From positions 1 through 57,559 of the IMG/VR virus record IMGVR_UViG_3300005538_000014: a stretch of DNA of 57,559 bases, one strand, 5' to 3'. Shown one piece after another: positions 1 to 57,559 of the stretch (position 1 is the first letter of the stretch; every line of letters begins with the position of its first letter). The stretch comes from a virus. The position numbers and the translations under genes are program-made. The notes beneath the pieces are model-generated. The model ran no database searches and was not told the origin of the DNA. It was given only the letters and a program-made list of their open reading frames with translations.

Positions 1-489
1 GACGCCGTTCGGCGCTGCCCCGAGGCAATGGCGCTGATCAACGGTGCCGACATCGAGTCCTCCTATTTCGCTGAGGATCCTGCGACCGGGCTGATGGTTC
101 GTGCCAGGCCGGACATTTTCCACCGCAAGACTGGCGTCATGGTCGACCTCAAACGAACCGTGGATGCTTCCGAGGAAGGTTTCGGTAGATCAGCGTCGGA
201 GTTCCGCTACGACGTGCAGGGCGCTTGGTATCCCTACGTGGTGAACCTCGCGACCCGCGAACAGGTACACCAATTCAAATTCATCGCTGTCGAGTCCGAA
301 TATCCGTACGTTATCGGAATCTACGACTTGCAGCCGGAAGATTTCATCGGCGGCCTCGAACAGGCGCGCCGAGACCTCGAAACCATCGCCGAGTGCTACC
401 GCACAGGCGCTTGGCCTGACCACTCGATCACAACGAAACCGCTGAGGTTTCCGCCGTGGCACAAACGGCGAATTGGGAGTGTCCATTGA
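1..489 (+). CDS. RecE/YqaJ-like PD-(D/E)XK exonuclease, C-terminal part (5' end outside window)
   Basis: The reading frame is open from the first base, so the gene continues upstream; an internal ATG lies at 28. The translated part holds the core of a PD-(D/E)XK nuclease: a conserved Asp in RARPDIF, then the D-x-K pair in MVDLKRT, then the Y-x-x-Q-x-x-x-Y signature (YDVQGAWY) typical of DUF3799/RecE and YqaJ-like phage exonucleases. Such enzymes resect dsDNA ends 5' to 3' and hand single strands to an annealing protein. The annealing candidate is encoded at 1104-2078 in the same run of overlapping genes. The stop codon overlaps the next ATG (TGATG). The family call is good; which exonuclease subfamily it belongs to is inference. 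Confidence 0.75.
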   Translation, partial: DAVRRCPEAMALINGADIESSYFAEDPATGLMVRARPDIFHRKTGVMVDLKRTVDASEEGFGRSASEFRYDVQGAWYPYVVNLATREQVHQFKFIAVESEYPYVIGIYDLQPEDFIGGLEQARRDLETIAECYRTGAWPDHSITTKPLRFPPWHKRRIGSVH

Positions 490-932
490 TGAAACTCGTC
501 GTCAACAACCCGGCCGGAGTGGCGTACCTCGCGCTACTGGCGCAACTCGCCGCGCTCAATGATGCGCGCGAGAAGGAGCTTGTCCGCATCGACTCCAAAT
601 TGGATGGCATGCGCGAAGCAATGCTGGCCGACCAGGAGAAATTGCACGCGGCCGCGACCGAGGAGGTAGCCGCACTCGAAGCGCAGATCGCAGCCCTCCA
701 CGAGGAGATCGCGGAACGCAAGCAACGGCTGACGGACGACTTGGTGGAAATCAAGGACACGTTCCAAAAGGCGGAGGGTCTGGCATCGACGGCGCGGGAA
801 AAGGCGTTTGCCGTACACGCGAAGAAGCGCGCCGCCATCGTCGCAAAACTCGAAGGTGCCGGCGAGCGCGGCGCAGAGTTTCAGCGGAAGATTATCGAGG
901 CCGGGCTTGAGGCGTTCGCGACGGCCGCTTGA
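489..932 (+). CDS. Hypothetical coiled-coil protein
   Basis: Encodes about 147 aa starting at the ATG that overlaps the previous stop. GGAG lies about 8 bases upstream, so I prefer it to an upstream in-frame GTG at 456. After a short N-terminus (MKLVVNNPAG), most of the chain is a long charged helix rich in Ala, Glu, Lys and Arg with heptad-like spacing (residues about 20-140), suggesting a coiled coil. No catalytic motif is visible. It sits between the exonuclease and the annealing candidate, so a role in recombination or DNA handling is possible but unproven. Its stop overlaps the next ATG (TGATG), indicating translational coupling. Confidence 0.7.
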   Translation: MKLVVNNPAGVAYLALLAQLAALNDAREKELVRIDSKLDGMREAMLADQEKLHAAATEEVAALEAQIAALHEEIAERKQRLTDDLVEIKDTFQKAEGLASTAREKAFAVHAKKRAAIVAKLEGAGERGAEFQRKIIEAGLEAFATAA

Positions 933-1117
933 TGTTCAACCTTGATCTTCGCCCAACCGCGCTCGGCGTCAAAGAGGTCGTCATAAGGCCGGAAATTGGC
1001 GGGATGCAGTTTTGCATGCTGCCGGATGAAGCCGACCAGTTCGCCAACAGACTCATCGAAGCCGCGCGGATGGCGCGGGAGAGTATCAACCGAAGGGGAA
1101 ATCATGCTGGAAGATAA
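932..1117 (+). CDS. Small hypothetical protein
   Basis: A 61-aa ORF starting at an ATG that overlaps the upstream stop and ending 14 bases inside the next gene, so it is packed like a real operon member. The sequence is an N-terminal hydrophobic/beta-like part (VVIRPEIGGMQFCML) followed by an amphipathic helix (DEADQFANRLIEAARMARE). I recognise no family. Its position between the nuclease and the annealing candidate is the only functional hint. Confidence 0.55.
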   Translation: MFNLDLRPTALGVKEVVIRPEIGGMQFCMLPDEADQFANRLIEAARMARESINRRGNHAGR

Positions 1118-2078
1118 CGTACAAGTAATTCCGCCCGGACCGCCCGTCGAGGCGTACGAGCAGTCGCGCTCGGTCGCGCCCATGGCACCGGGCCGCTCGC
1201 TCGCGGAACACGTCAACGCCGGCACCGTCGCGGTCGAACAGGCCCGCGCCGAAGCCGAGGTTATGACGAAGATCAAGATGGCGATTGCGTTCCCGCGCAA
1301 CGAGCACGCGGCAACGCAGAAGATCATCCGCGCATGTCAGGAGTTGTCGCTGGCGGAGGAGGCATTCTACGAGTTCAGCCGCGGCGAGACCGTTACAGGC
1401 CCGTCGATCAGGCTCGCCGAAGAACTGGCGCGGTGTTGGGGCAACATCGAGTCCGGCCTTGTCGAACTCAGCCAGAAAGACGGCGTGAGCGAAATGCGCG
1501 CTTACGCGTGGGACAAGGAGACGAACACCGAATCCGTCCAGAATTTCACCGTGCGCCACATCCGCGACACTAAGAGCGGCGGCCGCGCACTCTCGCAGCA
1601 GCGTGACATCTACGAATTGACCGCCAACATGGGAAGCCGGCGCTTGCGTGCGCGCATCCTGGCGATCCTTCCCAAGTGGTACGTGCGGCTCGCCGAAGAC
1701 GAGTGCCGGAAGACGCTGCGCTCGGGCGACAAGGCAACCGTTGCGGAGCGCAGCCGCAGGATGCTCGCCGAGTTCACCCGCTACGGTGTCAACGTCGCCA
1801 TGATCGAGAAGAAGATCGGCAAGCCGTTCGATCAGATCACGGGCGATGACCTCGTAACTCTCCGCTCAGCATTCACCGCGATCAAGGACGGCGCGTCCGC
1901 CGTGTCCGAGGTGTTCCCGAGCGATGAAGCGAACAAGGGCGGCCTTGCGGCGGCTCTCACAGCGGCAACCGAAGCTAAGCCGGACGCATCGGCATCGAAG
2001 GGCGCGAAAACAAAGGCCAAGGAGCAGCCTCAGAAGGCGGAGGGTGCCGCACAGCAGGGAGACGGTGACGTATTCTAA
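1104..2078 (+). CDS. Putative phage recombination / single-strand annealing-type protein
   Basis: 324 aa. I chose the ATG at 1104 because AAGGGGAA lies just upstream; a longer frame from 996 overlaps the previous gene and lacks a ribosome site. The protein belongs to a widespread phage family recognisable by GPSIRLAEELARCWGNI and the downstream DIYELTANMGSRRLRA block, usually encoded beside RecE-like nucleases. That context suggests a RecT/Erf-like annealing role, but family function is not established to my knowledge. The last 60 residues are low-complexity, rich in Ala, Lys, Glu and Gln, and probably disordered. The stop codon abuts the next ATG. Confidence 0.65.
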   Translation: MLEDNVQVIPPGPPVEAYEQSRSVAPMAPGRSLAEHVNAGTVAVEQARAEAEVMTKIKMAIAFPRNEHAATQKIIRACQELSLAEEAFYEFSRGETVTGPSIRLAEELARCWGNIESGLVELSQKDGVSEMRAYAWDKETNTESVQNFTVRHIRDTKSGGRALSQQRDIYELTANMGSRRLRARILAILPKWYVRLAEDECRKTLRSGDKATVAERSRRMLAEFTRYGVNVAMIEKKIGKPFDQITGDDLVTLRSAFTAIKDGASAVSEVFPSDEANKGGLAAALTAATEAKPDASASKGAKTKAKEQPQKAEGAAQQGDGDVF

Positions 2079-2309
2079 ATGGTCGAACGCACCACGGAGT
2101 ACCTCACTCCACAGGAGGTCGAGGAGGAGTTTCGCGGAAGCATCACAGTCCGCACACTCCAACGCTGGCGCAGTGACGACCGCAAGTACGGCCCACCGTA
2201 TCTGAAGGTTGGCAATCGCATCCTGTACCCACGCGACGGACTGAAAAAGTGGGCGAAGGAAAACGAGTACGCGTCAACGAGTGACTACGGATCGAAGAAA
2301 GCAGCCTAG
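2079..2309 (+). CDS. Helix-turn-helix (excisionase/MerR-like) DNA-binding protein
   Basis: 76 aa, beginning immediately after the upstream stop (TAA-ATG). The sequence runs YLTPQEVEEEF, then TVRTLQRWR as the recognition-helix region, then PPYLKVGNRILYPRDGLKKWA, which is the classic winged HTH_17/excisionase arrangement: helix-turn-helix followed by a wing with a conserved R-x-x-Y/F-P and a W at the end. Such proteins act as excisionases or small transcription factors. No integrase is visible in the window, so either role is possible. The call as a DNA-binding protein is firm; the exact role is inference. Confidence 0.8.
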   Translation: MVERTTEYLTPQEVEEEFRGSITVRTLQRWRSDDRKYGPPYLKVGNRILYPRDGLKKWAKENEYASTSDYGSKKAA

Positions 2310-2379
2310 TTCGGCAACGGAAACATGGCTGGAAAACCACTGCAACGCGCCGACGTTTCCGGGCGCAAAGGAGAGTAGC

Positions 2380-2832
2380 TTGACAGGTACCACAACAACG
2401 GCCGGATCGACGCCGGCCACCACGGGGTTCTTCGCGAACGCCATCAAGTGGGTCGAAGGCGAGATCAGTGCCGCGGAAACAGCAGTCACGGCCGAGGCCG
2501 CGGTAATCTGGAATGATGTGAAGGAAGAGGCGCTCGCGATCGAGCCGGAGGTCGTCGAAGCGTTCGACAATCTGTTCAGCCAGCTTGCGCCGTTCGCGGT
2601 CGCGGCAGCCACCACTGTCGGCAAGGACATCCTGAGCGGCAAACTCAGCACGAGCGAAGGCCGCTCACAGGTGATCACGCAACTTGGTCAGAAGGCGCAG
2701 ACGTTGGGCTATTCGCTCGAACAGCAGGGCGTTACGTCCGCGATCAATCTCGCCACGGAGTTCGGCGTCGGCGTTTACAAGCTCGCGACCGGCCAGTCTG
2801 TAGGCCAGCCGCAGAACCCGGCCGGAGGGTAA
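2380..2832 (+). CDS. Hypothetical protein, last gene of the left plus-strand operon
   Basis: Encodes about 150 aa from a TTG at 2380. I chose it because AAAGGAGAG sits at the right distance; an upstream in-frame ATG at 2281 overlaps the previous gene without a ribosome site. The N-terminus is Thr/Gly/Ser rich, followed by amphipathic helices (FFANAIKWVEGEISAAE) and an Ala-rich segment (LAPFAVAAATTVG) that is mildly hydrophobic. There is no recognisable domain. It is followed by the bidirectional terminator at 2873-2903 and faces the lysis cassette, so a membrane-related role cannot be excluded. Confidence 0.55.
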   Translation: MTGTTTTAGSTPATTGFFANAIKWVEGEISAAETAVTAEAAVIWNDVKEEALAIEPEVVEAFDNLFSQLAPFAVAAATTVGKDILSGKLSTSEGRSQVITQLGQKAQTLGYSLEQQGVTSAINLATEFGVGVYKLATGQSVGQPQNPAGG

Positions 2833-2872
2833 TTTTCCGGCTCATTTGTTGAAAACTCCCTTGGAAGACCGA

Positions 2873-2903
2873 GAAACGGCGCGGCTGTCAACCGCGCCGT
2901 TTC
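2873..2903. terminator. Bidirectional terminator between convergent operons
   Basis: A perfect 12-bp inverted repeat (GAAACGGCGCGG / CCGCGCCGTTTC) with a 7-nt loop lies between the plus-strand operon ending at 2832 and the minus-strand lysis gene ending at 2908. T-rich bases follow on the plus side. Its placement between converging genes fits transcription termination in both directions. Confidence 0.8.
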
Positions 2904-2907
2904 AGTC

Positions 2908-3162
2908 TCAGCTTTTCGCGCAGGCCCGCGCGGCGTCGCGCATCGCCTGCCAGTCCTTTTCCATTCGCATGATCACCGGAGACTTTGCGGCGATCAGCGC
3001 CTTGGCGAGCTTGGCCTGGTCAGCCCTTGACCAGTCCTGTGTCGGAATGCACGTCGCGTGCAGATTGATCGTAACAGGCGCGGGAACGGGAGCCGGGTTG
3101 CCGGACAGGGCCGCGCAGCCACACACAGCCACGCACAGAGCGATAATTCCGAGCTTACGCAT
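2908..3162 (-). CDS. Small outer-membrane lipoprotein, candidate Rz1-like o-spanin
   Basis: 84 aa. The N-terminus MRKLGIIALCVAVCGC is a type II signal peptide ending in a lipobox (A-V-C-G-C, lipidated Cys at residue 16). A Pro-rich stretch (NPAPVPAPV) and a short charged domain (QDWSRADQAKLAKAL... WQAMRDAARAC) follow. Small Pro-containing lipoproteins at the end of a holin-endolysin cassette are typical outer-membrane spanin subunits, which connect to an inner-membrane partner to disrupt the outer membrane. Its start overlaps the preceding gene by 8 bases, as in many Rz/Rz1 pairs. The lipoprotein call is firm; the spanin role is inferred from position. Confidence 0.7.
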   Translation of the reverse strand: MRKLGIIALCVAVCGCAALSGNPAPVPAPVTINLHATCIPTQDWSRADQAKLAKALIAAKSPVIMRMEKDWQAMRDAARACAKS

Positions 3163-3379
3163 TACCCGCCTCCAATCGTTTCAGCGCCTCGTCGTCCGTC
3201 TTTGGCGCGTTTGCTTCGGCCTTTGCGATGTTGGCTTCCGTTGCGGCGTTCGCGTTCGCAATGTCGCGCTGCGCTTCCGCCGTTCCCTGTGCGACGCCGG
3301 CCGCTTGCTGTTTGCCGCCGAACAGCCATTGCGCCACCGACACGGCAGCCGAAATCAGCGCGGCAACGATTGTACCCAT
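3155..3379 (-). CDS. Small membrane-anchored protein, candidate i-spanin or lysis accessory protein
   Basis: 74 aa. The start is the ATG overlapping the stop of the holin candidate (ATGA arrangement); longer upstream frames overlap the holin. The N-terminus (GTIVAALISAAVSVAQWLFGG) is one hydrophobic segment. It is followed by an Ala/Glu/Lys-rich amphipathic helix (residues about 25-74) that could form a periplasmic coiled coil. Membrane anchor plus coiled coil, immediately before a lipoprotein gene, is the layout of an inner-membrane spanin. It is shorter than classical Rz, so the role is a hypothesis. Confidence 0.6.
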   Translation of the reverse strand: MGTIVAALISAAVSVAQWLFGGKQQAAGVAQGTAEAQRDIANANAATEANIAKAEANAPKTDDEALKRLEAGNA

Positions 3380-3627
3380 CACTTTCCCCTCAAATGACGC
3401 GCCACGCGCGCCTTCATTACAGCGCCGTAAACCGAGAACACGGCACCGATGATGGTCACACCGAGTGAGACCCATCCCTGAATCTGCGTAATGTGACCGT
3501 TCACCCACATGAACATTGAACTCACTCCGCCGCCGCCCCACAGCACCCACGCGTGTTTGATGGCGGCATGTTCGGATTGCCCCGCCGCGATCTCAGCCCC
3601 GTAATCGCGAATACCCTGCATGACCAT
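3379..3627 (-). CDS. Putative holin
   Basis: 82 aa, located directly after the endolysin gene and overlapping the next gene by an ATGA. It has two probable membrane segments: about residues 27-45 (WVLWGGGGVSSMFMWVNG) and 50-70 (GWVSLGVTIIGAVFSVYGAVM). A positively charged C-tail (KARVARHLRGK) follows, the usual holin polarity. Holins permeabilise the inner membrane and time lysis. The ORF has two possible starts six bases apart (ATG GTC ATG). Call by topology, size and context, not by a diagnostic motif. Confidence 0.65.
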   Translation of the reverse strand: MVMQGIRDYGAEIAAGQSEHAAIKHAWVLWGGGGVSSMFMWVNGHITQIQGWVSLGVTIIGAVFSVYGAVMKARVARHLRGK

Positions 3628-3628
3628 T

Positions 3629-4276
3629 TTACGCGCTCCCGTCCATCAGTCGTTGTACGCCAGAGACGCCGCACGCCTGCAAGGCGCGGTGCCAGCAGTC
3701 GGCGCGCTCCGCTTCCCCGCCCTCCCCGCCGTTGATACGCAGGGTGATTGCGGCGAATTTTCCGAGATCGGCCAGCGTGTTCAGGTGATTTGACCACCAG
3801 TACCAGGCCGCACTCCGCGCCGCGTTGCCGGGCTGCAGGAGCAAGTCAGGATCCGCTACGAGCGGCAGCCCGAGGTTGACGCCGCAAGCCGCATATTCTC
3901 CGCGGCCGGTAATTTGCAGGAGGCCCCGGCCGCGGTAGCGCCATCCGTCTCCGCTTGCCTCGTTTCCATTCCCCATCCGGTTCGCATAGACGCGATTCGC
4001 GATGCGCTCCGGGAAATCCGCGTAGTGCGGAACGTCGCCCGGTGTGAAATGAGACGGGAAGGCCCGCAGGAGCGCCGCGGCCGAGTAGCGAAGGTTCTCC
4101 TCCACAACAGAGAACCACTCGCTCTCGTACGCCGCTTCCGCAATGAAGGCGGCGCGCCGATAGGGCGTTGTGATGTCGAACTCCGCCATTGCCGAATTGA
4201 GCGGCGCAACATAGGCGCGCACGCGATCAATCGGGCATTTCGCCACGGAGGAGAGGAGCGCAGCCGTGATAACCAT
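3629..4276 (-). CDS. Endolysin, glycoside hydrolase family 19 (chitinase-like muramidase)
   Basis: 215 aa. The signature YRGRGLLQITGRGEY (residues about 113-127) is diagnostic for phage and bacterial GH19 lysozyme-type enzymes that cleave the peptidoglycan glycan backbone. The first catalytic region reads AFIAEAAYESEWF: the catalytic Glu is present, but the His common in this family (H-E-S) is replaced by Tyr. There is no clear signal peptide, so release is presumably holin-dependent. The ATG is 13 bases from a GTCGTGACG element whose spacer also forms a GACGCC/GGCGTC hairpin and contains AAAGG. It is the first gene of the lysis operon. Confidence 0.88.
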   Translation of the reverse strand: MVITAALLSSVAKCPIDRVRAYVAPLNSAMAEFDITTPYRRAAFIAEAAYESEWFSVVEENLRYSAAALLRAFPSHFTPGDVPHYADFPERIANRVYANRMGNGNEASGDGWRYRGRGLLQITGRGEYAACGVNLGLPLVADPDLLLQPGNAARSAAWYWWSNHLNTLADLGKFAAITLRINGGEGGEAERADCWHRALQACGVSGVQRLMDGSA

Positions 4277-4298
4277 GACGCCTTTATGGCGTCACGAC
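4277..4298 (-). promoter_or_regulatory. GTGACG-type late promoter of the lysis operon
   Basis: On the minus strand, GTCGTGACG ends exactly 13 bases before the endolysin ATG. The -10-like hexamer here is CATAAA. This is the one site where the last position is A instead of T, and where an AAAGG sits near the start codon. Confidence 0.6.
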
Positions 4299-4300
4299 GC

Positions 4301-5482
4301 TCACCGCGTTTCGATGGTGAGCGTCAGGCTCCAATCGGCCGGGAGCAGGATAAGTTGCTGCCCGAATGTCAACGCGTTCTTGCCAACCGGAATGCCGGCG
4401 CTGCCGATGATGATGTCGTTGGCGGTCGTACCGTTGCCCAATTTCACGGTCGCACCCGCATTCGAGGAATCGACCATGAGGCCAACCGTAACTGTCTCGC
4501 CGATCTGGAAAGACTGAGGCGATGTGCATGTCGCTGTGAGCGCGATCATGGCGCTCGCCGCAACCAGCCCAAGGCCGTGCGTGAACGAGACCATTGACGA
4601 GTTCGACCAAGCGCCAGCGGCAACTGTCATGGTATAGATGTACGTTCCGCGGATAGTCGTAAAGTTCGAGCCGTCGAAATAGATCGTGACAGCGGTGCCC
4701 CCCATGCCGGCGCGTGACGAAACGCCATCGAGCGTGGCACTGGGGTTGGGATTGATCGTCAGGGTTCCGCCGACCGTGGCCGGAATTGAGAACGTCGCCA
4801 TCCACCCGGCAGACAGATTGTTCGGGTTAAGTGTGAGGGTCGTGCCGGCCGTGAAAATGATCGTGGTATTGTGGTCGCTTTGCAGCGCCGTGTACGAGCC
4901 GGAACCGTTCTCGCTCGCGTTGACCAGCGTTGCCGGGTCCGTATTGCCAGCCCCGACATTCGTTCCGTCCGCGGAAACGCGCGCCGCGCGGCCGCCAGCA
5001 AGGATGTAGCCGGAGCCAGTCGCGGTTTTGAGTGTGACGCTGTTCGTCCCGGTGCAGCGATTGATCACCTCCCAATCGCCGGAATTTGGGAAGGCGACGT
5101 TTGTGGAAGCGGTAAGCGCGCCGGTCAGGATGATTACCTTGCACCCGTATTGCGCTGCCGTGAGAGTGTTGGTGCCGTTTGTAATCGGCACGGTGACTAC
5201 ACCGCCTGCCGCGTTCGCAACGAAGCTGGTCGTCGCGAGCTTCTGTGAGGAGTCGCCTGTGGCCGGGTTTGGTCCCTTCGGAGTGCCTGTGAAGAACGGC
5301 GAGTTCAGCGGCGCAGCCGACGATTGGAGCGCCGTCAACTGCGCATTGAGCCAGTTTGTCCGGTTCGCGAGATTCGTGAGGCCGGCGTTGGCCGGGCCGG
5401 AAACGCCGCCAGTAACCGGGTCCGTCGTGTCCACGCCTTGAACGTGGGCGTCGTAATTGGTGGTTTCGGTGATATTAAACAT
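4301..5482 (-). CDS. Tail fibre protein
   Basis: 393 aa. The N-terminus (GLTNLANRTNWLNAQLTAL) is the conserved attachment-type segment found in many phage fibres. It is followed by the fibre repeat APLNSPFFTGTPKGP... SQKLATTSFVANAAGG, known from lambda/T4-like side fibres. The rest is Ser/Thr/Asn/Gly-rich beta-structure without a visible enzymatic motif. It lies between lysis and baseplate genes, as fibres often do, and starts 13 bases after its own promoter element. The module PLNSP-F-TG recurs in the 1338-aa fibre at 41035-45051, hinting at module exchange within the genome. It probably contributes to host recognition. Confidence 0.8.
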   Translation of the reverse strand: MFNITETTNYDAHVQGVDTTDPVTGGVSGPANAGLTNLANRTNWLNAQLTALQSSAAPLNSPFFTGTPKGPNPATGDSSQKLATTSFVANAAGGVVTVPITNGTNTLTAAQYGCKVIILTGALTASTNVAFPNSGDWEVINRCTGTNSVTLKTATGSGYILAGGRAARVSADGTNVGAGNTDPATLVNASENGSGSYTALQSDHNTTIIFTAGTTLTLNPNNLSAGWMATFSIPATVGGTLTINPNPSATLDGVSSRAGMGGTAVTIYFDGSNFTTIRGTYIYTMTVAAGAWSNSSMVSFTHGLGLVAASAMIALTATCTSPQSFQIGETVTVGLMVDSSNAGATVKLGNGTTANDIIIGSAGIPVGKNALTFGQQLILLPADWSLTLTIETR

Positions 5483-5504
5483 GGCCCGAGCGTGCCGTCA
5501 CGTC
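5483..5504 (-). promoter_or_regulatory. GTGACG-type late promoter of the tail fibre gene
   Basis: The minus strand carries a doubled GTGACGTGACGG. The proximal GTGACG ends 13 bases before the fibre ATG, with -10-like CACGCT followed by six bases and then ATG. The distal copy contains the stop codon of the upstream gene. There is no Shine-Dalgarno sequence between the motif and the start. Confidence 0.65.
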
Positions 5505-6375
5505 ACGGCGAAACATAATTGAGGTTGCGGAGCAGATTGCCCGCGGCCCGGCATGCGTTGATGATGTCGGTGACGACGTGCTGGACATAGCTTGGGTCCG
5601 CACCGTCGCTGAAATCATAGCTATAGGTTACGTCAAACTGATTGTACGAGTATGTGACGACGCTATTGTAATTGATGGCTCCGTTATAGGTGTTCGCACC
5701 GTTATACGTTGCCCCTCCAACCGTCGTCGTGACATCGGCTACGGTCGTATCCTGATTGGTAAATCGTGTGATGGCGAGTTCCATTGCCAGATTGTTGCAA
5801 TTCTGGTTGACGATGGACGCCATCATGCGGTTCGCGTAGTGCGTGTCGCTTTCCGTTGCGCTCTTGCGGCCGATGTTTCCGTAGTACGAGCCGAGTGTGT
5901 CGAGAAAAAACCCGCTGGCAGACGGATTCCCGTTGTCCAAGATGCTCAACTGCGCCGGCGCGGCCGCAATCGTATCCTGCAACTGTTCAAGCTCGTAGGC
6001 TTGCGCTTCGAGGTAGGCGTACAGGAGGTTGGTGTACCCCAACATCGGCTGGCCGCTGCCGCCCGACGAATCCAGGAGAACCAGCGCGCCGAGGGTTGCG
6101 TTGTCCGTTCCGTCGACGTAGGTGACAGAGTAGCCTGGCTGCGCAGCGATATAATCGGCCAAGCCAGCAATCGTGTACTGGCTCAAATCGATGGTGAGGC
6201 CGGGAACGGTGGTGCTGCCAGTAGTGATCGCGGTTGTCAGAAAGCCGTCCGAGACCGTCCACGTCATGGACGAGCCGGCAGCGCCGACAAAAATAACGAT
6301 CAGCGCATTGAAGAAATCTGGATCGGTCCAGAACGCTTCCGTCAGGAATGAGAGGAGTGTTTGCGTGAGCAGCAT
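5503..6375 (-). CDS. Putative baseplate wedge protein (tail protein I / Mu gp48-like position)
   Basis: 290 aa, three bases downstream of the gpJ-like gene. It follows the order gp25-like, gpJ-like, then gpI-like that is conserved in contractile-tail phages. The middle contains helical stretches (YLEAQAYELEQLQDTIAAAPAQ). A later region reads GFFLDTLGSYYGNIGRKSATESDTHYANRMM, resembling the 'L-D-x-L-G-x-x-Y/W... R' segments of baseplate wedge proteins. The C-terminus is Tyr/Asn/Thr-rich beta-structure. The call rests mainly on gene order; sequence similarity is suggestive only. Confidence 0.6.
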   Translation of the reverse strand: MLLTQTLLSFLTEAFWTDPDFFNALIVIFVGAAGSSMTWTVSDGFLTTAITTGSTTVPGLTIDLSQYTIAGLADYIAAQPGYSVTYVDGTDNATLGALVLLDSSGGSGQPMLGYTNLLYAYLEAQAYELEQLQDTIAAAPAQLSILDNGNPSASGFFLDTLGSYYGNIGRKSATESDTHYANRMMASIVNQNCNNLAMELAITRFTNQDTTVADVTTTVGGATYNGANTYNGAINYNSVVTYSYNQFDVTYSYDFSDGADPSYVQHVVTDIINACRAAGNLLRNLNYVSP

Positions 6376-6378
6376 CGG

Positions 6379-7482
6379 TTAGATGCCCGTGATCGCGATG
6401 GTTCCCGGCATCAGCTTGTGCGAAAAGTTCGTTGTCTGGTCCGTCGTCGGTGCGGACATGGTGTAATTGTCCACACCCTTGATGCTCTTCGCGAGGAACA
6501 CAGCTTGTGAGCACTCGAAGGTGTCACCAATGCCGAGGCTGAGGATGTAGTTGGTAATCGCGGTTTGCACGAGCGGCGCAAGAACGGACGAATCGTATCC
6601 CGGCAGCGCCGAGACGTTGGCCGTGACGTTGAGGTTCGTCGACGTCGCGGCGCTCACGACCAGATTGACGCCTGCCGCTTTGTACCCCGGAACCTTTTGG
6701 CCCGTGTTTGGGTCGATGTAACCAAGCAGGATGTTGGTAACTTGGGTGAGGAGCGCCGAAGAGGCGACCGTATTGGTGCCGTTGTGGACGTACACCGTGA
6801 CCGTGCCGATTGTGTCGTTGACTGACGCCGAAAGCACTTGCTCGCTAACGGAGCCGGTCTGATCGAGCAAGACGGCCGTGCTGCACCCATAGATCAGGCC
6901 AGCCACGGTCGCGCGCGCGAGGGACTTAATGTAAGCCTGAAACCGCTGCTTGCGCTGCGCGTCCGTCTCGGCGTCGCGGCCGTTCACAAAGGCCGCCGCG
7001 TTCGACGCCGAGGTGAATCCGGTAATGGGAGTTGTGGGAGTGAAGCTCGTACCAGCGGGGATGTTGCCAACAGGCCCCGTCGCACTCGCCCCGACAAGCA
7101 CGTTGCCGTTGGTATTGCCAGCGGGGATGGTGACATCGGCCGCGGAGGTGTAGGTAACGGAGCCGCCCGTGTACTGGAACACGGTTCCCGCAGGAATGAG
7201 CGTATCCGTAGCCTGCGCCGTGATATTGACGCCGATAAGGCCGCTTGCCGCCATCGCAACGAGCGCGGCGAAATTGAACGTGTTGTATGTCGCGACCGGG
7301 ATGGCTTCGAGCAGCCCGTTCATCACTTGCTGGTAACACTGGTCGATTTCGTTCGCGGGCGCTTCAACAAGGGTGCGCGCGATCGATCCCACCGAAAAAT
7401 CCGTGATCTTCGTGGTCCCCGCCTTCATGCGGTTGACCATCGAGGCCACGATGGAGGGGAAATTCTTGATCTGGAAGGCCAT
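6379..7482 (-). CDS. Baseplate J-like protein (Mu gp47 / P2 gpJ / T4 gp6 family)
   Basis: 367 aa. It shows the Baseplate_J family layout: an N-terminal helical part with GSIARTLVEAPANEIDQCYQ, a central beta-domain (ADVTIPAGNTNGNVLVGASATGPVGNIPAGT) and the hallmark GRDAETDAQRKQRFQAYIKSLARAT with a conserved Arg/Asp-rich helix. A C-terminal domain starting VNLVVSAATSTNLNVTANV follows. These proteins form the wedge dimers that ring the baseplate hub. The start overlaps the stop of the gp25-like gene (TAATG). This is a confident assignment. Confidence 0.88.
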   Translation of the reverse strand: MAFQIKNFPSIVASMVNRMKAGTTKITDFSVGSIARTLVEAPANEIDQCYQQVMNGLLEAIPVATYNTFNFAALVAMAASGLIGVNITAQATDTLIPAGTVFQYTGGSVTYTSAADVTIPAGNTNGNVLVGASATGPVGNIPAGTSFTPTTPITGFTSASNAAAFVNGRDAETDAQRKQRFQAYIKSLARATVAGLIYGCSTAVLLDQTGSVSEQVLSASVNDTIGTVTVYVHNGTNTVASSALLTQVTNILLGYIDPNTGQKVPGYKAAGVNLVVSAATSTNLNVTANVSALPGYDSSVLAPLVQTAITNYILSLGIGDTFECSQAVFLAKSIKGVDNYTMSAPTTDQTTNFSHKLMPGTIAITGI

Positions 7483-8099
7483 TACGCGCTCACGTCGACA
7501 TCTACCGACCCGTTTACCGTCACGGCGCTCGCAGAGACATTGATTGCCGCCCCCTGTACGGTCACTGAAATCTTGCCGACCGAAACTGTCCTTTGATCAG
7601 AAAGGATTGTGGCCGACGCATAAGACCGCGCGAGCAGACCCGCGGTCGGCCCATTCACGCTGCCGATGAGCTTTCGGAGGCGACTGCCGTAGCTCGGATA
7701 CCAGAGCATCCGCCCCTGGCGCGTTACCAACTTTGTACTGACAGCTTGCTCGTAATTGTCGCTGCCGGAGACAACAGCGAAATCACCCATGCCGTCACCC
7801 GACAGTCTGCCGTTTTGCAGGGCAATGTCGGTGCCAAGGGCGGTGTCCGCGGTCGCCGCGAGCGGCATGAGCAGCGCGGCAGACGGCACCATGATAGTAC
7901 CGCCATTCAGAATCACTTGCTCGGTTGCCTGTGTCTCGTCGTCAGTGAGGTACGGGTAAACGAGGTTGTTGATGTAAATGAGGCTCGGCCATTGCGACAC
8001 ATCGCCAAGCTCACGCGCGGCGACCTTTTGCAAGGTGTCGCCGACTTGCGTTTGGACGAAGCGGAAGCCGCGCAGCGGCCTATTGAGATTGATAGCCAT
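7482..8099 (-). CDS. Baseplate protein: LysM-like N-terminus fused to GPW/gp25-like domain
   Basis: 205 aa. Residues about 15-52 (TQVGDTLQKVAARELGDVSQWPSLIYIN) match the LysM-like baseplate module. The central region (GDFAVVSGSDNYEQAVSTKLVTRQGRMLWYPSYGSRL) has the gp25/GPW layout: a leading beta-strand, then the conserved L-x-T-x-x-G-x-x-x-x-P-x-Y-G turn. This protein links wedges to the sheath start in contractile injection systems. Start and stop overlap the neighbouring genes in TAATG fashion. LysM-gp25 fusions are common in this type of phage baseplate. Confidence 0.82.
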   Translation of the reverse strand: MAINLNRPLRGFRFVQTQVGDTLQKVAARELGDVSQWPSLIYINNLVYPYLTDDETQATEQVILNGGTIMVPSAALLMPLAATADTALGTDIALQNGRLSGDGMGDFAVVSGSDNYEQAVSTKLVTRQGRMLWYPSYGSRLRKLIGSVNGPTAGLLARSYASATILSDQRTVSVGKISVTVQGAAINVSASAVTVNGSVDVDVSA

Positions 8100-9262
8100 T
8101 ACGGGAACGAAATCCCGGCCGCCGCGGTGGAGAGCATGTACGCGAGGTCATCGGCATCCATTGGCAGCGTTGCAGGGTCCGTGATTTTCAGCGTATCGAG
8201 CGCGGACTGCGCGTCGGTCGTCACCGCGGCCAGCGTCGTAGGCTCCGGCGTGATGGTCTCGAATGCGTTTTCATTGATCAGCGGGCTAATCGGCGAGCCG
8301 CCAGACGTGGACGAGCACGAGGATGCGCCGTACACATCGGTGAAATCAGGGTTCGTTTTCATGCCAGAAAAGACGTTGGTAACAACGCAGTACGCGTTGT
8401 CGAAGGCCGACGCCGCCCCCATCAACTCGGCTTGCGAGCCGTAATCGCTCGGGTTCGCGATGGCCCCGAGGGTGTAGAGCGCGTTACGCCCGGCGCGCGA
8501 AACGTCGGCCACAAGGCCCATCAAATCAGCGGCGGAGCCTACCAACGGGCCAGCCGTGGATTTGATCACGCCAATGCCGGTGTTGAGCGTCGTAACCGCT
8601 GTTTCCAGAAACTGCGCCAGGGGATCGAAAAGGCTGCCGCTCGCGAGATCGCCGGCACTCAGGCCAGAGATCAGGTCGTAACTCCCCTGCAGGCTTTCGA
8701 GGCCGAGCGTTGACTGATCTTGCGACAGGAGCGAGTCGAACTGGCTGAAATCGTCCTCGCTGTCGCCAGCGAGCGCGGCGTCGAGTTCTGACGCGAGAAC
8801 CGTCAACGTGATCTGGTACATCATCAGGAGCGGGCGCGCCCGGCTCCGCTTCAAGATGAATTGGTTTGGCGCTACGATTGAGGCGAAGCCATCGAGAGCA
8901 TCGGCGAAGATCAGCTTGACGCTGTTCGGATCCTGCCCGGCCGCGCGCGCCTGGTCGCGCAAGGCGTGCCACTGGTAATAGACGAATTGCTGCAACTGCT
9001 GAAAAAGCGCAACGCCATCGGCGCTTTCCGTCCCGCGCCACCCCGTGTGCCCGGAAATGACGATAGTTGCGAGGCCGGGGCCGAAATTGTCAACGAACGC
9101 CGAATTGCCGAGAGTCTGTTGGACTGTCAGACGCGACGGGTCCGAGCGCGTCAAATCTTCTGGTCGAATGTTAAGCTGAAATGAGGAAATTTCACCCGTC
9201 AGGCCGTTATCCATGACGAAGCTAATAGGCCGATACCACGATTTTTGAGTGGACGGAATCAT
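8099..9262 (-). CDS. Putative tail/baseplate protein (SGHTGWR family)
   Basis: 387 aa. The N-terminal 170 residues carry a conserved block (RPEDLTRSDPSRLTVQQTL... GLATIVISGHTGWRG, then WHALRDQARAAGQDPNSVKLIFAD). I associate it with a tail-end or baseplate protein of myoviruses encoded just upstream of the LysM-gp25 gene. The C-terminal half is Ala/Ser/Asp-rich and poorly conserved. No enzymatic motif is visible. It starts 13 bases after a promoter element and opens the baseplate operon 9262-5503. The role is inferred from gene order. Confidence 0.55.
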   Translation of the reverse strand: MIPSTQKSWYRPISFVMDNGLTGEISSFQLNIRPEDLTRSDPSRLTVQQTLGNSAFVDNFGPGLATIVISGHTGWRGTESADGVALFQQLQQFVYYQWHALRDQARAAGQDPNSVKLIFADALDGFASIVAPNQFILKRSRARPLLMMYQITLTVLASELDAALAGDSEDDFSQFDSLLSQDQSTLGLESLQGSYDLISGLSAGDLASGSLFDPLAQFLETAVTTLNTGIGVIKSTAGPLVGSAADLMGLVADVSRAGRNALYTLGAIANPSDYGSQAELMGAASAFDNAYCVVTNVFSGMKTNPDFTDVYGASSCSSTSGGSPISPLINENAFETITPEPTTLAAVTTDAQSALDTLKITDPATLPMDADDLAYMLSTAAAGISFP

Positions 9263-9284
9263 GCGACGACGGTAGCGTCACGTT
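9263..9284 (-). promoter_or_regulatory. GTGACG-type late promoter of the baseplate operon
   Basis: On the minus strand, ACGTGACG ends exactly 13 bases before the ATG at 9262. The -10-like hexamer is TACCGT, followed by six bases and then ATG. No Shine-Dalgarno is present (CGTCGC precedes ATG). Confidence 0.65.
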
Positions 9285-9306
9285 CCGTCGTAACTCGGTG
9301 AGCAGC

Positions 9307-9573
9307 ATGTTCGAGTGGTTTATCAATTCCGACATTGGCGCGCCCATCTACGTGCTCTGCATATTCGCGGCCGTAGCCGCAGCCGTATTCGGTTTCTGCT
9401 GGCTCATAATGAAGGCCGCCAAGGTGCCGGGCGTGCCATCAGTCATCCTTGGCCTCATTCTCGCCATTGGCGGCGCTGTCGTCGCCGGATTCCACGGCGC
9501 GGTTATCGGCTTGCTTATCGGCGTGTTCGTGGCCGTTTTCAGTATGGCGAACCGACAGCGGCCGAGCGCCTGA
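9307..9573 (+). CDS. Small integral membrane protein on the opposite strand inside the tail module
   Basis: About 88 aa from the ATG at 9307; a GTG at 9298 would add three residues. It has two to three strong hydrophobic segments: IYVLCIFAAVAAAVFGFCWLI, VPSVILGLILAIGGAVVAGF and AVIGLLIGVFVAVFSM. The stop directly abuts the stop of the convergent spike gene (TGA then TTA), so this is a compact single-gene insertion between baseplate genes. No family is recognised. Possibilities include a superinfection-exclusion or second holin-like protein; neither is proven. Confidence 0.6.
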   Translation: MFEWFINSDIGAPIYVLCIFAAVAAAVFGFCWLIMKAAKVPGVPSVILGLILAIGGAVVAGFHGAVIGLLIGVFVAVFSMANRQRPSA

Positions 9574-10371
9574 TTACCCTGTCGGGAGGCCGGTCGTGCC
9601 GCCGCCAGTTTGTACGCCACCGTGCGTGTGATGGCTGACGGTGTGGCCGCCGTTGAACGTCCCCTCACCAGCGGCCGTAACTGTGCCCGGACCGTTGATG
9701 TTGCCGTTCTTGTCGATTGTTACCCCATTCAGGTTGATTTGCCCGTTCGGGGTGGTGATGGTCGCACCACCGCTGCCATTCACGGTCGCGGTGAGATTGC
9801 CGGCATTCGTGCTTGTGATGTTGCCGCTCGGGTCGATGTCGACCGTGGCTTTTGTCGCGCCGCCGTTGTGAACCTCCAAATGGACATGCACGGCAGCCGA
9901 GGTGTTCTTTGAAATCTTCCACTTGCCGTCGAGATCGAGGCCAGTCAAATCCTTGTGCGTGGTATCCGTCGCGATGCGGAGGTATGTTCCGCTCGGGTGA
10001 TAGAACTCGAAATTTCCATTGTCGTCGGTGTAGCAGTAAACGTCACTCGGATCGCGCTTGATGCGCGCACTGAATACCGACTCGTCAAAGAGCATCTGGC
10101 AGACTTGGGGGTACACAAACCCAAGGACGATTGGGCGCTTCCCGACGAATCCGACACACGCGATGATGTCGCGGTTCCCCGATGCTTGCGGATCGTACTC
10201 GTTGTTCGGATCGGTTACGGTTGGGGCTACCAGGCCGGATTCGCCGAAATCCGTTCCCGAGAGATCGCACATGCACTGCACCATCGGGATTGCTTGCCCG
10301 TTTCGGAGCATCAGGAGATCAACGGCATTCGCGCCGTTATGAACGCCACAGACCTTCGCAAACTCAAGCAT
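9574..10371 (-). CDS. Baseplate spike / central puncturing protein (gpV / Mu gp45-like)
   Basis: 265 aa. The start at 10371 overlaps the end of the hub gene by 8 bases; longer upstream frames fall inside that gene. The N-terminal part holds an OB-fold-like region (IPMVQCMCDLSGTDFGESG... RDIIACVGFVGKRPIVLGFVYP). The middle is a regular beta-helical stretch of short D/N/G/T repeats. The C-terminus HTVSHHTHGGVQTGGGTTGLPTG is the H-x-H tip seen in P2 gpV-type spikes, which bind iron at the apex. It pierces the outer membrane on sheath contraction. Confidence 0.85.
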   Translation of the reverse strand: MLEFAKVCGVHNGANAVDLLMLRNGQAIPMVQCMCDLSGTDFGESGLVAPTVTDPNNEYDPQASGNRDIIACVGFVGKRPIVLGFVYPQVCQMLFDESVFSARIKRDPSDVYCYTDDNGNFEFYHPSGTYLRIATDTTHKDLTGLDLDGKWKISKNTSAAVHVHLEVHNGGATKATVDIDPSGNITSTNAGNLTATVNGSGGATITTPNGQINLNGVTIDKNGNINGPGTVTAAGEGTFNGGHTVSHHTHGGVQTGGGTTGLPTG

Positions 10372-11857
10372 AGACACCCGCCGCCGCCATTTCGGTGAGG
10401 TACGGGCTTGCCGATCCACTGCCCTCCTCAATGCGTTGAATAAACCCTGTACCGCGGTCCAATTCGGCCGTAGTCCGATAGGTGCGGAACGGCAAGTAGG
10501 TATGCGTCACGGCCGGCACATAGTATTCCGAGTTCAGGCCGCCGCCATTTTGACCGCCGCGATTGATTTGCAGGATGGTGCCGGCCTTGATCGTTTCGTC
10601 GCCGCGCAATTCGGCCGCACCCTTCTCAAAGACCACGTTGTCCCGATTGAGGTTCGCGAGCAGCTTGCGTTTGGCAATCATATAGTCGAGGACGTTCTGG
10701 TTGCCCGTGTCGTAATCGCCCTGCTTTTTGCCGTCGATACGTGGGCCTTGCTGAGATTGCACTTGCAGCATGCGGAGTCCGTACAGAGTGTCCGTCGAGT
10801 TCGGATAGTCGTGGAGGTAGAAATCCGAGACATCCTGTTGCTGCGCCGCGGCACGGAAGAGCACGGGATCGGTCATGCTGTATTGCTGCGCGTCAACCCA
10901 ATAATAGTTATAGACACCAGCGTCAGAGCGAGTGACATTGAGCGAGACCAGCGCATCATCGAAAATCGGGTTGACAATAGGAGGATTGGTGACTGGCTGA
11001 ATCCAAGCCCCTGTCGGGTCTTTGTATGGCATGGGGCGGTACACGACGTACGGAGCGTCCTCCCGATCCTCTACATACAATTCATTCTGGAAGAGGTCGC
11101 CAAAGTATCGCATGAGGTCGTAGATCGAGCCACCGGCCCACGCGTTGGTGCCGAACGGCGAAACGATGGCGTTTTGCACGGTCGCGTCGACCGCGAAGCT
11201 GACGATTGGTGATTGCGCGCCATTCGAGCCTCCGCTCGTTTGCATGTTGTCGATGAATTGCTGAACTGGCCCTTCCACCAACTGTTGAATGAACTCGGAG
11301 GCGTCCAGATTGGCGTCCGTGCTGATCCCGTAGTTCACGAACAGCTTGAAATAGGTGAGCAAGTCCTGACCGAGAACATGGTTCGGCAGGTACACAATCT
11401 GACACATTTGCAGGAGTTTGCCGTAGTCCTGACCGGAGACCGTCACCGTCCGCTGCGGCCCACCGGCAGAGCCGATGGTTTCCCCGCGGGTTACGTTCGT
11501 GACAAGCCCCCTCATCATCAGCGGCAGCCCGGCCGGCGTTCCGAGGCCGGAGTAAAGCGTCGCATCGCGCGCCATGCGGATTTCAATGACATCGAGCGGC
11601 TCGATTACGCCGTAGAGCGAGTCCATTGAATCGAGATCGAGCTTGTCTGCGAGTACGACCGAGAACATGCCGCACGGTTCGCGCACCGATTTACGCGTGA
11701 CGACTTGCCCGAACTCACCGATGTACGGTGTGAGGTCGACGGTGCGCGCGGAACCCTGAAACCGCTGCGACGCCGCGATGTTGCCGGAGACGGTAGCGCG
11801 CCCAATGTTCTTCTTGAGCACCACCGAAATTTGCGGCTCAAAAACCTTAACCGCCAT
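10364..11857 (-). CDS. Baseplate hub protein (gp27/gpD-like)
   Basis: 497 aa. The ATG at 11857 overlaps the end of the tape-measure gene by 11 bases. Located between tape measure and spike, the position of the trimeric hub in contractile tails. The N-terminal half has beta-strand blocks with TRKSVREPCGMFSVVLADKLD and a sugar-free hub-like segment IEPLDVIEIRMARD... RGLVTNVTRG, typical of hub domain I. The C-terminal part (TIKAGTILQINRGG... YYVPAVTHTYLPFRTYRTTAELDRGTGF) resembles the terminal beta-strand block of gp44/gpD hubs. Call by context and fold-like pattern. Confidence 0.7.
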   Translation of the reverse strand: MAVKVFEPQISVVLKKNIGRATVSGNIAASQRFQGSARTVDLTPYIGEFGQVVTRKSVREPCGMFSVVLADKLDLDSMDSLYGVIEPLDVIEIRMARDATLYSGLGTPAGLPLMMRGLVTNVTRGETIGSAGGPQRTVTVSGQDYGKLLQMCQIVYLPNHVLGQDLLTYFKLFVNYGISTDANLDASEFIQQLVEGPVQQFIDNMQTSGGSNGAQSPIVSFAVDATVQNAIVSPFGTNAWAGGSIYDLMRYFGDLFQNELYVEDREDAPYVVYRPMPYKDPTGAWIQPVTNPPIVNPIFDDALVSLNVTRSDAGVYNYYWVDAQQYSMTDPVLFRAAAQQQDVSDFYLHDYPNSTDTLYGLRMLQVQSQQGPRIDGKKQGDYDTGNQNVLDYMIAKRKLLANLNRDNVVFEKGAAELRGDETIKAGTILQINRGGQNGGGLNSEYYVPAVTHTYLPFRTYRTTAELDRGTGFIQRIEEGSGSASPYLTEMAAAGVYA

Positions 11858-14405
11858 CTGCGCCCAACCCCATGTTGAAGGCTGGCAGCGGAGCGTAGCC
11901 ACTCGCGCCACCAGGATTGAAACTTTGCAGAGACACCCGGTTCAGCGGCACGCCACGCGAATCGACCATGTTAAGGTTGACCTCGTGCGAGAATTTGACG
12001 TGCTTCAAAATCTTGTCGGCGTACAACGGATCGCCGCCGCCGTTGTAAGCCATGAGGGCGTCGTGAATCCTCCCCTTTGAGTGAATGAGGTCCGCGAGGT
12101 AGTGCAGCCCGGCATTCACGTTTTCGTCAGGGATGTCGCGGTTCAAACCGTATCCGCGAGCCGTGCGACGGGTCACTTGCATGATTCCATGGACGCCAGT
12201 CGGGCTAGTCGTGCGCAGGCCCATGGAGGATTCCTGCATCGCCTGCGCTTCGGCCAATTTGGTAAAATCGGCAACAGACATTCCCGCACGCGCGGCATAT
12301 TTCGCCGCATACTTGTCAACGAGCGCGCGCGCGGCCTTCTGAATGGCAGATCGAGTGCCGGAGGTCGCGGGGCCGCCGCTTCCGCTCCCGCTCCCGCCGC
12401 CAATCCTGTTGCCATGCGCGTCGAAACCGACATCCCGCATGTGCTTCTCGATTCCTTGACGCACCGCATTGGAATAGTCGTTCTGTACGCTCCCACTCTC
12501 GGCCCACCATGGGTTGTCGAAATAGGGAAAGAGGTCGTCGAGCTTCGACGGGTTTCCGGCCTTCACCGACGCGTCAAAGCGGGCGCTCCCCATCTTGATT
12601 GCGTCGTCGAGCTTCGGCACGTCTGGATTGAGGCCAAGAATTGCCCCGACGCGGAGGTTTGTGTCAGCCGACAAGCCGATGTCTCGCCGCGACTTGTACT
12701 TTTTGATAAAATCGGTTTTCGCCTCTTGTTCGTAACGCAACTGCGCCTTGTACTCTTCTGGTGCCAAATGTTGCGCGAGAGCCTCTACAGACTCTTTGAT
12801 CCTATTCAGGATGGGCGTGATGTTGCCGCCGAGCCGCGTCAACTCGTCGGTGATGTCCTTGGTCGATTTCAGGATCGCCTGCCCCGGATCCTGATACTGG
12901 TTGAACTTGTCCTCGATCTTGTCGCGCTCGCTCTTGGACAGCTTGGCCGGGTCGGCGGTCATAAGCTGCCGCGCGAACGCGAGTGGGACACCCCACTGGT
13001 TTGATGCGAACTCGGTTGCCAATTCGTCGTTGCCGCCAGCCTCGCGTTTGATTTGCTGCCGGACAGCCTGCAAGACGGTCTGATTGCTGAATTTCCCCCG
13101 GCCCACCCATCCGGCAAACGGACCGCCAGCGCCAAACGCGCGTTGCGGCGTGCCAAAGAGGCCCTGTTGCCACAGGGCTTTCGAGGCGAACGGATCGCGG
13201 ATTCCGAATTGTTGCTGGAAGGCACGCATGCTCAAATTCATGCTGGCCTCGCCGAACGCGCCGCCCTGGCGCTGCGCGGCGTCAGCAGTCGCGAGCATCG
13301 ACGCCGTGTCGCCGGGCGTCATTCCGGGGCGCTTCGTGCCGGTGAGTGCGGCCAACTCGCTCGCGTAGCCCTCTACATTGGGCGTCGAGAGCGACATTCG
13401 CGCGGCCGTGATAGCGAAGCTCTGTACGGCGGAGATCATCTCATCCGCCTTGGCCGGATAGCCGCCCTTCTTGATTGCGTCCGCGATCATGTTCGCGAGG
13501 CGGCGGTTCTCGTTGTCGCGGCCGCCTGTGACGCCAAGGCGCTGCATTGTCGCCATGAAATCGACGCCGGAAGCGTTGTCGATGCCGAACGCGGCAGACA
13601 GGCCCAATCCTTGGCGCAGCCCGCGGATGCCGCCGCGGCCGCCGCTCACGCGCACGTACTCGTTTGCGAGCTTGGCGGACTCCACATACGTCACTGCCAG
13701 GCCGCCAGTTGCGGCGCGCGTTTGCGCTTGCAGTTTGTCGAAACTCTCGCCGAGATCGCCCATGCGGCGGCGCAGCGTGTTGATGCTGATTGCTTCGTCG
13801 GAATAGAGTTCGTTCGCCTTACCGACCATCGAGCCGACAGCACCAATGCCGGCGAGTGCAAGCGTGGAACCGACCATCGACATCGCCATAGACGGCGCAC
13901 GCCCGGCCACGCGGCCCATCGTGCGCCTCCACCACGGCTGCGGTCCTGGCGGCTCCTCCTCCACCGGAGGTTCGCCGTACTGCGCGGCATAAGCCGTGCC
14001 CTGCAACCCAACTTGGATCATGCGCATACGATGCGCACGAGCGTCCGACGCATTCTGGAAAGTGCCGGTGTGCCCGCGATACCACTCGGGGAAATCATCG
14101 AACTGGCGCACGCGCTGAGAGCCAATGGAGCGGCTCTTCCGCATGCGATCCCAATTATCGAGGAATTTTTTTACATCATCGTCGGAGAACGGCTTGCGCT
14201 TCTCCCGCTCCAAGATGTTTTTGACGCTTTTGAGAGTCTCGGCGGATCGCTCCACCTGTTTCATTGCCGAGGCGAGCTTCTCCGCCGCCTTGGCATTGCG
14301 CTCCATCGACGACGCGGCAGACTTTGCGGCGCTGTCAAGCTGCCGGATGTTCGCATTCGCGCCGGACGTGTTTGCGCCAACGTCGATGTCGATTTTTTGC
14401 GTCAT
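11847..14405 (-). CDS. Tail tape measure protein with C-terminal lytic transglycosylase (SLT) domain
   Basis: 852 aa. The N-terminal 150 residues are coiled coil with many Lys/Glu/Ala. A hydrophobic Gly/Ala segment follows (SMAMSMVGSTLALAGIGAVGSMVG, about 190-215), a classic tape-measure feature. Residues about 715-800 form an SLT lytic transglycosylase: AQAMQESSMGLRTTS with catalytic Glu, GVHGIMQVTRRTA, NAGLHYLADLI and ALMAYNGG. The enzyme would open the peptidoglycan during DNA entry. The ATG lies 13 bases after a promoter element, and the frameshift extension of the chaperone gene ends 8 bases upstream. Confidence 0.9.
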   Translation of the reverse strand: MTQKIDIDVGANTSGANANIRQLDSAAKSAASSMERNAKAAEKLASAMKQVERSAETLKSVKNILEREKRKPFSDDDVKKFLDNWDRMRKSRSIGSQRVRQFDDFPEWYRGHTGTFQNASDARAHRMRMIQVGLQGTAYAAQYGEPPVEEEPPGPQPWWRRTMGRVAGRAPSMAMSMVGSTLALAGIGAVGSMVGKANELYSDEAISINTLRRRMGDLGESFDKLQAQTRAATGGLAVTYVESAKLANEYVRVSGGRGGIRGLRQGLGLSAAFGIDNASGVDFMATMQRLGVTGGRDNENRRLANMIADAIKKGGYPAKADEMISAVQSFAITAARMSLSTPNVEGYASELAALTGTKRPGMTPGDTASMLATADAAQRQGGAFGEASMNLSMRAFQQQFGIRDPFASKALWQQGLFGTPQRAFGAGGPFAGWVGRGKFSNQTVLQAVRQQIKREAGGNDELATEFASNQWGVPLAFARQLMTADPAKLSKSERDKIEDKFNQYQDPGQAILKSTKDITDELTRLGGNITPILNRIKESVEALAQHLAPEEYKAQLRYEQEAKTDFIKKYKSRRDIGLSADTNLRVGAILGLNPDVPKLDDAIKMGSARFDASVKAGNPSKLDDLFPYFDNPWWAESGSVQNDYSNAVRQGIEKHMRDVGFDAHGNRIGGGSGSGSGGPATSGTRSAIQKAARALVDKYAAKYAARAGMSVADFTKLAEAQAMQESSMGLRTTSPTGVHGIMQVTRRTARGYGLNRDIPDENVNAGLHYLADLIHSKGRIHDALMAYNGGGDPLYADKILKHVKFSHEVNLNMVDSRGVPLNRVSLQSFNPGGASGYAPLPAFNMGLGADGG

Positions 14406-14427
14406 GCCGAGATCATGGCGTCACGCG
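14406..14427 (-). promoter_or_regulatory. GTGACG-type late promoter of the tape-measure gene
   Basis: Minus strand: GCGTGACG ends 13 bases before the ATG, with -10-like CATGAT and then TCTCGGC before ATG. The element overlaps the last codons of the chaperone frameshift ORF (…GTG ACG CCA TGA). Confidence 0.6.
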
Positions 14428-14682
14428 CGGCGCAGTGCCGTCAGCGCACTCACGCTGAAACTCCTCCAACTCCGCCTCGAAATCGTCGTCGACCCACTCC
14501 TCACCGTTCGGATTTTCGGTGTAATAGTGGGCGTAGAAATCCGTCAGCATTTCCTCAAGTGTTGCTTCGAGGAAGAGTGGATCGTTGGGCGCGAGGTTGT
14601 ACTTGCGGCGGAACCAAAATTCGAGCGTGCCTTTAAGCCGCTTTCCCTGCTCCCGCGCCCGGCTTTTGAGTTCCCGCTCGAA
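14413..14682 (-). CDS. Frameshifted C-terminal extension of the tail assembly chaperone (gpG-T-like)
   Basis: This is an open frame without an obvious start, overlapping the 3' end of the chaperone gene in the +1 (equivalently -2) frame and ending just before the tape measure. It reads FERELKSRAREQGKRLKG, then TLEFWFRRKYNLAPNDPLF, LEATLEEMLTDFYAHYYTEN and an acidic tail. The KY-L-P-x-DP-x-F-L and MLTD-YAHYY pattern is one I know from tail chaperone extensions. Contractile and siphovirus tails commonly make such a fusion by programmed frameshifting. The frame stays open further upstream, so the slip site cannot be placed; GGGAAAG at about 14641-14647 is one candidate. The left boundary given is approximate. 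Confidence 0.6.
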   Translation of the reverse strand, partial: FERELKSRAREQGKRLKGTLEFWFRRKYNLAPNDPLFLEATLEEMLTDFYAHYYTENPNGEEWVDDDFEAELEEFQRECADGTAPRVTP

Positions 14683-14983
14683 ACGCGGCCCGCTTATCGC
14701 GAAGCGCGCCCCAAACCGTCCAAAGGCGTTGATACGTTTCGTCGGTTTCCGGGTCCATCGCGTCGATGTCCCAACCTTCCGGCACCTCTACAGCGAGCAC
14801 CTTGAGTTCGGCCATGACGGACGCGAGGTGCTGGAAATACTCCGGCACGTCGTTCAGGCCCTCGGTCAGCCGCGAATACTCGGCCTCGATCATCGCCTGG
14901 ATTCGGAGGTTCTTTTGCGCGAACCGGAACGTGCCGACGCCTTCAACGTCGACCACGAAATCGCTTGCAGATTGTTTCATCAT
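14633..14983 (-). CDS. Tail assembly chaperone
   Basis: 116 aa, placed between the tube and tape-measure genes, the invariant site of gpG-type chaperones. The sequence has FRFAQKNLRIQAMIEAEYSRL, then an HLASVMAELKVLAVEVPEGWDI block, a D-x-x-T-D-E-T-Y-Q-R-L helix and a Gly/Ala tail. This resembles tail chaperones that bind the tape measure during tube assembly. Two ATGs are adjacent (MM). The first lies exactly 13 bases after the promoter element. The 3' end overlaps a long open frame that probably forms a fused product. Confidence 0.7.
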   Translation of the reverse strand: MMKQSASDFVVDVEGVGTFRFAQKNLRIQAMIEAEYSRLTEGLNDVPEYFQHLASVMAELKVLAVEVPEGWDIDAMDPETDETYQRLWTVWGALRDKRAAFRAGTQKPGAGAGKAA

Positions 14984-15005
14984 GCGGCGAGCGTGCCGTC
15001 ACGAC
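14984..15005 (-). promoter_or_regulatory. GTGACG-type late promoter of the tail chaperone gene
   Basis: Minus strand: GTCGTGACG ends 13 bases before the first ATG; -10-like CACGCT, then CGCCGC, then ATG. It lies directly after a tandem pair of terminators, so this operon is restarted here. Confidence 0.65.
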
Positions 15006-15028
15006 CAGTTTTTTCGCTGAAAAACTGG
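15005..15028 (-). terminator. Second terminator-like hairpin downstream of the tube gene
   Basis: Nine-base inverted repeat CCAGTTTTT / AAAAACTGG with a 6-nt loop, immediately after a canonical terminator and immediately before the chaperone promoter. It may insulate the promoter from upstream transcription. Confidence 0.5.
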
Positions 15029-15030
15029 AC

Positions 15031-15059
15031 AAAAAAAGAGCGGACCCGAAGGCCCGCTC
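15031..15059 (-). terminator. Rho-independent terminator after the tail tube gene
   Basis: Read on the minus strand: GAGCGGGCC, a TTCG tetraloop, GGTCCGCTC (nine pairs, one G-T) and then seven T. This is a textbook intrinsic terminator 28 bases downstream of the tube stop codon. It separates the sheath/tube transcript from the chaperone/tape-measure transcript. Confidence 0.9.
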
Positions 15060-15086
15060 CAAGATTGCACCGCAAATGAAAGGAGT

Positions 15087-15509
15087 TTAGACGCCCGTCC
15101 CGCGCGCGTCGAGCGCGTAGAAGGTGCCATTCGCCATGACGATTTGATGCTTGGTGATTTCGACATCGCCGGAGGCGTAGGAGCAGCCGACATAGGTACG
15201 GAGAACGTCTCCGCTATCCTTGTCCTGTACGACGAAATCGAATACCAGTCCCTGCAGCACCTCGTCCCCGTTCTCAGCGAAGATGCCATCCTTCACCATG
15301 AGTTCCTTGTTGAGGATCATCTTGGAGACAGAGATCGTGTGCCGCGCCACGGTCGGCACGTATTCCTGTGCGTGGATGTCGCCGACGCCGCTTGCCATTT
15401 CCGGCGCGTAATCGTCGTTCATGCGGACGGACTGGATAAGCCCGTACTGCTTGCCGTCGAACGTAACGAGCGTTCGGTTGCCGCTACGAGTTTTCAGATT
15501 GACTTGCAT
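15087..15509 (-). CDS. Tail tube protein
   Basis: 140 aa directly downstream of the sheath gene, the conserved sheath-tube order of contractile tails. The sequence is all-beta, with KQYGLIQSVRMNDDYAPEMASGVGDIHAQEYVPTVARHTISVSKMIL. That is the tube-type pattern of a strand, a long loop and then T-I-x-V-x-K... ELM. Tube monomers stack as hexameric rings through which DNA passes. It is followed by a strong terminator, so sheath and tube share a transcript end, as expected for highly expressed structural genes. Confidence 0.78.
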   Translation of the reverse strand: MQVNLKTRSGNRTLVTFDGKQYGLIQSVRMNDDYAPEMASGVGDIHAQEYVPTVARHTISVSKMILNKELMVKDGIFAENGDEVLQGLVFDFVVQDKDSGDVLRTYVGCSYASGDVEITKHQIVMANGTFYALDARGTGV

Positions 15510-15524
15510 TGACTATGCGCCCCC

Positions 15525-17555
15525 TTACGCGCTGGCCGAGCCAGAGTACGGAACGGCGTACACAGTGACCGTCACGTAGTTGACCGGAATGACTGGCGAG
15601 ACTTGTCCCGTCACCGCGATCACATCGCCAACGAGCGTCGCGCTGAGGTTCTGGAACGGCGGGTTCGTGGAGTCGCCCGCGAGCACGCCAGGTCCGTTCG
15701 GCTCCGGCACGGCGAGGCCGTTCAGGCACGTCTCGGAGATCGAGATTGCCTGTGCCAGAACATCCGGCGTCCCCTTCTTGCCGATGAGAGGTTTGAGCGC
15801 CGCGCGCCACGAAAGCAGCACGTAGTCCAGTGCGGAGCCGGTCGAGATTTCAACCTTGTCGTAGCTGTTATCGTTCAGCCACGTACTGACGCTCTGAACC
15901 ACCTCGAAGCCGTCCGGCGTCTGCACGACACAGAACACGCCGCCGTTGATCAGGGCGTCCGTGTCGGACGGAACCCGGAGTTGCCCGGAAGTTCCGTCGT
16001 GATGCAGAGTCGGAGCAAGGCCGCGCACGATCAGCGACTTGCCGGTGAGCGGAGTGCCCGGCCCCGCGCCAGCGAACCCGCCAGCAACGAGGGCTGCCAG
16101 AATGTACGGCGCGTAGGTGTTAAGCTGCTTGCTCTTGCCGTTGCCAGCGCCGACCGGATAGTCCATGTAGCTCTGATAAATCAGGCCCGTGCGGTCGCTG
16201 TTGAAGAGAAGCGCCTGTGCGAGGGCCTGGTCATCCGTGGTGCCGCTCGCCATGCCGAAGAAATTGCGCCGCTCGGACCGCCCGATGGTGGACATGTACT
16301 GCGCGTGCGCGTCCGCCATCGCCCCGATTGTGCCGCTGCTCGAAAGAGCGCACAGCCACCGACAATCAAGGATGGTCTGCATGAGCGTGAATGCGTTGGA
16401 CCAGTCGCCATTCACCGGACTCTGCACGATCTCGCCCGAGAACGGCGTGTTGGTCACGACCGCAAGGTTGCCCTGAACGCCGAACAGGTTTTGCGCGTTC
16501 GTGGTGAGCGGCGAATAGGCGCTGTTCAGGTAGTCAACGACCGCCTGAATGTTGCCCGTCGCGGTGTAGAGGCCGGTCTTGACGTCGACAGTCGTACACT
16601 TGTCGAGGTTGTTAAGCACCGCCTGCCCGGCGTAGCCATTGACCGGAGTCGCGGCAAAGCCGACCGCATTGGCGTTGATGTACGCGCACATGTCGTCGAT
16701 GCGGTTGAAATTCGCGAGCGTAAGCTGCAAAATCTGCGTTCCAGACGGCGCATACAGCGTCAGCGTAGCGTTGCTGATCGTCATTTGTGCGGATGCAGCC
16801 CCGCCACTGTATTGGATCGTAAACAGGTTGCGGTGAATGTTGTCCTGAGAGTAGGACACCGCGCCGAGGGCCACCGTGACGAGGTAGCCGTTCTTGCTGC
16901 CGTTCGCGACCGAGATCGACATGTTGTTGCCGCGACCCCACGACTGCGCCTGGACGCTGATCGCGTTGTTGCCCGCGCCGTCCTTGAGCATCGTGGACGC
17001 CTGCACGAGATCGCCGAAGCACTGGTACGTGCCGAGCACCGTTGCAGCGCCAGGGTTCGAGGCCAGTGGATATGAAAAGTGCGTGGGATCGACCACGGTG
17101 ACGACGAGGCCGGAGCCATTGTAGCCGGAGGGCGTACAACCGGCGATGGTTACCTGATCGCCATTCGTCATGTTCGAGGTCGAGGCGACTTGCACGGTGA
17201 CCGTGCCAGAGGTCCACGACAGGCCAAGGATTGCAGTCGGCCCGTAGCCGGCCTTTTGGTTTTTCACGACCCGGATACAGGAAATCGTGCTCGGCGCGCC
17301 GACATCATCGTCGTCGGATGGATTGAAGGCCGCGCGGCAAGCGTCAACGAGGTCGCCGCTGATGAAGATGGATTGCGCCTGCGCCGGGCTGGATACCTCG
17401 GTTTCGACGCCAGGCTGGCCGTCCTTGGCCGTGCCGACCAGAACGAGCTTTGTACCGACGTTCTGGTTTGCCGGAGACATGGCAGAGTCATTCACCGCGC
17501 TCAAAACTTGGGGCGTGGTGTATTGCTGCCCGTTGTAGAAAATGCCCGCAGTCAT
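15525..17555 (-). CDS. Contractile tail sheath protein
   Basis: 676 aa. N-terminal strand block with NVGTKLVLVGTAKDGQPG and a later sheath core with CRWLCALSSSGTIGAMADAHAQYMSTIGRSERRNFFG, PYILAALVAGGFAGAGPGTPLTGKSLIVRGL and NGGVFCVVQTPDGFEVVQSVSTW. These are diagnostic of the phage sheath family. An additional beta-module of about 65 residues (SGTVTVQVASTSNMTNGDQV... SYPLASNPGAA, roughly 115-185) is inserted near the N-terminus; this module is common in phage surface proteins. Preceded by a GGGGGGGG-containing ribosome site. It is encoded with the tube. Confidence 0.88.
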   Translation of the reverse strand: MTAGIFYNGQQYTTPQVLSAVNDSAMSPANQNVGTKLVLVGTAKDGQPGVETEVSSPAQAQSIFISGDLVDACRAAFNPSDDDDVGAPSTISCIRVVKNQKAGYGPTAILGLSWTSGTVTVQVASTSNMTNGDQVTIAGCTPSGYNGSGLVVTVVDPTHFSYPLASNPGAATVLGTYQCFGDLVQASTMLKDGAGNNAISVQAQSWGRGNNMSISVANGSKNGYLVTVALGAVSYSQDNIHRNLFTIQYSGGAASAQMTISNATLTLYAPSGTQILQLTLANFNRIDDMCAYINANAVGFAATPVNGYAGQAVLNNLDKCTTVDVKTGLYTATGNIQAVVDYLNSAYSPLTTNAQNLFGVQGNLAVVTNTPFSGEIVQSPVNGDWSNAFTLMQTILDCRWLCALSSSGTIGAMADAHAQYMSTIGRSERRNFFGMASGTTDDQALAQALLFNSDRTGLIYQSYMDYPVGAGNGKSKQLNTYAPYILAALVAGGFAGAGPGTPLTGKSLIVRGLAPTLHHDGTSGQLRVPSDTDALINGGVFCVVQTPDGFEVVQSVSTWLNDNSYDKVEISTGSALDYVLLSWRAALKPLIGKKGTPDVLAQAISISETCLNGLAVPEPNGPGVLAGDSTNPPFQNLSATLVGDVIAVTGQVSPVIPVNYVTVTVYAVPYSGSASA

Positions 17556-17570
17556 TGGTTACCCCCCCCG

Positions 17571-17846
17571 TTACGCTGGCAGATTGATGAAGGCCGCGTA
17601 GCGCGCGGCGTAGTTTGTGCGTGTGTCGTACGTGCGCTTGCCGACCGTCTCGTAGTGGTAGAAGCCCTTGAGCAACTCCACTCGCTTGTCCGCGTGCGAT
17701 TGGGCGCGGCAAAAATCGGTAATCGAAATCCGCGGCTCTGCTTCCGCTGGCTTCTCCGCGACGGGCGTTGGCCCGCCAGCGGAAACCGGGACAACGCCCG
17801 TATTCAGTGGAGCGGCCGGCTTCGCCGCTTCGGTTTCATTCGACAT
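17571..17846 (-). CDS. Small hypothetical tail-region protein
   Basis: 91 aa between the putative tail completion gene and the sheath. The first 40 residues are Pro/Ala/Glu/Thr-rich and likely disordered (PLNTGVVPVSAGGPTPVAEKPAEAEP). The rest is a compact helical part with ISITDFCRAQSHADKRVELLKGFYHYE. No family is recognised. Consistent spacing and codon use support a real gene; a structural or chaperone role in tail assembly is only a guess. Confidence 0.6.
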   Translation of the reverse strand: MSNETEAAKPAAPLNTGVVPVSAGGPTPVAEKPAEAEPRISITDFCRAQSHADKRVELLKGFYHYETVGKRTYDTRTNYAARYAAFINLPA

Positions 17847-17858
17847 AGTTCAACCCCT

Positions 17859-18698
17859 TCACGTCTCCGTTGCTGTTACCGTCACGTCGGAAATTGGCGT
17901 ACCGTCCGCGAAATCGATCACGCTCGGAGCGAGGCAGGAGAACTCGCCAACGGCCTGATAGACGGGACTGGAAAAGGTCTCGAAATCCTCTTGGTTGGAG
18001 ATCGAGAAATCGATTGTTTCGCAGCCGAGGCTTTCAAAGACTGGCAAATTGCCAATCACGACCGCCTTCAATGCGCGCCGAAGCACGGCGCGTTCGTTCG
18101 GATTCTGCGACCAGGCGATGAGAGTCAGGCGAACGCGCGAGAGCCAGCCCTCATCGGCATGAAACGTGCGGAAAATCGGGTCGAAATAGTCACCAGAGAG
18201 GTCTTCGCCGATCCCGCGAACCTCTGACGAGTCGCCAGAAACATGCACGGTGACGCACGGCCACTTGGCGTTTTCAAAAAGCGGCGGCGCGGAATAGACC
18301 GGGATGTAGTCGTTGTCGTGGGTGAGCGTTCCCGCCTCCACATAGGCGCGCAGCCCATCTTCGAGGCGCGAGCGCATGACGCTTGCGACGTCTTCCGACA
18401 AGTCTGTGAATTGGGAGTTCGGGGTCGCCGAGACGATGTTCGCGAGCGTCCACCATGCGGCCGGGTCGAGATCGTATTCGGCGTAGTAGTACAGGGTGCC
18501 ATTTGACAAGTTTTGGTAATCGATCACCGATGTCGACGCGGCGTCGCCATCGAGCACCACAAACGCGTCCGGGTCGTCGTACCCCGTGAAGGTCCGCGTG
18601 AGCTTGCGGAGGATTCGCACCTCTGCCGTGCCAGCGGGCGGGCTGAATAGCACCTTGACGGCAGTCCCGACCGGGAGCGGCACGGCGGCGTTGATCAT
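17859..18698 (-). CDS. Putative tail completion/terminator protein with FN3-like N-terminus
   Basis: 279 aa. Residues about 10-80 look like a fibronectin/Ig-type beta-sandwich (GTAEVRILRKLTRTFTG... YQNLSNGTLYYYAEYDL). The remainder has helix EDVASVMRSRLEDGLRAYVE, then LRRALKAVVIGNLPVF and beta-strands. This resembles tail terminator proteins encoded just upstream of sheath and tube. The ATG is 13 bases after a promoter element, so it opens the transcript for sheath and tube. Function by position. Confidence 0.5.
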   Translation of the reverse strand: MINAAVPLPVGTAVKVLFSPPAGTAEVRILRKLTRTFTGYDDPDAFVVLDGDAASTSVIDYQNLSNGTLYYYAEYDLDPAAWWTLANIVSATPNSQFTDLSEDVASVMRSRLEDGLRAYVEAGTLTHDNDYIPVYSAPPLFENAKWPCVTVHVSGDSSEVRGIGEDLSGDYFDPIFRTFHADEGWLSRVRLTLIAWSQNPNERAVLRRALKAVVIGNLPVFESLGCETIDFSISNQEDFETFSSPVYQAVGEFSCLAPSVIDFADGTPISDVTVTATET

Positions 18699-18720
18699 GG
18701 CGGCAGACTGCCGTCACGAC
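18699..18720 (-). promoter_or_regulatory. GTGACG-type late promoter of the sheath/tube transcript
   Basis: Minus strand: GTCGTGACG ends 13 bases before ATG. The -10-like hexamer is CAGTCT, followed by GCCGCC and ATG. It lies in the short divergent region facing the plus-strand cargo island. Confidence 0.65.
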
Positions 18721-18793
18721 GCCGTTGTGATTCTCACCACCTCAGAATCTTCGGTAAGGCTGTCGGCAGACGTGTGTTGTCTCATCCGGCCCC

Positions 18794-20383
18794 ATGACGA
18801 AGCGAAAGCGACAGGGGCCGCTCTGCCCCAAATGCGGCGGCCCCGTGGTTCGAGCCGGACACGCGCGCGGCGTCCAGAGATACCAGCATGGAGGCGACGG
18901 CAAAAATCCGTGCCGCTGGCACGGCACGAAGCCCGTGCAGCACGCATCGGACCAAAGCAAGGGTATCGACAGGGTAGCCGCGGATCGCCTCTACGCGAGC
19001 GTTAAAACGGCAGAGCGCAAGCGTTACGTGGTGACGGCGGCGCAGAACGCCACGCCGATCAACAAAGCGTTCTTCGCGAGCCTCCTCACCTACTGCAAGG
19101 AGCGCCGCGCCCAACTCATTGTCATTCCATACCGCTACAAGAATCCCACCTCGATGTGGAGCGAGAAGGCGGAGCACGACGATTGGTGGGCGTCGGAACT
19201 TGCGCCGCACCTTCTGGACCGCCGCACGCAACTGAATGACAACCTTGTGTTGCTTTCGGACATCAAAACGCAACCGACCGCTACGGCACCGCTCCAAGGG
19301 TACGAGACAATCAGCGGCGGAAACTCCGCCATCATCGGGCATCCGAAGATCGAATTGAAATCGGTTCCCGCTCCGCAGTCGCGCTTGCCGAAACTCCTGC
19401 TTTCAACTGGCGCGGTCACCGTCAAAAACTACATCGAGTCCAAAGCCGGCAAGCAGGCCGAGCACCACCATTCGTTCGCCGCAACAGCGGTCGAGGTTTC
19501 TGGCAAGAAATTCCACGTCCGCCAGCTTAACGCCACGCGGAACGGCTCCTTCATCGATTTCACGACGGAGTACGACGGCGAAAACACGCGGCATGCGCCA
19601 TGCGAGGCCCTTGTCATGGGCGACAGCCACGTCGAGTTCATCGACAAGCGCGTGGCGGCCGCGACGTTCGGGCCTGGCGGTCTGGTCGAGGCGCTCAAAC
19701 CCAAATATCTCGTTTGGCACGACGTTCACGATTTCTACAGCCGCAACCACCACCACCGCGGCCGCGTGTTCGTCAACCTGGTCAAGCACGTCACGGGCCG
19801 CGACGACGTGGAGAAGATGCTCCGCGAGACGTTCGCCTACGTGGACAGCGTGACGCCAGCGTACGTCCGCAACATCTTCGTGCCATCAAACCATCCTGAC
19901 GCGCTTGCTCGATGGATCGAGGAGACCGATCCACGTCAGGATCCTCGCAACTGCATCTTTTGGGCGCAGACGTTCGCCGCGATGGCGGAGGGAGCGCGAT
20001 GGACAGAATCCGGCGCGAGCACGATTGACCCGTTCGCCTATTGGGGAAGGCGCTGGCTGAAAACCTCCGGTCAGGCCACGTTCCTGCATCGCGGCCAGAG
20101 CTTCACAATCAAGGGGATCGAGGTTGGCTTCCATGGCGACAAGGGCGCGAACGGCGCGCGCGGAACCGTCAAGAGCTACTCGCGCATCGGCGTCAAAACC
20201 ATCACCGGGCACGGCCACGCGCCCGAGATCAAGGATGGAGCCTATCGCGTAGGAACGAACTCGCTTCTCGCCCTCGAATACAACACGGGCGCGCCGAGTT
20301 CATGGCTTCACACCGACTGCACCATTTACGCGAACGGCAAGCGGTCACTCATCAACATCATCGACGGGGAGTTCAGGGCGTGA
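18794..20383 (+). CDS. Phage metallophosphoesterase (T5 A1-like) with N-terminal zinc ribbon
   Basis: 529 aa. The N-terminus (CPKCGGPVVRAGHARGVQRY... C) is a zinc ribbon as in InsA-type proteins. The C-terminal half has all five calcineurin-like phosphoesterase motifs: GDSH (276-279), HDVHD (309-313), PSNH (364-367), FHGD (446-449) and GHGH (472-475). The whole-chain pattern matches the phage family related to T5 A1, a pre-early DNA transfer/DNA degradation factor. The inferred activity is therefore a metal-dependent nuclease or phosphatase. No clear Shine-Dalgarno precedes the ATG. It is the first gene of an opposite-strand five-gene island. The enzyme fold is firm; the substrate is unknown. 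Confidence 0.8.
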   Translation: MTKRKRQGPLCPKCGGPVVRAGHARGVQRYQHGGDGKNPCRWHGTKPVQHASDQSKGIDRVAADRLYASVKTAERKRYVVTAAQNATPINKAFFASLLTYCKERRAQLIVIPYRYKNPTSMWSEKAEHDDWWASELAPHLLDRRTQLNDNLVLLSDIKTQPTATAPLQGYETISGGNSAIIGHPKIELKSVPAPQSRLPKLLLSTGAVTVKNYIESKAGKQAEHHHSFAATAVEVSGKKFHVRQLNATRNGSFIDFTTEYDGENTRHAPCEALVMGDSHVEFIDKRVAAATFGPGGLVEALKPKYLVWHDVHDFYSRNHHHRGRVFVNLVKHVTGRDDVEKMLRETFAYVDSVTPAYVRNIFVPSNHPDALARWIEETDPRQDPRNCIFWAQTFAAMAEGARWTESGASTIDPFAYWGRRWLKTSGQATFLHRGQSFTIKGIEVGFHGDKGANGARGTVKSYSRIGVKTITGHGHAPEIKDGAYRVGTNSLLALEYNTGAPSSWLHTDCTIYANGKRSLINIIDGEFRA

Positions 20384-20994
20384 TCATCGTTCCTGAACTG
20401 CAAAAGGTATTCATTCTGGTGCCGCGCACCGGGAGTGGGTCGCTGTACCGAGAACTGCATCGGGTCTATCCGCGGTCAATGCTGCTTTACCGCCACATGG
20501 AGGCGGACGGATGCCCGCGCGGCTATGATCGATGGCAGCGCGTCGGCTTCGTGCGGCACCCGCTGATGCGGCTGTGGAGCCTCTTCCGGTTCATGCAGCA
20601 ATTCACCGAGAGCGCACACACAAAGGACATCGACGAGGCCCGGCGTATCCAAGAACAAACTCGCTGCGGGTTCGAGACTTGGTTGCTCCACAACGATGCG
20701 CCATTCACCAAGGCTCACGATCTCGTTGGAACCCACATCTACAGGCCCATCATGTGCCGAATTAACGGCGCGCCAGAAAACAAGTGCAGTCAGTACGACT
20801 ATCTTCGGCCGGACCTTGGAACGCTGGTACTCAAATTCGAGAATCTGCGCGAGCACATGACTGAGTGGGGCTTGTCGCCGACACTGAGAAAAAACCACAT
20901 CGGCAATCCGCCGCCGCCTCTATCGCCAGCAATTTCCGACCACATCGCGCGCTATTGCGCGTGGGATTTGGAACAGCACTGCGCCTTTATCTAA
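20380..20994 (+). CDS. Sulfotransferase-like protein
   Basis: 204 aa from a GTG that overlaps the previous stop (GTGA). The N-terminus (KVFILVPRTGSGSLYREL) is the PAPS-binding loop of sulfotransferase family 2 type enzymes. RWQRVGFVRHPLMRLWSLFRF carries the conserved R-x-P-x-x-R-x-x-S 3'-phosphate motif. A downstream FENL segment (LVLKFENLREHM) is also typical. Such enzymes transfer sulfate from PAPS to small molecules, carbohydrates or proteins. Its target in phage infection is unknown. Translationally coupled to the metallophosphoesterase. Confidence 0.75.
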   Translation: MIIVPELQKVFILVPRTGSGSLYRELHRVYPRSMLLYRHMEADGCPRGYDRWQRVGFVRHPLMRLWSLFRFMQQFTESAHTKDIDEARRIQEQTRCGFETWLLHNDAPFTKAHDLVGTHIYRPIMCRINGAPENKCSQYDYLRPDLGTLVLKFENLREHMTEWGLSPTLRKNHIGNPPPPLSPAISDHIARYCAWDLEQHCAFI

Positions 20995-21005
20995 CGGGAA
21001 GACTC

Positions 21006-21434
21006 ATGAGCACGGAAACAGGACAAATCAGAACCTTCAATACCGGCGCAAACCGCAACGCAGAGACCGGGAAATACGATTACGAGGGATTCATGTCCCC
21101 GCTCGTGCTCGAAGCCTTTGGGGCATACATGCACTTTAACCGGCACCTCGCTGACGGCACGCTGCGCGATAGCGACAACTGGCAGCGCGGCATTCCGCAG
21201 CCAGTCTACATGAAATCAGGCTGGCGGCATTTCTTTGATTGGTGGAAGCACCACCGCGGCCTCACCATTGGTGAGGGGCTGGTTTTCGCCATCTGCGGCC
21301 TCCTGTTCAACGCGCAAGGCTATCTGCACGAATTTCTCAAAGCGAACCCTGGCGCGCTCGCGGCGGCCATTTCTGCCAACGAAGCCGCCAGAAAAGCCCG
21401 CTGGAACGCGGCAAAAACCGACAAGGCGGCGTGA
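21006..21434 (+). CDS. dATP/dGTP diphosphohydrolase N-terminal-like (DUF5664 family) protein
   Basis: 142 aa; I chose ATG 21006 since upstream frames overlap the sulfotransferase gene. The core TGANRNAETGKYDYEGFMSPLVLEAFG... MHFNRHLADGTLRDSDNWQ... MKSGWRHFFDWWKHHRG... LFNAQGYLHEFLK matches the family named dATP/dGTP diphosphohydrolase N-terminal domain. These are all-alpha proteins resembling MazG-like nucleotide pyrophosphohydrolases that remodel the dNTP pool. It appears here as a stand-alone domain. Conserved acidic and His residues suggest metal binding. No base-modification gene is visible in the window. Confidence 0.75.
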   Translation: MSTETGQIRTFNTGANRNAETGKYDYEGFMSPLVLEAFGAYMHFNRHLADGTLRDSDNWQRGIPQPVYMKSGWRHFFDWWKHHRGLTIGEGLVFAICGLLFNAQGYLHEFLKANPGALAAAISANEAARKARWNAAKTDKAA

Positions 21435-21473
21435 CTGTAATTTCGCCCCCGGACGAGAGGCGGGGAGACGCAA

Positions 21474-21965
21474 ATGACGACGGTCGCATGGGACGGAAAA
21501 ACGATGGCATGCGACTCGTGTTGGAGCTATGAAAACGCTGTTGACACGCTGCAAAACAAGATCACGCGTCTCCCGAACGGGGCGCTCCTCGGCCAGGCAG
21601 GAGACAACGACGCCCGCGACATCATCAAATTCCTGTCCGGTGTGAAATCGCCAGCGAAGCTCCCGAGCCGCTCCCGCCTCCAAAGGTTCAAAATCGATTT
21701 CCTTGGTCTGATGGTCTTCTCGAATGGCCGCGTGTTCAAGATCGCGACGGCAACGGACTACACCGATCAGGAATACGATGTTGGCCTTTGGGAGGTGAAC
21801 GCCGGCATCAATGCCATCGGAACCGGCGCGATGATCGCTATGGGCGCGCTGGCCGCTGGCGCGTGCGCTCGGGAGGCAGTCGAAATCGCATGCAGATACG
21901 ACGTAAACTCCCGCACTCCCATTCACACGTTCACCCTCAATGACAACGCTAAAAGTAAGCGTTGA
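21474..21965 (+). CDS. HslV/proteasome-beta-like Ntn hydrolase
   Basis: 163 aa with a strong ribosome site (GAGGCGGGGAGACGCAA then ATG). The N-terminus MTTVAWDGKTMACDS is that of phage proteins related to HslV and proteasome beta subunits: a Thr directly after Met as potential nucleophile, and the W-D-G-x-x-M/L-A-x-D strand-turn. Later blocks (ITRLPNGALLGQAGD, NAIGTGAMIAMGALAAGACAREAVEIAC) match the strand-helix order of the fold, including the G-T/S-G and A-x-E-A helix. It may be a protease or an inactive homologue; the Thr is present. No ATPase partner is seen nearby. Confidence 0.75.
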   Translation: MTTVAWDGKTMACDSCWSYENAVDTLQNKITRLPNGALLGQAGDNDARDIIKFLSGVKSPAKLPSRSRLQRFKIDFLGLMVFSNGRVFKIATATDYTDQEYDVGLWEVNAGINAIGTGAMIAMGALAAGACAREAVEIACRYDVNSRTPIHTFTLNDNAKSKR

Positions 21966-22731
21966 TCTCGCACACCTGACCGCCATTTCTGGCGCGGTCG
22001 AGGCGGCCGTCTTTCAAAATCTATCTTCCGCTGTCGATAAGGTCGCGGCCGTTGGCGCACAGCGATGGCGCGAGGCGGCGTTTCGCGCGAAACTCTGGCG
22101 GACAGAGGCGCAGATGTACGCAGACTCGATCAGCTACCGCATGACGGGACCGTACTCCGCCACAATCAGTGCGACGTACCGCTACGTCGAGGACATCGAG
22201 ACTGGCCGCCCCGCGCGCGACCTCAAAGTGTTGCTGAATACCAGCAACAAGGTCCGGCGCAACAAGAAGGGCCAGCTTTATCTCATCATCCCAATGCGGC
22301 ACGCGAACCCGGCGTCGACGGGCGGAGAGTTCGGCCGCCCCATGCCGAAGCACATTTACGAGGAGGCGAAGAGCCTGGCACCGTCGCGCGTGACCGGCAT
22401 GGGAAAGCGCTTGTCGGCCCGTGGCGTCATGGTCCCGCAGCGCAAATACCAGTGGGGCGGCCGGCTGCCGGAAGGTCTCGCGCCGAAGATGAAGCCGCAC
22501 CACGCGACTGACATCTATTCCAACATGTACCGCTTCAATGCGGAAAGCGGAAAATCAGGCAGATACTCGAACTATCTCACGTTCCGCATCATGGGCGAGT
22601 GGCAGACAGACAAGTGGATCGTCGCGCCGAAACCCGGCCTCTACATCGCCAAGGGTATTGCCGATGGCTTGCAATCCGATGCGCCCCGGATTTTCGAGCG
22701 CGCCTTGCAGGCTGACCTCGCGGCCGCTTAG
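21940..22731 (+). CDS. Putative virion morphogenesis protein (HK97-gp10-like position)
   Basis: 263 aa. The start overlaps the upstream gene by 26 bases, and the stop overlaps the stop of the convergent neck gene by two bases. The N-terminal helix (VFQNLSSAVDKVAAVGAQRWREAA) and a Ser/Tyr-rich strand region (DSISYRMTGPYSATISATYRYVEDIETGRPARDLK) recall tail-completion proteins of the HK97 gp10 type. The C-terminus ends with a helix typical of minor virion proteins. It sits next to head-completion genes although on the opposite strand. The assignment is tentative. Confidence 0.4.
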   Translation: MTTLKVSVDLAHLTAISGAVEAAVFQNLSSAVDKVAAVGAQRWREAAFRAKLWRTEAQMYADSISYRMTGPYSATISATYRYVEDIETGRPARDLKVLLNTSNKVRRNKKGQLYLIIPMRHANPASTGGEFGRPMPKHIYEEAKSLAPSRVTGMGKRLSARGVMVPQRKYQWGGRLPEGLAPKMKPHHATDIYSNMYRFNAESGKSGRYSNYLTFRIMGEWQTDKWIVAPKPGLYIAKGIADGLQSDAPRIFERALQADLAAA

Positions 22732-23366
22732 CGGCCTCCGTAAAGATCGAACCGTCGCGCGAGAAATTTCACCGGCAGCGACGCGCCCTGATTGTTGTTC
22801 CGCGTCGACGGCAGATGCGTGTAAACGTAAAATTCGAGGTACTTGACGCCCGTCACGGTGTACGCCGTATCAGCCGGAGGCGCTGTTTGCCCTGTCGTCC
22901 ATGACAGGCTTCCGTCCGCGTTGACCGTTGGGATGGATCCCTGAATGATTTGCGTTCCCGTTGGGTCGAGCCAAAACACGGCCGAGATACTTTTGATCGT
23001 TCCGGTCAGCTTGTCATTCGCGCCCGGCTCGATCACGAGCGAGAATGACACCGTGGCGTAGAGCGCGCGAATGCGGTCATATTGAGCGGCCGCATACATT
23101 GGTGAGTCAGAGCCGACAGTAAACAACGCGTCGCCTTGCTCCCACGTCCCGAACTGAGCGAAGGCTTTATCGTTCCGCATGTTCTGCATGCCAGCGAAGC
23201 ACGTCACCTCGTCCGCCCAAATGCGCCCCTTGCCTTTGCACACAGGGCAATTCGGCTTCGACGCGCCGGTTGTCGGGTCCACGCACGGGCACGCCGACGC
23301 AGACCGCCAACCGAACGCCTGCATGTTGTTGATCATCCCGTTGAAGAAATCGACGGAAAAATCCAT
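22728..23366 (-). CDS. Putative head-tail completion protein with a Cys-rich zinc motif
   Basis: 212 aa, starting at an ATG that overlaps the upstream stop (TAATG); a longer frame lies inside the preceding gene. The N-terminal region has CPCVDPTTGASKPNCPVCKGKGR (C-x-C...C-x-x-C), a small zinc knuckle similar to those of neck proteins. A beta-rich body follows (VSFSLVIEPGAND... YLEFYVYTHLP). It follows the connector-type gene and precedes tail genes, so a neck or completion role is likely but inferred. Confidence 0.5.
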   Translation of the reverse strand: MDFSVDFFNGMINNMQAFGWRSASACPCVDPTTGASKPNCPVCKGKGRIWADEVTCFAGMQNMRNDKAFAQFGTWEQGDALFTVGSDSPMYAAAQYDRIRALYATVSFSLVIEPGANDKLTGTIKSISAVFWLDPTGTQIIQGSIPTVNADGSLSWTTGQTAPPADTAYTVTGVKYLEFYVYTHLPSTRNNNQGASLPVKFLARRFDLYGGR

Positions 23367-24181
23367 TACGCGATCATCCCGATCATGCCCGCGCCGGCGC
23401 CGTGAATCTTTGTCCACAGGCCGCCGTTCGATCCCTTTGGCCCAAAGAGCGCGAAATCAATTTGCTCCTGGTAATCGGAAATCTTGAACGCGAGTGATTG
23501 TGACATGCCGTCAACCGAGCCGGAGACGGAGCTAGGCTGATAGATACCCTGCATGATTTTGAGCAGGGCCTTTTTGTAAATGACATCGATCAGATGCGGC
23601 CAGTTTTCGGTTGCGCCAATGCCCGTGCTGTCAGTGATCCCCAAGCCGGCGTCGTATTCGACTTGGATCATGGCCGGGATTTGCGAGCCGCCGCCGAGGG
23701 CCTGCATCAGGAATGCGCCGAGCGGCGCGACGAATTGCGAGGACGCGGGTACAAGCCGGATATGACCGTACTTTTTATCGAGGCGCAGCCAGTCGTTTGG
23801 AATCGCGAACACCGTGCTTGTCGGGTTCGGATAGACCATGTTGATCGACGTAACGCTGATAATCGGGATATGCCGCGTGACGATGTAGCCCCACCGTTCG
23901 TCACGGAAAAAATCGGCGTCGTAATCGTAGCCAGGCTCTACCGTCCACGGCTCGCCATTCAGAGCGGCGATTTGCTCATCTGTCGGGTCGTTGCCGCCAG
24001 AGAACACATGCGTCTCCTCGAAGAAAACCTTGAGCGAGATCGCGATTTCCTGTTCGGCCGCCTGAATTTGCTGCAAAATGTAGTCGTCGGAGAACGTCGC
24101 CTTCGGGAAATACATCGCCTGTACCGGGGCGAGCCGGTCCGCGCGGAACGCGGTAACGTCACTGCCCTCGAAAATGCTCAT
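23366..24181 (-). CDS. Putative head-tail connector protein
   Basis: 271 aa, between capsid genes and tail genes. The N-terminal half begins with a helical bundle segment (FSDDYILQQIQAAEQEIAISLKVFFEE) that resembles gp6/gp15-type adaptor helices. This is followed by beta-strands and a Trp/Tyr-rich loop (FFRDERWGYIVTRHIP). The C-terminal helix (LIDVIYKKALLKIMQGIYQPSSVSGSVDGMSQSLAFKISDYQ) has the S-x-S-x-D-G-M/L-S motif that I associate with connector proteins. Upstream lie a promoter-like element and a terminator-like hairpin. Confidence 0.6.
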   Translation of the reverse strand: MSIFEGSDVTAFRADRLAPVQAMYFPKATFSDDYILQQIQAAEQEIAISLKVFFEETHVFSGGNDPTDEQIAALNGEPWTVEPGYDYDADFFRDERWGYIVTRHIPIISVTSINMVYPNPTSTVFAIPNDWLRLDKKYGHIRLVPASSQFVAPLGAFLMQALGGGSQIPAMIQVEYDAGLGITDSTGIGATENWPHLIDVIYKKALLKIMQGIYQPSSVSGSVDGMSQSLAFKISDYQEQIDFALFGPKGSNGGLWTKIHGAGAGMIGMIA

Positions 24182-24190
24182 CGCGCGCCC

Positions 24191-24230
24191 TCAAAAGAGA
24201 ACGCGCGGGAGGCACCCGGCCGCCCGCGCG
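24191..24230 (-). terminator. Intrinsic terminator upstream of the connector gene
   Basis: Eight-base stem CGCGCGGG / CCCGCGCG (24202-24209 with 24223-24230) and a 13-nt loop, followed on the minus strand by TTCTCTTTT. It ends transcripts from the capsid genes, or attenuates the promoter-like element just upstream at 24246-24251. Confidence 0.7.
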
Positions 24231-24232
24231 CT

Positions 24233-24254
24233 TGGTCTATACTCGCGTCACGCT
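24233..24254 (-). promoter_or_regulatory. GTGACG-type promoter-like element (leadered)
   Basis: Minus strand: GCGTGACG, then C-GAGTAT as the -10-like hexamer; the base 14 positions after GTGACG (24232) is an A, as at all other sites. Here no ATG follows. The predicted RNA would start just before the terminator hairpin and the connector gene 50 bases further on. It overlaps the end of the upstream ORF. Weaker than the leaderless examples. Confidence 0.4.
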
Positions 24255-24802
24255 TAGCGCGTGCCGAGTGCTCCGACAGCCGTTGGGCTGTCGATGATGT
24301 CGTAGTACGTGACCGTGAGACCCGCAGTATCGAGAGCGGTTGTGCCGCCAACGAAATTCGAGCCACTCGCATTATCCACCACAACGATTCCGATCATCAC
24401 CAGCCCGCTCGAAAGAGTGGCAAGCAGCGAGGAGGAAGCGATAGCGGCATCGTGATTCGACTTTGCGCCGCCGAACTGGCTTGACAGCGTGCCCGAGCTA
24501 TTGATGAAGAACGAGAACGCGCCACTCTGGCCGTTGGCGATGGTGCCCGAGAGCGCGGCCATGTCGGTGTTGGCCGCCTTACGGATGATCGTCCCGTTTA
24601 CCAGCGCAGCAAACGCGCTGCCAGCTTTGACAAGTGTCGAACCCGCGCCATGAATGACGAGGCCGGCCTTGCTGAGCATGGTATAGCTCGAATACGTGAT
24701 GATGTCTGTCAGCACGCTACCGATTTTCGCGTGCGATGCGGCAGGCGAAGAGCGGTTGAGCATGTCCCGCAACTGTGCGGCATTTGTAAAACCAGCGTCC
24801 AT
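24254..24802 (-). CDS. Putative capsid decoration or minor head protein
   Basis: 182 aa, second gene downstream of the major capsid protein. The N-terminus (MDAGFTNAAQLRDMLNRSSPAASHAKIGSVL) is helical. The remainder is Ser/Ala/Gly/Thr-rich beta-structure with few charged residues, as expected of a surface or trimeric decoration protein (GTLSSQFGGAKSNHDAAIASSS). I recognise no family. Position and composition support a structural role. Followed by a promoter-like element and a terminator. Confidence 0.45.
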   Translation of the reverse strand: MDAGFTNAAQLRDMLNRSSPAASHAKIGSVLTDIITYSSYTMLSKAGLVIHGAGSTLVKAGSAFAALVNGTIIRKAANTDMAALSGTIANGQSGAFSFFINSSGTLSSQFGGAKSNHDAAIASSSLLATLSSGLVMIGIVVVDNASGSNFVGGTTALDTAGLTVTYYDIIDSPTAVGALGTR

Positions 24803-24826
24803 GTCTTTCCCCTATCCGTTGGACGG

Positions 24827-25099
24827 TTACACGAGTGCGGTCTGTGCCGCGCCCTCTGTCTTCTCGCCATCGGCAGGCGGAGGAGGCGGAGGAGTTTCTT
24901 CTTTGCGCTCGCCGGCCTTTTTCTTCGGCGGCTCCTCGATCGCGACGACCTCGAAATGCTCGCTGTCGCGGAACTGTGCGGCACCCGCCTCATCGACAGG
25001 TTCAACGGTCCGTTTGCGATTCTTGTGCTTCTCGAAGGCGAAGCCGTTGATGTTGTCGCCCGCGTTCGGATGCGAGCAGATTACGTGAAATTTCGGCAT
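24827..25099 (-). CDS. Small hypothetical head-region protein
   Basis: 90 aa starting at ATG 25099 (GAAGGA upstream). The N-terminal 55 residues (MPKFHVICSHPNAGDNINGFAFE) contain a compact beta-like region. The rest is a charged, Pro-rich low-complexity tail (EEPPKKKAGERKEETPPPPPP). Tail-like disordered ends occur in capsid cement or head proteins. It is preceded by a hairpin (25119-25156) that resembles one upstream of ssb, so its translation may be regulated. No family recognised. Confidence 0.55.
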   Translation of the reverse strand: MPKFHVICSHPNAGDNINGFAFEKHKNRKRTVEPVDEAGAAQFRDSEHFEVVAIEEPPKKKAGERKEETPPPPPPADGEKTEGAAQTALV

Positions 25100-25118
25100 T
25101 GGATGTCCTTCAAAATTT

Positions 25119-25156
25119 GCCGGGGAGTGTCGGCTACAACCTCGCCACTCCCCGGC
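25119..25156 (-). promoter_or_regulatory. 5'-leader hairpin between capsid gene and small head gene
   Basis: Perfect 11-bp stem GCCGGGGAGTG / CACTCCCCGGC with a 16-nt loop, ending 19 bases before an ATG. Stem and loop strongly resemble the hairpin upstream of ssb (52907-52947): both have GAGTG...AGG-TTG...GCCGACACTC with compensating stem changes. It could be a terminator after the capsid gene (AAATTTT follows) or a translational operator. Confidence 0.6.
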
Positions 25157-25178
25157 TTTCTTCACCGCTTGTTTGTGC

Positions 25179-26699
25179 TTACGTTCCCACGCCGTACGGA
25201 CGCCACACCTGAGCAGTCGGCAGGATGTTCTTGATCACCGAGTGGTGACGCCGCTTGCCGATGCGGAGGTAGCCGAACAGAAGCTGCGCCCACGGGATGA
25301 TGGCGGAGTTCGTCGGGTAAAGCTGGAATTTCAGCATCGGCAGAAGCTGCCGCCACGAAATCGCCAGCGCGCCAGGCGACATGTTGAGGATGTACGCCTT
25401 GGTCGTACCCGCGATGTCACTGTTGTAGTCCGTCCACGTCGTGGTCGCGCCCGCAACTGCGATGCGCGCAACCTCACGGTAGTCCGAACCCCAACCGGCA
25501 GGACCGGAACCGGCGATCACGTTTCCGCCGCCCTTCGCCGAGCGGTAGATGATGTACCCGGTTTCCTGCGCGCCGGCCGAGCGGGTGATGGTGAGCACCA
25601 CCTTGTTGCCCGCCACGACGTTCTGCTGTGCAGCCACCTGGAACATCGGCGACCCACCGGAAGAGTTCACGCCCGCGACGCCGTAGTAGTACAGGCCCGC
25701 GCTGTTGTCGCTGTTCGCGAACAGCGAGGCAGCGTCCGCCGACTGCGCGGCGGCCACGTTTGCGGGAGTCTGCGCGGCGTTGGCGGTCGCAATCGTCGGG
25801 TACAGAACCTCGAACGGCTGCAACTGCAAGTCCTCACGGATGAAAACGTCCGGCTGGTTGGCAATGTCACCCCACGAGGTGCGAATGCCACGGACCGGAG
25901 CGCCGAGGCTCAGGCCGCCCGCGCCAACATCCGGCAGCGGAACACGGAAGGCGGGATCGAGCTTCGTGTCGAAATCCGCCTGCACGCCCTGACTGCAAAA
26001 GATGTCGGTCGGCGTACCAAAGTTTCCGAACCCGGCAATCGTGGCGGCCGCGGAGTTCACCGGGGCGATGCCATTGAGCGCGGCCGCGCGGATGTCGACG
26101 ATGTTGGCGGCCGGAACCTGACCGGCAGCAACACCCGCCTTCATCTGCGCATAGATGCCGTCAAACTCCAACGGGTTCACGGTCGAGTCACCCTCGAACG
26201 AGAGGTACTCGGCGTCCGTCAGAAGCTGCAGCGCACCGTTGCGCTGTTCGACTGCCTCGGAGTCGGCGATTGCGCCCTGCAAGGTCTGGACAAGCGACAC
26301 CTGACGCTGAGTCATGAGGTACTTGACCAGGCCGACGCGTCTGGCGTACGTGCCCTGAGTCTGCGCGATTGCACCCGTTTCCGAGTTCGTCGAGCCACCG
26401 GGAAACCCGCCAACTCCGCTCTGTTCCGTCCATTCATCGACGGTCGCGATTGCGTTGGTCTTCGTGAACTTGTTGAAAAGACGGAAATGCTTGTTCTCCT
26501 GAATGGTGGAGAGCAGCGTCTTTTCGAGAGACTGGACGCGCAGCGCAGCGCCGCCAGTCAGCGTCGAAACGTCGGTGCCGTAGCCCGCGGTCAACGCCTT
26601 CTGGAGTTCGCTGATTGCGTCCATCCCCATTTCGGCAGCGGTAGAGCCACCGACAACCGGAGCGCCGCCAGCCTGTACGTTAGGCAACTGGATCAACAT
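25179..26699 (-). CDS. Major capsid protein (HK97 fold) with a fibronectin-like insertion
   Basis: 506 aa. N-terminal segment KALTAGYGTDVSTLTGGAAL (34-53) and SIQENKHFRLFNK-like helix; then DEWTEQSGVGGF (E-loop region), YLMTQRQVSLVQ spine helix and YLSFEGDSTVNPLEFDG P-domain, in the order of SU10/large myovirus capsid proteins. Around 301-430 an extra beta-sandwich-like segment (GLYYYGVAGVNSSG... TGYIIYRSAKGG... ARIAVAGATTTWTDYNSD) has a fibronectin type III pattern. It probably projects from the capsid. A strong AAGGGG ribosome site precedes the ATG. Protease and scaffold genes lie upstream. Confidence 0.88.
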   Translation of the reverse strand: MLIQLPNVQAGGAPVVGGSTAAEMGMDAISELQKALTAGYGTDVSTLTGGAALRVQSLEKTLLSTIQENKHFRLFNKFTKTNAIATVDEWTEQSGVGGFPGGSTNSETGAIAQTQGTYARRVGLVKYLMTQRQVSLVQTLQGAIADSEAVEQRNGALQLLTDAEYLSFEGDSTVNPLEFDGIYAQMKAGVAAGQVPAANIVDIRAAALNGIAPVNSAAATIAGFGNFGTPTDIFCSQGVQADFDTKLDPAFRVPLPDVGAGGLSLGAPVRGIRTSWGDIANQPDVFIREDLQLQPFEVLYPTIATANAAQTPANVAAAQSADAASLFANSDNSAGLYYYGVAGVNSSGGSPMFQVAAQQNVVAGNKVVLTITRSAGAQETGYIIYRSAKGGGNVIAGSGPAGWGSDYREVARIAVAGATTTWTDYNSDIAGTTKAYILNMSPGALAISWRQLLPMLKFQLYPTNSAIIPWAQLLFGYLRIGKRRHHSVIKNILPTAQVWRPYGVGT

Positions 26700-26774
26700 G
26701 TACTTTTCCCCTTCTTCACACCCCGGCGTTTCGTCCGGCGATTGCTTTTTGTTTACGTTTCGTTCTTTTCGTGA

Positions 26775-27368
26775 TTACGCGAGAACGCGCCGCACGAAAT
26801 CGGCGTCGGGCTGTGCGCCCTTGTTGATGGCGTTCTCCGCTTTCGTGAGTTCGACGCCGCTCACCTTGCCGGCGAGATTCGCTTCGAGCGCCTTCGCGAG
26901 GAACGTGGACGGGTCCATGCCCGTGTCGTTCGCCTTGCTGACCTCGGTTGCGGCAGGCTTTTCGTTGATATGCACGACGCTCTTGCGTGGCTTCGGAGCA
27001 GCGCGCAGCGTTGCGACCTCTGCCTGCAGAGATTTCACGACGGTCCAGACGTTACCGAGAGCCGTTTCGGCTTTCTCCGCACGCTCGGACAGCGCCTTGA
27101 AGAGCGCAGTGCCATCGACGGCCGTACCTTTTGTGCCGTCCTCGAAAGTGACCTCGAATGACTTGCCGACCTCGTCGTCCTCTTCTTCGGCCTCTTCGTC
27201 GGCGTCCGCGTCGGCTTTGCCCTCCGCGGCCGCGGCAGCGATCTTGCCGTCGCCAGCCTTGTCGCCAGCGGGCAGCGCCTTGCTGACATCGGTTGCTTTG
27301 CCGGCGATCTCTTCAATCAGCTTGTCGAAATCGGGCTTCGCCGCCGTATTCTCGGTGTTTGCAGTCAT
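26775..27368 (-). CDS. Putative capsid scaffold protein
   Basis: 197 aa between the prohead protease and the major capsid gene, the standard position of a scaffold. It is strongly acidic and Ala-rich (ADADEEAEEEDDEVG), followed by a coiled-coil helix (KALSERAEKAETALGNVWTVVKSLQAEVATLRAA) and a basic segment. Scaffold proteins have this profile: highly charged, helical, and ending in a capsid-binding motif. Its start overlaps the protease stop (TAATG). Call by context plus composition. Confidence 0.65.
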   Translation of the reverse strand: MTANTENTAAKPDFDKLIEEIAGKATDVSKALPAGDKAGDGKIAAAAAEGKADADADEEAEEEDDEVGKSFEVTFEDGTKGTAVDGTALFKALSERAEKAETALGNVWTVVKSLQAEVATLRAAPKPRKSVVHINEKPAATEVSKANDTGMDPSTFLAKALEANLAGKVSGVELTKAENAINKGAQPDADFVRRVLA

Positions 27369-28249
27369 TACGTTCCCCTTTTGATTCGGTTTCTGAGGTC
27401 GAGCATGAATCGCTCGGTGTGTTCGGCGGCTTCATCCGGCCCCATGCCGAACGCCCTCTCCGAAAACTCTTTGATCGATTGCGCGCACGGCGTTCCGAGT
27501 TTGCCGTCACGAATTGCTTTCGAGATTTGCTCGCGGTAATCGAAATAATTGAGCGGCTTGCCTTGCAGCGATTGCTCGCGCAGCGAGCCGCCACCAGTGA
27601 GCGCGGCGGAATCTGTACCGTAACCAGCCGTCAGCGCCTTGGTGATGTCGAAGCCGCCTGGCGTCCAACACTTGGCGAACGCACCAACGGGAACCGTCGC
27701 GCACGCGTCTACGTGCTGGTTCACCGGAGTTTTGGACATGCCGATGTTGTGCCAGCGCAAACTCTTGATGATCACGCGGCGGGACTGCGTTTTCGGATCG
27801 ACTTCAACAGCCTTGTTAAGGGCTTGCCCGCCAACGCTCGCGTACCAGCGAGCGGGAGGGTGACAATCGGTCAGAGACGACCAAAACTGGTTCGCCTTTT
27901 CGGCGGCCGGGCCGTTTCCGCTATAGATTTCACATTTGACGAAGGTCTGGTTGCCGCTCGGGCGTACCTCTTTCGGCTGACCAATCTCGTAGGTAGCGGA
28001 ATCGGGAATGCCGAGCCGCGGCCCGATTTTGGTGAAATGCTCGATGTCCACATTGCCGTAGCGGAGGTAATAGTCGGCCGACTCCTGCAACGCCTTGGCG
28101 ACGATGGTTTCGTTTTGAAGGTCCGTACCCTCGTTGGACGCCTCACAGAACAAAAAGCGTTTGCCGCCCTCGGTTCGGGGCGTCGCTTTGAACACGCCAG
28201 CAATGCTGATCGTGTCGGGTGCGGCAGCCAAAAGTTCGGCGTCGTTCAT
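27368..28249 (-). CDS. Prohead protease
   Basis: 293 aa. The catalytic-type residues of phage prohead proteases are recognisable: His in VDIEHFTKIG (H71) and Ser in WYASVGG (S138), with the conserved strand SIAGVFKATPRTEGGKRFLF and HNIGMSKTPVN. Near the C-terminus (204-229) it carries KALTAGYGTDSAALTGGGSL, almost the same as residues 34-53 of the major capsid protein. The shared peptide may be a cleavage or packaging tag. The ATG lies 14 bases after a promoter element and opens the capsid operon. Confidence 0.8.
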   Translation of the reverse strand: MNDAELLAAAPDTISIAGVFKATPRTEGGKRFLFCEASNEGTDLQNETIVAKALQESADYYLRYGNVDIEHFTKIGPRLGIPDSATYEIGQPKEVRPSGNQTFVKCEIYSGNGPAAEKANQFWSSLTDCHPPARWYASVGGQALNKAVEVDPKTQSRRVIIKSLRWHNIGMSKTPVNQHVDACATVPVGAFAKCWTPGGFDITKALTAGYGTDSAALTGGGSLREQSLQGKPLNYFDYREQISKAIRDGKLGTPCAQSIKEFSERAFGMGPDEAAEHTERFMLDLRNRIKRGT

Positions 28250-28272
28250 GCGCCGAACCGTACCGTCACGAC
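28250..28272 (-). promoter_or_regulatory. GTGACG-type late promoter of the capsid operon
   Basis: Minus strand: GTCGTGACG ends 14 bases before the protease ATG (one longer than most). The -10-like hexamer is TACGGT, then TCGGCGC and ATG. No Shine-Dalgarno is present. Confidence 0.65.
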
Positions 28273-28317
28273 TGATTTTGAGAGAAAATTGCGGCGTGGT
28301 GAATCACGCCAAGGCAG

Positions 28318-28548
28318 CTAATCCGGCTTTGCGAGCACGCGATCAAGGCGGCCGCGCTCCAAGACGAGCGCCTGATACTCCTCGGCCGCGGCCGCGTCCG
28401 TCAGGGCGCGTGAGCGCAGTTTGGCGAGATTGCCGTCAATCTCCTCGCGGCGCGCAGCCGCGGCATTTGCGATGCTGTGCTCGGCCCGCTTCTGGCGCAT
28501 TGACAGGCCAGCGAGTTCAGCGAGCGCGCCCGAAAGGTCTTCTTTCAT
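28318..28548 (-). CDS. Small hypothetical helical protein
   Basis: 76 aa. The start overlaps the methyltransferase stop (ATGA), so it is translationally coupled. Almost entirely helical and charged (ELAGLSMRQKRAEHSIANAAAARREEIDGNLAKLRSRALTD), it probably forms a coiled coil. No family is recognised. It may assist the methyltransferase or belong to the head operon; the sequence gives no further clue. Confidence 0.55.
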   Translation of the reverse strand: MKEDLSGALAELAGLSMRQKRAEHSIANAAAARREEIDGNLAKLRSRALTDAAAAEEYQALVLERGRLDRVLAKPD

Positions 28549-29807
28549 GCCGCCAGGAGACTCCCTTGCGCGGTGTCACGGTCATACTTGCGGGCACCGA
28601 ACTCCACGCGCGCGGTCGCGATCTTCATATAGTCCCCATCACGCTCAATGCCGGTAAAGCGCAGCCCTGCGAGCATTGCGCCCTTGCCCGTGGAGCCACT
28701 CCCCATGAAGGGGTCGAGCACGATGCCGCCCGGAGGCGTCATAAGCCGGCAGAGGTAAGCCATGAGCGGCGTCGGCTTCACTGTCGGGTGATTGTTTCGG
28801 CGCTTGCGAGCCGCATTGAACCCTTCCCCGCCCTCTTCGATCACGTCGCCATTCGCCTCTTGCGACTGTGCGAGGTTCGAGCGTGCGAGCACCGCGTACG
28901 GCAGGTGTTCGCAGCCCTCCTCGCGATCCTGCTTTGACGCCTTGGCGCAATAGAAGAATCTGGCCGCGGAGCCGCCGAAATCATGAGGTGTCGCGGCCGC
29001 TCGCTTTTTGTACGCGCGGTAGACCGCCCCCGTGCTCGCGCTCGGCTCGTTACCATAGACAGGCGCTTGCTGGCCCGCGGCGGCCGGGAAGAGCGCCAGC
29101 ACCTCATCGCTGCCGTCGTGAATGAAATTGGCAGGCCAGCGCCCCTTCGGCGTCAGCACGGCTACATTCTCTTCGACGGACTTGGAATTGAAGCCCCACC
29201 CATCTTCCGGTCGCACATTGCGTGTGATCTCGCGGCCGACATCGCGCGCGTCCGCATCGGACACGGGCACGCGGCACCCATCGATCATAATGAACCCCGT
29301 GCCCCACTTGCGGATGTTCGACATGATGGTGCGCTCAGAAAGCGGCTTGCGCGCCCATACGATAGGCTCCCACGCGGGTTTGAGCGCGGTCCCACGCCCT
29401 TCGCCGGCAGAGTGGGATTTCGGCATGCCGGAGCCGTAGGCCCACGCAATTTGGTCGAGAATCTCGAACCCGGCATCCTCGATCGCGCACGCCATGCGGT
29501 GGTATCGGCGGGTTGCAGAGAACGCGACCAAGTTGGCACCGGGTTTCAGGATCCTCAGAACGGCGGCCCACGTTTCGGGCCGAAACGCGATGTCTCCGCC
29601 GTCCCACTGCTTTCCCATGAACCCGGCGCTCGCCCGCGCGAACGCTCCGTCCGTACCGAATTTCGCAGGAGCCGCGTTCGCGCCGCCGAACCGCTTGACA
29701 ATAGATGTCAAATGGTACGGCGGGTCCGTGACGCAGGAGTCAATCGAGTTTTCCGGCAGCAACGGCATGACATCCATGCAATCGCCGAGACGCAGATCAT
29801 ATCTCAT
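28545..29807 (-). CDS. Site-specific DNA (adenine-N6) methyltransferase, beta class
   Basis: 420 aa. Motif IV DPPY lies near the N-terminus (TDPPYHLTS, about 28-31) and the SAM-binding motif I near the C-terminus (VLDPFMGSGSTGKGAML), the beta-class circular order; HPTVKPTPLMAYL precedes motif I as usual. DPPY indicates N6-adenine methylation (or N4-cytosine less likely). The central 200 residues form a target recognition region. No cognate endonuclease gene is adjacent, so it is an orphan methyltransferase that probably protects phage DNA. Its start overlaps the stop of the next large gene. Confidence 0.88.
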   Translation of the reverse strand: MRYDLRLGDCMDVMPLLPENSIDSCVTDPPYHLTSIVKRFGGANAAPAKFGTDGAFARASAGFMGKQWDGGDIAFRPETWAAVLRILKPGANLVAFSATRRYHRMACAIEDAGFEILDQIAWAYGSGMPKSHSAGEGRGTALKPAWEPIVWARKPLSERTIMSNIRKWGTGFIMIDGCRVPVSDADARDVGREITRNVRPEDGWGFNSKSVEENVAVLTPKGRWPANFIHDGSDEVLALFPAAAGQQAPVYGNEPSASTGAVYRAYKKRAAATPHDFGGSAARFFYCAKASKQDREEGCEHLPYAVLARSNLAQSQEANGDVIEEGGEGFNAARKRRNNHPTVKPTPLMAYLCRLMTPPGGIVLDPFMGSGSTGKGAMLAGLRFTGIERDGDYMKIATARVEFGARKYDRDTAQGSLLAA

Positions 29808-32800
29808 GTTGCCCCCGCCTGTTCGTGTTCCACAGAGCGTTTGCGCAGGAAATAGGCCAGCCCCGTATCGTCGAGACTCTCCATCGGCGTCGTCATAAGG
29901 TCGCGGAGCGCGTACTTGTCCCGCAGCCGGCGTCGAGCGCGATCTTCGTCAGGATGGTTCGCGACCAGATCAATCAATTCCACGTCGTGCTTCTGCCCGA
30001 TGCGGTCGACGCGGCCGTTGCGTTGGGCGTGCGTCTTTGCCGTGTCGGGAGTGTCCGTGTTGATCACGTATTGACCGCGTTGGGCATTCAAACCAGTCGC
30101 CGCGGCATCGCTCGCCACGAGATAGTCTGCCTTTGCGGCCCCGGCGTCCGGGTTAAACATTTGACCTTTGTGCGCTTTCGCTTTCGAGCCATCTTTACCC
30201 GTGATGCTGACGACAGAATGACCGTCGTTTGCGAGCCGCTTTGCGATCTGTTCGACGGCATCGAGCGAGTGAGCAAAGATCACCGCTGGCTTGCCCGGCC
30301 GCTCAGCAACGAGCTTGGCAATCGCGTCGACCTTGGCTCCGCCGTTGTTGATGATGTTGCGGATTGCGGCGTCTTTGGTGATTCCGAGGCTCTTCTGCAA
30401 TTCCTTGGCAACGCGTTCGTGCTCTTCTGCCGGCACCCCCTCGAACCCGGCCGGGTTCAACTTTTTCAGGCCGGGAACATCCACCTCACCGCGCATGCGC
30501 GCGAGGCGGATGTTCGCCACTGTCTTTTCGACATCGGCGAGGGCCGCCTTTTGTTCGTCGGAGAGTTCGACCTTGTGCTCGCTCCGCGTGGCCGTGATGT
30601 CTGGATCGATCTTTGATGGATATTGGAACCGCGCGAGTTCGCGGCGCAGGCCGTCCCGTGCCGCAATCGTGTCAGGCCCGTACCGCCGCATAAACGCATC
30701 GCGGTCGGTGTATCGTGCCGGGTCCATCTTTTGGAGCAGCGAGAATGCTTCCGAGGCGTCATTCTTTACCGGGTCGGCGGAGGCGTTGACGTAGTAAGGC
30801 GTCGTGTCCGAAAGCGCGTCGATCACGTTGGCGAGTTCCGAATCCTCCTTGCCAGCCCGATTGAGCGTGTTGTGACCCTCATCGACATTGAGATAGTCGT
30901 AATTGATCCCTTCGGCGCGCATGACGCCGCGGAGCCACAACTTTCTTTCCTCCCGCGACATCGCAGCGAGTTTTGCCGCCATGTCGTGTTCCGACAGCCC
31001 GGCTTGCTTTGCGCCGAGGTGAACCATGTCATCGCGGAACGCTTGGTGCGTCATCACGGAGAAATCGTTGGATTGATCCTTGTACGCGGCAATGCGCTCC
31101 TCCCGCGATGCGCCTGGCCGCGCGTGCCACTTGTATGTGCCGGGTTTGAGGAACCGGAGCGCATCGCCGTTGTACTGGCCTTGCACGATGGATGGCACGA
31201 GGAAGAGGCCCCGCTTGGCTTTGCCCTTCTCTTTCAGATTTGTGAACCCGGCCATGCCGATCAGCGTCTTGCCGCTGCCTGTCCCGAACGAGAGAACGGC
31301 GCGCTTATTGGCCTCGATGTACTTGATTGCTCGCTGCCGAGCCGCGTTCTTGCCGCCGCTAAACTCCGGCGTGATCAGCTTCACCGGCTCGCCCGGCCGG
31401 AAATTCCGGCCGACCACCGGCATCATCGCCGCAATCTTGTTCTCCGCCTCATGCCCGATGGTGACGCGCTCATCAGCTTCGAGCGGGCGGGCCTCATTCG
31501 CCGCATCCGATGTGGCGAAAAATCCCATTTGCGCCGCATCGAAACCAGCCTCTTGCGCTCGCGCCGCGTCGAGCTTGTGCCGGACGGAGCCGGGAGCGTA
31601 TTTGCCGGACGTGCGGTTACGAAGGCGGTCGACCATGGCCCGCTCTTTCGCGAGGCGAGCTTCCCGCGCCTTCGGGTCAACCGCATCAAGATGGTTCAGG
31701 TTGTTGCGGATAGACACGCGTCCGGTTTTCAGCGGGGCCTTGGGATTGAGTGTGTTGTATGCTTTCGCGAACTCGCCAGAGACGCGCGAGCGCACCAAGT
31801 CCTGTACCGCCGCATAGGCGTTCACTGGCCCGTGCATCGCCTCTACATATTTCGGCCACGAGAGCGTTGCGGCGTTGATTTGGGCCGAGAGATCGTCTTT
31901 GCGATTGCGCCAGGCGGACCATTCCGGGTTGTCCACCATTTCCCCGAACATATCTTCGACCTTGCGCTCAGGCTGTGCGGATTTGAGCTTGTCCAATTCC
32001 TCGCGCATTGCTCGCATGTCGGCGGATTCGCGAGCTACGTGTTCAGCGAAAAACTGACGGAGGCCAGCCTGATCTTGTGGCGACAGTTCCCCAATCGGCT
32101 TGTACGCGGCGACGCCTGCCGGTTCCGACGCAAGCGCGCGGTGGAGCGCCTCGGTCGACGTCTCGTTGATCTCGAATGACTGCCGCTGGATTGGCGTGCG
32201 CTCCTCGCCATACCGCGAGCGCACGAAATCGTCCGCCATCTTATCGAGCGCCGGTTGCAGCCGTTCAGGCGGGACCATCTTGCCGCCCTCATCCCAAAGC
32301 GGCAGGATTTTGTTGAGCGCATCGAGATACTCTTCCGGCCGGCCGGTTTTCTGAATGGTGTCGGCCGCTTGCAGGTCCGCGATAATGTCCGCGGCCGCGT
32401 CTCCGTCCGCGGCTCGCGCGCCAGCATATTCCGTGATGCTTTGCGCGAGATCGTCACCGGGCTTGAACGGTTCGGCGAATTGCGCCGCGACGCCGGGTTC
32501 TGGATGCAGAGTGAGGTCCGGCCGCGCAGCAACGCCGGGAGGAACCCAATTCTCTTCGTCGTACTTGCCGTTGATGATTTCGAGGTTGCGCTTCACTTGA
32601 CCGAGGTCGGCGCGGCTCACTGGCTCGGCAAGGCGATCCATGCCTTCCGGTGTAACAGTGAGCACGCGATTGCCGCCCGCGGCATCAATCGAGTAATCGC
32701 CGCGCTGCAAGCCGATGGCGCGGCATTGGCGAATTGCCTCTTCCACCGTCGCATGCCCGAGCGACACTTGAAGCGGCTTGTCAGATTTGCCGCCCTGCAT

Positions 32801-34306
32801 CGCCAGCACGAGAGCGGCGTTCGCTTCCATTTCTCCCATCGCCTGACCCAACACCTTTTTGGCCTCATCGATGGCTTCCCCGCGACGCCGGTTGATTTCT
32901 TGAAGCGCCACAATGTCATCGCCGGTCTCCGCTGTACCGAGTTCCATTTCGGCGGCGTGCGCCCGGAGTTCCTGTGCGCGTTTGATGGCCTCACTGGACA
33001 TCGTGGGATAGGTGTTAAGATGGAAATCTTCCATCCCTTCCGCAATTTGCTTGCATTCGGCGGGCGAAAGGTCGTTTCTGAGACGACGCGCAAGAACCTC
33101 GGCCGCTCCCGCAATCCCGAGAACGTCCACAACACTGCGATCAACGAGGGCGTGCCCGCCAGCCGCGAGCGCCAGCGCATTGATGGAATTGAACGCGCCA
33201 GCATTGATCGAGCCGGACATCGCTTTCACCGGGTCCGGGTCGTCCTTTTTTGCCTCTGCCAGAAACGCGCGAGTACTGATCGTGCGGAGATCGTTCGCGA
33301 CCTCCCCCTCTGTTGCTTTGTCGACCTCGGCGTCCTCCACCTCGATCACGTACCCCTTGGGTTCGGTTTCCGACGCCGCGATTTCCTTGCGCGCCGCTTT
33401 CGCCTTTTGCTCGGCGAGCTTGAGCTTCTTTTCCAGTTTCAGGAGTTCGAGCGCGCGCTTCGCGTCGACGAGCTTCGGCGCGAGCTTCTCATCCTGGCCC
33501 TCACGGATGGCTTCAAGGTTGCCCTTGACCAGCTTCGCAGTTTCACCGCGCGCGATGGCCGCCTTGCGTTGCTCCGGCGTGAGTTCTTTTTTCGACGCGG
33601 CCGCTTCGGCCGCGAGCGACTCCGGCGTGAGGCCCGCGTGCTCAGCGCGCTCGCGATATTCTGGCGCGAATCCGAGCGGGTTGTGCGGCCGTACCGGGTC
33701 GAGATCATCGACGGCAAGCTGTTCAGGGCTGTCGGAGAGGAGTGGAATTTCACCAAGGTCTGCTTCCGCGCGCACATCGGCGTCACCAAGCATCCGCTCG
33801 CGATTCAGGTTGACAGCCCCTTTGGCCTTTTTGACCATTTCGAGTTCGTGCGCTACGCGCAGCTTGTCGATCAGCGCCGGGTCTTTGCCGGCGACCTTGG
33901 ACTCGTCAAACTGCCATTGCTCGGGCCGCCAGCCCATCGCGCTCGCGACACCCTCCACGAACTCACTCTGAGCCTTGCGCCGTTGTTCCTGTACCTTTCG
34001 ATGCGCCTCTGCTTTTGCATCCTGCAGGCCAAGTTCGCGGTCGCGGTCGCGCTGCTTCTTGCGTGCCTCCCGCCGAGCGGCCGCGCGCTGCTTGATTGTC
34101 TCTTTGAGGTCCGACTCCTTGCGGACGCCAGTCAGCCGGAGGTGGTTCAACGCGCCTCCCGCGCCGCCGATAACTTTTGCGGAACCGTCAGGTTGATTCT
34201 GGATAAGGACAGGCTGACCCTTTGTGTCCGGGCCGTGCGGATGCACAGTAATCCACCGCTCGCCCGGAGCGAGCGCCTTGAAAACGAACACAACTGGCCG
34301 CGTCAT
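29804..34306 (-). CDS. Giant polyvalent protein with C-terminal SF2 (SNF2-like) helicase
   Basis: 1500 aa. The N-terminus (RPVVFVFKALAPGERWITVHPHGPDTKGQPVLI) is a small domain I recognise from phage large polyvalent proteins. Residues about 1-1000 are long charged helical repeats. From about 1010 follow SF2 motifs: Walker A GTGSGKT, DEGH (about 1142), SADP (motif III) and QRNGRVDRIGQ (motif VI, about 1432). This is a DNA-stimulated ATPase likely carried in the virion or made early to counter host DNA-targeting defences. A related domain is in the 2006-aa gene upstream. Preceded by a leaderless promoter element. Confidence 0.75.
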   Translation of the reverse strand: MTRPVVFVFKALAPGERWITVHPHGPDTKGQPVLIQNQPDGSAKVIGGAGGALNHLRLTGVRKESDLKETIKQRAAARREARKKQRDRDRELGLQDAKAEAHRKVQEQRRKAQSEFVEGVASAMGWRPEQWQFDESKVAGKDPALIDKLRVAHELEMVKKAKGAVNLNRERMLGDADVRAEADLGEIPLLSDSPEQLAVDDLDPVRPHNPLGFAPEYRERAEHAGLTPESLAAEAAASKKELTPEQRKAAIARGETAKLVKGNLEAIREGQDEKLAPKLVDAKRALELLKLEKKLKLAEQKAKAARKEIAASETEPKGYVIEVEDAEVDKATEGEVANDLRTISTRAFLAEAKKDDPDPVKAMSGSINAGAFNSINALALAAGGHALVDRSVVDVLGIAGAAEVLARRLRNDLSPAECKQIAEGMEDFHLNTYPTMSSEAIKRAQELRAHAAEMELGTAETGDDIVALQEINRRRGEAIDEAKKVLGQAMGEMEANAALVLAMQGGKSDKPLQVSLGHATVEEAIRQCRAIGLQRGDYSIDAAGGNRVLTVTPEGMDRLAEPVSRADLGQVKRNLEIINGKYDEENWVPPGVAARPDLTLHPEPGVAAQFAEPFKPGDDLAQSITEYAGARAADGDAAADIIADLQAADTIQKTGRPEEYLDALNKILPLWDEGGKMVPPERLQPALDKMADDFVRSRYGEERTPIQRQSFEINETSTEALHRALASEPAGVAAYKPIGELSPQDQAGLRQFFAEHVARESADMRAMREELDKLKSAQPERKVEDMFGEMVDNPEWSAWRNRKDDLSAQINAATLSWPKYVEAMHGPVNAYAAVQDLVRSRVSGEFAKAYNTLNPKAPLKTGRVSIRNNLNHLDAVDPKAREARLAKERAMVDRLRNRTSGKYAPGSVRHKLDAARAQEAGFDAAQMGFFATSDAANEARPLEADERVTIGHEAENKIAAMMPVVGRNFRPGEPVKLITPEFSGGKNAARQRAIKYIEANKRAVLSFGTGSGKTLIGMAGFTNLKEKGKAKRGLFLVPSIVQGQYNGDALRFLKPGTYKWHARPGASREERIAAYKDQSNDFSVMTHQAFRDDMVHLGAKQAGLSEHDMAAKLAAMSREERKLWLRGVMRAEGINYDYLNVDEGHNTLNRAGKEDSELANVIDALSDTTPYYVNASADPVKNDASEAFSLLQKMDPARYTDRDAFMRRYGPDTIAARDGLRRELARFQYPSKIDPDITATRSEHKVELSDEQKAALADVEKTVANIRLARMRGEVDVPGLKKLNPAGFEGVPAEEHERVAKELQKSLGITKDAAIRNIINNGGAKVDAIAKLVAERPGKPAVIFAHSLDAVEQIAKRLANDGHSVVSITGKDGSKAKAHKGQMFNPDAGAAKADYLVASDAAATGLNAQRGQYVINTDTPDTAKTHAQRNGRVDRIGQKHDVELIDLVANHPDEDRARRRLRDKYALRDLMTTPMESLDDTGLAYFLRKRSVEHEQAGAT

Positions 34307-34328
34307 GCGGTCAACGTACCGTCACGCG
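34307..34328 (-). promoter_or_regulatory. GTGACG-type late promoter of the 1500-aa gene
   Basis: Minus strand: GACGCGTGACG ends 13 bases before the ATG; -10-like TACGTT, then GACCGC and ATG. The element lies between the stop of the small gene 34329-34700 and this start. Confidence 0.65.
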
Positions 34329-34700
34329 TCAGCCGTCAATGTCTGGATCGAGCAGCATGAACCAATCGCCATCCGAGTCCGTCACATCGTTGCGACCCAT
34401 GTTGAACGTCGCGTTTTGGAGGTACTCAGTGGCCGCAGCCCTAAGCATACTTTCACCGGACGCGCTGATTTCCGCAGGGATGCGCGCGCTCACGGACGGA
34501 TCGTCGAAATCCCGCAGGATCGGCATTTGATGCTCATCGTAGAACCGCTTGAGCAGCCGCTTGACGAAAAACCAGTATTGGCCGAACAGACGATAGCGTT
34601 GCGGATCCTCAGAGAGGAGTTCGCGGACGTTCTTCGCAAACTCGCGCGCGTCAATCGGCTCAGGCGGCGAGTCGTTCATCGGATTCGTTGTCGTTTCCAT
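34329..34700 (-). CDS. Small hypothetical protein encoded between the two giant helicases
   Basis: 123 aa. The start overlaps the end of the 2006-aa gene by about 40 bases; an alternative ATG at 34679 would shorten it by seven residues. The central part (REFAKNVRELLSEDPQRYRLFGQYWFFVKRLLKRFYDE) is helical with many aromatic and charged residues. The C-terminus (ATEYLQNATFNMGRNDVTDSDGDWFML) is compact. I have seen similar small proteins next to large DarB-like genes, but no function is known to me. Confidence 0.6.
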   Translation of the reverse strand: METTTNPMNDSPPEPIDAREFAKNVRELLSEDPQRYRLFGQYWFFVKRLLKRFYDEHQMPILRDFDDPSVSARIPAEISASGESMLRAAATEYLQNATFNMGRNDVTDSDGDWFMLLDPDIDG

Positions 34701-37700
34701 CTTCTTCGTCCGTCGCGTCCGACTCGGCGTACTCTTTGACCGTCATGGCCGCCCTGTCGGCATTTTCATGTTTCATGTTCTCGTAGATCGAGCCAACGCG
34801 CGCACGCGCGATCTCGGGATGCTTCGCCGCGAGGTGTGCGATGGCAGACAGCACTTTGGGCGTCGGCGGCATCGAGAGCAGCGTACGAACCGCCTCTTGC
34901 GGATCGTTACTGGACGCCAGCATGGCCGCGGACAAATCGTGGTGCCCGGCCGAGTGCGACAGCATCGAAAGCGCCTCGCGCACCGTCATTTTTTCACCCT
35001 GCTTGATGCGGGTGTTATATGACCAGCTTCCGCCATAATAGCTGTACGACTTTTCATGGAACGAGCCGGAGAACATCTGTGCCGGATATTTCGGCTGCGT
35101 CGAGGCCCACCCCGTGCCGCCGCGCTGTGGAATCACGCTCGCCAGCGGCGCGTCGAGCTTGCCCTCGCGCTTCGCGTGCGCCCACAGGATGGCGAGACCT
35201 TTCTTGCTCCATCGCGGAACGCCGTCGTACCCAACCTCAACGGTGGGGACCACGGCCGAGATTGCTTCCGGCAGTGACTTGGCATGGCGCGCGGCCGCAT
35301 TCTGCGCGGCCTCAAATTGCGACTCCGCCTCTTTCTCGAATGTCGAGCCGAACACCGCCCGGCCAGCGTCAAGCCAGCGGTTGGACGACGCGCCGTACTC
35401 GCCAGGATACTTGGCTTTGAGCCGCGGCGTCTCGTTACGGCCGCGCTTGCCGCGCCGTCCATAGTCCGGCGTCGACTCAACCGCGAAATCCTTGGCGCGC
35501 TCATCGGCGATGAACGCAGCAATGGCCGCTTTCTTGTTCGCTTCGCTCGGCAGCATGAAATCATGCGTGTCGAGCATTTCCTTCGCCTCATAGCCGTTCG
35601 CGATAACGGCCGCGCCGCCGCCTTTCGGCACCAGAGGCAGTTTGTTCGCGCTCCAACGGTACGCTTTCAGGCCCTCTTTCAGGCGCGCTTGCAGAGAGTC
35701 ATAGTGCTTCTCCACGACCGACTCAGGGAGACGGCTGACCTCTTCCATCGTGGCGGCCTCGTCGACCTCGTTCTCCGCCTCGGCAGCAGCCTTGCGCTCG
35801 AACTCCTTTTTCTCTTCCTCTTCGTTGTAGTGGAAGGTTTTGGCATGAGCGAGTGTAGCCAGCTCGAACGGAATCGAGTTCCCCGTGTCGCCGTACGGCC
35901 GCGCAATGACCGGCGACTCCGAGTCTCCTGGATGGACGACCTTGATCACCCACTTGCCAGCGGCGTCATGCCCTTCGGGAATCTCGAAGCCGACGCCACG
36001 CTCCAAGGCAGCGCCAGTATGCGGATGCACAATGACGGGAGTGGTCGCGTCGAGGGCGTGCTTCGCGGTGAAATGCGGGTTGTTTTGCAGCGACTCTCGG
36101 GTGCGATCGATCTGGACCGCCAGCTTCTTGGCGCTGATCGTGTCCTTGTTTTTGAGCGCCGCGTAGCTCTGCTTCTTCTTTTGCAGCTTCACGAACTCGG
36201 CCGCAGCGTTTTCGCGTTGCTCGGCCTCGTACCGTTGAAGCGCGGCCGTCTTATCGGACTCGAACCGTGCGCGCGCCTCATCAGGATTGGTCGCGAGCAT
36301 GATCATCATTTCGTCGCGGGAAGGCTTGCCGCGTTCGAGGTTCTCGATGCGGTCGCCACCGTTCCAGAGCATGTCCTGCCAATCTTTCTTGGCCGAAACG
36401 GTCTGGTAGTAATAGCCGTCGAAGCTGCCCTTCGCGAGATAGGTGTGGATGCGGACCGCCTCCTTGAGGTTGCCTTGACGAAGACCGCGGCCGTTGCGTT
36501 GCTGAATCGCTGCCGGCGTCCATGGCAAGTCCATGTGGTGGATGTCCGTTGTGCCCTTTTGGAGGTTGACGCCCTCGCCCATCGTAGGAGTGTTGCCGAT
36601 GACGACCTTGATCTTGCCCGCGTTGAAATCGTCGCAAATGTTCTGCCGCTTGGCCGCAGATGGCGCGACTTGCGCGTTGATAATCGCAATCTGTTCTGCC
36701 GGAATGCCGCCCTTGATCAGTGCATCGCGCAGCTTGTCGTGAACCGCGAGGTCTTCCGCAAAGACCACCTGGCCGCCATCCTTTGCACCATTGACGATTT
36801 CTGTCACCGCGGCGTCGTACTTGGGAGAGATCGCGCCCTTGTATTTCTCCCCGTCATACATTTCGAGGTCCATCGCCGCGTTCATCATGCGGCGAATGAC
36901 GGAGAAGATGTGCTCCTCGCCTTTCGCGTCCCGCTTGCCAGCCGCTTCGCGCGCCTCTTCGCGCAACTGTTCGTAAACCGCTTGCTGTTGTGGCGTCATG
37001 TCGACGAGGTGCATGCGCTCATCGCGCTTCGGCAACACCAGCCCGACATCTTCCGCCGTCTTGCGGTCGATGTACTGGCGCATGATGTCGCGCAACTCAT
37101 CCATATTCTTGAAGCCAACCGTGACAAGACGGCGATAGATTCCGCCGTCAATCCCGAGCACGTTTTCCTCGCGGAACTCGCAGAAGCGGTCGAGGAACTC
37201 TTCGCTGTTGCGGATGCCAATTTTCTCGAATGCTTCCGGCGCTACATGGTGCAACATCGAGTAGACTTCGAGCGGGCTGTTTTTCGTCGGCGTCGCGGTC
37301 AGGAGATAGACATTGTTACCACCTTGCTGCGAGCGCACCCACTTGGCCTTGAAATCCATGTCGAGCGCGCGCTTGGACAGCCCGGAGCCGCCAAGGAACA
37401 GTGGCGATTGGCCGAACCTATCGCGAGCCTCGAAGAGGTTTTTATACGCATGCGCTTCGTCGACCATAAGCATGTCGACGCCGAGTTCGTTGAAATAGAT
37501 TGCGTCCGTACGCCTCTGGAAATCGCGCTTCGCGACAGATTGCGCGTGCTGCTCTTCCATCTTCTTTTCGAGCTTGGTACGCGCTTCCCAATCGCCGTGG
37601 TCGGCGCGGCGCTGCAATGCCTCTTCTTTTTCGGCGTTCAGCGACGCCTTGCGCTGCGCCCAAAAATCTTCCGCCGCGTACTGTGCCTTGATCGCAGGAT

Positions 37701-40680
37701 CGAGGTCGACGTCATTCAACGATTCGCGGCTGACAATGATGAAATCATAATCGTTCTGTGTGATGTCGTGCCATTTGCGGTTCCGCTCCGCGGCCGAGTC
37801 GTCCTTGCCTACCAGCTTCCCGCTTGCGTCGCGCGAGAACGTCGAGCCGATGGTCATGACCGAACAGCCAGGGAACCACGCTTGCGCTTCTGCCAGCCAG
37901 TTTGCGAGAACCGACTTTGGCACGCTGATAATCGGACGCTTCGCAATGCCAGAGGCTTTCGCGAGCCGTACAATGATCAAGCCGCGCGGAGTCTTGCCGA
38001 GGCCAACGTCCGCGGCGATGATACCCTTCTGCGCGTCAAGCGCCCACCGCACGCCTTCGTACTGGTATCCGTTCAGCTTGCGGTCGTCGGACAGGCCGGG
38101 AATCTCAATCGGCTCTTGGGAGTGAACCTTGTTGCGCCAGCCGCGGAATTTGCGATTGTAGAGGTTCTCCACCTCATCGCGGTATTTCGAGCCGCAGAGC
38201 CACGCGTGGAACTCCTCATTCCACTTGTTGACCTTCGGCCAATCCTCCTGCTTCACGCCGCGGCGGTTCAGGTATTTGTCCAGAAGATCAGAATTGAAAT
38301 CGCCGCCGTTGACGAGGAAGATTCCCTTCTCGAATTTCAGCGTGAGCGGCGGCCGGTCCGCGCGCCACGAGTCGCCGTTCGCGATCTTCTCGGCTCGCCG
38401 CTCGTTGAAGAATGCCGCGACGATATTGAGCGGAATGAAGCCGCTCGCCAGCGTGAAATCGACATCATCAAGCCCGCGCGGGTCGATAGCAGCTTCGAGC
38501 GCGCTCTTCTGCTTTTCGAGCTTCGCGCGATCTTCCGGTTTGAGTTCCGTGCCAGCCAGCGCGGCCGTGATCAGGTCGAATTTCGGCCAGAGGTTTCCGG
38601 TAAGGTACGTGTCCATCGTGGTCCACGTACCGTCAGGATTCATCGCAAAGTTCTGCGACGCGTAGAGGTGGTCAAGCGCCTGTTCGGCGTCGCCGCCAGA
38701 CCACGAGGCCGCTACTTGTTCCGGGGTGAAAGTGCCGAACTTTACCGCAAGGTGCTGCGCGGCTGCATCGAATGTGGATTCCAACTCGCGCGGCTTTACA
38801 CCGAGCACGGTATCCGAAAGCGTGCCATCCGGCTTCACAGCGCCGATGAGCCGGAAAAGCTGCTTGTCCGACTGTGCAGCAATCATAAGGTTCGGATTTT
38901 TCGACGGCACGCCGTACTGTTCGACGTAGGCTTTCACGCGGGCGGCGAGGTCCGGCACCTCTTTACCCTGCATCGCCAATTCGATGAGCGGCGCGAGTTC
39001 CTGTGCCGAGGTAATGCCTTGCGACTGCATCACCTCATCGAGGCGGTGCCAGCGGAGCGGGTTGCCCTCCAAGATGTACGTGACGCCATCGACAACCTTG
39101 GTATCGCCTCGCTCAGCGTGGTCGTACGGGCGTCGCAGGCTCGCGGCCTTCACCTTGGCCTGCATCTTTTCATCGCCGCCAACGGCGTTCAGGATGTCGA
39201 CGAGGCTGAAATCGCGATAGCCTGGCGTCTCCGGTTTGAACGCCGCGATTGCTTCCGGCACGCCGTCCATGGAGCCTTCAACGGTGATGTCGTTGCCCAT
39301 CCCGGCTTTCGCGCGCCAGCCCTCGGTCATGGTGCCAAGGATGTTCTTTGCGCCGCGGCCATAGAAATATGAACCGGACAGATACTCGTCGTCCCACACG
39401 CCGAGCTTTTGCAGCACGTCCCGCGGCACCACCATGAGCGCCTGTGCCACGTCCTCTGGACGCTTTTTGAAGAACACGAGGTCTGTGACGACTTGCGTGT
39501 GTGAGTGCTTGAACGCCGTGTTCGGCATGCGGATCGCGCCGACGAAATCGGCTTTGCGGAGGAGCCGCTCGCGCAGGGCACGATTGTTCTTGCCGTCGAG
39601 GACGCCGGTCGGAACGATCATCGCGACCATGCCTCCCGGCTTGGTCTTATCGATGGCGGTGTCCAGAAAGTACCCTTCCGCATTCGGAAGGTTCGGTTTG
39701 TCCTCTTTGATCAAAGCGCCACGGAGGCCGAACGGCGCGTTGCCAATTACCGCATCGAATTGTCGCGTGTCGCGGATCGCGAAATCTTCAAGGCTCTCGC
39801 TCTGGATTTCATCGCTCGGGTGCAGAATGGCCGCGATTTCAGAACTGACCGGATCAATTTCGACACCAACGGCATGCACGCCGGCTGGCTTCGTCGCCAA
39901 GAACACTCCCGTCGCACAACTCGGCTCCAAGATTTCCGCGCCCTCGGGAAGGCCCGCATTGCGAAGCACGTACCAGGCCGCGGCCGCGACCTTTGGATCG
40001 GTGTAGAACTCGTTGAGGCTGTCACCGCAGCCACCGTTGCCGCTGTACTGCGACAACTGCCGACGAACTTGCGCGGTGAACTCTTGATGGTTTCGCAGGA
40101 TCCCGATGCACTTGTCATTGATCTCGCGTCGCTTCGATTCTGTCGTGCCAGCGGGCACGCCCCACGCTGGCACGTCCGCAGGATTAAACGGTTCGTTGAA
40201 ATCGATGGCAGCGAGAACATCGCGCGCGTACTTGGCCGCGACAGGAGACGCCGACGAATTACCGATCATTCCCGGCCGCGGCGGGTTTTCGTGCGCCTCG
40301 ATCGCCTCCTTGAGCGACTCCTTGTCGCCATCCTTGCCAAGTTGCTCAATGAGCGCGAGTTCGGATTGGAGAGGCTCGGCCGTAACTGGCTTGCCGTTGT
40401 GCGGATTCTTCGGGCGCTCTGGAATTTTGCGCTTTGGCTCTTTCTTCTCCGGCGCGGCGGCGGCCGGACGCGAGAACAGGTCCGGCTCCTCTTTCTTTGC
40501 GCGCTTCTCCGGCGCTGGCTCGGGCTTTGCTACCGGCTTCGGCTTCGCTGGCTCTTGCGGGCGCACGCGACGAATGCCGAACGTGGGCTTGCGAACGACG
40601 CCCTCTCGCGTGGTGGAACCGGCGATTGGGACGAGTTTTTCAAAGAGGCCGATCTGCTCGGCTTTCAGGACGATCAGCAT
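34660..40680 (-). CDS. DarB-like giant antirestriction protein: N6-methyltransferase plus SNF2-like helicase
   Basis: 2006 aa. N-terminal domain (MLIVLKAEQIGLFEKLVPIAG) of the polyvalent-protein type, then a disordered Pro/Lys region. An adenine methyltransferase follows with motif I EPSCATGVFLA (about 251-262) and a variant motif IV GNAPFG (313-318; usual form N-P-P-F/Y). An SF2 helicase occupies about 870-1450: GLGKT (about 890), DEAH (about 1074) and QRNGRGLRQGN (about 1395). The combination matches phage P1 DarB, an injected antirestriction protein. A C-terminal low-complexity part follows. Starts 13 bases after its promoter element. Confidence 0.82.
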   Translation of the reverse strand: MLIVLKAEQIGLFEKLVPIAGSTTREGVVRKPTFGIRRVRPQEPAKPKPVAKPEPAPEKRAKKEEPDLFSRPAAAAPEKKEPKRKIPERPKNPHNGKPVTAEPLQSELALIEQLGKDGDKESLKEAIEAHENPPRPGMIGNSSASPVAAKYARDVLAAIDFNEPFNPADVPAWGVPAGTTESKRREINDKCIGILRNHQEFTAQVRRQLSQYSGNGGCGDSLNEFYTDPKVAAAAWYVLRNAGLPEGAEILEPSCATGVFLATKPAGVHAVGVEIDPVSSEIAAILHPSDEIQSESLEDFAIRDTRQFDAVIGNAPFGLRGALIKEDKPNLPNAEGYFLDTAIDKTKPGGMVAMIVPTGVLDGKNNRALRERLLRKADFVGAIRMPNTAFKHSHTQVVTDLVFFKKRPEDVAQALMVVPRDVLQKLGVWDDEYLSGSYFYGRGAKNILGTMTEGWRAKAGMGNDITVEGSMDGVPEAIAAFKPETPGYRDFSLVDILNAVGGDEKMQAKVKAASLRRPYDHAERGDTKVVDGVTYILEGNPLRWHRLDEVMQSQGITSAQELAPLIELAMQGKEVPDLAARVKAYVEQYGVPSKNPNLMIAAQSDKQLFRLIGAVKPDGTLSDTVLGVKPRELESTFDAAAQHLAVKFGTFTPEQVAASWSGGDAEQALDHLYASQNFAMNPDGTWTTMDTYLTGNLWPKFDLITAALAGTELKPEDRAKLEKQKSALEAAIDPRGLDDVDFTLASGFIPLNIVAAFFNERRAEKIANGDSWRADRPPLTLKFEKGIFLVNGGDFNSDLLDKYLNRRGVKQEDWPKVNKWNEEFHAWLCGSKYRDEVENLYNRKFRGWRNKVHSQEPIEIPGLSDDRKLNGYQYEGVRWALDAQKGIIAADVGLGKTPRGLIIVRLAKASGIAKRPIISVPKSVLANWLAEAQAWFPGCSVMTIGSTFSRDASGKLVGKDDSAAERNRKWHDITQNDYDFIIVSRESLNDVDLDPAIKAQYAAEDFWAQRKASLNAEKEEALQRRADHGDWEARTKLEKKMEEQHAQSVAKRDFQRRTDAIYFNELGVDMLMVDEAHAYKNLFEARDRFGQSPLFLGGSGLSKRALDMDFKAKWVRSQQGGNNVYLLTATPTKNSPLEVYSMLHHVAPEAFEKIGIRNSEEFLDRFCEFREENVLGIDGGIYRRLVTVGFKNMDELRDIMRQYIDRKTAEDVGLVLPKRDERMHLVDMTPQQQAVYEQLREEAREAAGKRDAKGEEHIFSVIRRMMNAAMDLEMYDGEKYKGAISPKYDAAVTEIVNGAKDGGQVVFAEDLAVHDKLRDALIKGGIPAEQIAIINAQVAPSAAKRQNICDDFNAGKIKVVIGNTPTMGEGVNLQKGTTDIHHMDLPWTPAAIQQRNGRGLRQGNLKEAVRIHTYLAKGSFDGYYYQTVSAKKDWQDMLWNGGDRIENLERGKPSRDEMMIMLATNPDEARARFESDKTAALQRYEAEQRENAAAEFVKLQKKKQSYAALKNKDTISAKKLAVQIDRTRESLQNNPHFTAKHALDATTPVIVHPHTGAALERGVGFEIPEGHDAAGKWVIKVVHPGDSESPVIARPYGDTGNSIPFELATLAHAKTFHYNEEEEKKEFERKAAAEAENEVDEAATMEEVSRLPESVVEKHYDSLQARLKEGLKAYRWSANKLPLVPKGGGAAVIANGYEAKEMLDTHDFMLPSEANKKAAIAAFIADERAKDFAVESTPDYGRRGKRGRNETPRLKAKYPGEYGASSNRWLDAGRAVFGSTFEKEAESQFEAAQNAAARHAKSLPEAISAVVPTVEVGYDGVPRWSKKGLAILWAHAKREGKLDAPLASVIPQRGGTGWASTQPKYPAQMFSGSFHEKSYSYYGGSWSYNTRIKQGEKMTVREALSMLSHSAGHHDLSAAMLASSNDPQEAVRTLLSMPPTPKVLSAIAHLAAKHPEIARARVGSIYENMKHENADRAAMTVKEYAESDATDEEDGNDNESDERLAA

Positions 40681-40702
40681 GACGCGACTATCCCGTCACG
40701 TC
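40681..40702 (-). promoter_or_regulatory. GTGACG-type late promoter of the DarB-like gene
   Basis: Minus strand: GACGTGACG ends 13 bases before ATG; -10-like GATAGT (G in first position), then CGCGTC and ATG. The next gene upstream ends 46 bases before the ATG. Confidence 0.62.
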
Positions 40703-40726
40703 ATGCCGATAGCCTTACCGTTCTTC

Positions 40727-40966
40727 TTACTTTTTCGGGGCTGGCTTCTGCGATGCGGCGTACTGCCGATTGATTTCCCCGACAATTTCGTTGGCGTCGC
40801 GGGCCGACAGCGCCGTGCTGTTCTGGACCGAGCGAACGACGCCAACCCAATCCTGCACTGGCAGGGTAACCGTCAGTGTGGGCGGAGGAGGCGGCGTCGT
40901 AGGAGCGTCGGCCAGGGCTGGCACGGCCAGCGATGCGAGCACAACAAATGCAAGAAACGACCTCAT
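40727..40966 (-). CDS. Small secreted (periplasmic) protein
   Basis: 79 aa. MRSFLAFVVLASLAVPALADAP is a Sec signal peptide with cleavage after ALA. The mature part (about 60 aa) begins Pro-rich, followed by TVTLPVQDWVGVVRSVQNSTALSARDANEIVGEINRQYA. An AAGGAAAG site precedes the ATG. It is encoded directly downstream of the 1338-aa fibre, which also has a signal peptide. Both may act in the host envelope. No family is recognised; a fibre chaperone or envelope modifier are possibilities only. Confidence 0.65.
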   Translation of the reverse strand: MRSFLAFVVLASLAVPALADAPTTPPPPPTLTVTLPVQDWVGVVRSVQNSTALSARDANEIVGEINRQYAASQKPAPKK

Positions 40967-41034
40967 TGCGTGGCACTTTCCTTTTCGATTGAGCGTCCCA
41001 TTTACGCCACCCCCCTGCCGACAGCCTGACTGTT

Positions 41035-44000
41035 TTACCGGCAGATGACGTTCAGATTGTAAACGATGGACGCCGTGAGCGCCGACGATGTGTTGCTGAT
41101 TGAAACTCCGGTCGTGGTGGACGACACGTCGAACTTTGAAATCGCGGTTGCCGTGTTCCCACCAACGGCAGCAAAGACGCAAACCGGCGCAGTGCTGAAC
41201 GTACCGTTGTTGAAGGCCAGCGTGAAGATCGTTGACGAGGCAACCGGACTCGAACCCTCGGTGAAATTGATATTGAACGCCTGGTCGTCGCCAGTGACGG
41301 AATTGCACGTCGGCGACGTTCCCGCCGATGTACCGAACGTGACGTTGCTGCACGCTTGCGCGGTGCCGCCCTCAATTTCGTGCCCGGTGTGAGTCAACGT
41401 GGTGAACGTGCCGGCCGCCGCCGCCGCGCCACCAATCGCAGGCGGTGACGCAAGGTAGGACGAGAAGCCTGACCCGGACACGGTGCCCGACGCAGACAGG
41501 CTTGTGAATGAGCCAGCCGCGGGCGTGGTGCCCCCAATGATCGAGCCGTTGATGCCGCCAGACCCCCACGTACCCGAATCCGTGCCAGTGAATGTGCCGG
41601 ATTCGAGAACCATGCCAGTCGACTTGACGCGCAGGATTTCGAGTGTTGCCCCCGCGTTATCGGCGCACAGCGAAATGTCGCCCGGCGTATCGCCACAGAT
41701 TCCGGCATGAACGTCAGTGCGGTCAGGGAAGAAGGTCGCTTGGGTCGACGACATCCCAACAGCGCCGTCGAAGGTAGGCCCGTGCGCCGCCTGAGCCTGA
41801 ATGACGTTCGCGCCAGTGACGGACTTATTATTGAAGGAAGAAGATGCGCCGAGCGTAAACCCTGACGAACCCCACGAACCGCCATCCGCGAACGTAACCG
41901 TTCCCGTCATGGTGCCGCCCGAAAGGTGCAACAGCGGCGAGCACGTTACAGCGAGTGTGTTGGCGGTCGAGCAGTCGCCAGAGAGGTTTCCGTTCGTGAT
42001 CGAGCTTGCACCCGAGAACGCTGCAAGCTCGCCAGAGGCGGGAGTGCCGGTAGTGGTTACTGTACCGCTTCCGCCGCCGCCAGTCCCAACGGCAACGCCC
42101 TGGACGTAAATGGCCTGCGCGTTGATGGATCCCGCGCCTTTATCGCCGCCCGTAGGCGAGCCAACCGTTACACCGCCATCGTTGTGTTGGCAGAGGCCAT
42201 CGGCAATGGTCGTAGACCCGGATGGTACAGTGGCAAGACACGCTTCGCCCGGCCAACTGGTCGAGCTAAAAGCTCCCTCTGCGTACAGATGCAGAGCGGC
42301 CGCGAGTCCCGTGTGACCCGTCGTTGTGTCGTATTGACCGGCACCGTTGATGTCAGCAAGCAAGTCGCCAGATTGAACGGCCGTTGGGGATGCAACCGTA
42401 CCGTCAGCCCGCGTGCCGCTAAAAAATGCGGTCGCGGCATAGGCGTCCATTTCCACCCGCGATGGAGACCCTGCCTGGCTTGCACCCTGCAACAACGCCC
42501 CACTCTTGGCCGTTGGGAGATTTTGGCTGCCGAGCGTCACCGTCCCGTTACCTGCCGGCGCGAGGTTGATGCTCCCCACAATGCTGCCATGCGTGTTCGA
42601 CGTGGACTTTACGGACAAGTCACCGTAATCAACCACTGTGCTCGTCGAGTCCTCGCCAAGGCCCTGTACGTCCAACATTGTCCCGCTGGTAAGGGCGCTA
42701 CCGGCCTTGATGACGCCAGTGCCAAACTGATTGGTCCAATTCACGAAGGCGTCGGTAAAGTTTCCGGAGAACCTTGAGCCATCGACAAAGCTGCCCCCGA
42801 ACACGACACTGGCGGAGCTTGACACCGTGCCGGTGAGCGGGAGCGTCAGGTTCACAAGGGTTGAACCCGTGATTGAGCCGCACTCGGATCGCTGATGCGA
42901 CGCGTCGCACTGATAGACGGAGGCAACCGTCTCACCAGTCGGGATTCCGGCCACGCCGGTTACAGTCTGCCCGGTATTGATATTCTTGCCGAGCGTGAAG
43001 AGCATGTACGATTGGCCGGACGGCGCGGAGACCGATGGCGAGTACGTCAGCGAGCCAGCAACGGCGTCAAAGCAGCCGATGGTTTCGCCGCCATCGCACT
43101 TGAAGGCTTCATCGAAATAGCCGAACTCTCCGCCAGCGGCAGTGACCCCCGGAATTGGAGACATCGTGGCGGCGATGATTCCGTTGATGATGTGCGCCGG
43201 GTTCTGGCCGACATATTGCGCGTTCGCGCCGCCCGGCCTCATCCTTACAATGTACCCAAACGACGCCGGGTTCGCGCTCGGGCCACCCTCGGCGACGATG
43301 AGGTCTTCGACAAGGCGGCTCAGGCCGGTATCCTGATCTTCGGCAACAACGTCCTCTTCGACGCCGACGCACGCGCCGGCTGTAAGAGAGGGAAGCCCGG
43401 TCTGATCGTTGCACAGGATATTGCCACCCTCGATAATGGCCGTGCTCGGCGCGTTCTTAAACACGTAGCCATTTGCGCCGTTACAGGTCTGAGCCGAGGA
43501 GGTTTGGGTGGTGTAAACCTGGCACGTTCCTTGGTTCGCGATAGAGGACGACTGCGGCGTGCTGTTGCTCGCGTTGATGATGTTGATCGGCTCGTTCGAG
43601 TAGAGCGGCGCAATCGTCGCGAGCGTAAGGGTGAGTTGGCCCGTAGTGTAGGCCGCCACGGTGTCACCGTTGGGAATGCCGGGGCCGTACACCGCCTGAC
43701 CGACAGCAATGTTCACGTTCGCAGTAATTCCGAACGGTCCGGTAGTGCCAGTCGCGACATAGCCGTTCGGCTTGACGGTTACACCCTTTCCCACGGTGAT
43801 CGTCGACCAGAGACACTCATCGAGAACACCGGACCCGCCAGTGTAGTAATCCTGGCGGTCGCAAACCATGTTCGGCAAGCCACCGGACACAGACTCCGTG
43901 ATCCAGCTTCCGAACGGATTGGTGAACCACGACCGAGAGGTGTCGCCGGACGCCTTGGCACCAATACCAGCGAAATCGCCGTTCGAGTTCTTGACGTGCA

Positions 44001-45051
44001 GCGCGCCAGTGCCGTCGAGGTACAGATTTCCGACAGCGGTTGTCGGGACGGTCAGGCCGCCGACCATGGTGAGGCCGCTCGCCGAACTCCATGTCGAGCC
44101 GTCCGGCATCGCAATCGCGCCCGTGAATGACGGCGAATTGAGTGGCGCGAGTGCGGAGAGAGCAACAGTCGAATCGACGACGTTGCCGTTCGCGTCGTAC
44201 TTTGGAACGTCTCCGGTCGTGGTCGTGCCAGTGGCAAGCTGAACCTTGCTGCCATTGCCCTGTGCGCCAGTGACGCCCGAGAGGATGGAGTCGATGTTCG
44301 CGACGAAAGACGCCGCGATCCCACTGTCAACGACGTTGCCGCTTGCGTCGTACTTGGAGAGGTCGCCGGACGTAGGCGTGCCGCTACCAAGCTGAATCTT
44401 CGGACCATTGCCCTGCGCTCCGGTGATGGCCGAGAGGTTGACCGCACCGCTATTCAGGGAGCCGACACGAACAGTGCATCCCGAATTTGTGACATCGCCA
44501 AGCAACGTCGGAATCTGTCCACACCCAAGCAGGCCGCCGAGACCGGCGATGTTTGGCTGCGCCCACGCCAAGGAGCCATCGCCATTGATGCCGGTAACGA
44601 ACTCGTTTGGAGGGGCCGATTGAAGGAACACGCCACCAAGGGTCGTTGTGCCCGGAGGGGATGGAGGCGCAGCGGTCTGAGGCGCGAAGGCGAGCGTACC
44701 ATCGCTGTTCACTCCGGTGACAACTTGGCCCGGAGGCGCGGATTGCGCGTAAACGCCGCCACGCGTGCTCGCGCTCGGCGGGTTCACGCTGGACGGCCGC
44801 ATCACATAAGCGTTGTTGCCAGCGTCATGAATGCAGTTCACGCCGTCGTCGACACAGCCCGCGCCGTAATAGGCGTAATAGACGCCAGCAATGTTGACGA
44901 GCGGCGTCTCGTTATAATTGTGCGTTCGGAATGCCGCGATCGATGGGATAACGTATTGCGGCTGAATTTGCGCGACGGCGGCCGACGCAAGAAAACATGC
45001 CGCAATGGCGAGGGCGGGGCGCGTGAAAGCGCGGCGGAGCGTTTCGAGCAT
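41035..45051 (-). CDS. Large repetitive tail fibre/adhesin-like protein with N-terminal signal peptide
   Basis: 1338 aa. MLETLRRAFTRPALAIAACFLASAAVA-Q looks like a Sec signal peptide, unusual for a phage fibre. Two repeat pairs follow: GGVYAQSAPPGQVVTGVNSD against GGVFLQSAPPNEFVTGINGD, and GAQGNGPKIQLGSGTPTSGD against GAQGNGSKVQLATGTTTTGD. LAPLNSPSFTGAIAMPDGSTW is a fibre module shared with the 4301-5482 gene. The rest is Ser/Thr/Gly/Asn-rich beta-structure. No enzymatic motif is seen. It starts 13 bases after a promoter element. It may be a receptor-binding fibre or an exported surface protein. Confidence 0.7.
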   Translation of the reverse strand: MLETLRRAFTRPALAIAACFLASAAVAQIQPQYVIPSIAAFRTHNYNETPLVNIAGVYYAYYGAGCVDDGVNCIHDAGNNAYVMRPSSVNPPSASTRGGVYAQSAPPGQVVTGVNSDGTLAFAPQTAAPPSPPGTTTLGGVFLQSAPPNEFVTGINGDGSLAWAQPNIAGLGGLLGCGQIPTLLGDVTNSGCTVRVGSLNSGAVNLSAITGAQGNGPKIQLGSGTPTSGDLSKYDASGNVVDSGIAASFVANIDSILSGVTGAQGNGSKVQLATGTTTTGDVPKYDANGNVVDSTVALSALAPLNSPSFTGAIAMPDGSTWSSASGLTMVGGLTVPTTAVGNLYLDGTGALHVKNSNGDFAGIGAKASGDTSRSWFTNPFGSWITESVSGGLPNMVCDRQDYYTGGSGVLDECLWSTITVGKGVTVKPNGYVATGTTGPFGITANVNIAVGQAVYGPGIPNGDTVAAYTTGQLTLTLATIAPLYSNEPINIINASNSTPQSSSIANQGTCQVYTTQTSSAQTCNGANGYVFKNAPSTAIIEGGNILCNDQTGLPSLTAGACVGVEEDVVAEDQDTGLSRLVEDLIVAEGGPSANPASFGYIVRMRPGGANAQYVGQNPAHIINGIIAATMSPIPGVTAAGGEFGYFDEAFKCDGGETIGCFDAVAGSLTYSPSVSAPSGQSYMLFTLGKNINTGQTVTGVAGIPTGETVASVYQCDASHQRSECGSITGSTLVNLTLPLTGTVSSSASVVFGGSFVDGSRFSGNFTDAFVNWTNQFGTGVIKAGSALTSGTMLDVQGLGEDSTSTVVDYGDLSVKSTSNTHGSIVGSINLAPAGNGTVTLGSQNLPTAKSGALLQGASQAGSPSRVEMDAYAATAFFSGTRADGTVASPTAVQSGDLLADINGAGQYDTTTGHTGLAAALHLYAEGAFSSTSWPGEACLATVPSGSTTIADGLCQHNDGGVTVGSPTGGDKGAGSINAQAIYVQGVAVGTGGGGSGTVTTTGTPASGELAAFSGASSITNGNLSGDCSTANTLAVTCSPLLHLSGGTMTGTVTFADGGSWGSSGFTLGASSSFNNKSVTGANVIQAQAAHGPTFDGAVGMSSTQATFFPDRTDVHAGICGDTPGDISLCADNAGATLEILRVKSTGMVLESGTFTGTDSGTWGSGGINGSIIGGTTPAAGSFTSLSASGTVSGSGFSSYLASPPAIGGAAAAAGTFTTLTHTGHEIEGGTAQACSNVTFGTSAGTSPTCNSVTGDDQAFNINFTEGSSPVASSTIFTLAFNNGTFSTAPVCVFAAVGGNTATAISKFDVSSTTTGVSISNTSSALTASIVYNLNVICR

Positions 45052-45073
45052 GCCGAAACGCTACCGTCACGAC
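45052..45073 (-). promoter_or_regulatory. GTGACG-type late promoter of the 1338-aa fibre gene
   Basis: Minus strand: GTCGTGACG ends 13 bases before the ATG; -10-like TAGCGT (perfect TAnnnT), then TTCGGC and ATG. No Shine-Dalgarno is present. Confidence 0.68.
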
Positions 45074-45075
45074 GA

Positions 45076-46425
45076 TTAGACGTAGATCAGTTGAATGTCT
45101 CCATCACCGGCAGCTACCGCGGTCGTATCCGAGTCGGCATACGCCTTCGTGATGCCAATGCCAATGCCTGTTACGCCAAGCTGAAAGGCGGCGGCCCCGG
45201 CGATGTCCGCCATCCCCACTTGCGTCCCTGGCGCAAGCCCAATTGTCAGTACAGGGGTATCGGTACCAACTGTCGGTGCCGTGCTTTTGTTGTAGAACTT
45301 GAAATAGATTTCGTAGGCGGCGCGGTTACGCAAATAGCCGCCACAGATCGTGCCGCGGGCTGCTTTGACCAACGTACCGTTTGTCGATGCCGCAGCCGTC
45401 AAACGAAAAATCGTGAGCGGCGCGGCGGCGCTCGCAATGGGACCCAATGTAACAGACCCCATTGTCGTTGTCGCCAAGATGTTCGCACCAACAAGATTGA
45501 CAGCCAAAGCCTTGCTAAGATTGTTGTCCCCTTCGGCAGTCGAAACTTGTACGCGTTGTTCATAGTTGTCGATCACGATAATGCGCTGGATGGTGACCGT
45601 CGTGTTCGACGCCGGAGCGCCGCTGTTCAAGAAGCGGATCAAGAGCTTGTAGAGCTTTTGATCATTCGGGCACTGCGTCGAGACGCGCGAGCCGCCAGCC
45701 AGTTTGCCAGCGAGCGCGTCGACCGCCGCGGTCTGCGCGGTGATGTCTCGGCTGTCGATCTCGATCAAGCATTCCTGCGCCGCGGTCCATGCGGAAGCAA
45801 CGCCGGTAACGCCCGAGGCTACGGAGCTAGAACTGTCGGCAACGGCCTCGCAATGATAGGCAGTAGTGGTGGTGGTGCCGCCGAACTGTACGCCGCCGCG
45901 ATTGGTGAAATCACCTGCCAGATTTGGATTGAGCAGCGGAACCAAAGTTGCCGGGTCGACCTCAACAAGGCCAACGAAGATAGAATTGGCAGCAAGCGCC
46001 TGCGATTTCGACAAAATGACAAGGATGTCCTCCTTGCCGGCGAACGCCTGCTTTGACAGATACCACCGCTCGGCACTCGCGGTCGTATTCATAGAGACTG
46101 CGAGGCCGCTGTTCGACACCGCATCCGTCATGCCCGTGACGCCAGAGCCGATGGCAGCTTGCGCCAGAATGCCGTATCCAAGGTTCACATTCGCGCCGAG
46201 GCCGCCGTCAAGCACATCCCACTTAGTGGGATCGATGGCGCTGCCGCCAAAATCGTCCGAGAACAACGCCTCTTCCGTCGTATTCGTCTGGACGAGGGTG
46301 CCGCGCGGACTATGATATTGCGCTACGCCAGGGCCGAGGGATACCTTCTCGGAGAAGGTGCCATCGCCGTTATCGTGGAAGCTGCGATTGATGCCTTGGG
46401 CAATGCCCGGAGCCGACTGATCCAT
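45076..46425 (-). CDS. Putative virion structural protein
   Basis: 449 aa. N-terminus (INRSFHDNGDGTFSEKVSLGPG) then FSDDFGGSAIDPTKWDVLDGG, a phrase typical of phage lectin-like beta-sandwich modules. The remainder is low-charge beta-structure with Ala/Thr/Gly runs and a C-terminus ending in DIQLIYV. Encoded beside the large fibre; likely a fibre-associated or capsid-surface protein. Unlike most promoter-linked genes here, it has a leader of 21 bases with an AAAGGG ribosome site, downstream of the element at 46460. Confidence 0.6.
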   Translation of the reverse strand: MDQSAPGIAQGINRSFHDNGDGTFSEKVSLGPGVAQYHSPRGTLVQTNTTEEALFSDDFGGSAIDPTKWDVLDGGLGANVNLGYGILAQAAIGSGVTGMTDAVSNSGLAVSMNTTASAERWYLSKQAFAGKEDILVILSKSQALAANSIFVGLVEVDPATLVPLLNPNLAGDFTNRGGVQFGGTTTTTAYHCEAVADSSSSVASGVTGVASAWTAAQECLIEIDSRDITAQTAAVDALAGKLAGGSRVSTQCPNDQKLYKLLIRFLNSGAPASNTTVTIQRIIVIDNYEQRVQVSTAEGDNNLSKALAVNLVGANILATTTMGSVTLGPIASAAAPLTIFRLTAAASTNGTLVKAARGTICGGYLRNRAAYEIYFKFYNKSTAPTVGTDTPVLTIGLAPGTQVGMADIAGAAAFQLGVTGIGIGITKAYADSDTTAVAAGDGDIQLIYV

Positions 46426-46445
46426 TTTCCCTTTACCCTAAGATG

Positions 46446-47072
46446 TCAGCGCATCTTCGCGTCACGCCGATACTCTTCGATGGCGCGCTTAGCGTCAGGG
46501 TGCAGCGGGTGCTCTCTGCTCACCGAGGTATTGCGTGATGGAACGTGATCGAAAAGGCCCGGCACCTCGGAGAGTTCGTGGTACGTTTTGAAACCGTAGC
46601 CGCGCATGACTCCGCCAGTGGGGCCGCGGAGGCGGTGTTTCCATTTCTCGCCACCGTGATAACCTGGTTCCAACATTTCTTTGTAGTAGCCGCCAGCCAG
46701 CATGACATCGAGAGCGGATTTCGCCTTCTTCGACAGACCCTCGATTCGTTTATGCAGACCTTCGACACCACTAGAGCCGAAGCGCGACGGGGGCGGCAGT
46801 GCGGCATCTGTGCATGGGTAGCGATGGTCGTACATATTCCCACACCTTGGGCACGGTTCCGGCTCACGCCGAAAGGCGAACAAGTCTTCCTGCTTGCTGT
46901 CAGGCTTCTTGCCGCGCTTGAACGCAACAACAACGCGCTTCTCACTCATGGAACCGTCAGATTCCATGACGTGCATCTTTTTGCTTTTGTGATTCTCGTA
47001 ACCGAGCACCATTCGGCCGGAACGGATATATGGCGCGACCAGCGATTTCGCGATGACTACGACGGTTTTCAT
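46446..47072 (-). CDS. Zinc-motif protein with polyvalent-type N-terminus
   Basis: 208 aa from ATG 47072 (GGTGGGG upstream); an ATG at 47084 would add four residues. MKTVVVIAKSLVAPYIRSGRMVLGYEN resembles the short beta-strand domain at the N-termini of large polyvalent phage proteins. A CPRCGNMYDHRYPC zinc knuckle and a basic helical part follow (HKRIEGLSKKAKSALDVMLAGGYYKE), then HPLHPDAKRAIEEYRRDA. Located just downstream of the MuF-like gene, a usual site for cargo proteins. No activity can be assigned. Confidence 0.55.
   Translation of the reverse strand: MKTVVVIAKSLVAPYIRSGRMVLGYENHKSKKMHVMESDGSMSEKRVVVAFKRGKKPDSKQEDLFAFRREPEPCPRCGNMYDHRYPCTDAALPPPSRFGSSGVEGLHKRIEGLSKKAKSALDVMLAGGYYKEMLEPGYHGGEKWKHRLRGPTGGVMRGYGFKTYHELSEVPGLFDHVPSRNTSVSREHPLHPDAKRAIEEYRRDAKMR
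46447..46468 (-). promoter_or_regulatory. GTGACG-type promoter for the 449-aa structural gene (leadered)
   Basis: Minus strand: GCGTGACG, -10-like GAAGAT and a predicted start A at 46446, giving a 21-nt leader with AAAGGG before ATG 46425. It lies inside the 3' end of the preceding gene. It is supported by the same spacing as the leaderless sites. Confidence 0.5.
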
Positions 47073-47094
47073 TGGCCCCACCATTACGATCACG

Positions 47095-48231
47095 TCAGCC
47101 CGGACCCAACTGTTCATCCATCCATTTGAGGAATGCGGGATCGCCGCGGCGCTCTGGCTCTTCCACTGGCACCCATCGGCCGCGGCAATTCGGGTGCATC
47201 ACCCCGGCCGCCGGCCACCACAATTCGTGCGGCTCGCGATCAACGAGGCCATCTTGAGTTTTTTTCCGCGCCGACGCCGAGCGGCCGACGTTCGTTTTGC
47301 CCGGCCACACTTGCGTGTCGCCATCCTTGTCCGGCGCGTCAGGCGCGACAACCTCGAAAATCTTGCCGTTGATCGAGCGGCAGAATGAGCATGCCCCTTG
47401 GTACTTTTCGATGCGCTTCACTTTCCGTCCGGGAGTGAGGGACGCGATCAGACCTTGGTTCGCCAATTCGCCGGTCTCGGTCAGGGCGATACGACGCCAG
47501 TCGCGGTTCCAGTCGGCGAACACATCGCCGAGCCGGGTTTCGAGCGACTCCCGCGCGCCCGGCGTTTGCATGCGCGCCTGTTCGAGATAATCCATGATGT
47601 TGCGGCGCAGCCGGTGACGCTGCGCGTCCGTGAGCGCGACCACGTTCTCAGCGGCATGCGCGTTGCCATACTCCATGATGGCGCGTTGGTGCGGCGTGAG
47701 GCCGAACAGCGCGTCAGCGGCCTCGATCGTCGGCGGCATTGCAACGAGCGCGTTGTCGACGGCGGCCGTCGAAATATCGCGCGCCTGGCGCGCCGCGGCC
47801 ATCCGGCCCAAAATGATTGCGCGGGTCGCAAGCCACTCCGCTTCCGTTCGCAGATCATCGAGAGGGAGGTACCGCTGCACAAGGTAATCGATCAGGAGCG
47901 CCCAATCGTCATAGGTGAAAGTGTCGGGATGCAGCGACTCCAGATAGAGCTTGGTAAGCGCGATCTCCGCTTCCGACCATCGAGCCATTGCCCCAACCGG
48001 GCGCGGCGGCCGTTCGTGGGTGTGCTTGTGCTTTGACCCGGACAGCCACGAACCCAATTCAGCGCGAACGCTTGCGATGCGAGCAAGACCGCGCTCTGTG
48101 AAGAGTTCTACAATGCGTCGAATGTAAGGGTTTTCGTGCGGCCGCCAGATGTCGGAGCCGTCTTCACTTTCAGCCTTGTAGAAGGCATCGAGCACGCAAT
48201 GCGCGTGCTCATCGCAGACATCGAAGAGCAT
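47095..48231 (-). CDS. Phage head morphogenesis protein, MuF/SPP1 gp7-like
   Basis: 378 aa. The C-terminal part has the MuF-type zinc-like signature: YQGACSFCRSINGKIFEVV ... HELWWPAAGVMHPNCRGRWVPVEEP. It is preceded by helices (LTETGELANQGLIASLTPGRKVKRIEK). The N-terminal two thirds are helical. Such minor head proteins sit near the portal and often carry or dock cargo for injection. It is encoded downstream of portal, as expected. The start is 13 bases after a degenerate promoter element (GTGATC). Confidence 0.82.
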   Translation of the reverse strand: MLFDVCDEHAHCVLDAFYKAESEDGSDIWRPHENPYIRRIVELFTERGLARIASVRAELGSWLSGSKHKHTHERPPRPVGAMARWSEAEIALTKLYLESLHPDTFTYDDWALLIDYLVQRYLPLDDLRTEAEWLATRAIILGRMAAARQARDISTAAVDNALVAMPPTIEAADALFGLTPHQRAIMEYGNAHAAENVVALTDAQRHRLRRNIMDYLEQARMQTPGARESLETRLGDVFADWNRDWRRIALTETGELANQGLIASLTPGRKVKRIEKYQGACSFCRSINGKIFEVVAPDAPDKDGDTQVWPGKTNVGRSASARKKTQDGLVDREPHELWWPAAGVMHPNCRGRWVPVEEPERRGDPAFLKWMDEQLGPG

Positions 48232-48253
48232 CGCGCAATGGTAGGATCACGAC
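48232..48253 (-). promoter_or_regulatory. Degenerate GTGATC version of the late promoter (MuF-like gene)
   Basis: Minus strand: GTCGTGATC in place of GTCGTGACG, then 13 bases and the ATG at 48231; -10-like TACCAT. Spacing is the same as in the consensus sites, so I keep it with lower confidence. Confidence 0.5.
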
Positions 48254-48466
48254 CTATTCGGCGGCGTGCCTTTGTTCGGTGAGTGCTTCCGTGTCAGCCG
48301 CCTCGCCCGCCTCTTTGGCGGTAATCTGGTCGCCGAATTTGATCGGGGCGATGCGATCACCAGTGTATTCGTGCCACTCGCCGTCCACCTTGACGTGGCT
48401 CACGCCTCTGGCCCCTTCGGGCTGGCGGAAGGTCGCGCCGTCTTTTTCGTAGTAGAGAAATTTCAT
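48254..48466 (-). CDS. Small hypothetical protein
   Basis: 70 aa with a perfect-looking ribosome site (GAGGAGGTC before ATG). The N-terminus (MKFLYYEKDGATFRQPEGARG) and GEWHEYTGDRIAPIKFGDQI are beta-like, with a small-domain appearance. The C-terminal 25 residues are Ala/Glu-rich and likely helical. I recognise no family. It sits between the RelA-ParB fusion and the MuF-like protein, so it may be part of the same virion-cargo unit. Sequence gives no function. Confidence 0.6.
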   Translation of the reverse strand: MKFLYYEKDGATFRQPEGARGVSHVKVDGEWHEYTGDRIAPIKFGDQITAKEAGEAADTEALTEQRHAAE

Positions 48467-48507
48467 GTTGACCTCCTCACCACAGATATACCCATGCGGC
48501 GGTGCCG

Positions 48508-50322
48508 CTACAAGTGGGCCTTCTCATATTTTGCCCTTGCTTCGCGATACATTCGTTGCTGAACGTCAACAACCCGCTGGTATTCCGCCTCCGCATCGGC
48601 GGGCCACGGTTTGTCATCGTGGTCCTTGCCGTACTTTGCCTCCAAATCGCGCTCAATCTCGTAGAACTTGTGCGCCTCGTGCTTGGTCTGCACCATGGAT
48701 TTCACGTTCACCTGGATTTCGGCGATCACGCCGTTTTCCATGCGCGCGAACATCTGAATGTCGCTGTACCCCGCCTTGGTTGGCTTCTGAAAGCGGTCCT
48801 TGAACGGCTTGGCGAGCACCATGCCATTTTTCTTCAACCGCTCGATGGTGTGATACACCTCTTCGAGACTGTCGACCGCAATCGTGCAGCGCACTGTGTC
48901 CATCAGCCGGGACCAGTCGCCCTTGTAATCGGTGTTCACCTTTTGCGTTGCGCGATCCTCTTTTTTGAGGGGCGCGATGAAGAGCATGCTTCCCGGAGTA
49001 TTCCACTCCTCTGGCGAGACATCTTCCGGGGATTTGTTCATCCGGCGAATGCCAAGCTGAGTGCAGACCCCCTTGGGACTGGCGAGCCATTTGGTGAGGT
49101 GTTCGAGCGCGGGCTTTGACGCCTTATAGAGCGCATCCTTAGTGGCATGAGGCTGGACCACCACGGTTGGCAACTCTTTCCAACCGTACCGCTTCGCCGC
49201 GGTGTATGTGCGGTTACCGTCGATGATGGTATAGGTGCCGTCGGCGTTCGGGGTGACCTTGATGGGTGCGCGCCTGGCAATCTTGCCGTGGTACGACGCC
49301 ATCATCAGCTTCGGCGCGTTTTCCCCTCCGTGCTTGTTCTCTTCGTCGGTTTTTGAGGAGCGCAGCTTGTCGAGCGCAATGATGCTCGTGCCGCCGTCCA
49401 TCTTGAAGAACCGCTCGTGCTCTTCCGGCATGGACTCCGGCGCGGGAAGCACGCCTTTGACGCGCTTGCTGTACGCCTTGTCGTCCTCGCCATGCAGTCG
49501 CGGCGGATAGGCCGGAGGTTTCGGCGGGGCCTTGCTCGCGCCCGCGTGTTGCTTTGAGCTATTGTTATCCGGCTTTGCGTTACCTGCCGGCTTCTTCACC
49601 GGGCCGCGCTGCAATTCGTTCCAGTACACCTCATGCTTCTTGCCGGAGGCATCGCGAACGGTAGCGCCATCCTGGCCGACATCGGTTACCTCGCCAGAGC
49701 CAGCGGTCTCACCAATTTTGAATTGCACGGAGTCGCCAATCTTTGCCGGCGTCTTTTGCTGCGGCTTCGCCTTCTCCGGCCTCGCCTCGCGCTCTGGCGC
49801 TTTGACCTTCGGAGTCGTGCGCTTCCATCGCTTTGTTTGATGGCCTTGCTTGTCGGTGACATCCTGCAACGACAGGCCGGGCCGGTTTTTGATGGCCTTG
49901 ATAACGTCGATGGGCACGGTGCCGAACACCAGCGCAATCGGCGCGATCGACTTGCGGACCGGCCCCTCTTCGCCGCTGTAAACGTCGGGGTCAGGATCCT
50001 CGATATAGCGCCGCCGTCCGCTCGGATCCGCGGCGATGAAGCCGTCCTCGCCCTGATCGACGATAGTGTACCCTTGTTGCACCTTCACGCGATGACCGAG
50101 AACTTGCTCCCATCGCACCCGGTATCGCTTCTGGTCGTGCGCGCAATCAATCACGCATCCGTCGCGGCCGTGCGCCATAACCTTGCCATGCACAGGCCCA
50201 TGCTTCGGATGGCGAAAGTACACCTCATCGCCGCGCTCCACGTCGGGAGTCGGCAACTCCTCCTCGGTTTCCCGCTTCGCGCCGGGCTTACCGAGTTTAT
50301 TGATGTTATTTGCCGAGCGCAT
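48508..50322 (-). CDS. KOW-like / ParB-like / RelA-SpoT-like fusion protein
   Basis: 604 aa, its start overlapping the portal gene by 17 bases. Two SH3/KOW-like barrels (about 28-80 and 192-240). A ParB/Srx-like domain (about 310-390) has TPNADGTYTIIDGNRTYTAAKRYG. A RelA/SpoT nucleotidyltransferase-like domain (about 450-560) has DWSRLMDTVRCTIAVDSLEEVY, DRFQKPTKAGYSDIQMF and AEIQVNVKSM. The key Glu of E-I-Q (E535) and the Tyr of GY-D are present. It could make or transfer pyrophosphate groups to nucleotides or tRNA. The position among virion genes suggests delivery with DNA. Confidence 0.8.
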   Translation of the reverse strand: MRSANNINKLGKPGAKRETEEELPTPDVERGDEVYFRHPKHGPVHGKVMAHGRDGCVIDCAHDQKRYRVRWEQVLGHRVKVQQGYTIVDQGEDGFIAADPSGRRRYIEDPDPDVYSGEEGPVRKSIAPIALVFGTVPIDVIKAIKNRPGLSLQDVTDKQGHQTKRWKRTTPKVKAPEREARPEKAKPQQKTPAKIGDSVQFKIGETAGSGEVTDVGQDGATVRDASGKKHEVYWNELQRGPVKKPAGNAKPDNNSSKQHAGASKAPPKPPAYPPRLHGEDDKAYSKRVKGVLPAPESMPEEHERFFKMDGGTSIIALDKLRSSKTDEENKHGGENAPKLMMASYHGKIARRAPIKVTPNADGTYTIIDGNRTYTAAKRYGWKELPTVVVQPHATKDALYKASKPALEHLTKWLASPKGVCTQLGIRRMNKSPEDVSPEEWNTPGSMLFIAPLKKEDRATQKVNTDYKGDWSRLMDTVRCTIAVDSLEEVYHTIERLKKNGMVLAKPFKDRFQKPTKAGYSDIQMFARMENGVIAEIQVNVKSMVQTKHEAHKFYEIERDLEAKYGKDHDDKPWPADAEAEYQRVVDVQQRMYREARAKYEKAHL

Positions 50323-52090
50323 AAATCGGCTTCAACCCGAAGCGCGACGGATCAATGGCCTTGGCGAAACTGTCGTCCGACTGGCCGAAATCGCCCTCGC
50401 GCTTCTCTGGATTGCCCCCTTGTTCTTGCCCCGGCTCACCTTGATCCTGTCCGGGCGCGGGCGGTCCGCCAGGCTGATCACCCTGCAACGGCTCGCCCGG
50501 ATTGCCGTCGTCCGGCATTCCAAAGTCCGCTTGCTGCGCTTGCATTTCTTGCTGCTTGAATTGCAGCCATGGAGAGATAAGCGCCGGATTGAGCGGGCAA
50601 TCGCCCATCACGTCGTCGACCTCCTCATCGCCCTGCCGACGCCGTGCCTCATTCCATGTTTGCGTCAGCTTCCGCATTTCAAACCGCTTGTCCGCGTCCT
50701 CACCGTCGAGGCCAACGAACCTGAGCGAGTATTGCGGCGAGAACGGACGGATGAAGAAATCGGTGTACTCGCACGCGAAATGCGAGAGCAGCGGTTCGAG
50801 ACCTTTATCGTTCGAGGAGGTGATCTTCTGTTCGGTGTCGCTGCCAGACAGTGGCGCGCGGCCGGAGGTGAAACTTTCCATCGACACCTCTTCCGGCGCA
50901 ATCCCGTAGATGGCACACGCGAGAGAGGTGAGAAGACTCATCCATTTGCCGAACGCCATTTCCGTCATTTGCGCGCCGACCTCAAGGAAATTGGCCTTTG
51001 CGTCGGCGTCGCGCGATGTCAGGATCGGCAGATTGTGGACATTCTGGATTCCGCGCACCATCGCGACCCACAGGCGCTTGAACGCCGCGAGGTCGGCGTT
51101 GTCGTAATTTCCGACAAGCTGCAGAATGCCGCGAGGGATTGAGTTCTTCGTGAAATACGACCCGTTGTACTCCAATGTATTCAGGAGGTGCGTGACGACG
51201 CGGATGAGCATTTCCGTTTCGCCATAGCCGTATCCGCACGCGAGCACGTCTGTACGCGGGTTGCGAACCTCGTACGTCAGATCGTAATGGGTGTACGCCG
51301 TGCGGATGTTCCCCTGAATAACTTGCAGGGCGAACACCTCGTCGTCGCCGTCATAGCCCTCTTCCGTGCAGAGCCGCACGGTCGCGCCGTCGACGGCGTA
51401 AATGCCATCCAGGCCAAGCGACTTGTCCGACTTGAATTGTGTTTCGACTGGCGCGGCGTCCATCGCGAGGGAATCGCGGATGCGCTTCGCCATGAATTGC
51501 GGGAAGGTGTCACGCTTCAAGAGCTTGCGCTTGCGCGGGTCGTCCTCCCACCCGCAATTCAGAACGAACTTTTGCAGAAGGTCGATGGACTGCTTGTTCT
51601 CGGCATTGAGTTCGTGATTCTTGTCAATGTGGTGAATGACGAAGCCGGGAGCTTCCGGTTCAAGTTGCGGCCGGCAGAAGCGCAGCACTTGCCGGATGCG
51701 CGTCAGGACGATGGCGTTCAGGATCGGCGTTTGATCCACCATTGTACGCATCGAATCGAAATTGAGCAGGCCCGGCCGATCCCAATACTGCCCTTGCGCC
51801 GCAATCTGGAAATCGTCGAGCATCACCGATTGCATGCCGCCCTTGCGGCTTTGCGACGGGTATTTGACCTGGTTGATCGACTTGTTGAACGCCTCGGCTG
51901 CAATCTCTTGCTGGATGAAATCGATCACTGGCTGAATTTCAGCGCGCGGAATGAGCGCGGACTCAAGTGTACTTTTGTTGATTTCGGCTTGCGCGTCGTA
52001 GCGTTCCGTGAATGGCGCGCGCGGGCTGAATGCGACCGACCAAACGCCGGGAGCCGCGGTAGCAGCGGCCGTTTCCTTTTTGCGAGCCAT
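50306..52090 (-). CDS. Portal protein
   Basis: 594 aa. N-terminal and central portal-type pattern: LLNFDSMRTMVDQTPILNAIVLTRIRQVLRF, GIYAVDGATVRLCTEEGYDG, YGYGETEMLIRVVTHLLNTLEYNGSYFTKNSIPRGIL, FKRLWVAMVRGIQNVHNLPI, EVSMESFTSGRAPL and DKGLEPLLSHFACEYTDFFI. The C-terminus is Pro/Gln/Glu/Gly-rich and disordered. It forms the dodecameric ring for DNA passage. Terminases lie upstream and head genes downstream. The start is 14 bases after the promoter element at 52105-52110. This is a confident assignment. Confidence 0.88.
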   Translation of the reverse strand: MARKKETAAATAAPGVWSVAFSPRAPFTERYDAQAEINKSTLESALIPRAEIQPVIDFIQQEIAAEAFNKSINQVKYPSQSRKGGMQSVMLDDFQIAAQGQYWDRPGLLNFDSMRTMVDQTPILNAIVLTRIRQVLRFCRPQLEPEAPGFVIHHIDKNHELNAENKQSIDLLQKFVLNCGWEDDPRKRKLLKRDTFPQFMAKRIRDSLAMDAAPVETQFKSDKSLGLDGIYAVDGATVRLCTEEGYDGDDEVFALQVIQGNIRTAYTHYDLTYEVRNPRTDVLACGYGYGETEMLIRVVTHLLNTLEYNGSYFTKNSIPRGILQLVGNYDNADLAAFKRLWVAMVRGIQNVHNLPILTSRDADAKANFLEVGAQMTEMAFGKWMSLLTSLACAIYGIAPEEVSMESFTSGRAPLSGSDTEQKITSSNDKGLEPLLSHFACEYTDFFIRPFSPQYSLRFVGLDGEDADKRFEMRKLTQTWNEARRRQGDEEVDDVMGDCPLNPALISPWLQFKQQEMQAQQADFGMPDDGNPGEPLQGDQPGGPPAPGQDQGEPGQEQGGNPEKREGDFGQSDDSFAKAIDPSRFGLKPIYALGK

Positions 52091-52113
52091 GCGCGCGACT
52101 ATGCCGTCACGAC
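52091..52113 (-). promoter_or_regulatory. GTGACG-type late promoter of the portal gene
   Basis: Minus strand: GTCGTGACG ends 14 bases before the portal ATG; -10-like CATAGT, then CGCGCGC and ATG. It restarts transcription after the structured RNA region. Confidence 0.65.
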
Positions 52114-52187
52114 AAAACGGCCCGGCGAGGAATCAACCTCACCGAGCCGTTCCGCGAGCGAGGCCCCCTGCCACGCTCTTCCCCTTC

Positions 52188-52248
52188 GCCAGCCACACCC
52201 TTACAGGGACACCTAACCGCCATGCGGCTTCGGGTTTGAGTGGCTGGC
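52188..52248 (-). ncRNA. Structured three-way-junction RNA element downstream of the tRNA-like pair
   Basis: A 9-bp outer stem, GCCAGCCAC (52240-52248) with GTGGCTGGC (52188-52196) as read on the minus strand, encloses two small hairpins: CCGC-ATG-GCGG (52217-52227) and CCCT-GTA-AGGG (52198-52208). No ORF covers the region. It may belong to the tRNA-like RNA upstream or be a separate regulatory structure before the portal gene. Seen by eye, not folded computationally. Confidence 0.45.
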
Positions 52249-52257
52249 TCCCCCCTG

Positions 52258-52336
52258 AGTATTTGTGCGGCGCTCTACCGGCTGAGCTACCCGGCCCGTA
52301 GGCCGGAGCGGGACTCGAACCCGCGACCTCCGCTTT
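52258..52336 (-). ncRNA. Permuted tRNA-like element 2 (T-arm, closed acceptor stem, D-arm)
   Basis: Minus-strand order: GCGG (52330-52333), AGGTC, T-arm GCGGG-TTCGAGT-CCCGC (52308-52324), acceptor 3' strand TCCGGCC (52301-52307), tetraloop TACG, acceptor 5' strand GGCCGGG (52290-52296), TA, D-arm GCTC-AGCCGGTA-GAGC, then CCGC (52267-52270). TCCGGCC pairs over seven bases with GGCCGGG, and GCGG pairs with CCGC as an anticodon-type stem. The order is that of a circularly permuted tRNA. No U33 or CCA is evident, so a tRNA mimic is also possible. Confidence 0.6.
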
Positions 52337-52425
52337 GCGCTGCTCTACCAGACTGAGCTACGGACAGATGCCTATAGCTGCATCCGCCGACTGGATTTGA
52401 ACCAGTGACCTCGCGCTTCCGTACC
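52337..52425 (-). ncRNA. Permuted tRNA-like element 1 (anticodon ACG-like loop, T-arm first, D-arm second)
   Basis: Minus-strand order: GTACGGA loop-like segment with T33 and ACG (Arg) at 52420-52422, GCGC (52413-52416), AGGTC, T-arm ACTGG-TTCAAAT-CCAGT (52390-52406), acceptor 3' strand CGGCGGA (52383-52389), a hairpin loop closed by TGC/GCA, acceptor 5' strand TCTGTCCG (52361-52368, one bulged T), TA, D-arm GCTC-AGTCTGGTA-GAGC, then GCGC (52337-52340). All stems pair only if the 3' half precedes the 5' half. Starts 6 bases after the ssb stop codon and is linked to element 2 by AAA. Confidence 0.6.
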
Positions 52426-52430
52426 GTTCG

Positions 52431-52883
52431 TTAGAACGGAATCTCGTCGTCCTCCGGGGTGAATTGCTGTGTGCGCGATTGCGTCGCGCCGGACGAACGG
52501 TTGCCGCCGCCGCTTTCGCTGCCGCCGTTGCTGTCCTTGCCGCCGAGGAGAACCAGCTTGGAGTTAAAGCCGTTCAGCACGATCTCGGTCGTGTACCGAT
52601 CAACGCCGTCCTTGTCGGTCCACTTGCGCGTCTGCAACTGGCCTTCGACGTAAACCTTGGAGCCTTTCTTGAGGTACTTTTCGGCGATACCCGCGAGGCC
52701 GTCATTGAAGATCACGACCCGGTGCCACTCGGTTTTCTCTTTGCGCTCGCCTGACGACTTATCTTTCCAGGACTCCGACGTGGCGAGGCTCAAATTGACG
52801 ATTGTGCCGCCCGACTGCGTTTTCCGCGCCTCGGGATCCTGACCGAGGTTTCCGATCAGCATTACCTTGTTCAACGAAGACAT
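52431..52883 (-). CDS. ssb: Single-stranded DNA-binding protein
   Basis: 150 aa. The OB-fold is clear ([21 protein letters not shown]... [28 protein letters not shown]... [19 protein letters not shown]... TTEIVL). The C-terminus is a flexible Gly/Ser/Gln linker and the acidic tip DDEIPF that recruits partner proteins. Size and tip are those of bacterial SSB, so it could interact with host replication proteins. The ATG is preceded by AAGGAAAA, about 23 bases after a conserved hairpin. A promoter element lies 160 bases upstream. Followed directly by the tRNA-like RNAs. Confidence 0.93.
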
Positions 52884-52906
52884 CGATTTTCCTTGAGGAA
52901 AGCGTT

Positions 52907-52947
52907 GTCCCGGCGAGTGTCGGCCAAGCCTGCACACTCGCCGGGAC
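52907..52947 (-). promoter_or_regulatory. 5'-leader hairpin upstream of ssb
   Basis: Perfect 14-bp stem GTCCCGGCGAGTGT / ACACTCGCCGGGAC with a 13-nt loop, 23 bases before the ssb ATG. It resembles the hairpin at 25119-25156: the shared loop-side sequence is GCCGACACTC and stems differ by compensating changes. It lacks a T-tract, so I favour a translational operator over a terminator. It could bind SSB or another phage protein. Confidence 0.6.
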
Positions 52948-53040
52948 GGTCCCCCCACTTTTGCCCCCGGTGGGTATCGGGGTTGGGTTCTGCTCCCCTT
53001 CTGGCTCACCACTTACGCAGGTGACTCGCTTCCCCGAGGT

Positions 53041-53062
53041 GACTTGACCTTGCCGTCACGAC
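53041..53062 (-). promoter_or_regulatory. GTGACG-type late promoter of the ssb transcript (leadered)
   Basis: Minus strand: GTCGTGACG, -10-like CAAGGT and a predicted start A at 53040. It sits just after the sliding-clamp stop (53076) and gives a leader of about 157 bases to ssb that contains the hairpin at 52907-52947; the remaining leader sequence has no ORF of note. Confidence 0.55.
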
Positions 53063-53075
53063 TGGTGGAGAGCAG

Positions 53076-54188
53076 CTACAATCTCATCGGCATGACCACG
53101 CCAAGCGTTTCCGCGTCACCTTCGCCCTCGATCAGCGCAGGGCTTCCCGCGTCCGCGAGGTAGAACGTGGCGTTTTCCGCATTGAGCGACGACAGGATGT
53201 TCCGCATGTACGTCGGATTGAAACCGACCTCGATTGGGGAGCCATCGTATGATGCCGTGAGCTTGTCCGCGGCGTCTCCGTGATCCGGGTGCCGGCACGA
53301 GAGTTCGAGCGGCTCGCCACGTTTCAGGCCCAACCCGACAGGGCTGCGATTTTCCCCGACAAAGGCAACGCGGTCGATCGCATCGATAAGCGCCTTGCGG
53401 CCCACGTTCATCGTGTTCTGACCGCGCGGCGGGATCACCCGGTCGTAATCAGGAAAGGTGCCGTCGATCAGCTTCGATGTCAGATTGGTTTCCCCGAACT
53501 CGAAACGGATTTTCGTATCCGTCACGCGCACCGTCACGTACTCGGAGTACGAGTCGATAAGACGCCGGAGTTCGAGCACTGCCTTGCGCGGAACGATAAC
53601 GTGCGGCATGCCAGCGGCACCGTCCGGCAGCGCGATGTCGCTCCGCATCAGAACGTGGCCATTCGTCGCCACTGACCGCAAACGGTTTGCACCGGACGGC
53701 GCATGGAAATAGATGCCGTTCAGGTAGTACCGTGTCTCTTCGGTTGAAATCGCGATCTTGCTTTTGTCGATCAGCGAGCGCATGTCCGCGCCAGCAACGT
53801 CAAAGATGTGGACGCCGCTCTCGGGCCACGTCATGACAGGGAAATCTTGCGCTGGCAGTCCGGCGACCTGGTAGCGTGCATCGCCCGACACCACGGACGT
53901 TCGCATGCTTTCCGACGCACTCACCTTGACTTGCGAGCCAGGGGGCAGCCGTTTCAGGATGTCGTGCAGCATCGCGGCCGGCAGCGTCGTACGCCCGCCA
54001 GTCTCTACCATCGCCGGGATGCTATCGATGATCTCGATGTCGAGGTCCGTTGCCGTAACGTGCAACCCATCTGGCGACGCATTCAGCAATACGTTTCGCA
54101 GGATTGGAATGACGCCCTTCTTGTCGACGACCCCGGTGACATGATTGAGAACCTTCAAGAACGCGTCGCGTTCAGCCACGAATTTCAT
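53076..54188 (-). CDS. dnaN: DNA polymerase III beta subunit-like sliding clamp
   Basis: 370 aa from ATG 54188, which overlaps the upstream stop (ATGA). All three clamp domains are recognisable: KFVAERDAFLKVLNHVTGVVDKKGVIPILRNVLLNA, ETRYYLNGIYFHAPSGANRLRSVATNGHVLM and the C-terminal PMRL end that matches the M-P-M-R tip of DnaN. It is a bacterial-type dimer clamp (about 370 aa), not a T4 gp45-type trimer. It would tether a host or phage polymerase. The alphaproteobacterial look of the sequence suggests acquisition from a host. Gene order: terminases, small protein, clamp, ssb. Confidence 0.92.
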   Translation of the reverse strand: MKFVAERDAFLKVLNHVTGVVDKKGVIPILRNVLLNASPDGLHVTATDLDIEIIDSIPAMVETGGRTTLPAAMLHDILKRLPPGSQVKVSASESMRTSVVSGDARYQVAGLPAQDFPVMTWPESGVHIFDVAGADMRSLIDKSKIAISTEETRYYLNGIYFHAPSGANRLRSVATNGHVLMRSDIALPDGAAGMPHVIVPRKAVLELRRLIDSYSEYVTVRVTDTKIRFEFGETNLTSKLIDGTFPDYDRVIPPRGQNTMNVGRKALIDAIDRVAFVGENRSPVGLGLKRGEPLELSCRHPDHGDAADKLTASYDGSPIEVGFNPTYMRNILSSLNAENATFYLADAGSPALIEGEGDAETLGVVMPMRL

Positions 54189-54535
54189 TTGCCGTTTTCC
54201 CTGGTTTGAAGGTCCGCAACGATCTCGGAAACATCGCCCGCGTTGCGGCAGTCTGCGAGGAGGCGACCAAAGGTGCCAACCATAGCGCCGTCTTTGGACG
54301 GATCGGTTGTGCATGCGAGAATGTATGCAGCAGCCGACATAAAGCCGGAAGCAAGATCAGCGCACGCTTCCGCATCGCCGCTCACGACGACCTGCTCAGA
54401 TATATCGAGCAACTGTCGCAGGATCACTTGCGCCGGGGCCACAGGCCCGGCGATTACGCCTTCTGAATTTGCCACAACAGCCCCGTTGTGTTTCACACCG
54501 GGCAAGAGAACACCAGCAGAACGCCCAATCGTCAA
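54185..54535 (-). CDS. Small hypothetical protein between terminase and clamp
   Basis: About 116 aa from a TTG overlapping the terminase stop (TTGA); a GTG at 54496 giving about 103 aa is an alternative. The 3' end overlaps the clamp start (ATGA). The sequence is Ala/Val-rich with helix PAQVILRQLLDISEQVVVSGDAEACADLASGFMSAAAYIL and a C-terminal LLADCRNAGDVSEIVADLQ. No family is recognised. Tight coupling to the terminase and the clamp supports expression; role unknown. Confidence 0.55.
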   Translation of the reverse strand: MTIGRSAGVLLPGVKHNGAVVANSEGVIAGPVAPAQVILRQLLDISEQVVVSGDAEACADLASGFMSAAAYILACTTDPSKDGAMVGTFGRLLADCRNAGDVSEIVADLQTRENGK

Positions 54536-56565
54536 GCCGCGGACTTGACGACAAAAAGGTGACAACCTTGGTCGTTCGCGCCGACAAGCAGATCGCGGTC
54601 GCGGCAACGCGAGCCGTTGGCATCAAATGAGTAACAGGCTCCGCACACCTCACCTCTCGGCAGCGGGTCGAGCATTTGCAGCACAGGAATTGGCAATCCT
54701 GGCATATTCTTCTCGATGCTTTGCACGCGGCGCTCTTCGACGGTCGAGCCAGCTTGCGGGATTGTGAGAGACGTGGTGCCCCACGCGCGCGCCCAAGCCA
54801 CATCGCAGAGCATGTTCGCGTACGAGAAATGAGGATCGATTCCGACCTTCACGACGCGCGTACGGAACTCCTTGATCCCGACCGGCTTCTTTTTTCCCTC
54901 GCTCTCCACCTTGCGCTCCACAATGAGCGCCGTCTTGGTGAAATGCAGAAACACGCGTTCGCGCAGGATTGCGACGCGGCGCTTCTCACCCTTTTCGATG
55001 ATGTCTTGCATCAGGCCGTCAGGATCGGGGAAAAGACACGTTTGATTGAGCATGCGCGCAAAAGCCACTTGCATGCACTTGTACTGATTGAGCGTGACGA
55101 CATACCGCTCCCGCTCCTCGAACTCGGTTTTCCTGTCCGCCTTGGTAACAACCGCGTCTTTCCAGACAAGCATGTCGTCTTTCAAGTCGGCGTAGTCAGC
55201 CAGGAACACGCGGCCGAGGTGACGGTTGGCAAATCTGTGCGCGTCGTTAAAATTTGGATTCTTTTCAACACAACATACCGCGACGCCATAGCGGTCCATC
55301 AATTCGGAGCACCGCGCGAACGGATCGGGGTCGTAAATCTCCTCGGCGTGAATGGTTGCTTGCCGACCATCGGCAAGACGCTCCTTAATCAGTACAACAT
55401 TGAATCGGCCCATCTGGTCGATGCCCATGTATGTGTTGACGCCGCGGTCGCGCCACTGTACGCCTGCGGCGGCCCCGGCCGCGACGCACTTGTTGAGCAC
55501 CTCTTGGTTAATCGGAATTTGCGACGGGTCAGAGTACGGCCGGCCGAGCACGCGATTGTAGAAATTCTGCATGCTGGTAGCGCGCGTGTACTTGTCGAGG
55601 ATTTCCCGCGCCGACACCGTCGGTGACAACATCTGGTGAAACGAAATGCTTTTGATGCCCCGGTAGATCAGGGCGTCGTCATCTTCCGCCCGCCACTCCC
55701 CGCATTGCGGGTCGTCGATCCACCCACCGCAATGAACGCAGCAATAGCGGTAGTCATCGATCGTGGGGTCGAATTTGATGCACGCCGGGAACGCCTCATC
55801 GAGGCGTTCGTGCCGACCGCACGACTTGCACAGCGTCCAGAACGAATGCCGAGTGCCAAGTTTGTACCAGTGGTGAATATCGGCGTCCGGCCAGTTTGCC
55901 GTCGAACCCATGAACTGAAAGCGGATTTCTGAGCCTGACATACGCTCGGCTGTCTTTTCTACGTCATCGATTGTCATTTCCTGTACCTCATCGAAGCACA
56001 GTACATCGACAGGGAACGATTCCGTCATGGCTTTACCGGATGTCCAGAAGAAGCCGAAATTGGAATCGCCCATCGTGCGGATCATTACGTTGCCTTCACC
56101 GCGCTTTGGTGCGCCGTCGTCACCCTTGCGGAGCAACTTGTACGCGTCGGTGGTCCGCATGATTGGCATGAAGCGGTTGGTGGAGATTGCCGCGGCCAGC
56201 TTCATATCCGGCAGGTAGATGCCGACGAAGCATGGCATGAATTTCAGGCCGTAATAGATGGCCGCCAGCATTTCGAGAACGGTGAACCCCACCTGAGCGC
56301 ATTTCATCAAGACCAGGGTGAGACCGTACGCCTCTTCACGCGTGGTGGGGAATTGATCGTAGACCCATGCCATACACGGACGATTGTCCAACTTGAACGG
56401 CTTGCGGTCGACCTTCAACCCTTCCGTGGCGAGCTTCTCGCACCACTGACGGAATGTCATTTCCTCGGGGATGAATTTCTGCCCATCCGTCAGGCCAGGC
56501 CCGAATTTGGTTTCGAGCCGGGCGAGAACCTTACCGAGATCGAGGTTGGCTTTACCTACACTCAT
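54532..56565 (-). CDS. terL: Terminase large subunit, GpA family
   Basis: 677 aa. ATPase region: a Walker A-like KCAQVGFT segment (LVLMKCAQVGFTVLEML) and Walker B VDVLCFDEVQEM, followed by GSTANWPDADIHHWYKLGTRHSF as in lambda GpA-type terminases. Two zinc pairs (LCKSCGRHE and CCVHCGGW) lie in the middle, as in this family. The nuclease region with GVNTYMGIDQMGRF (D-motif) and later acidic residues follows. The C-terminus has a further four-Cys motif, CGAC... C... C. It packages DNA into the prohead. The start overlaps the small terminase stop. Confidence 0.88.
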   Translation of the reverse strand: MSVGKANLDLGKVLARLETKFGPGLTDGQKFIPEEMTFRQWCEKLATEGLKVDRKPFKLDNRPCMAWVYDQFPTTREEAYGLTLVLMKCAQVGFTVLEMLAAIYYGLKFMPCFVGIYLPDMKLAAAISTNRFMPIMRTTDAYKLLRKGDDGAPKRGEGNVMIRTMGDSNFGFFWTSGKAMTESFPVDVLCFDEVQEMTIDDVEKTAERMSGSEIRFQFMGSTANWPDADIHHWYKLGTRHSFWTLCKSCGRHERLDEAFPACIKFDPTIDDYRYCCVHCGGWIDDPQCGEWRAEDDDALIYRGIKSISFHQMLSPTVSAREILDKYTRATSMQNFYNRVLGRPYSDPSQIPINQEVLNKCVAAGAAAGVQWRDRGVNTYMGIDQMGRFNVVLIKERLADGRQATIHAEEIYDPDPFARCSELMDRYGVAVCCVEKNPNFNDAHRFANRHLGRVFLADYADLKDDMLVWKDAVVTKADRKTEFEERERYVVTLNQYKCMQVAFARMLNQTCLFPDPDGLMQDIIEKGEKRRVAILRERVFLHFTKTALIVERKVESEGKKKPVGIKEFRTRVVKVGIDPHFSYANMLCDVAWARAWGTTSLTIPQAGSTVEERRVQSIEKNMPGLPIPVLQMLDPLPRGEVCGACYSFDANGSRCRDRDLLVGANDQGCHLFVVKSAA

Positions 56566-57239
56566 AGCGTCGCGTTCATTGTCATGCCACGCTGTGCATC
56601 AAGCTCCTGCAGGCGCTCCATGATGGCGCGGCCAGTGGAAGCGTCGAGCTTGGTCACCTCGTGTACGATCACGTCGTAAAAATTCTGCATCCTCTGGATG
56701 TCCCAAAGGGCCTTCATCGCGGAGATCGCGGTATTGAGAACCTCGGCGCGCAGTTTGATCGACTGCGTAAAGTACATCGGGTTGTGAATTTTCTTTTTGC
56801 CGGTCTCAGGATCCTCGCGCATCGAGTACTCGCGCAGCATGTCGCAATCAGAGAGCATGCCGTCGAGGTGTTCCAAAAAATCGAGCTTGCGCCGCGCCTC
56901 AATCCCGCCGGCCGCGATGATTGCCGGGGGCGGCCGCGGAATGTGTGTTTTAGCTTCCGCGATCTCCGCCCGCTTGGTCATGGTCTGGATCGCATTGCGG
57001 ATCGACTCCGGGTCCGGCGTGTAATTCTTGACCTTGGCGCCGGTCCCGCGGACTTGCGCGACGTATCGCCAGAACCGCCGATCGGGGACGTTCGGATGGC
57101 GTGCCTGCACAATTTTCCAATCGCGTGGCCCGTGGCTCTCCAAGTGCTGCCGGATGTCGGCAAGGCACGATTCGCGCGCGGCAACACTTTCCGCGGACTC
57201 AGGGATTCTGGTTGGGGAGCGTTGGGCCTCGTCCGACAT
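56562..57239 (-). CDS. Putative terminase small subunit
   Basis: 225 aa from ATG 57239; an upstream TTG would add two residues but breaks the promoter spacing. Position directly before terL with an ATGA overlap is that of a small terminase. The N-terminal part (SLADIRQHLESHGPRDWKIVQARHPNVPDRRFWRYVAQVRG-like region) has a helix-turn-helix-like arrangement with Trp/Arg. The C-terminal half is helical (EVLNTAISAMKALWDIQRMQNFYDVIVHEVTK) for oligomerisation. Promoter element 13 bases upstream. Call by context and domain layout. Confidence 0.65.
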   Translation of the reverse strand: MSDEAQRSPTRIPESAESVAARESCLADIRQHLESHGPRDWKIVQARHPNVPDRRFWRYVAQVRGTGAKVKNYTPDPESIRNAIQTMTKRAEIAEAKTHIPRPPPAIIAAGGIEARRKLDFLEHLDGMLSDCDMLREYSMREDPETGKKKIHNPMYFTQSIKLRAEVLNTAISAMKALWDIQRMQNFYDVIVHEVTKLDASTGRAIMERLQELDAQRGMTMNATL

Positions 57240-57261
57240 GCCCAAACGCTAGTGTCACGAC
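57240..57261 (-). promoter_or_regulatory. GTGACA-type late promoter of the terminase-clamp transcript
   Basis: Minus strand: GTCGTGACA (last base A instead of G) ends 13 bases before the ATG at 57239; -10-like TAGCGT, then TTGGGC. It marks the start of the whole minus-strand late block and faces the repressor gene. Confidence 0.62.
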
Positions 57262-57314
57262 GCCAACAATCGCCCGTATGTTAACGTAAAAAACACGTCT
57301 TGGGCCTATAGTCC

Positions 57315-57342
57315 TTGAACGAATCGTGGCAGCATGTATCTT
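57315..57342 (+). promoter_or_regulatory. Possible sigma70-type promoter for the repressor gene
   Basis: TTGAAC (57315-57320), a 16-base gap and TATCTT (57337-57342) with TG in front, 57 bases before the repressor ATG. The match is moderate, and I see no clear operator palindrome in this 159-base divergent gap. Confidence 0.35.
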
Positions 57343-57398
57343 GCGCCGCGCAATCGACGGGTTTCGGGGCCTTTCGATAGAGGGGCTATTTGTTAAGC

Positions 57399-57559
57399 AT
57401 GGCTACGAAGAAGCAGTCGCCTAGTCGACGTAAGTCGCAGAGCCAGATCACTAGGGAATCGCGGTCCAAGGAAGAGGACGCCGTGAGGCTGCGCCTGATC
57501 GCGGCGCGCGAAGCGGCCGGACTCACTCGTCGTCAGATGGCGGAGAAACTAGGGTGCCG
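57399..57559 (+). CDS. XRE-family (Cro/CI-like) repressor, N-terminal part (3' end outside window)
   Basis: An open frame from ATG 57399 to the window end, about 53 residues. After a basic Ser/Arg/Lys-rich N-terminus comes VRLRLIAAREAAGLTRRQMAEKLG, the first helices of an XRE helix-turn-helix (L-x-x-A-R-x-x-x-G-x-T-x-x-x-x-A-x-x-L-G). It is divergent from the late terminase promoter, as expected for a repressor controlling lysogeny or late genes. The frame continues beyond the window, so length and C-terminus are unknown. Confidence 0.75.
   Translation, partial: MATKKQSPSRRKSQSQITRESRSKEEDAVRLRLIAAREAAGLTRRQMAEKLGC

Follow-up and report, generated by a model that had tools for sequence, protein, structure and literature searches.

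Tandem YrlA-type tRNA-like modules downstream of a phage ssb gene, a predicted tRNA-mimic RNA

We uncovered two tandem tRNA-like modules in a 57,559-base viral fragment (the window, i.e., the whole stretch of DNA that was analysed), which lie on the minus strand (52416-52267) directly 3′ of the stop codon of the ssb gene and on the same strand as it. Each module presents its elements in the order T-arm, closed acceptor hairpin and D-arm, and is closed by 4 bp. The same permuted order is already known from the tRNA-like module of the bacterial Y RNAs (YrlA), a kinship that went unrecognised in the original prediction; what is unusual is the tandem form, lacking the Y stem and with no Ro gene found in the fragment. 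We favor, with moderate confidence, the reading that the element is a predicted tandem, Ro-independent YrlA-type tRNA-mimic RNA located towards the 3′ end of the ssb transcript, acting as a decoy or scaffold of the tRNA elbow. The structural part of this reading is much firmer than the decoy or scaffold function, which we infer. More tentatively, such RNAs might form an undescribed, Ro-free phage class of multi-module tRNA mimics, both tandem and nested, whose two sealed elbows would be deployed as decoys or scaffolds against host proteins that bind or cleave tRNA.

Many phages carry tRNA genes, and how these act against tRNA-targeting defences is under active study. A copy of the tRNA elbow that is neither charged nor decoding would make a clean decoy or scaffold and, if true, this would broaden the Y RNA family past its association with Ro. 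The fragment itself derives from a phage whose tail is contractile; recognised in it were the sheath, baseplate, portal, terminase, ssb and DNA polymerase processivity factor. The record is probably incomplete because the genomes of its portal relatives (e.g., Bordetella phage PHB04 and Pseudomonas phage Jeremy) span 86-96 kb. It also features three very large adjacent open reading frames on the minus strand (29804-45051; 1500, 2006 and 1338 aa), the first of which matches phage helicase and, weakly, methyltransferase families.

Architecture of the two modules

All features described here are on the minus strand, and both modules were delineated by direct reading and folding. Module 1 (52337..52416) is closed by the stem GCGC/GCGC (52416-52413/52340-52337), within which follow the T-arm ACTGG-TTCAAAT-CCAGT (52406-52390), the acceptor-like hairpin CGGCGGAUGC-AGCUAUAG-GCAUCUGUCCG (52389-52361; 10 bp with one bulged U and an 8-nt loop) and the D-arm GCTC-AGTCTGGTA-GAGC (52358-52342). 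A linker AAA (52334..52336) leads to module 2 (52267..52333), in which the closing stem GCGG/CCGC (52333-52330/52270-52267) encloses the T-arm GCGGG-TTCGAGT-CCCGC (52324-52308), the 7-bp acceptor-like hairpin UCCGGCC-UACG-GGCCGGG (52307-52290) and the D-arm GCTC-AGCCGGTA-GAGC (52287-52272). The loop of this hairpin (52300-52297) is a UNCG-type tetraloop in a C(UACG)G context. In each module the 4-bp closing stem occupies the place of the anticodon stem of a tRNA. Folding 52258-52425 to minimum energy yields both closing stems and the exact permuted cloverleaf of module 1; the permuted fold of module 2 (-33.8 kcal/mol) lies 3.3 above the minimum, a competing fold being better in silico under a model that ignores tertiary contacts.

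Direct reading and folding thus bear out the two tandem permuted units of the original prediction, with their closing stems, their TTCAAAT and TTCGAGT T-loops and, in the second unit, the TCCGGCC/GGCCGGG pairing (7 of 7) capped by TACG. The single bulge that it placed in the acceptor pairing of the first unit is also there, but the helix is longer than supposed, with 10 bp and an 8-nt loop. What it had likened to a tRNA-Arg anticodon loop (T-ACG-GA) is actually the UACG tetraloop of the acceptor hairpin of module 2.

A nucleotide search of phages with this region returned mostly ordinary tandem tRNAs. ARAGORN, for its part, reports no tRNA gene at the element, and the middle copy, when read as a tRNA, obtains 27.8 bits with the Rfam tRNA model, below its threshold. 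As the original prediction held, this copy fails as a normal tRNA: only two of its seven acceptor positions pair. A canonical tRNA, with a normal-order cloverleaf, a 7-bp acceptor and an anticodon arm, is therefore out. Consecutive tRNAs of the ordinary kind supply a null: the 3′ acceptor strand of the first matches the 5′ strand of the second at all seven positions in just 10 of 783 pairs (1.3%); the cross-pairing of module 2 is 7/7 against that rate, and an artefact of tandem tRNAs was rejected on this null.

Kinship with YrlA

A covariance-model search, which had been proposed along with the original prediction, matches both units to Rfam YrlA (RF02553), the best RNA family match for each: module 2 with 45.6 bits (E=2.3e-8) and module 1 with 28.1 bits (E=0.0027). 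These matches cover the tRNA-like core only (model positions 23-88 and 27-81), leaving positions 1-22 and 89-114 unmatched. Both scores lie under the Rfam gathering score (69 bits), and the model also gives weak, sub-threshold matches in control genomes; hence, the bit scores alone are not decisive. Given that ARAGORN is silent here and the Rfam scores fall below threshold, elements of this type are likely under-annotated.

The tRNA-like domain of YrlA, with its D, T and acceptor arms, has been described (PMC8394870), and mycobacteriophages are reported to carry Y RNAs (PMC12282133, citing Chen et al. 2014). Thus, the permuted order by itself is already known. In the literature that we compared, outside of which stand the primary Y RNA papers of Chen et al. 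2014 and Sim & Wolin 2018, we found no description of the tandem form.

Recurrence and covariation of the tandem form

The sole near-identical contig, L004, matches with 100% identity over 12.7 kb and offers no variation, and the element is absent from the portal relatives L005-L010. In L010, the closest relative by synteny, ordinary tRNAs but no module lie near ssb, and all eight named relatives that share the portal lack a YrlA match; hence, this phage group does not conserve the element. With the identical contig invariant and the portal relatives lacking the element, covariation was assessed in tandem elements of unrelated phages. These came from a search of IMG/VR with a pattern consisting of a D-arm end, a T-arm too close to it for an anticodon arm to fit and then a D-arm, with no pairing required. 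The full listing comprises 40 stretches, many of them tandem permuted modules; the loci L604, L602, L284, L307, L301/L577/L597, L295, L600, L333 and L303/L591 are unrelated in sequence outside the arms, and an earlier pattern yielded a further locus, L239.

The original prediction hung on the acceptor-like pairs covarying among relatives, and in these sequence-unrelated elements they do so strongly. Across 24 modules of tandem loci, chosen without regard to pairing and with L600_m2 and L239_m2 left out, 87.5% of acceptor pairs are formed as against 53.5% +/- 3.9 with shuffled partners, in an alignment without the hairpin apices that bears on the outer five pairs only. The covariation score for the same modules is 0.891 versus 0.263, and none of 500 shuffles reaches either figure. 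Including the two omitted modules (26 in all) gives 87.7% versus 52.8% +/- 3.9, and a second, fresh and complete pattern set (12 stretches, two contig pairs being near-duplicates) gives 86.7% versus 53.7% +/- 4.7. Closing stems of at least 4 bp occur in 19 of 22 modules (mean 3.73 bp versus 1.69 shuffled), L593 and L601, which do not close in such fashion, being left out of this count. Moreover, 11 of 14 anticodon-less D-to-T junctions (T-arm upstream, D-arm downstream) are flanked on either side by hairpins of 5 bp or more. The acceptor-like helices of the class are 4-11 bp long. Judged from its sequence, the window element fits this class of two permuted modules a few nucleotides apart, with covarying acceptor hairpins and closing stems.

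The locus nearest to it in linker and 3′ sequence is L284, which sits among Mu-like head genes, between the protease and the major head protein. An unannotated tandem element is also present in Microbacterium phage BAjuniper (OQ938582, about 41282-41429), between tRNA-Pro and tRNA-Asn; this being a phage cultured on a laboratory host, the question of function is directly testable there.

Several other arrangements were encountered alongside the tandem form. In a nested form (viral contigs L240, L319, L585, L586, L588, L594 and others), a normal-order tRNA-like RNA has a permuted module in place of its anticodon loop, such that two tRNA-like bodies are joined at their anticodon stems; in nine such elements the outer acceptors pair at 6.33 of 7 positions versus 3.53 +/- 0.50 shuffled, and the anticodon-type stems are mostly 4-5 bp. 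Some Bacteroidota genomes (L456, L476, L508, L529, L565, L566 and L569) also display two tandem permuted modules, the second of which is followed by an apparently complete 5-bp/7-nt anticodon arm with a varying anticodon; the flanks of L476, L508 and L569 are similar, and a larger conserved RNA is possible there. Further, there are many phage contigs, such as L228, L229, L231, L234, L270, L271, L292, L322, L324 and L330, with normal-order tRNA-like genes that have matched acceptor stems and little or no anticodon arm.

The Ro gene and the basal stem

A gene for a TROVE domain protein (Ro/rsr) was sought in the 57.6-kb window, a fragment whose relatives span 86-96 kb, and none was found; neither was a Ro gene found in the portal relatives. 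TROVE is encoded in none of 13 distinct tandem records (window included) versus 16 of 27 viral records with one UNCG-capped module (Fisher p=3e-4), a comparison that is uneven in that many records are fragments, the single-module contigs are longer on average and the groups were hand-assembled from different patterns. The complete BAjuniper genome is among the tandem records without TROVE, and in several of the 16 TROVE-bearing single-module records the gene is close to the module. L601, in which TROVE is present, two hairpins are not formed and there is a long basal stem, was left out of the tandem group; with it included the figure would be 1 of 14. In Mycobacterium phage Rey (L609, about 57986-58066), the complete genome of which is without TROVE, tRNA-Asn is directly followed by one closed permuted module.

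A basal stem was likewise sought in the flanks of the window element and not found, their complementarity being weaker than that of shuffles (z=+1.5) as against negative values, down to -5.2, for most single-module controls. Hence, the element is YrlA-like in its module, yet fails the basal-stem feature of YrlA. A few other tandem elements (L602, L604 and L333) do possess such a stem, a long one that surrounds the two modules.

Transcription context

The ssb gene (52431..52883, minus strand; phrog_44, E=1.1e-51) is immediately upstream of the element and in the same orientation, and the portal protein gene (50306..52090, minus strand; PHROG portal families, best E=1e-29) lies downstream. Between the modules and the portal gene there is first a branched hairpin, GCCAGCCAC...GTGGCTGGC (52188..52248, minus strand; -31.5 kcal/mol, z=-1.8), with a 9-bp basal stem and two inner hairpins, and then a probable terminator (52113..52150, minus strand), a 14-bp hairpin followed by TTTT (-33.8 kcal/mol, z=-6.1, reached in 0 of 200 shuffles). 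The latter, which is unlisted by a consensus terminator scan wanting at least 5 T, probably ends the transcript of ssb and the element. We found no sigma-70-like promoter. There is a candidate phage transcription signal, GTCGTGACG, which occurs upstream of ssb (53054..53062) and again beyond the probable terminator, ahead of the portal gene (52105..52113); the window holds seven copies, at 4290, 14997, 18712, 28264, 45065, 52105 and 53054, all on the minus strand, versus 1.4 expected by chance. The simplest inference from this layout is that a single transcript would hold ssb and the double module and end before the portal gene.

Proposed function and alternative explanations

We propose that ssb would be co-transcribed with the double module and that the D- and T-loops of each module, the canonical sequences of which are present in both, would dock as they do in tRNA and YrlA, giving two sealed tRNA elbows per RNA. 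Since the acceptor ends are sealed by hairpin loops and there is no anticodon, the RNA should, on general grounds, be unable to be charged or to decode; it would therefore work by tying up elbow-recognising proteins. The elbows might be competitive decoys for tRNA-targeting nucleases of the host defence or for tRNA-modifying enzymes or, alternatively, a bivalent scaffold for PNPase or another RNase, with the two modules providing avidity or bringing two proteins together. Precedents come from YrlA: TruB and DusA use its tRNA-like domain as a substrate, the domain contacts PNPase in the RYPER complex (PMC8394870), and competitive inhibition of an anticodon nuclease by this domain has been suggested as possible (PMC7790460). 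Phage tRNAs can counter tRNA-targeting defences (PMC10264068, PMC11555353). Of the two fates offered by the original prediction, that of a tRNA mimic or decoy is the one that fits.

An alternative that we regard as unlikely is that of a genuine Y RNA that tethers Ro to PNPase, with the Ro/Rsr coming from the missing part of the genome or from the host; the module duplication would then be a variation, and the Ro-binding stem would be short or otherwise supplied. YrlA being the best Rfam family match for both modules, the frequent presence of TROVE in single-module phage loci with the same core, the long basal stems of L602, L604, L333 and the related TROVE-bearing L601, and the incompleteness of the window genome all speak for this. 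However, the flanks in the window form no basal stem and leave the ends of the Rfam model unmatched, and TROVE is missing from the window and 12 other tandem records, that of the complete BAjuniper genome included.

We give a low probability to a role in RNA processing or stability, wherein tRNA-like folds in the ssb 3′ region would block exonucleases or provide an entry for RNase P or Z, thereby separating the ssb message from downstream RNA. The position of the element within a co-directional gene cluster, between ssb and portal, would suit such a role, as would the placement of the L284 homologue among head genes and the strong hairpin and possible terminator that come next. Yet the acceptor ends, sealed by short loops, leave RNase P or Z little space to work as they do on a tRNA, a plain hairpin would stabilise the mRNA just as well, and BAjuniper and several other elements lie in tRNA clusters rather than behind an mRNA.

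It is very improbable that the element is a decaying, functionless remnant of a tandem tRNA array: tRNA genes do fill the same ssb-portal region in L010, and the middle copy scores weakly as a tRNA, but decay does not make complementary acceptor hairpins and closing stems, full cross-pairing is rare among ordinary consecutive tRNAs, and the helices covary in independent elements. We give hardly any credence to permuted tRNA genes of the red algal kind, the halves of which would be cut and re-joined into working tRNAs, as the original prediction had also entertained, since the T-half before the D-half, the canonical loops, the paired acceptor strands and the RtcB ligase gene near the portal of the related phage PHB04 are set against helices of varied length across the class (10 bp plus a bulge in unit 1, and not 7 bp), short loops mostly without CCA (here AGCUAUAG and UACG), the lack of an anticodon, 4-bp closing stems that run into unrelated flanks with no common anticodon position, and a search of the window that found no RtcB gene. 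The gene in PHB04 (L094) lies at 4963-6156, a few kb from its portal gene.

Comparison with known systems

The permuted tRNA genes of the red alga Cyanidioschyzon have the 3′ half ahead of the 5′ half. The phage element shares this order, but has no anticodon, has acceptor helices other than 7 bp, is mostly without CCA and shows no recognised processing sites. To tmRNA and the GOLLD-type large RNAs of phage tRNA arrays it is alike as a phage-carried tRNA-related RNA; however, neither has an Rfam match in the window region, nor at the gathering level in the identical contig L004. The single YrlA-like viral modules (e.g., L116, L144 and L140) have the same module, often with a UUCG acceptor tetraloop, but only one of it, mostly inside a basal stem and, in 16 of the 27 records, with TROVE. 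The BAjuniper element, like that of the window, consists of two tandem permuted modules, and the complete BAjuniper genome is without TROVE; it differs in that it is situated inside a tRNA cluster rather than behind ssb and is unrelated in sequence to the window element outside the arms. Finally, YrlA and the phage element have in common the permuted module of T-arm, acceptor hairpin and D-arm with canonical loops; unlike YrlA, the phage element lacks the Ro-binding basal stem, with no Ro gene found in the 57.6-kb fragment, and carries two such modules in tandem, each closed by 4 bp.
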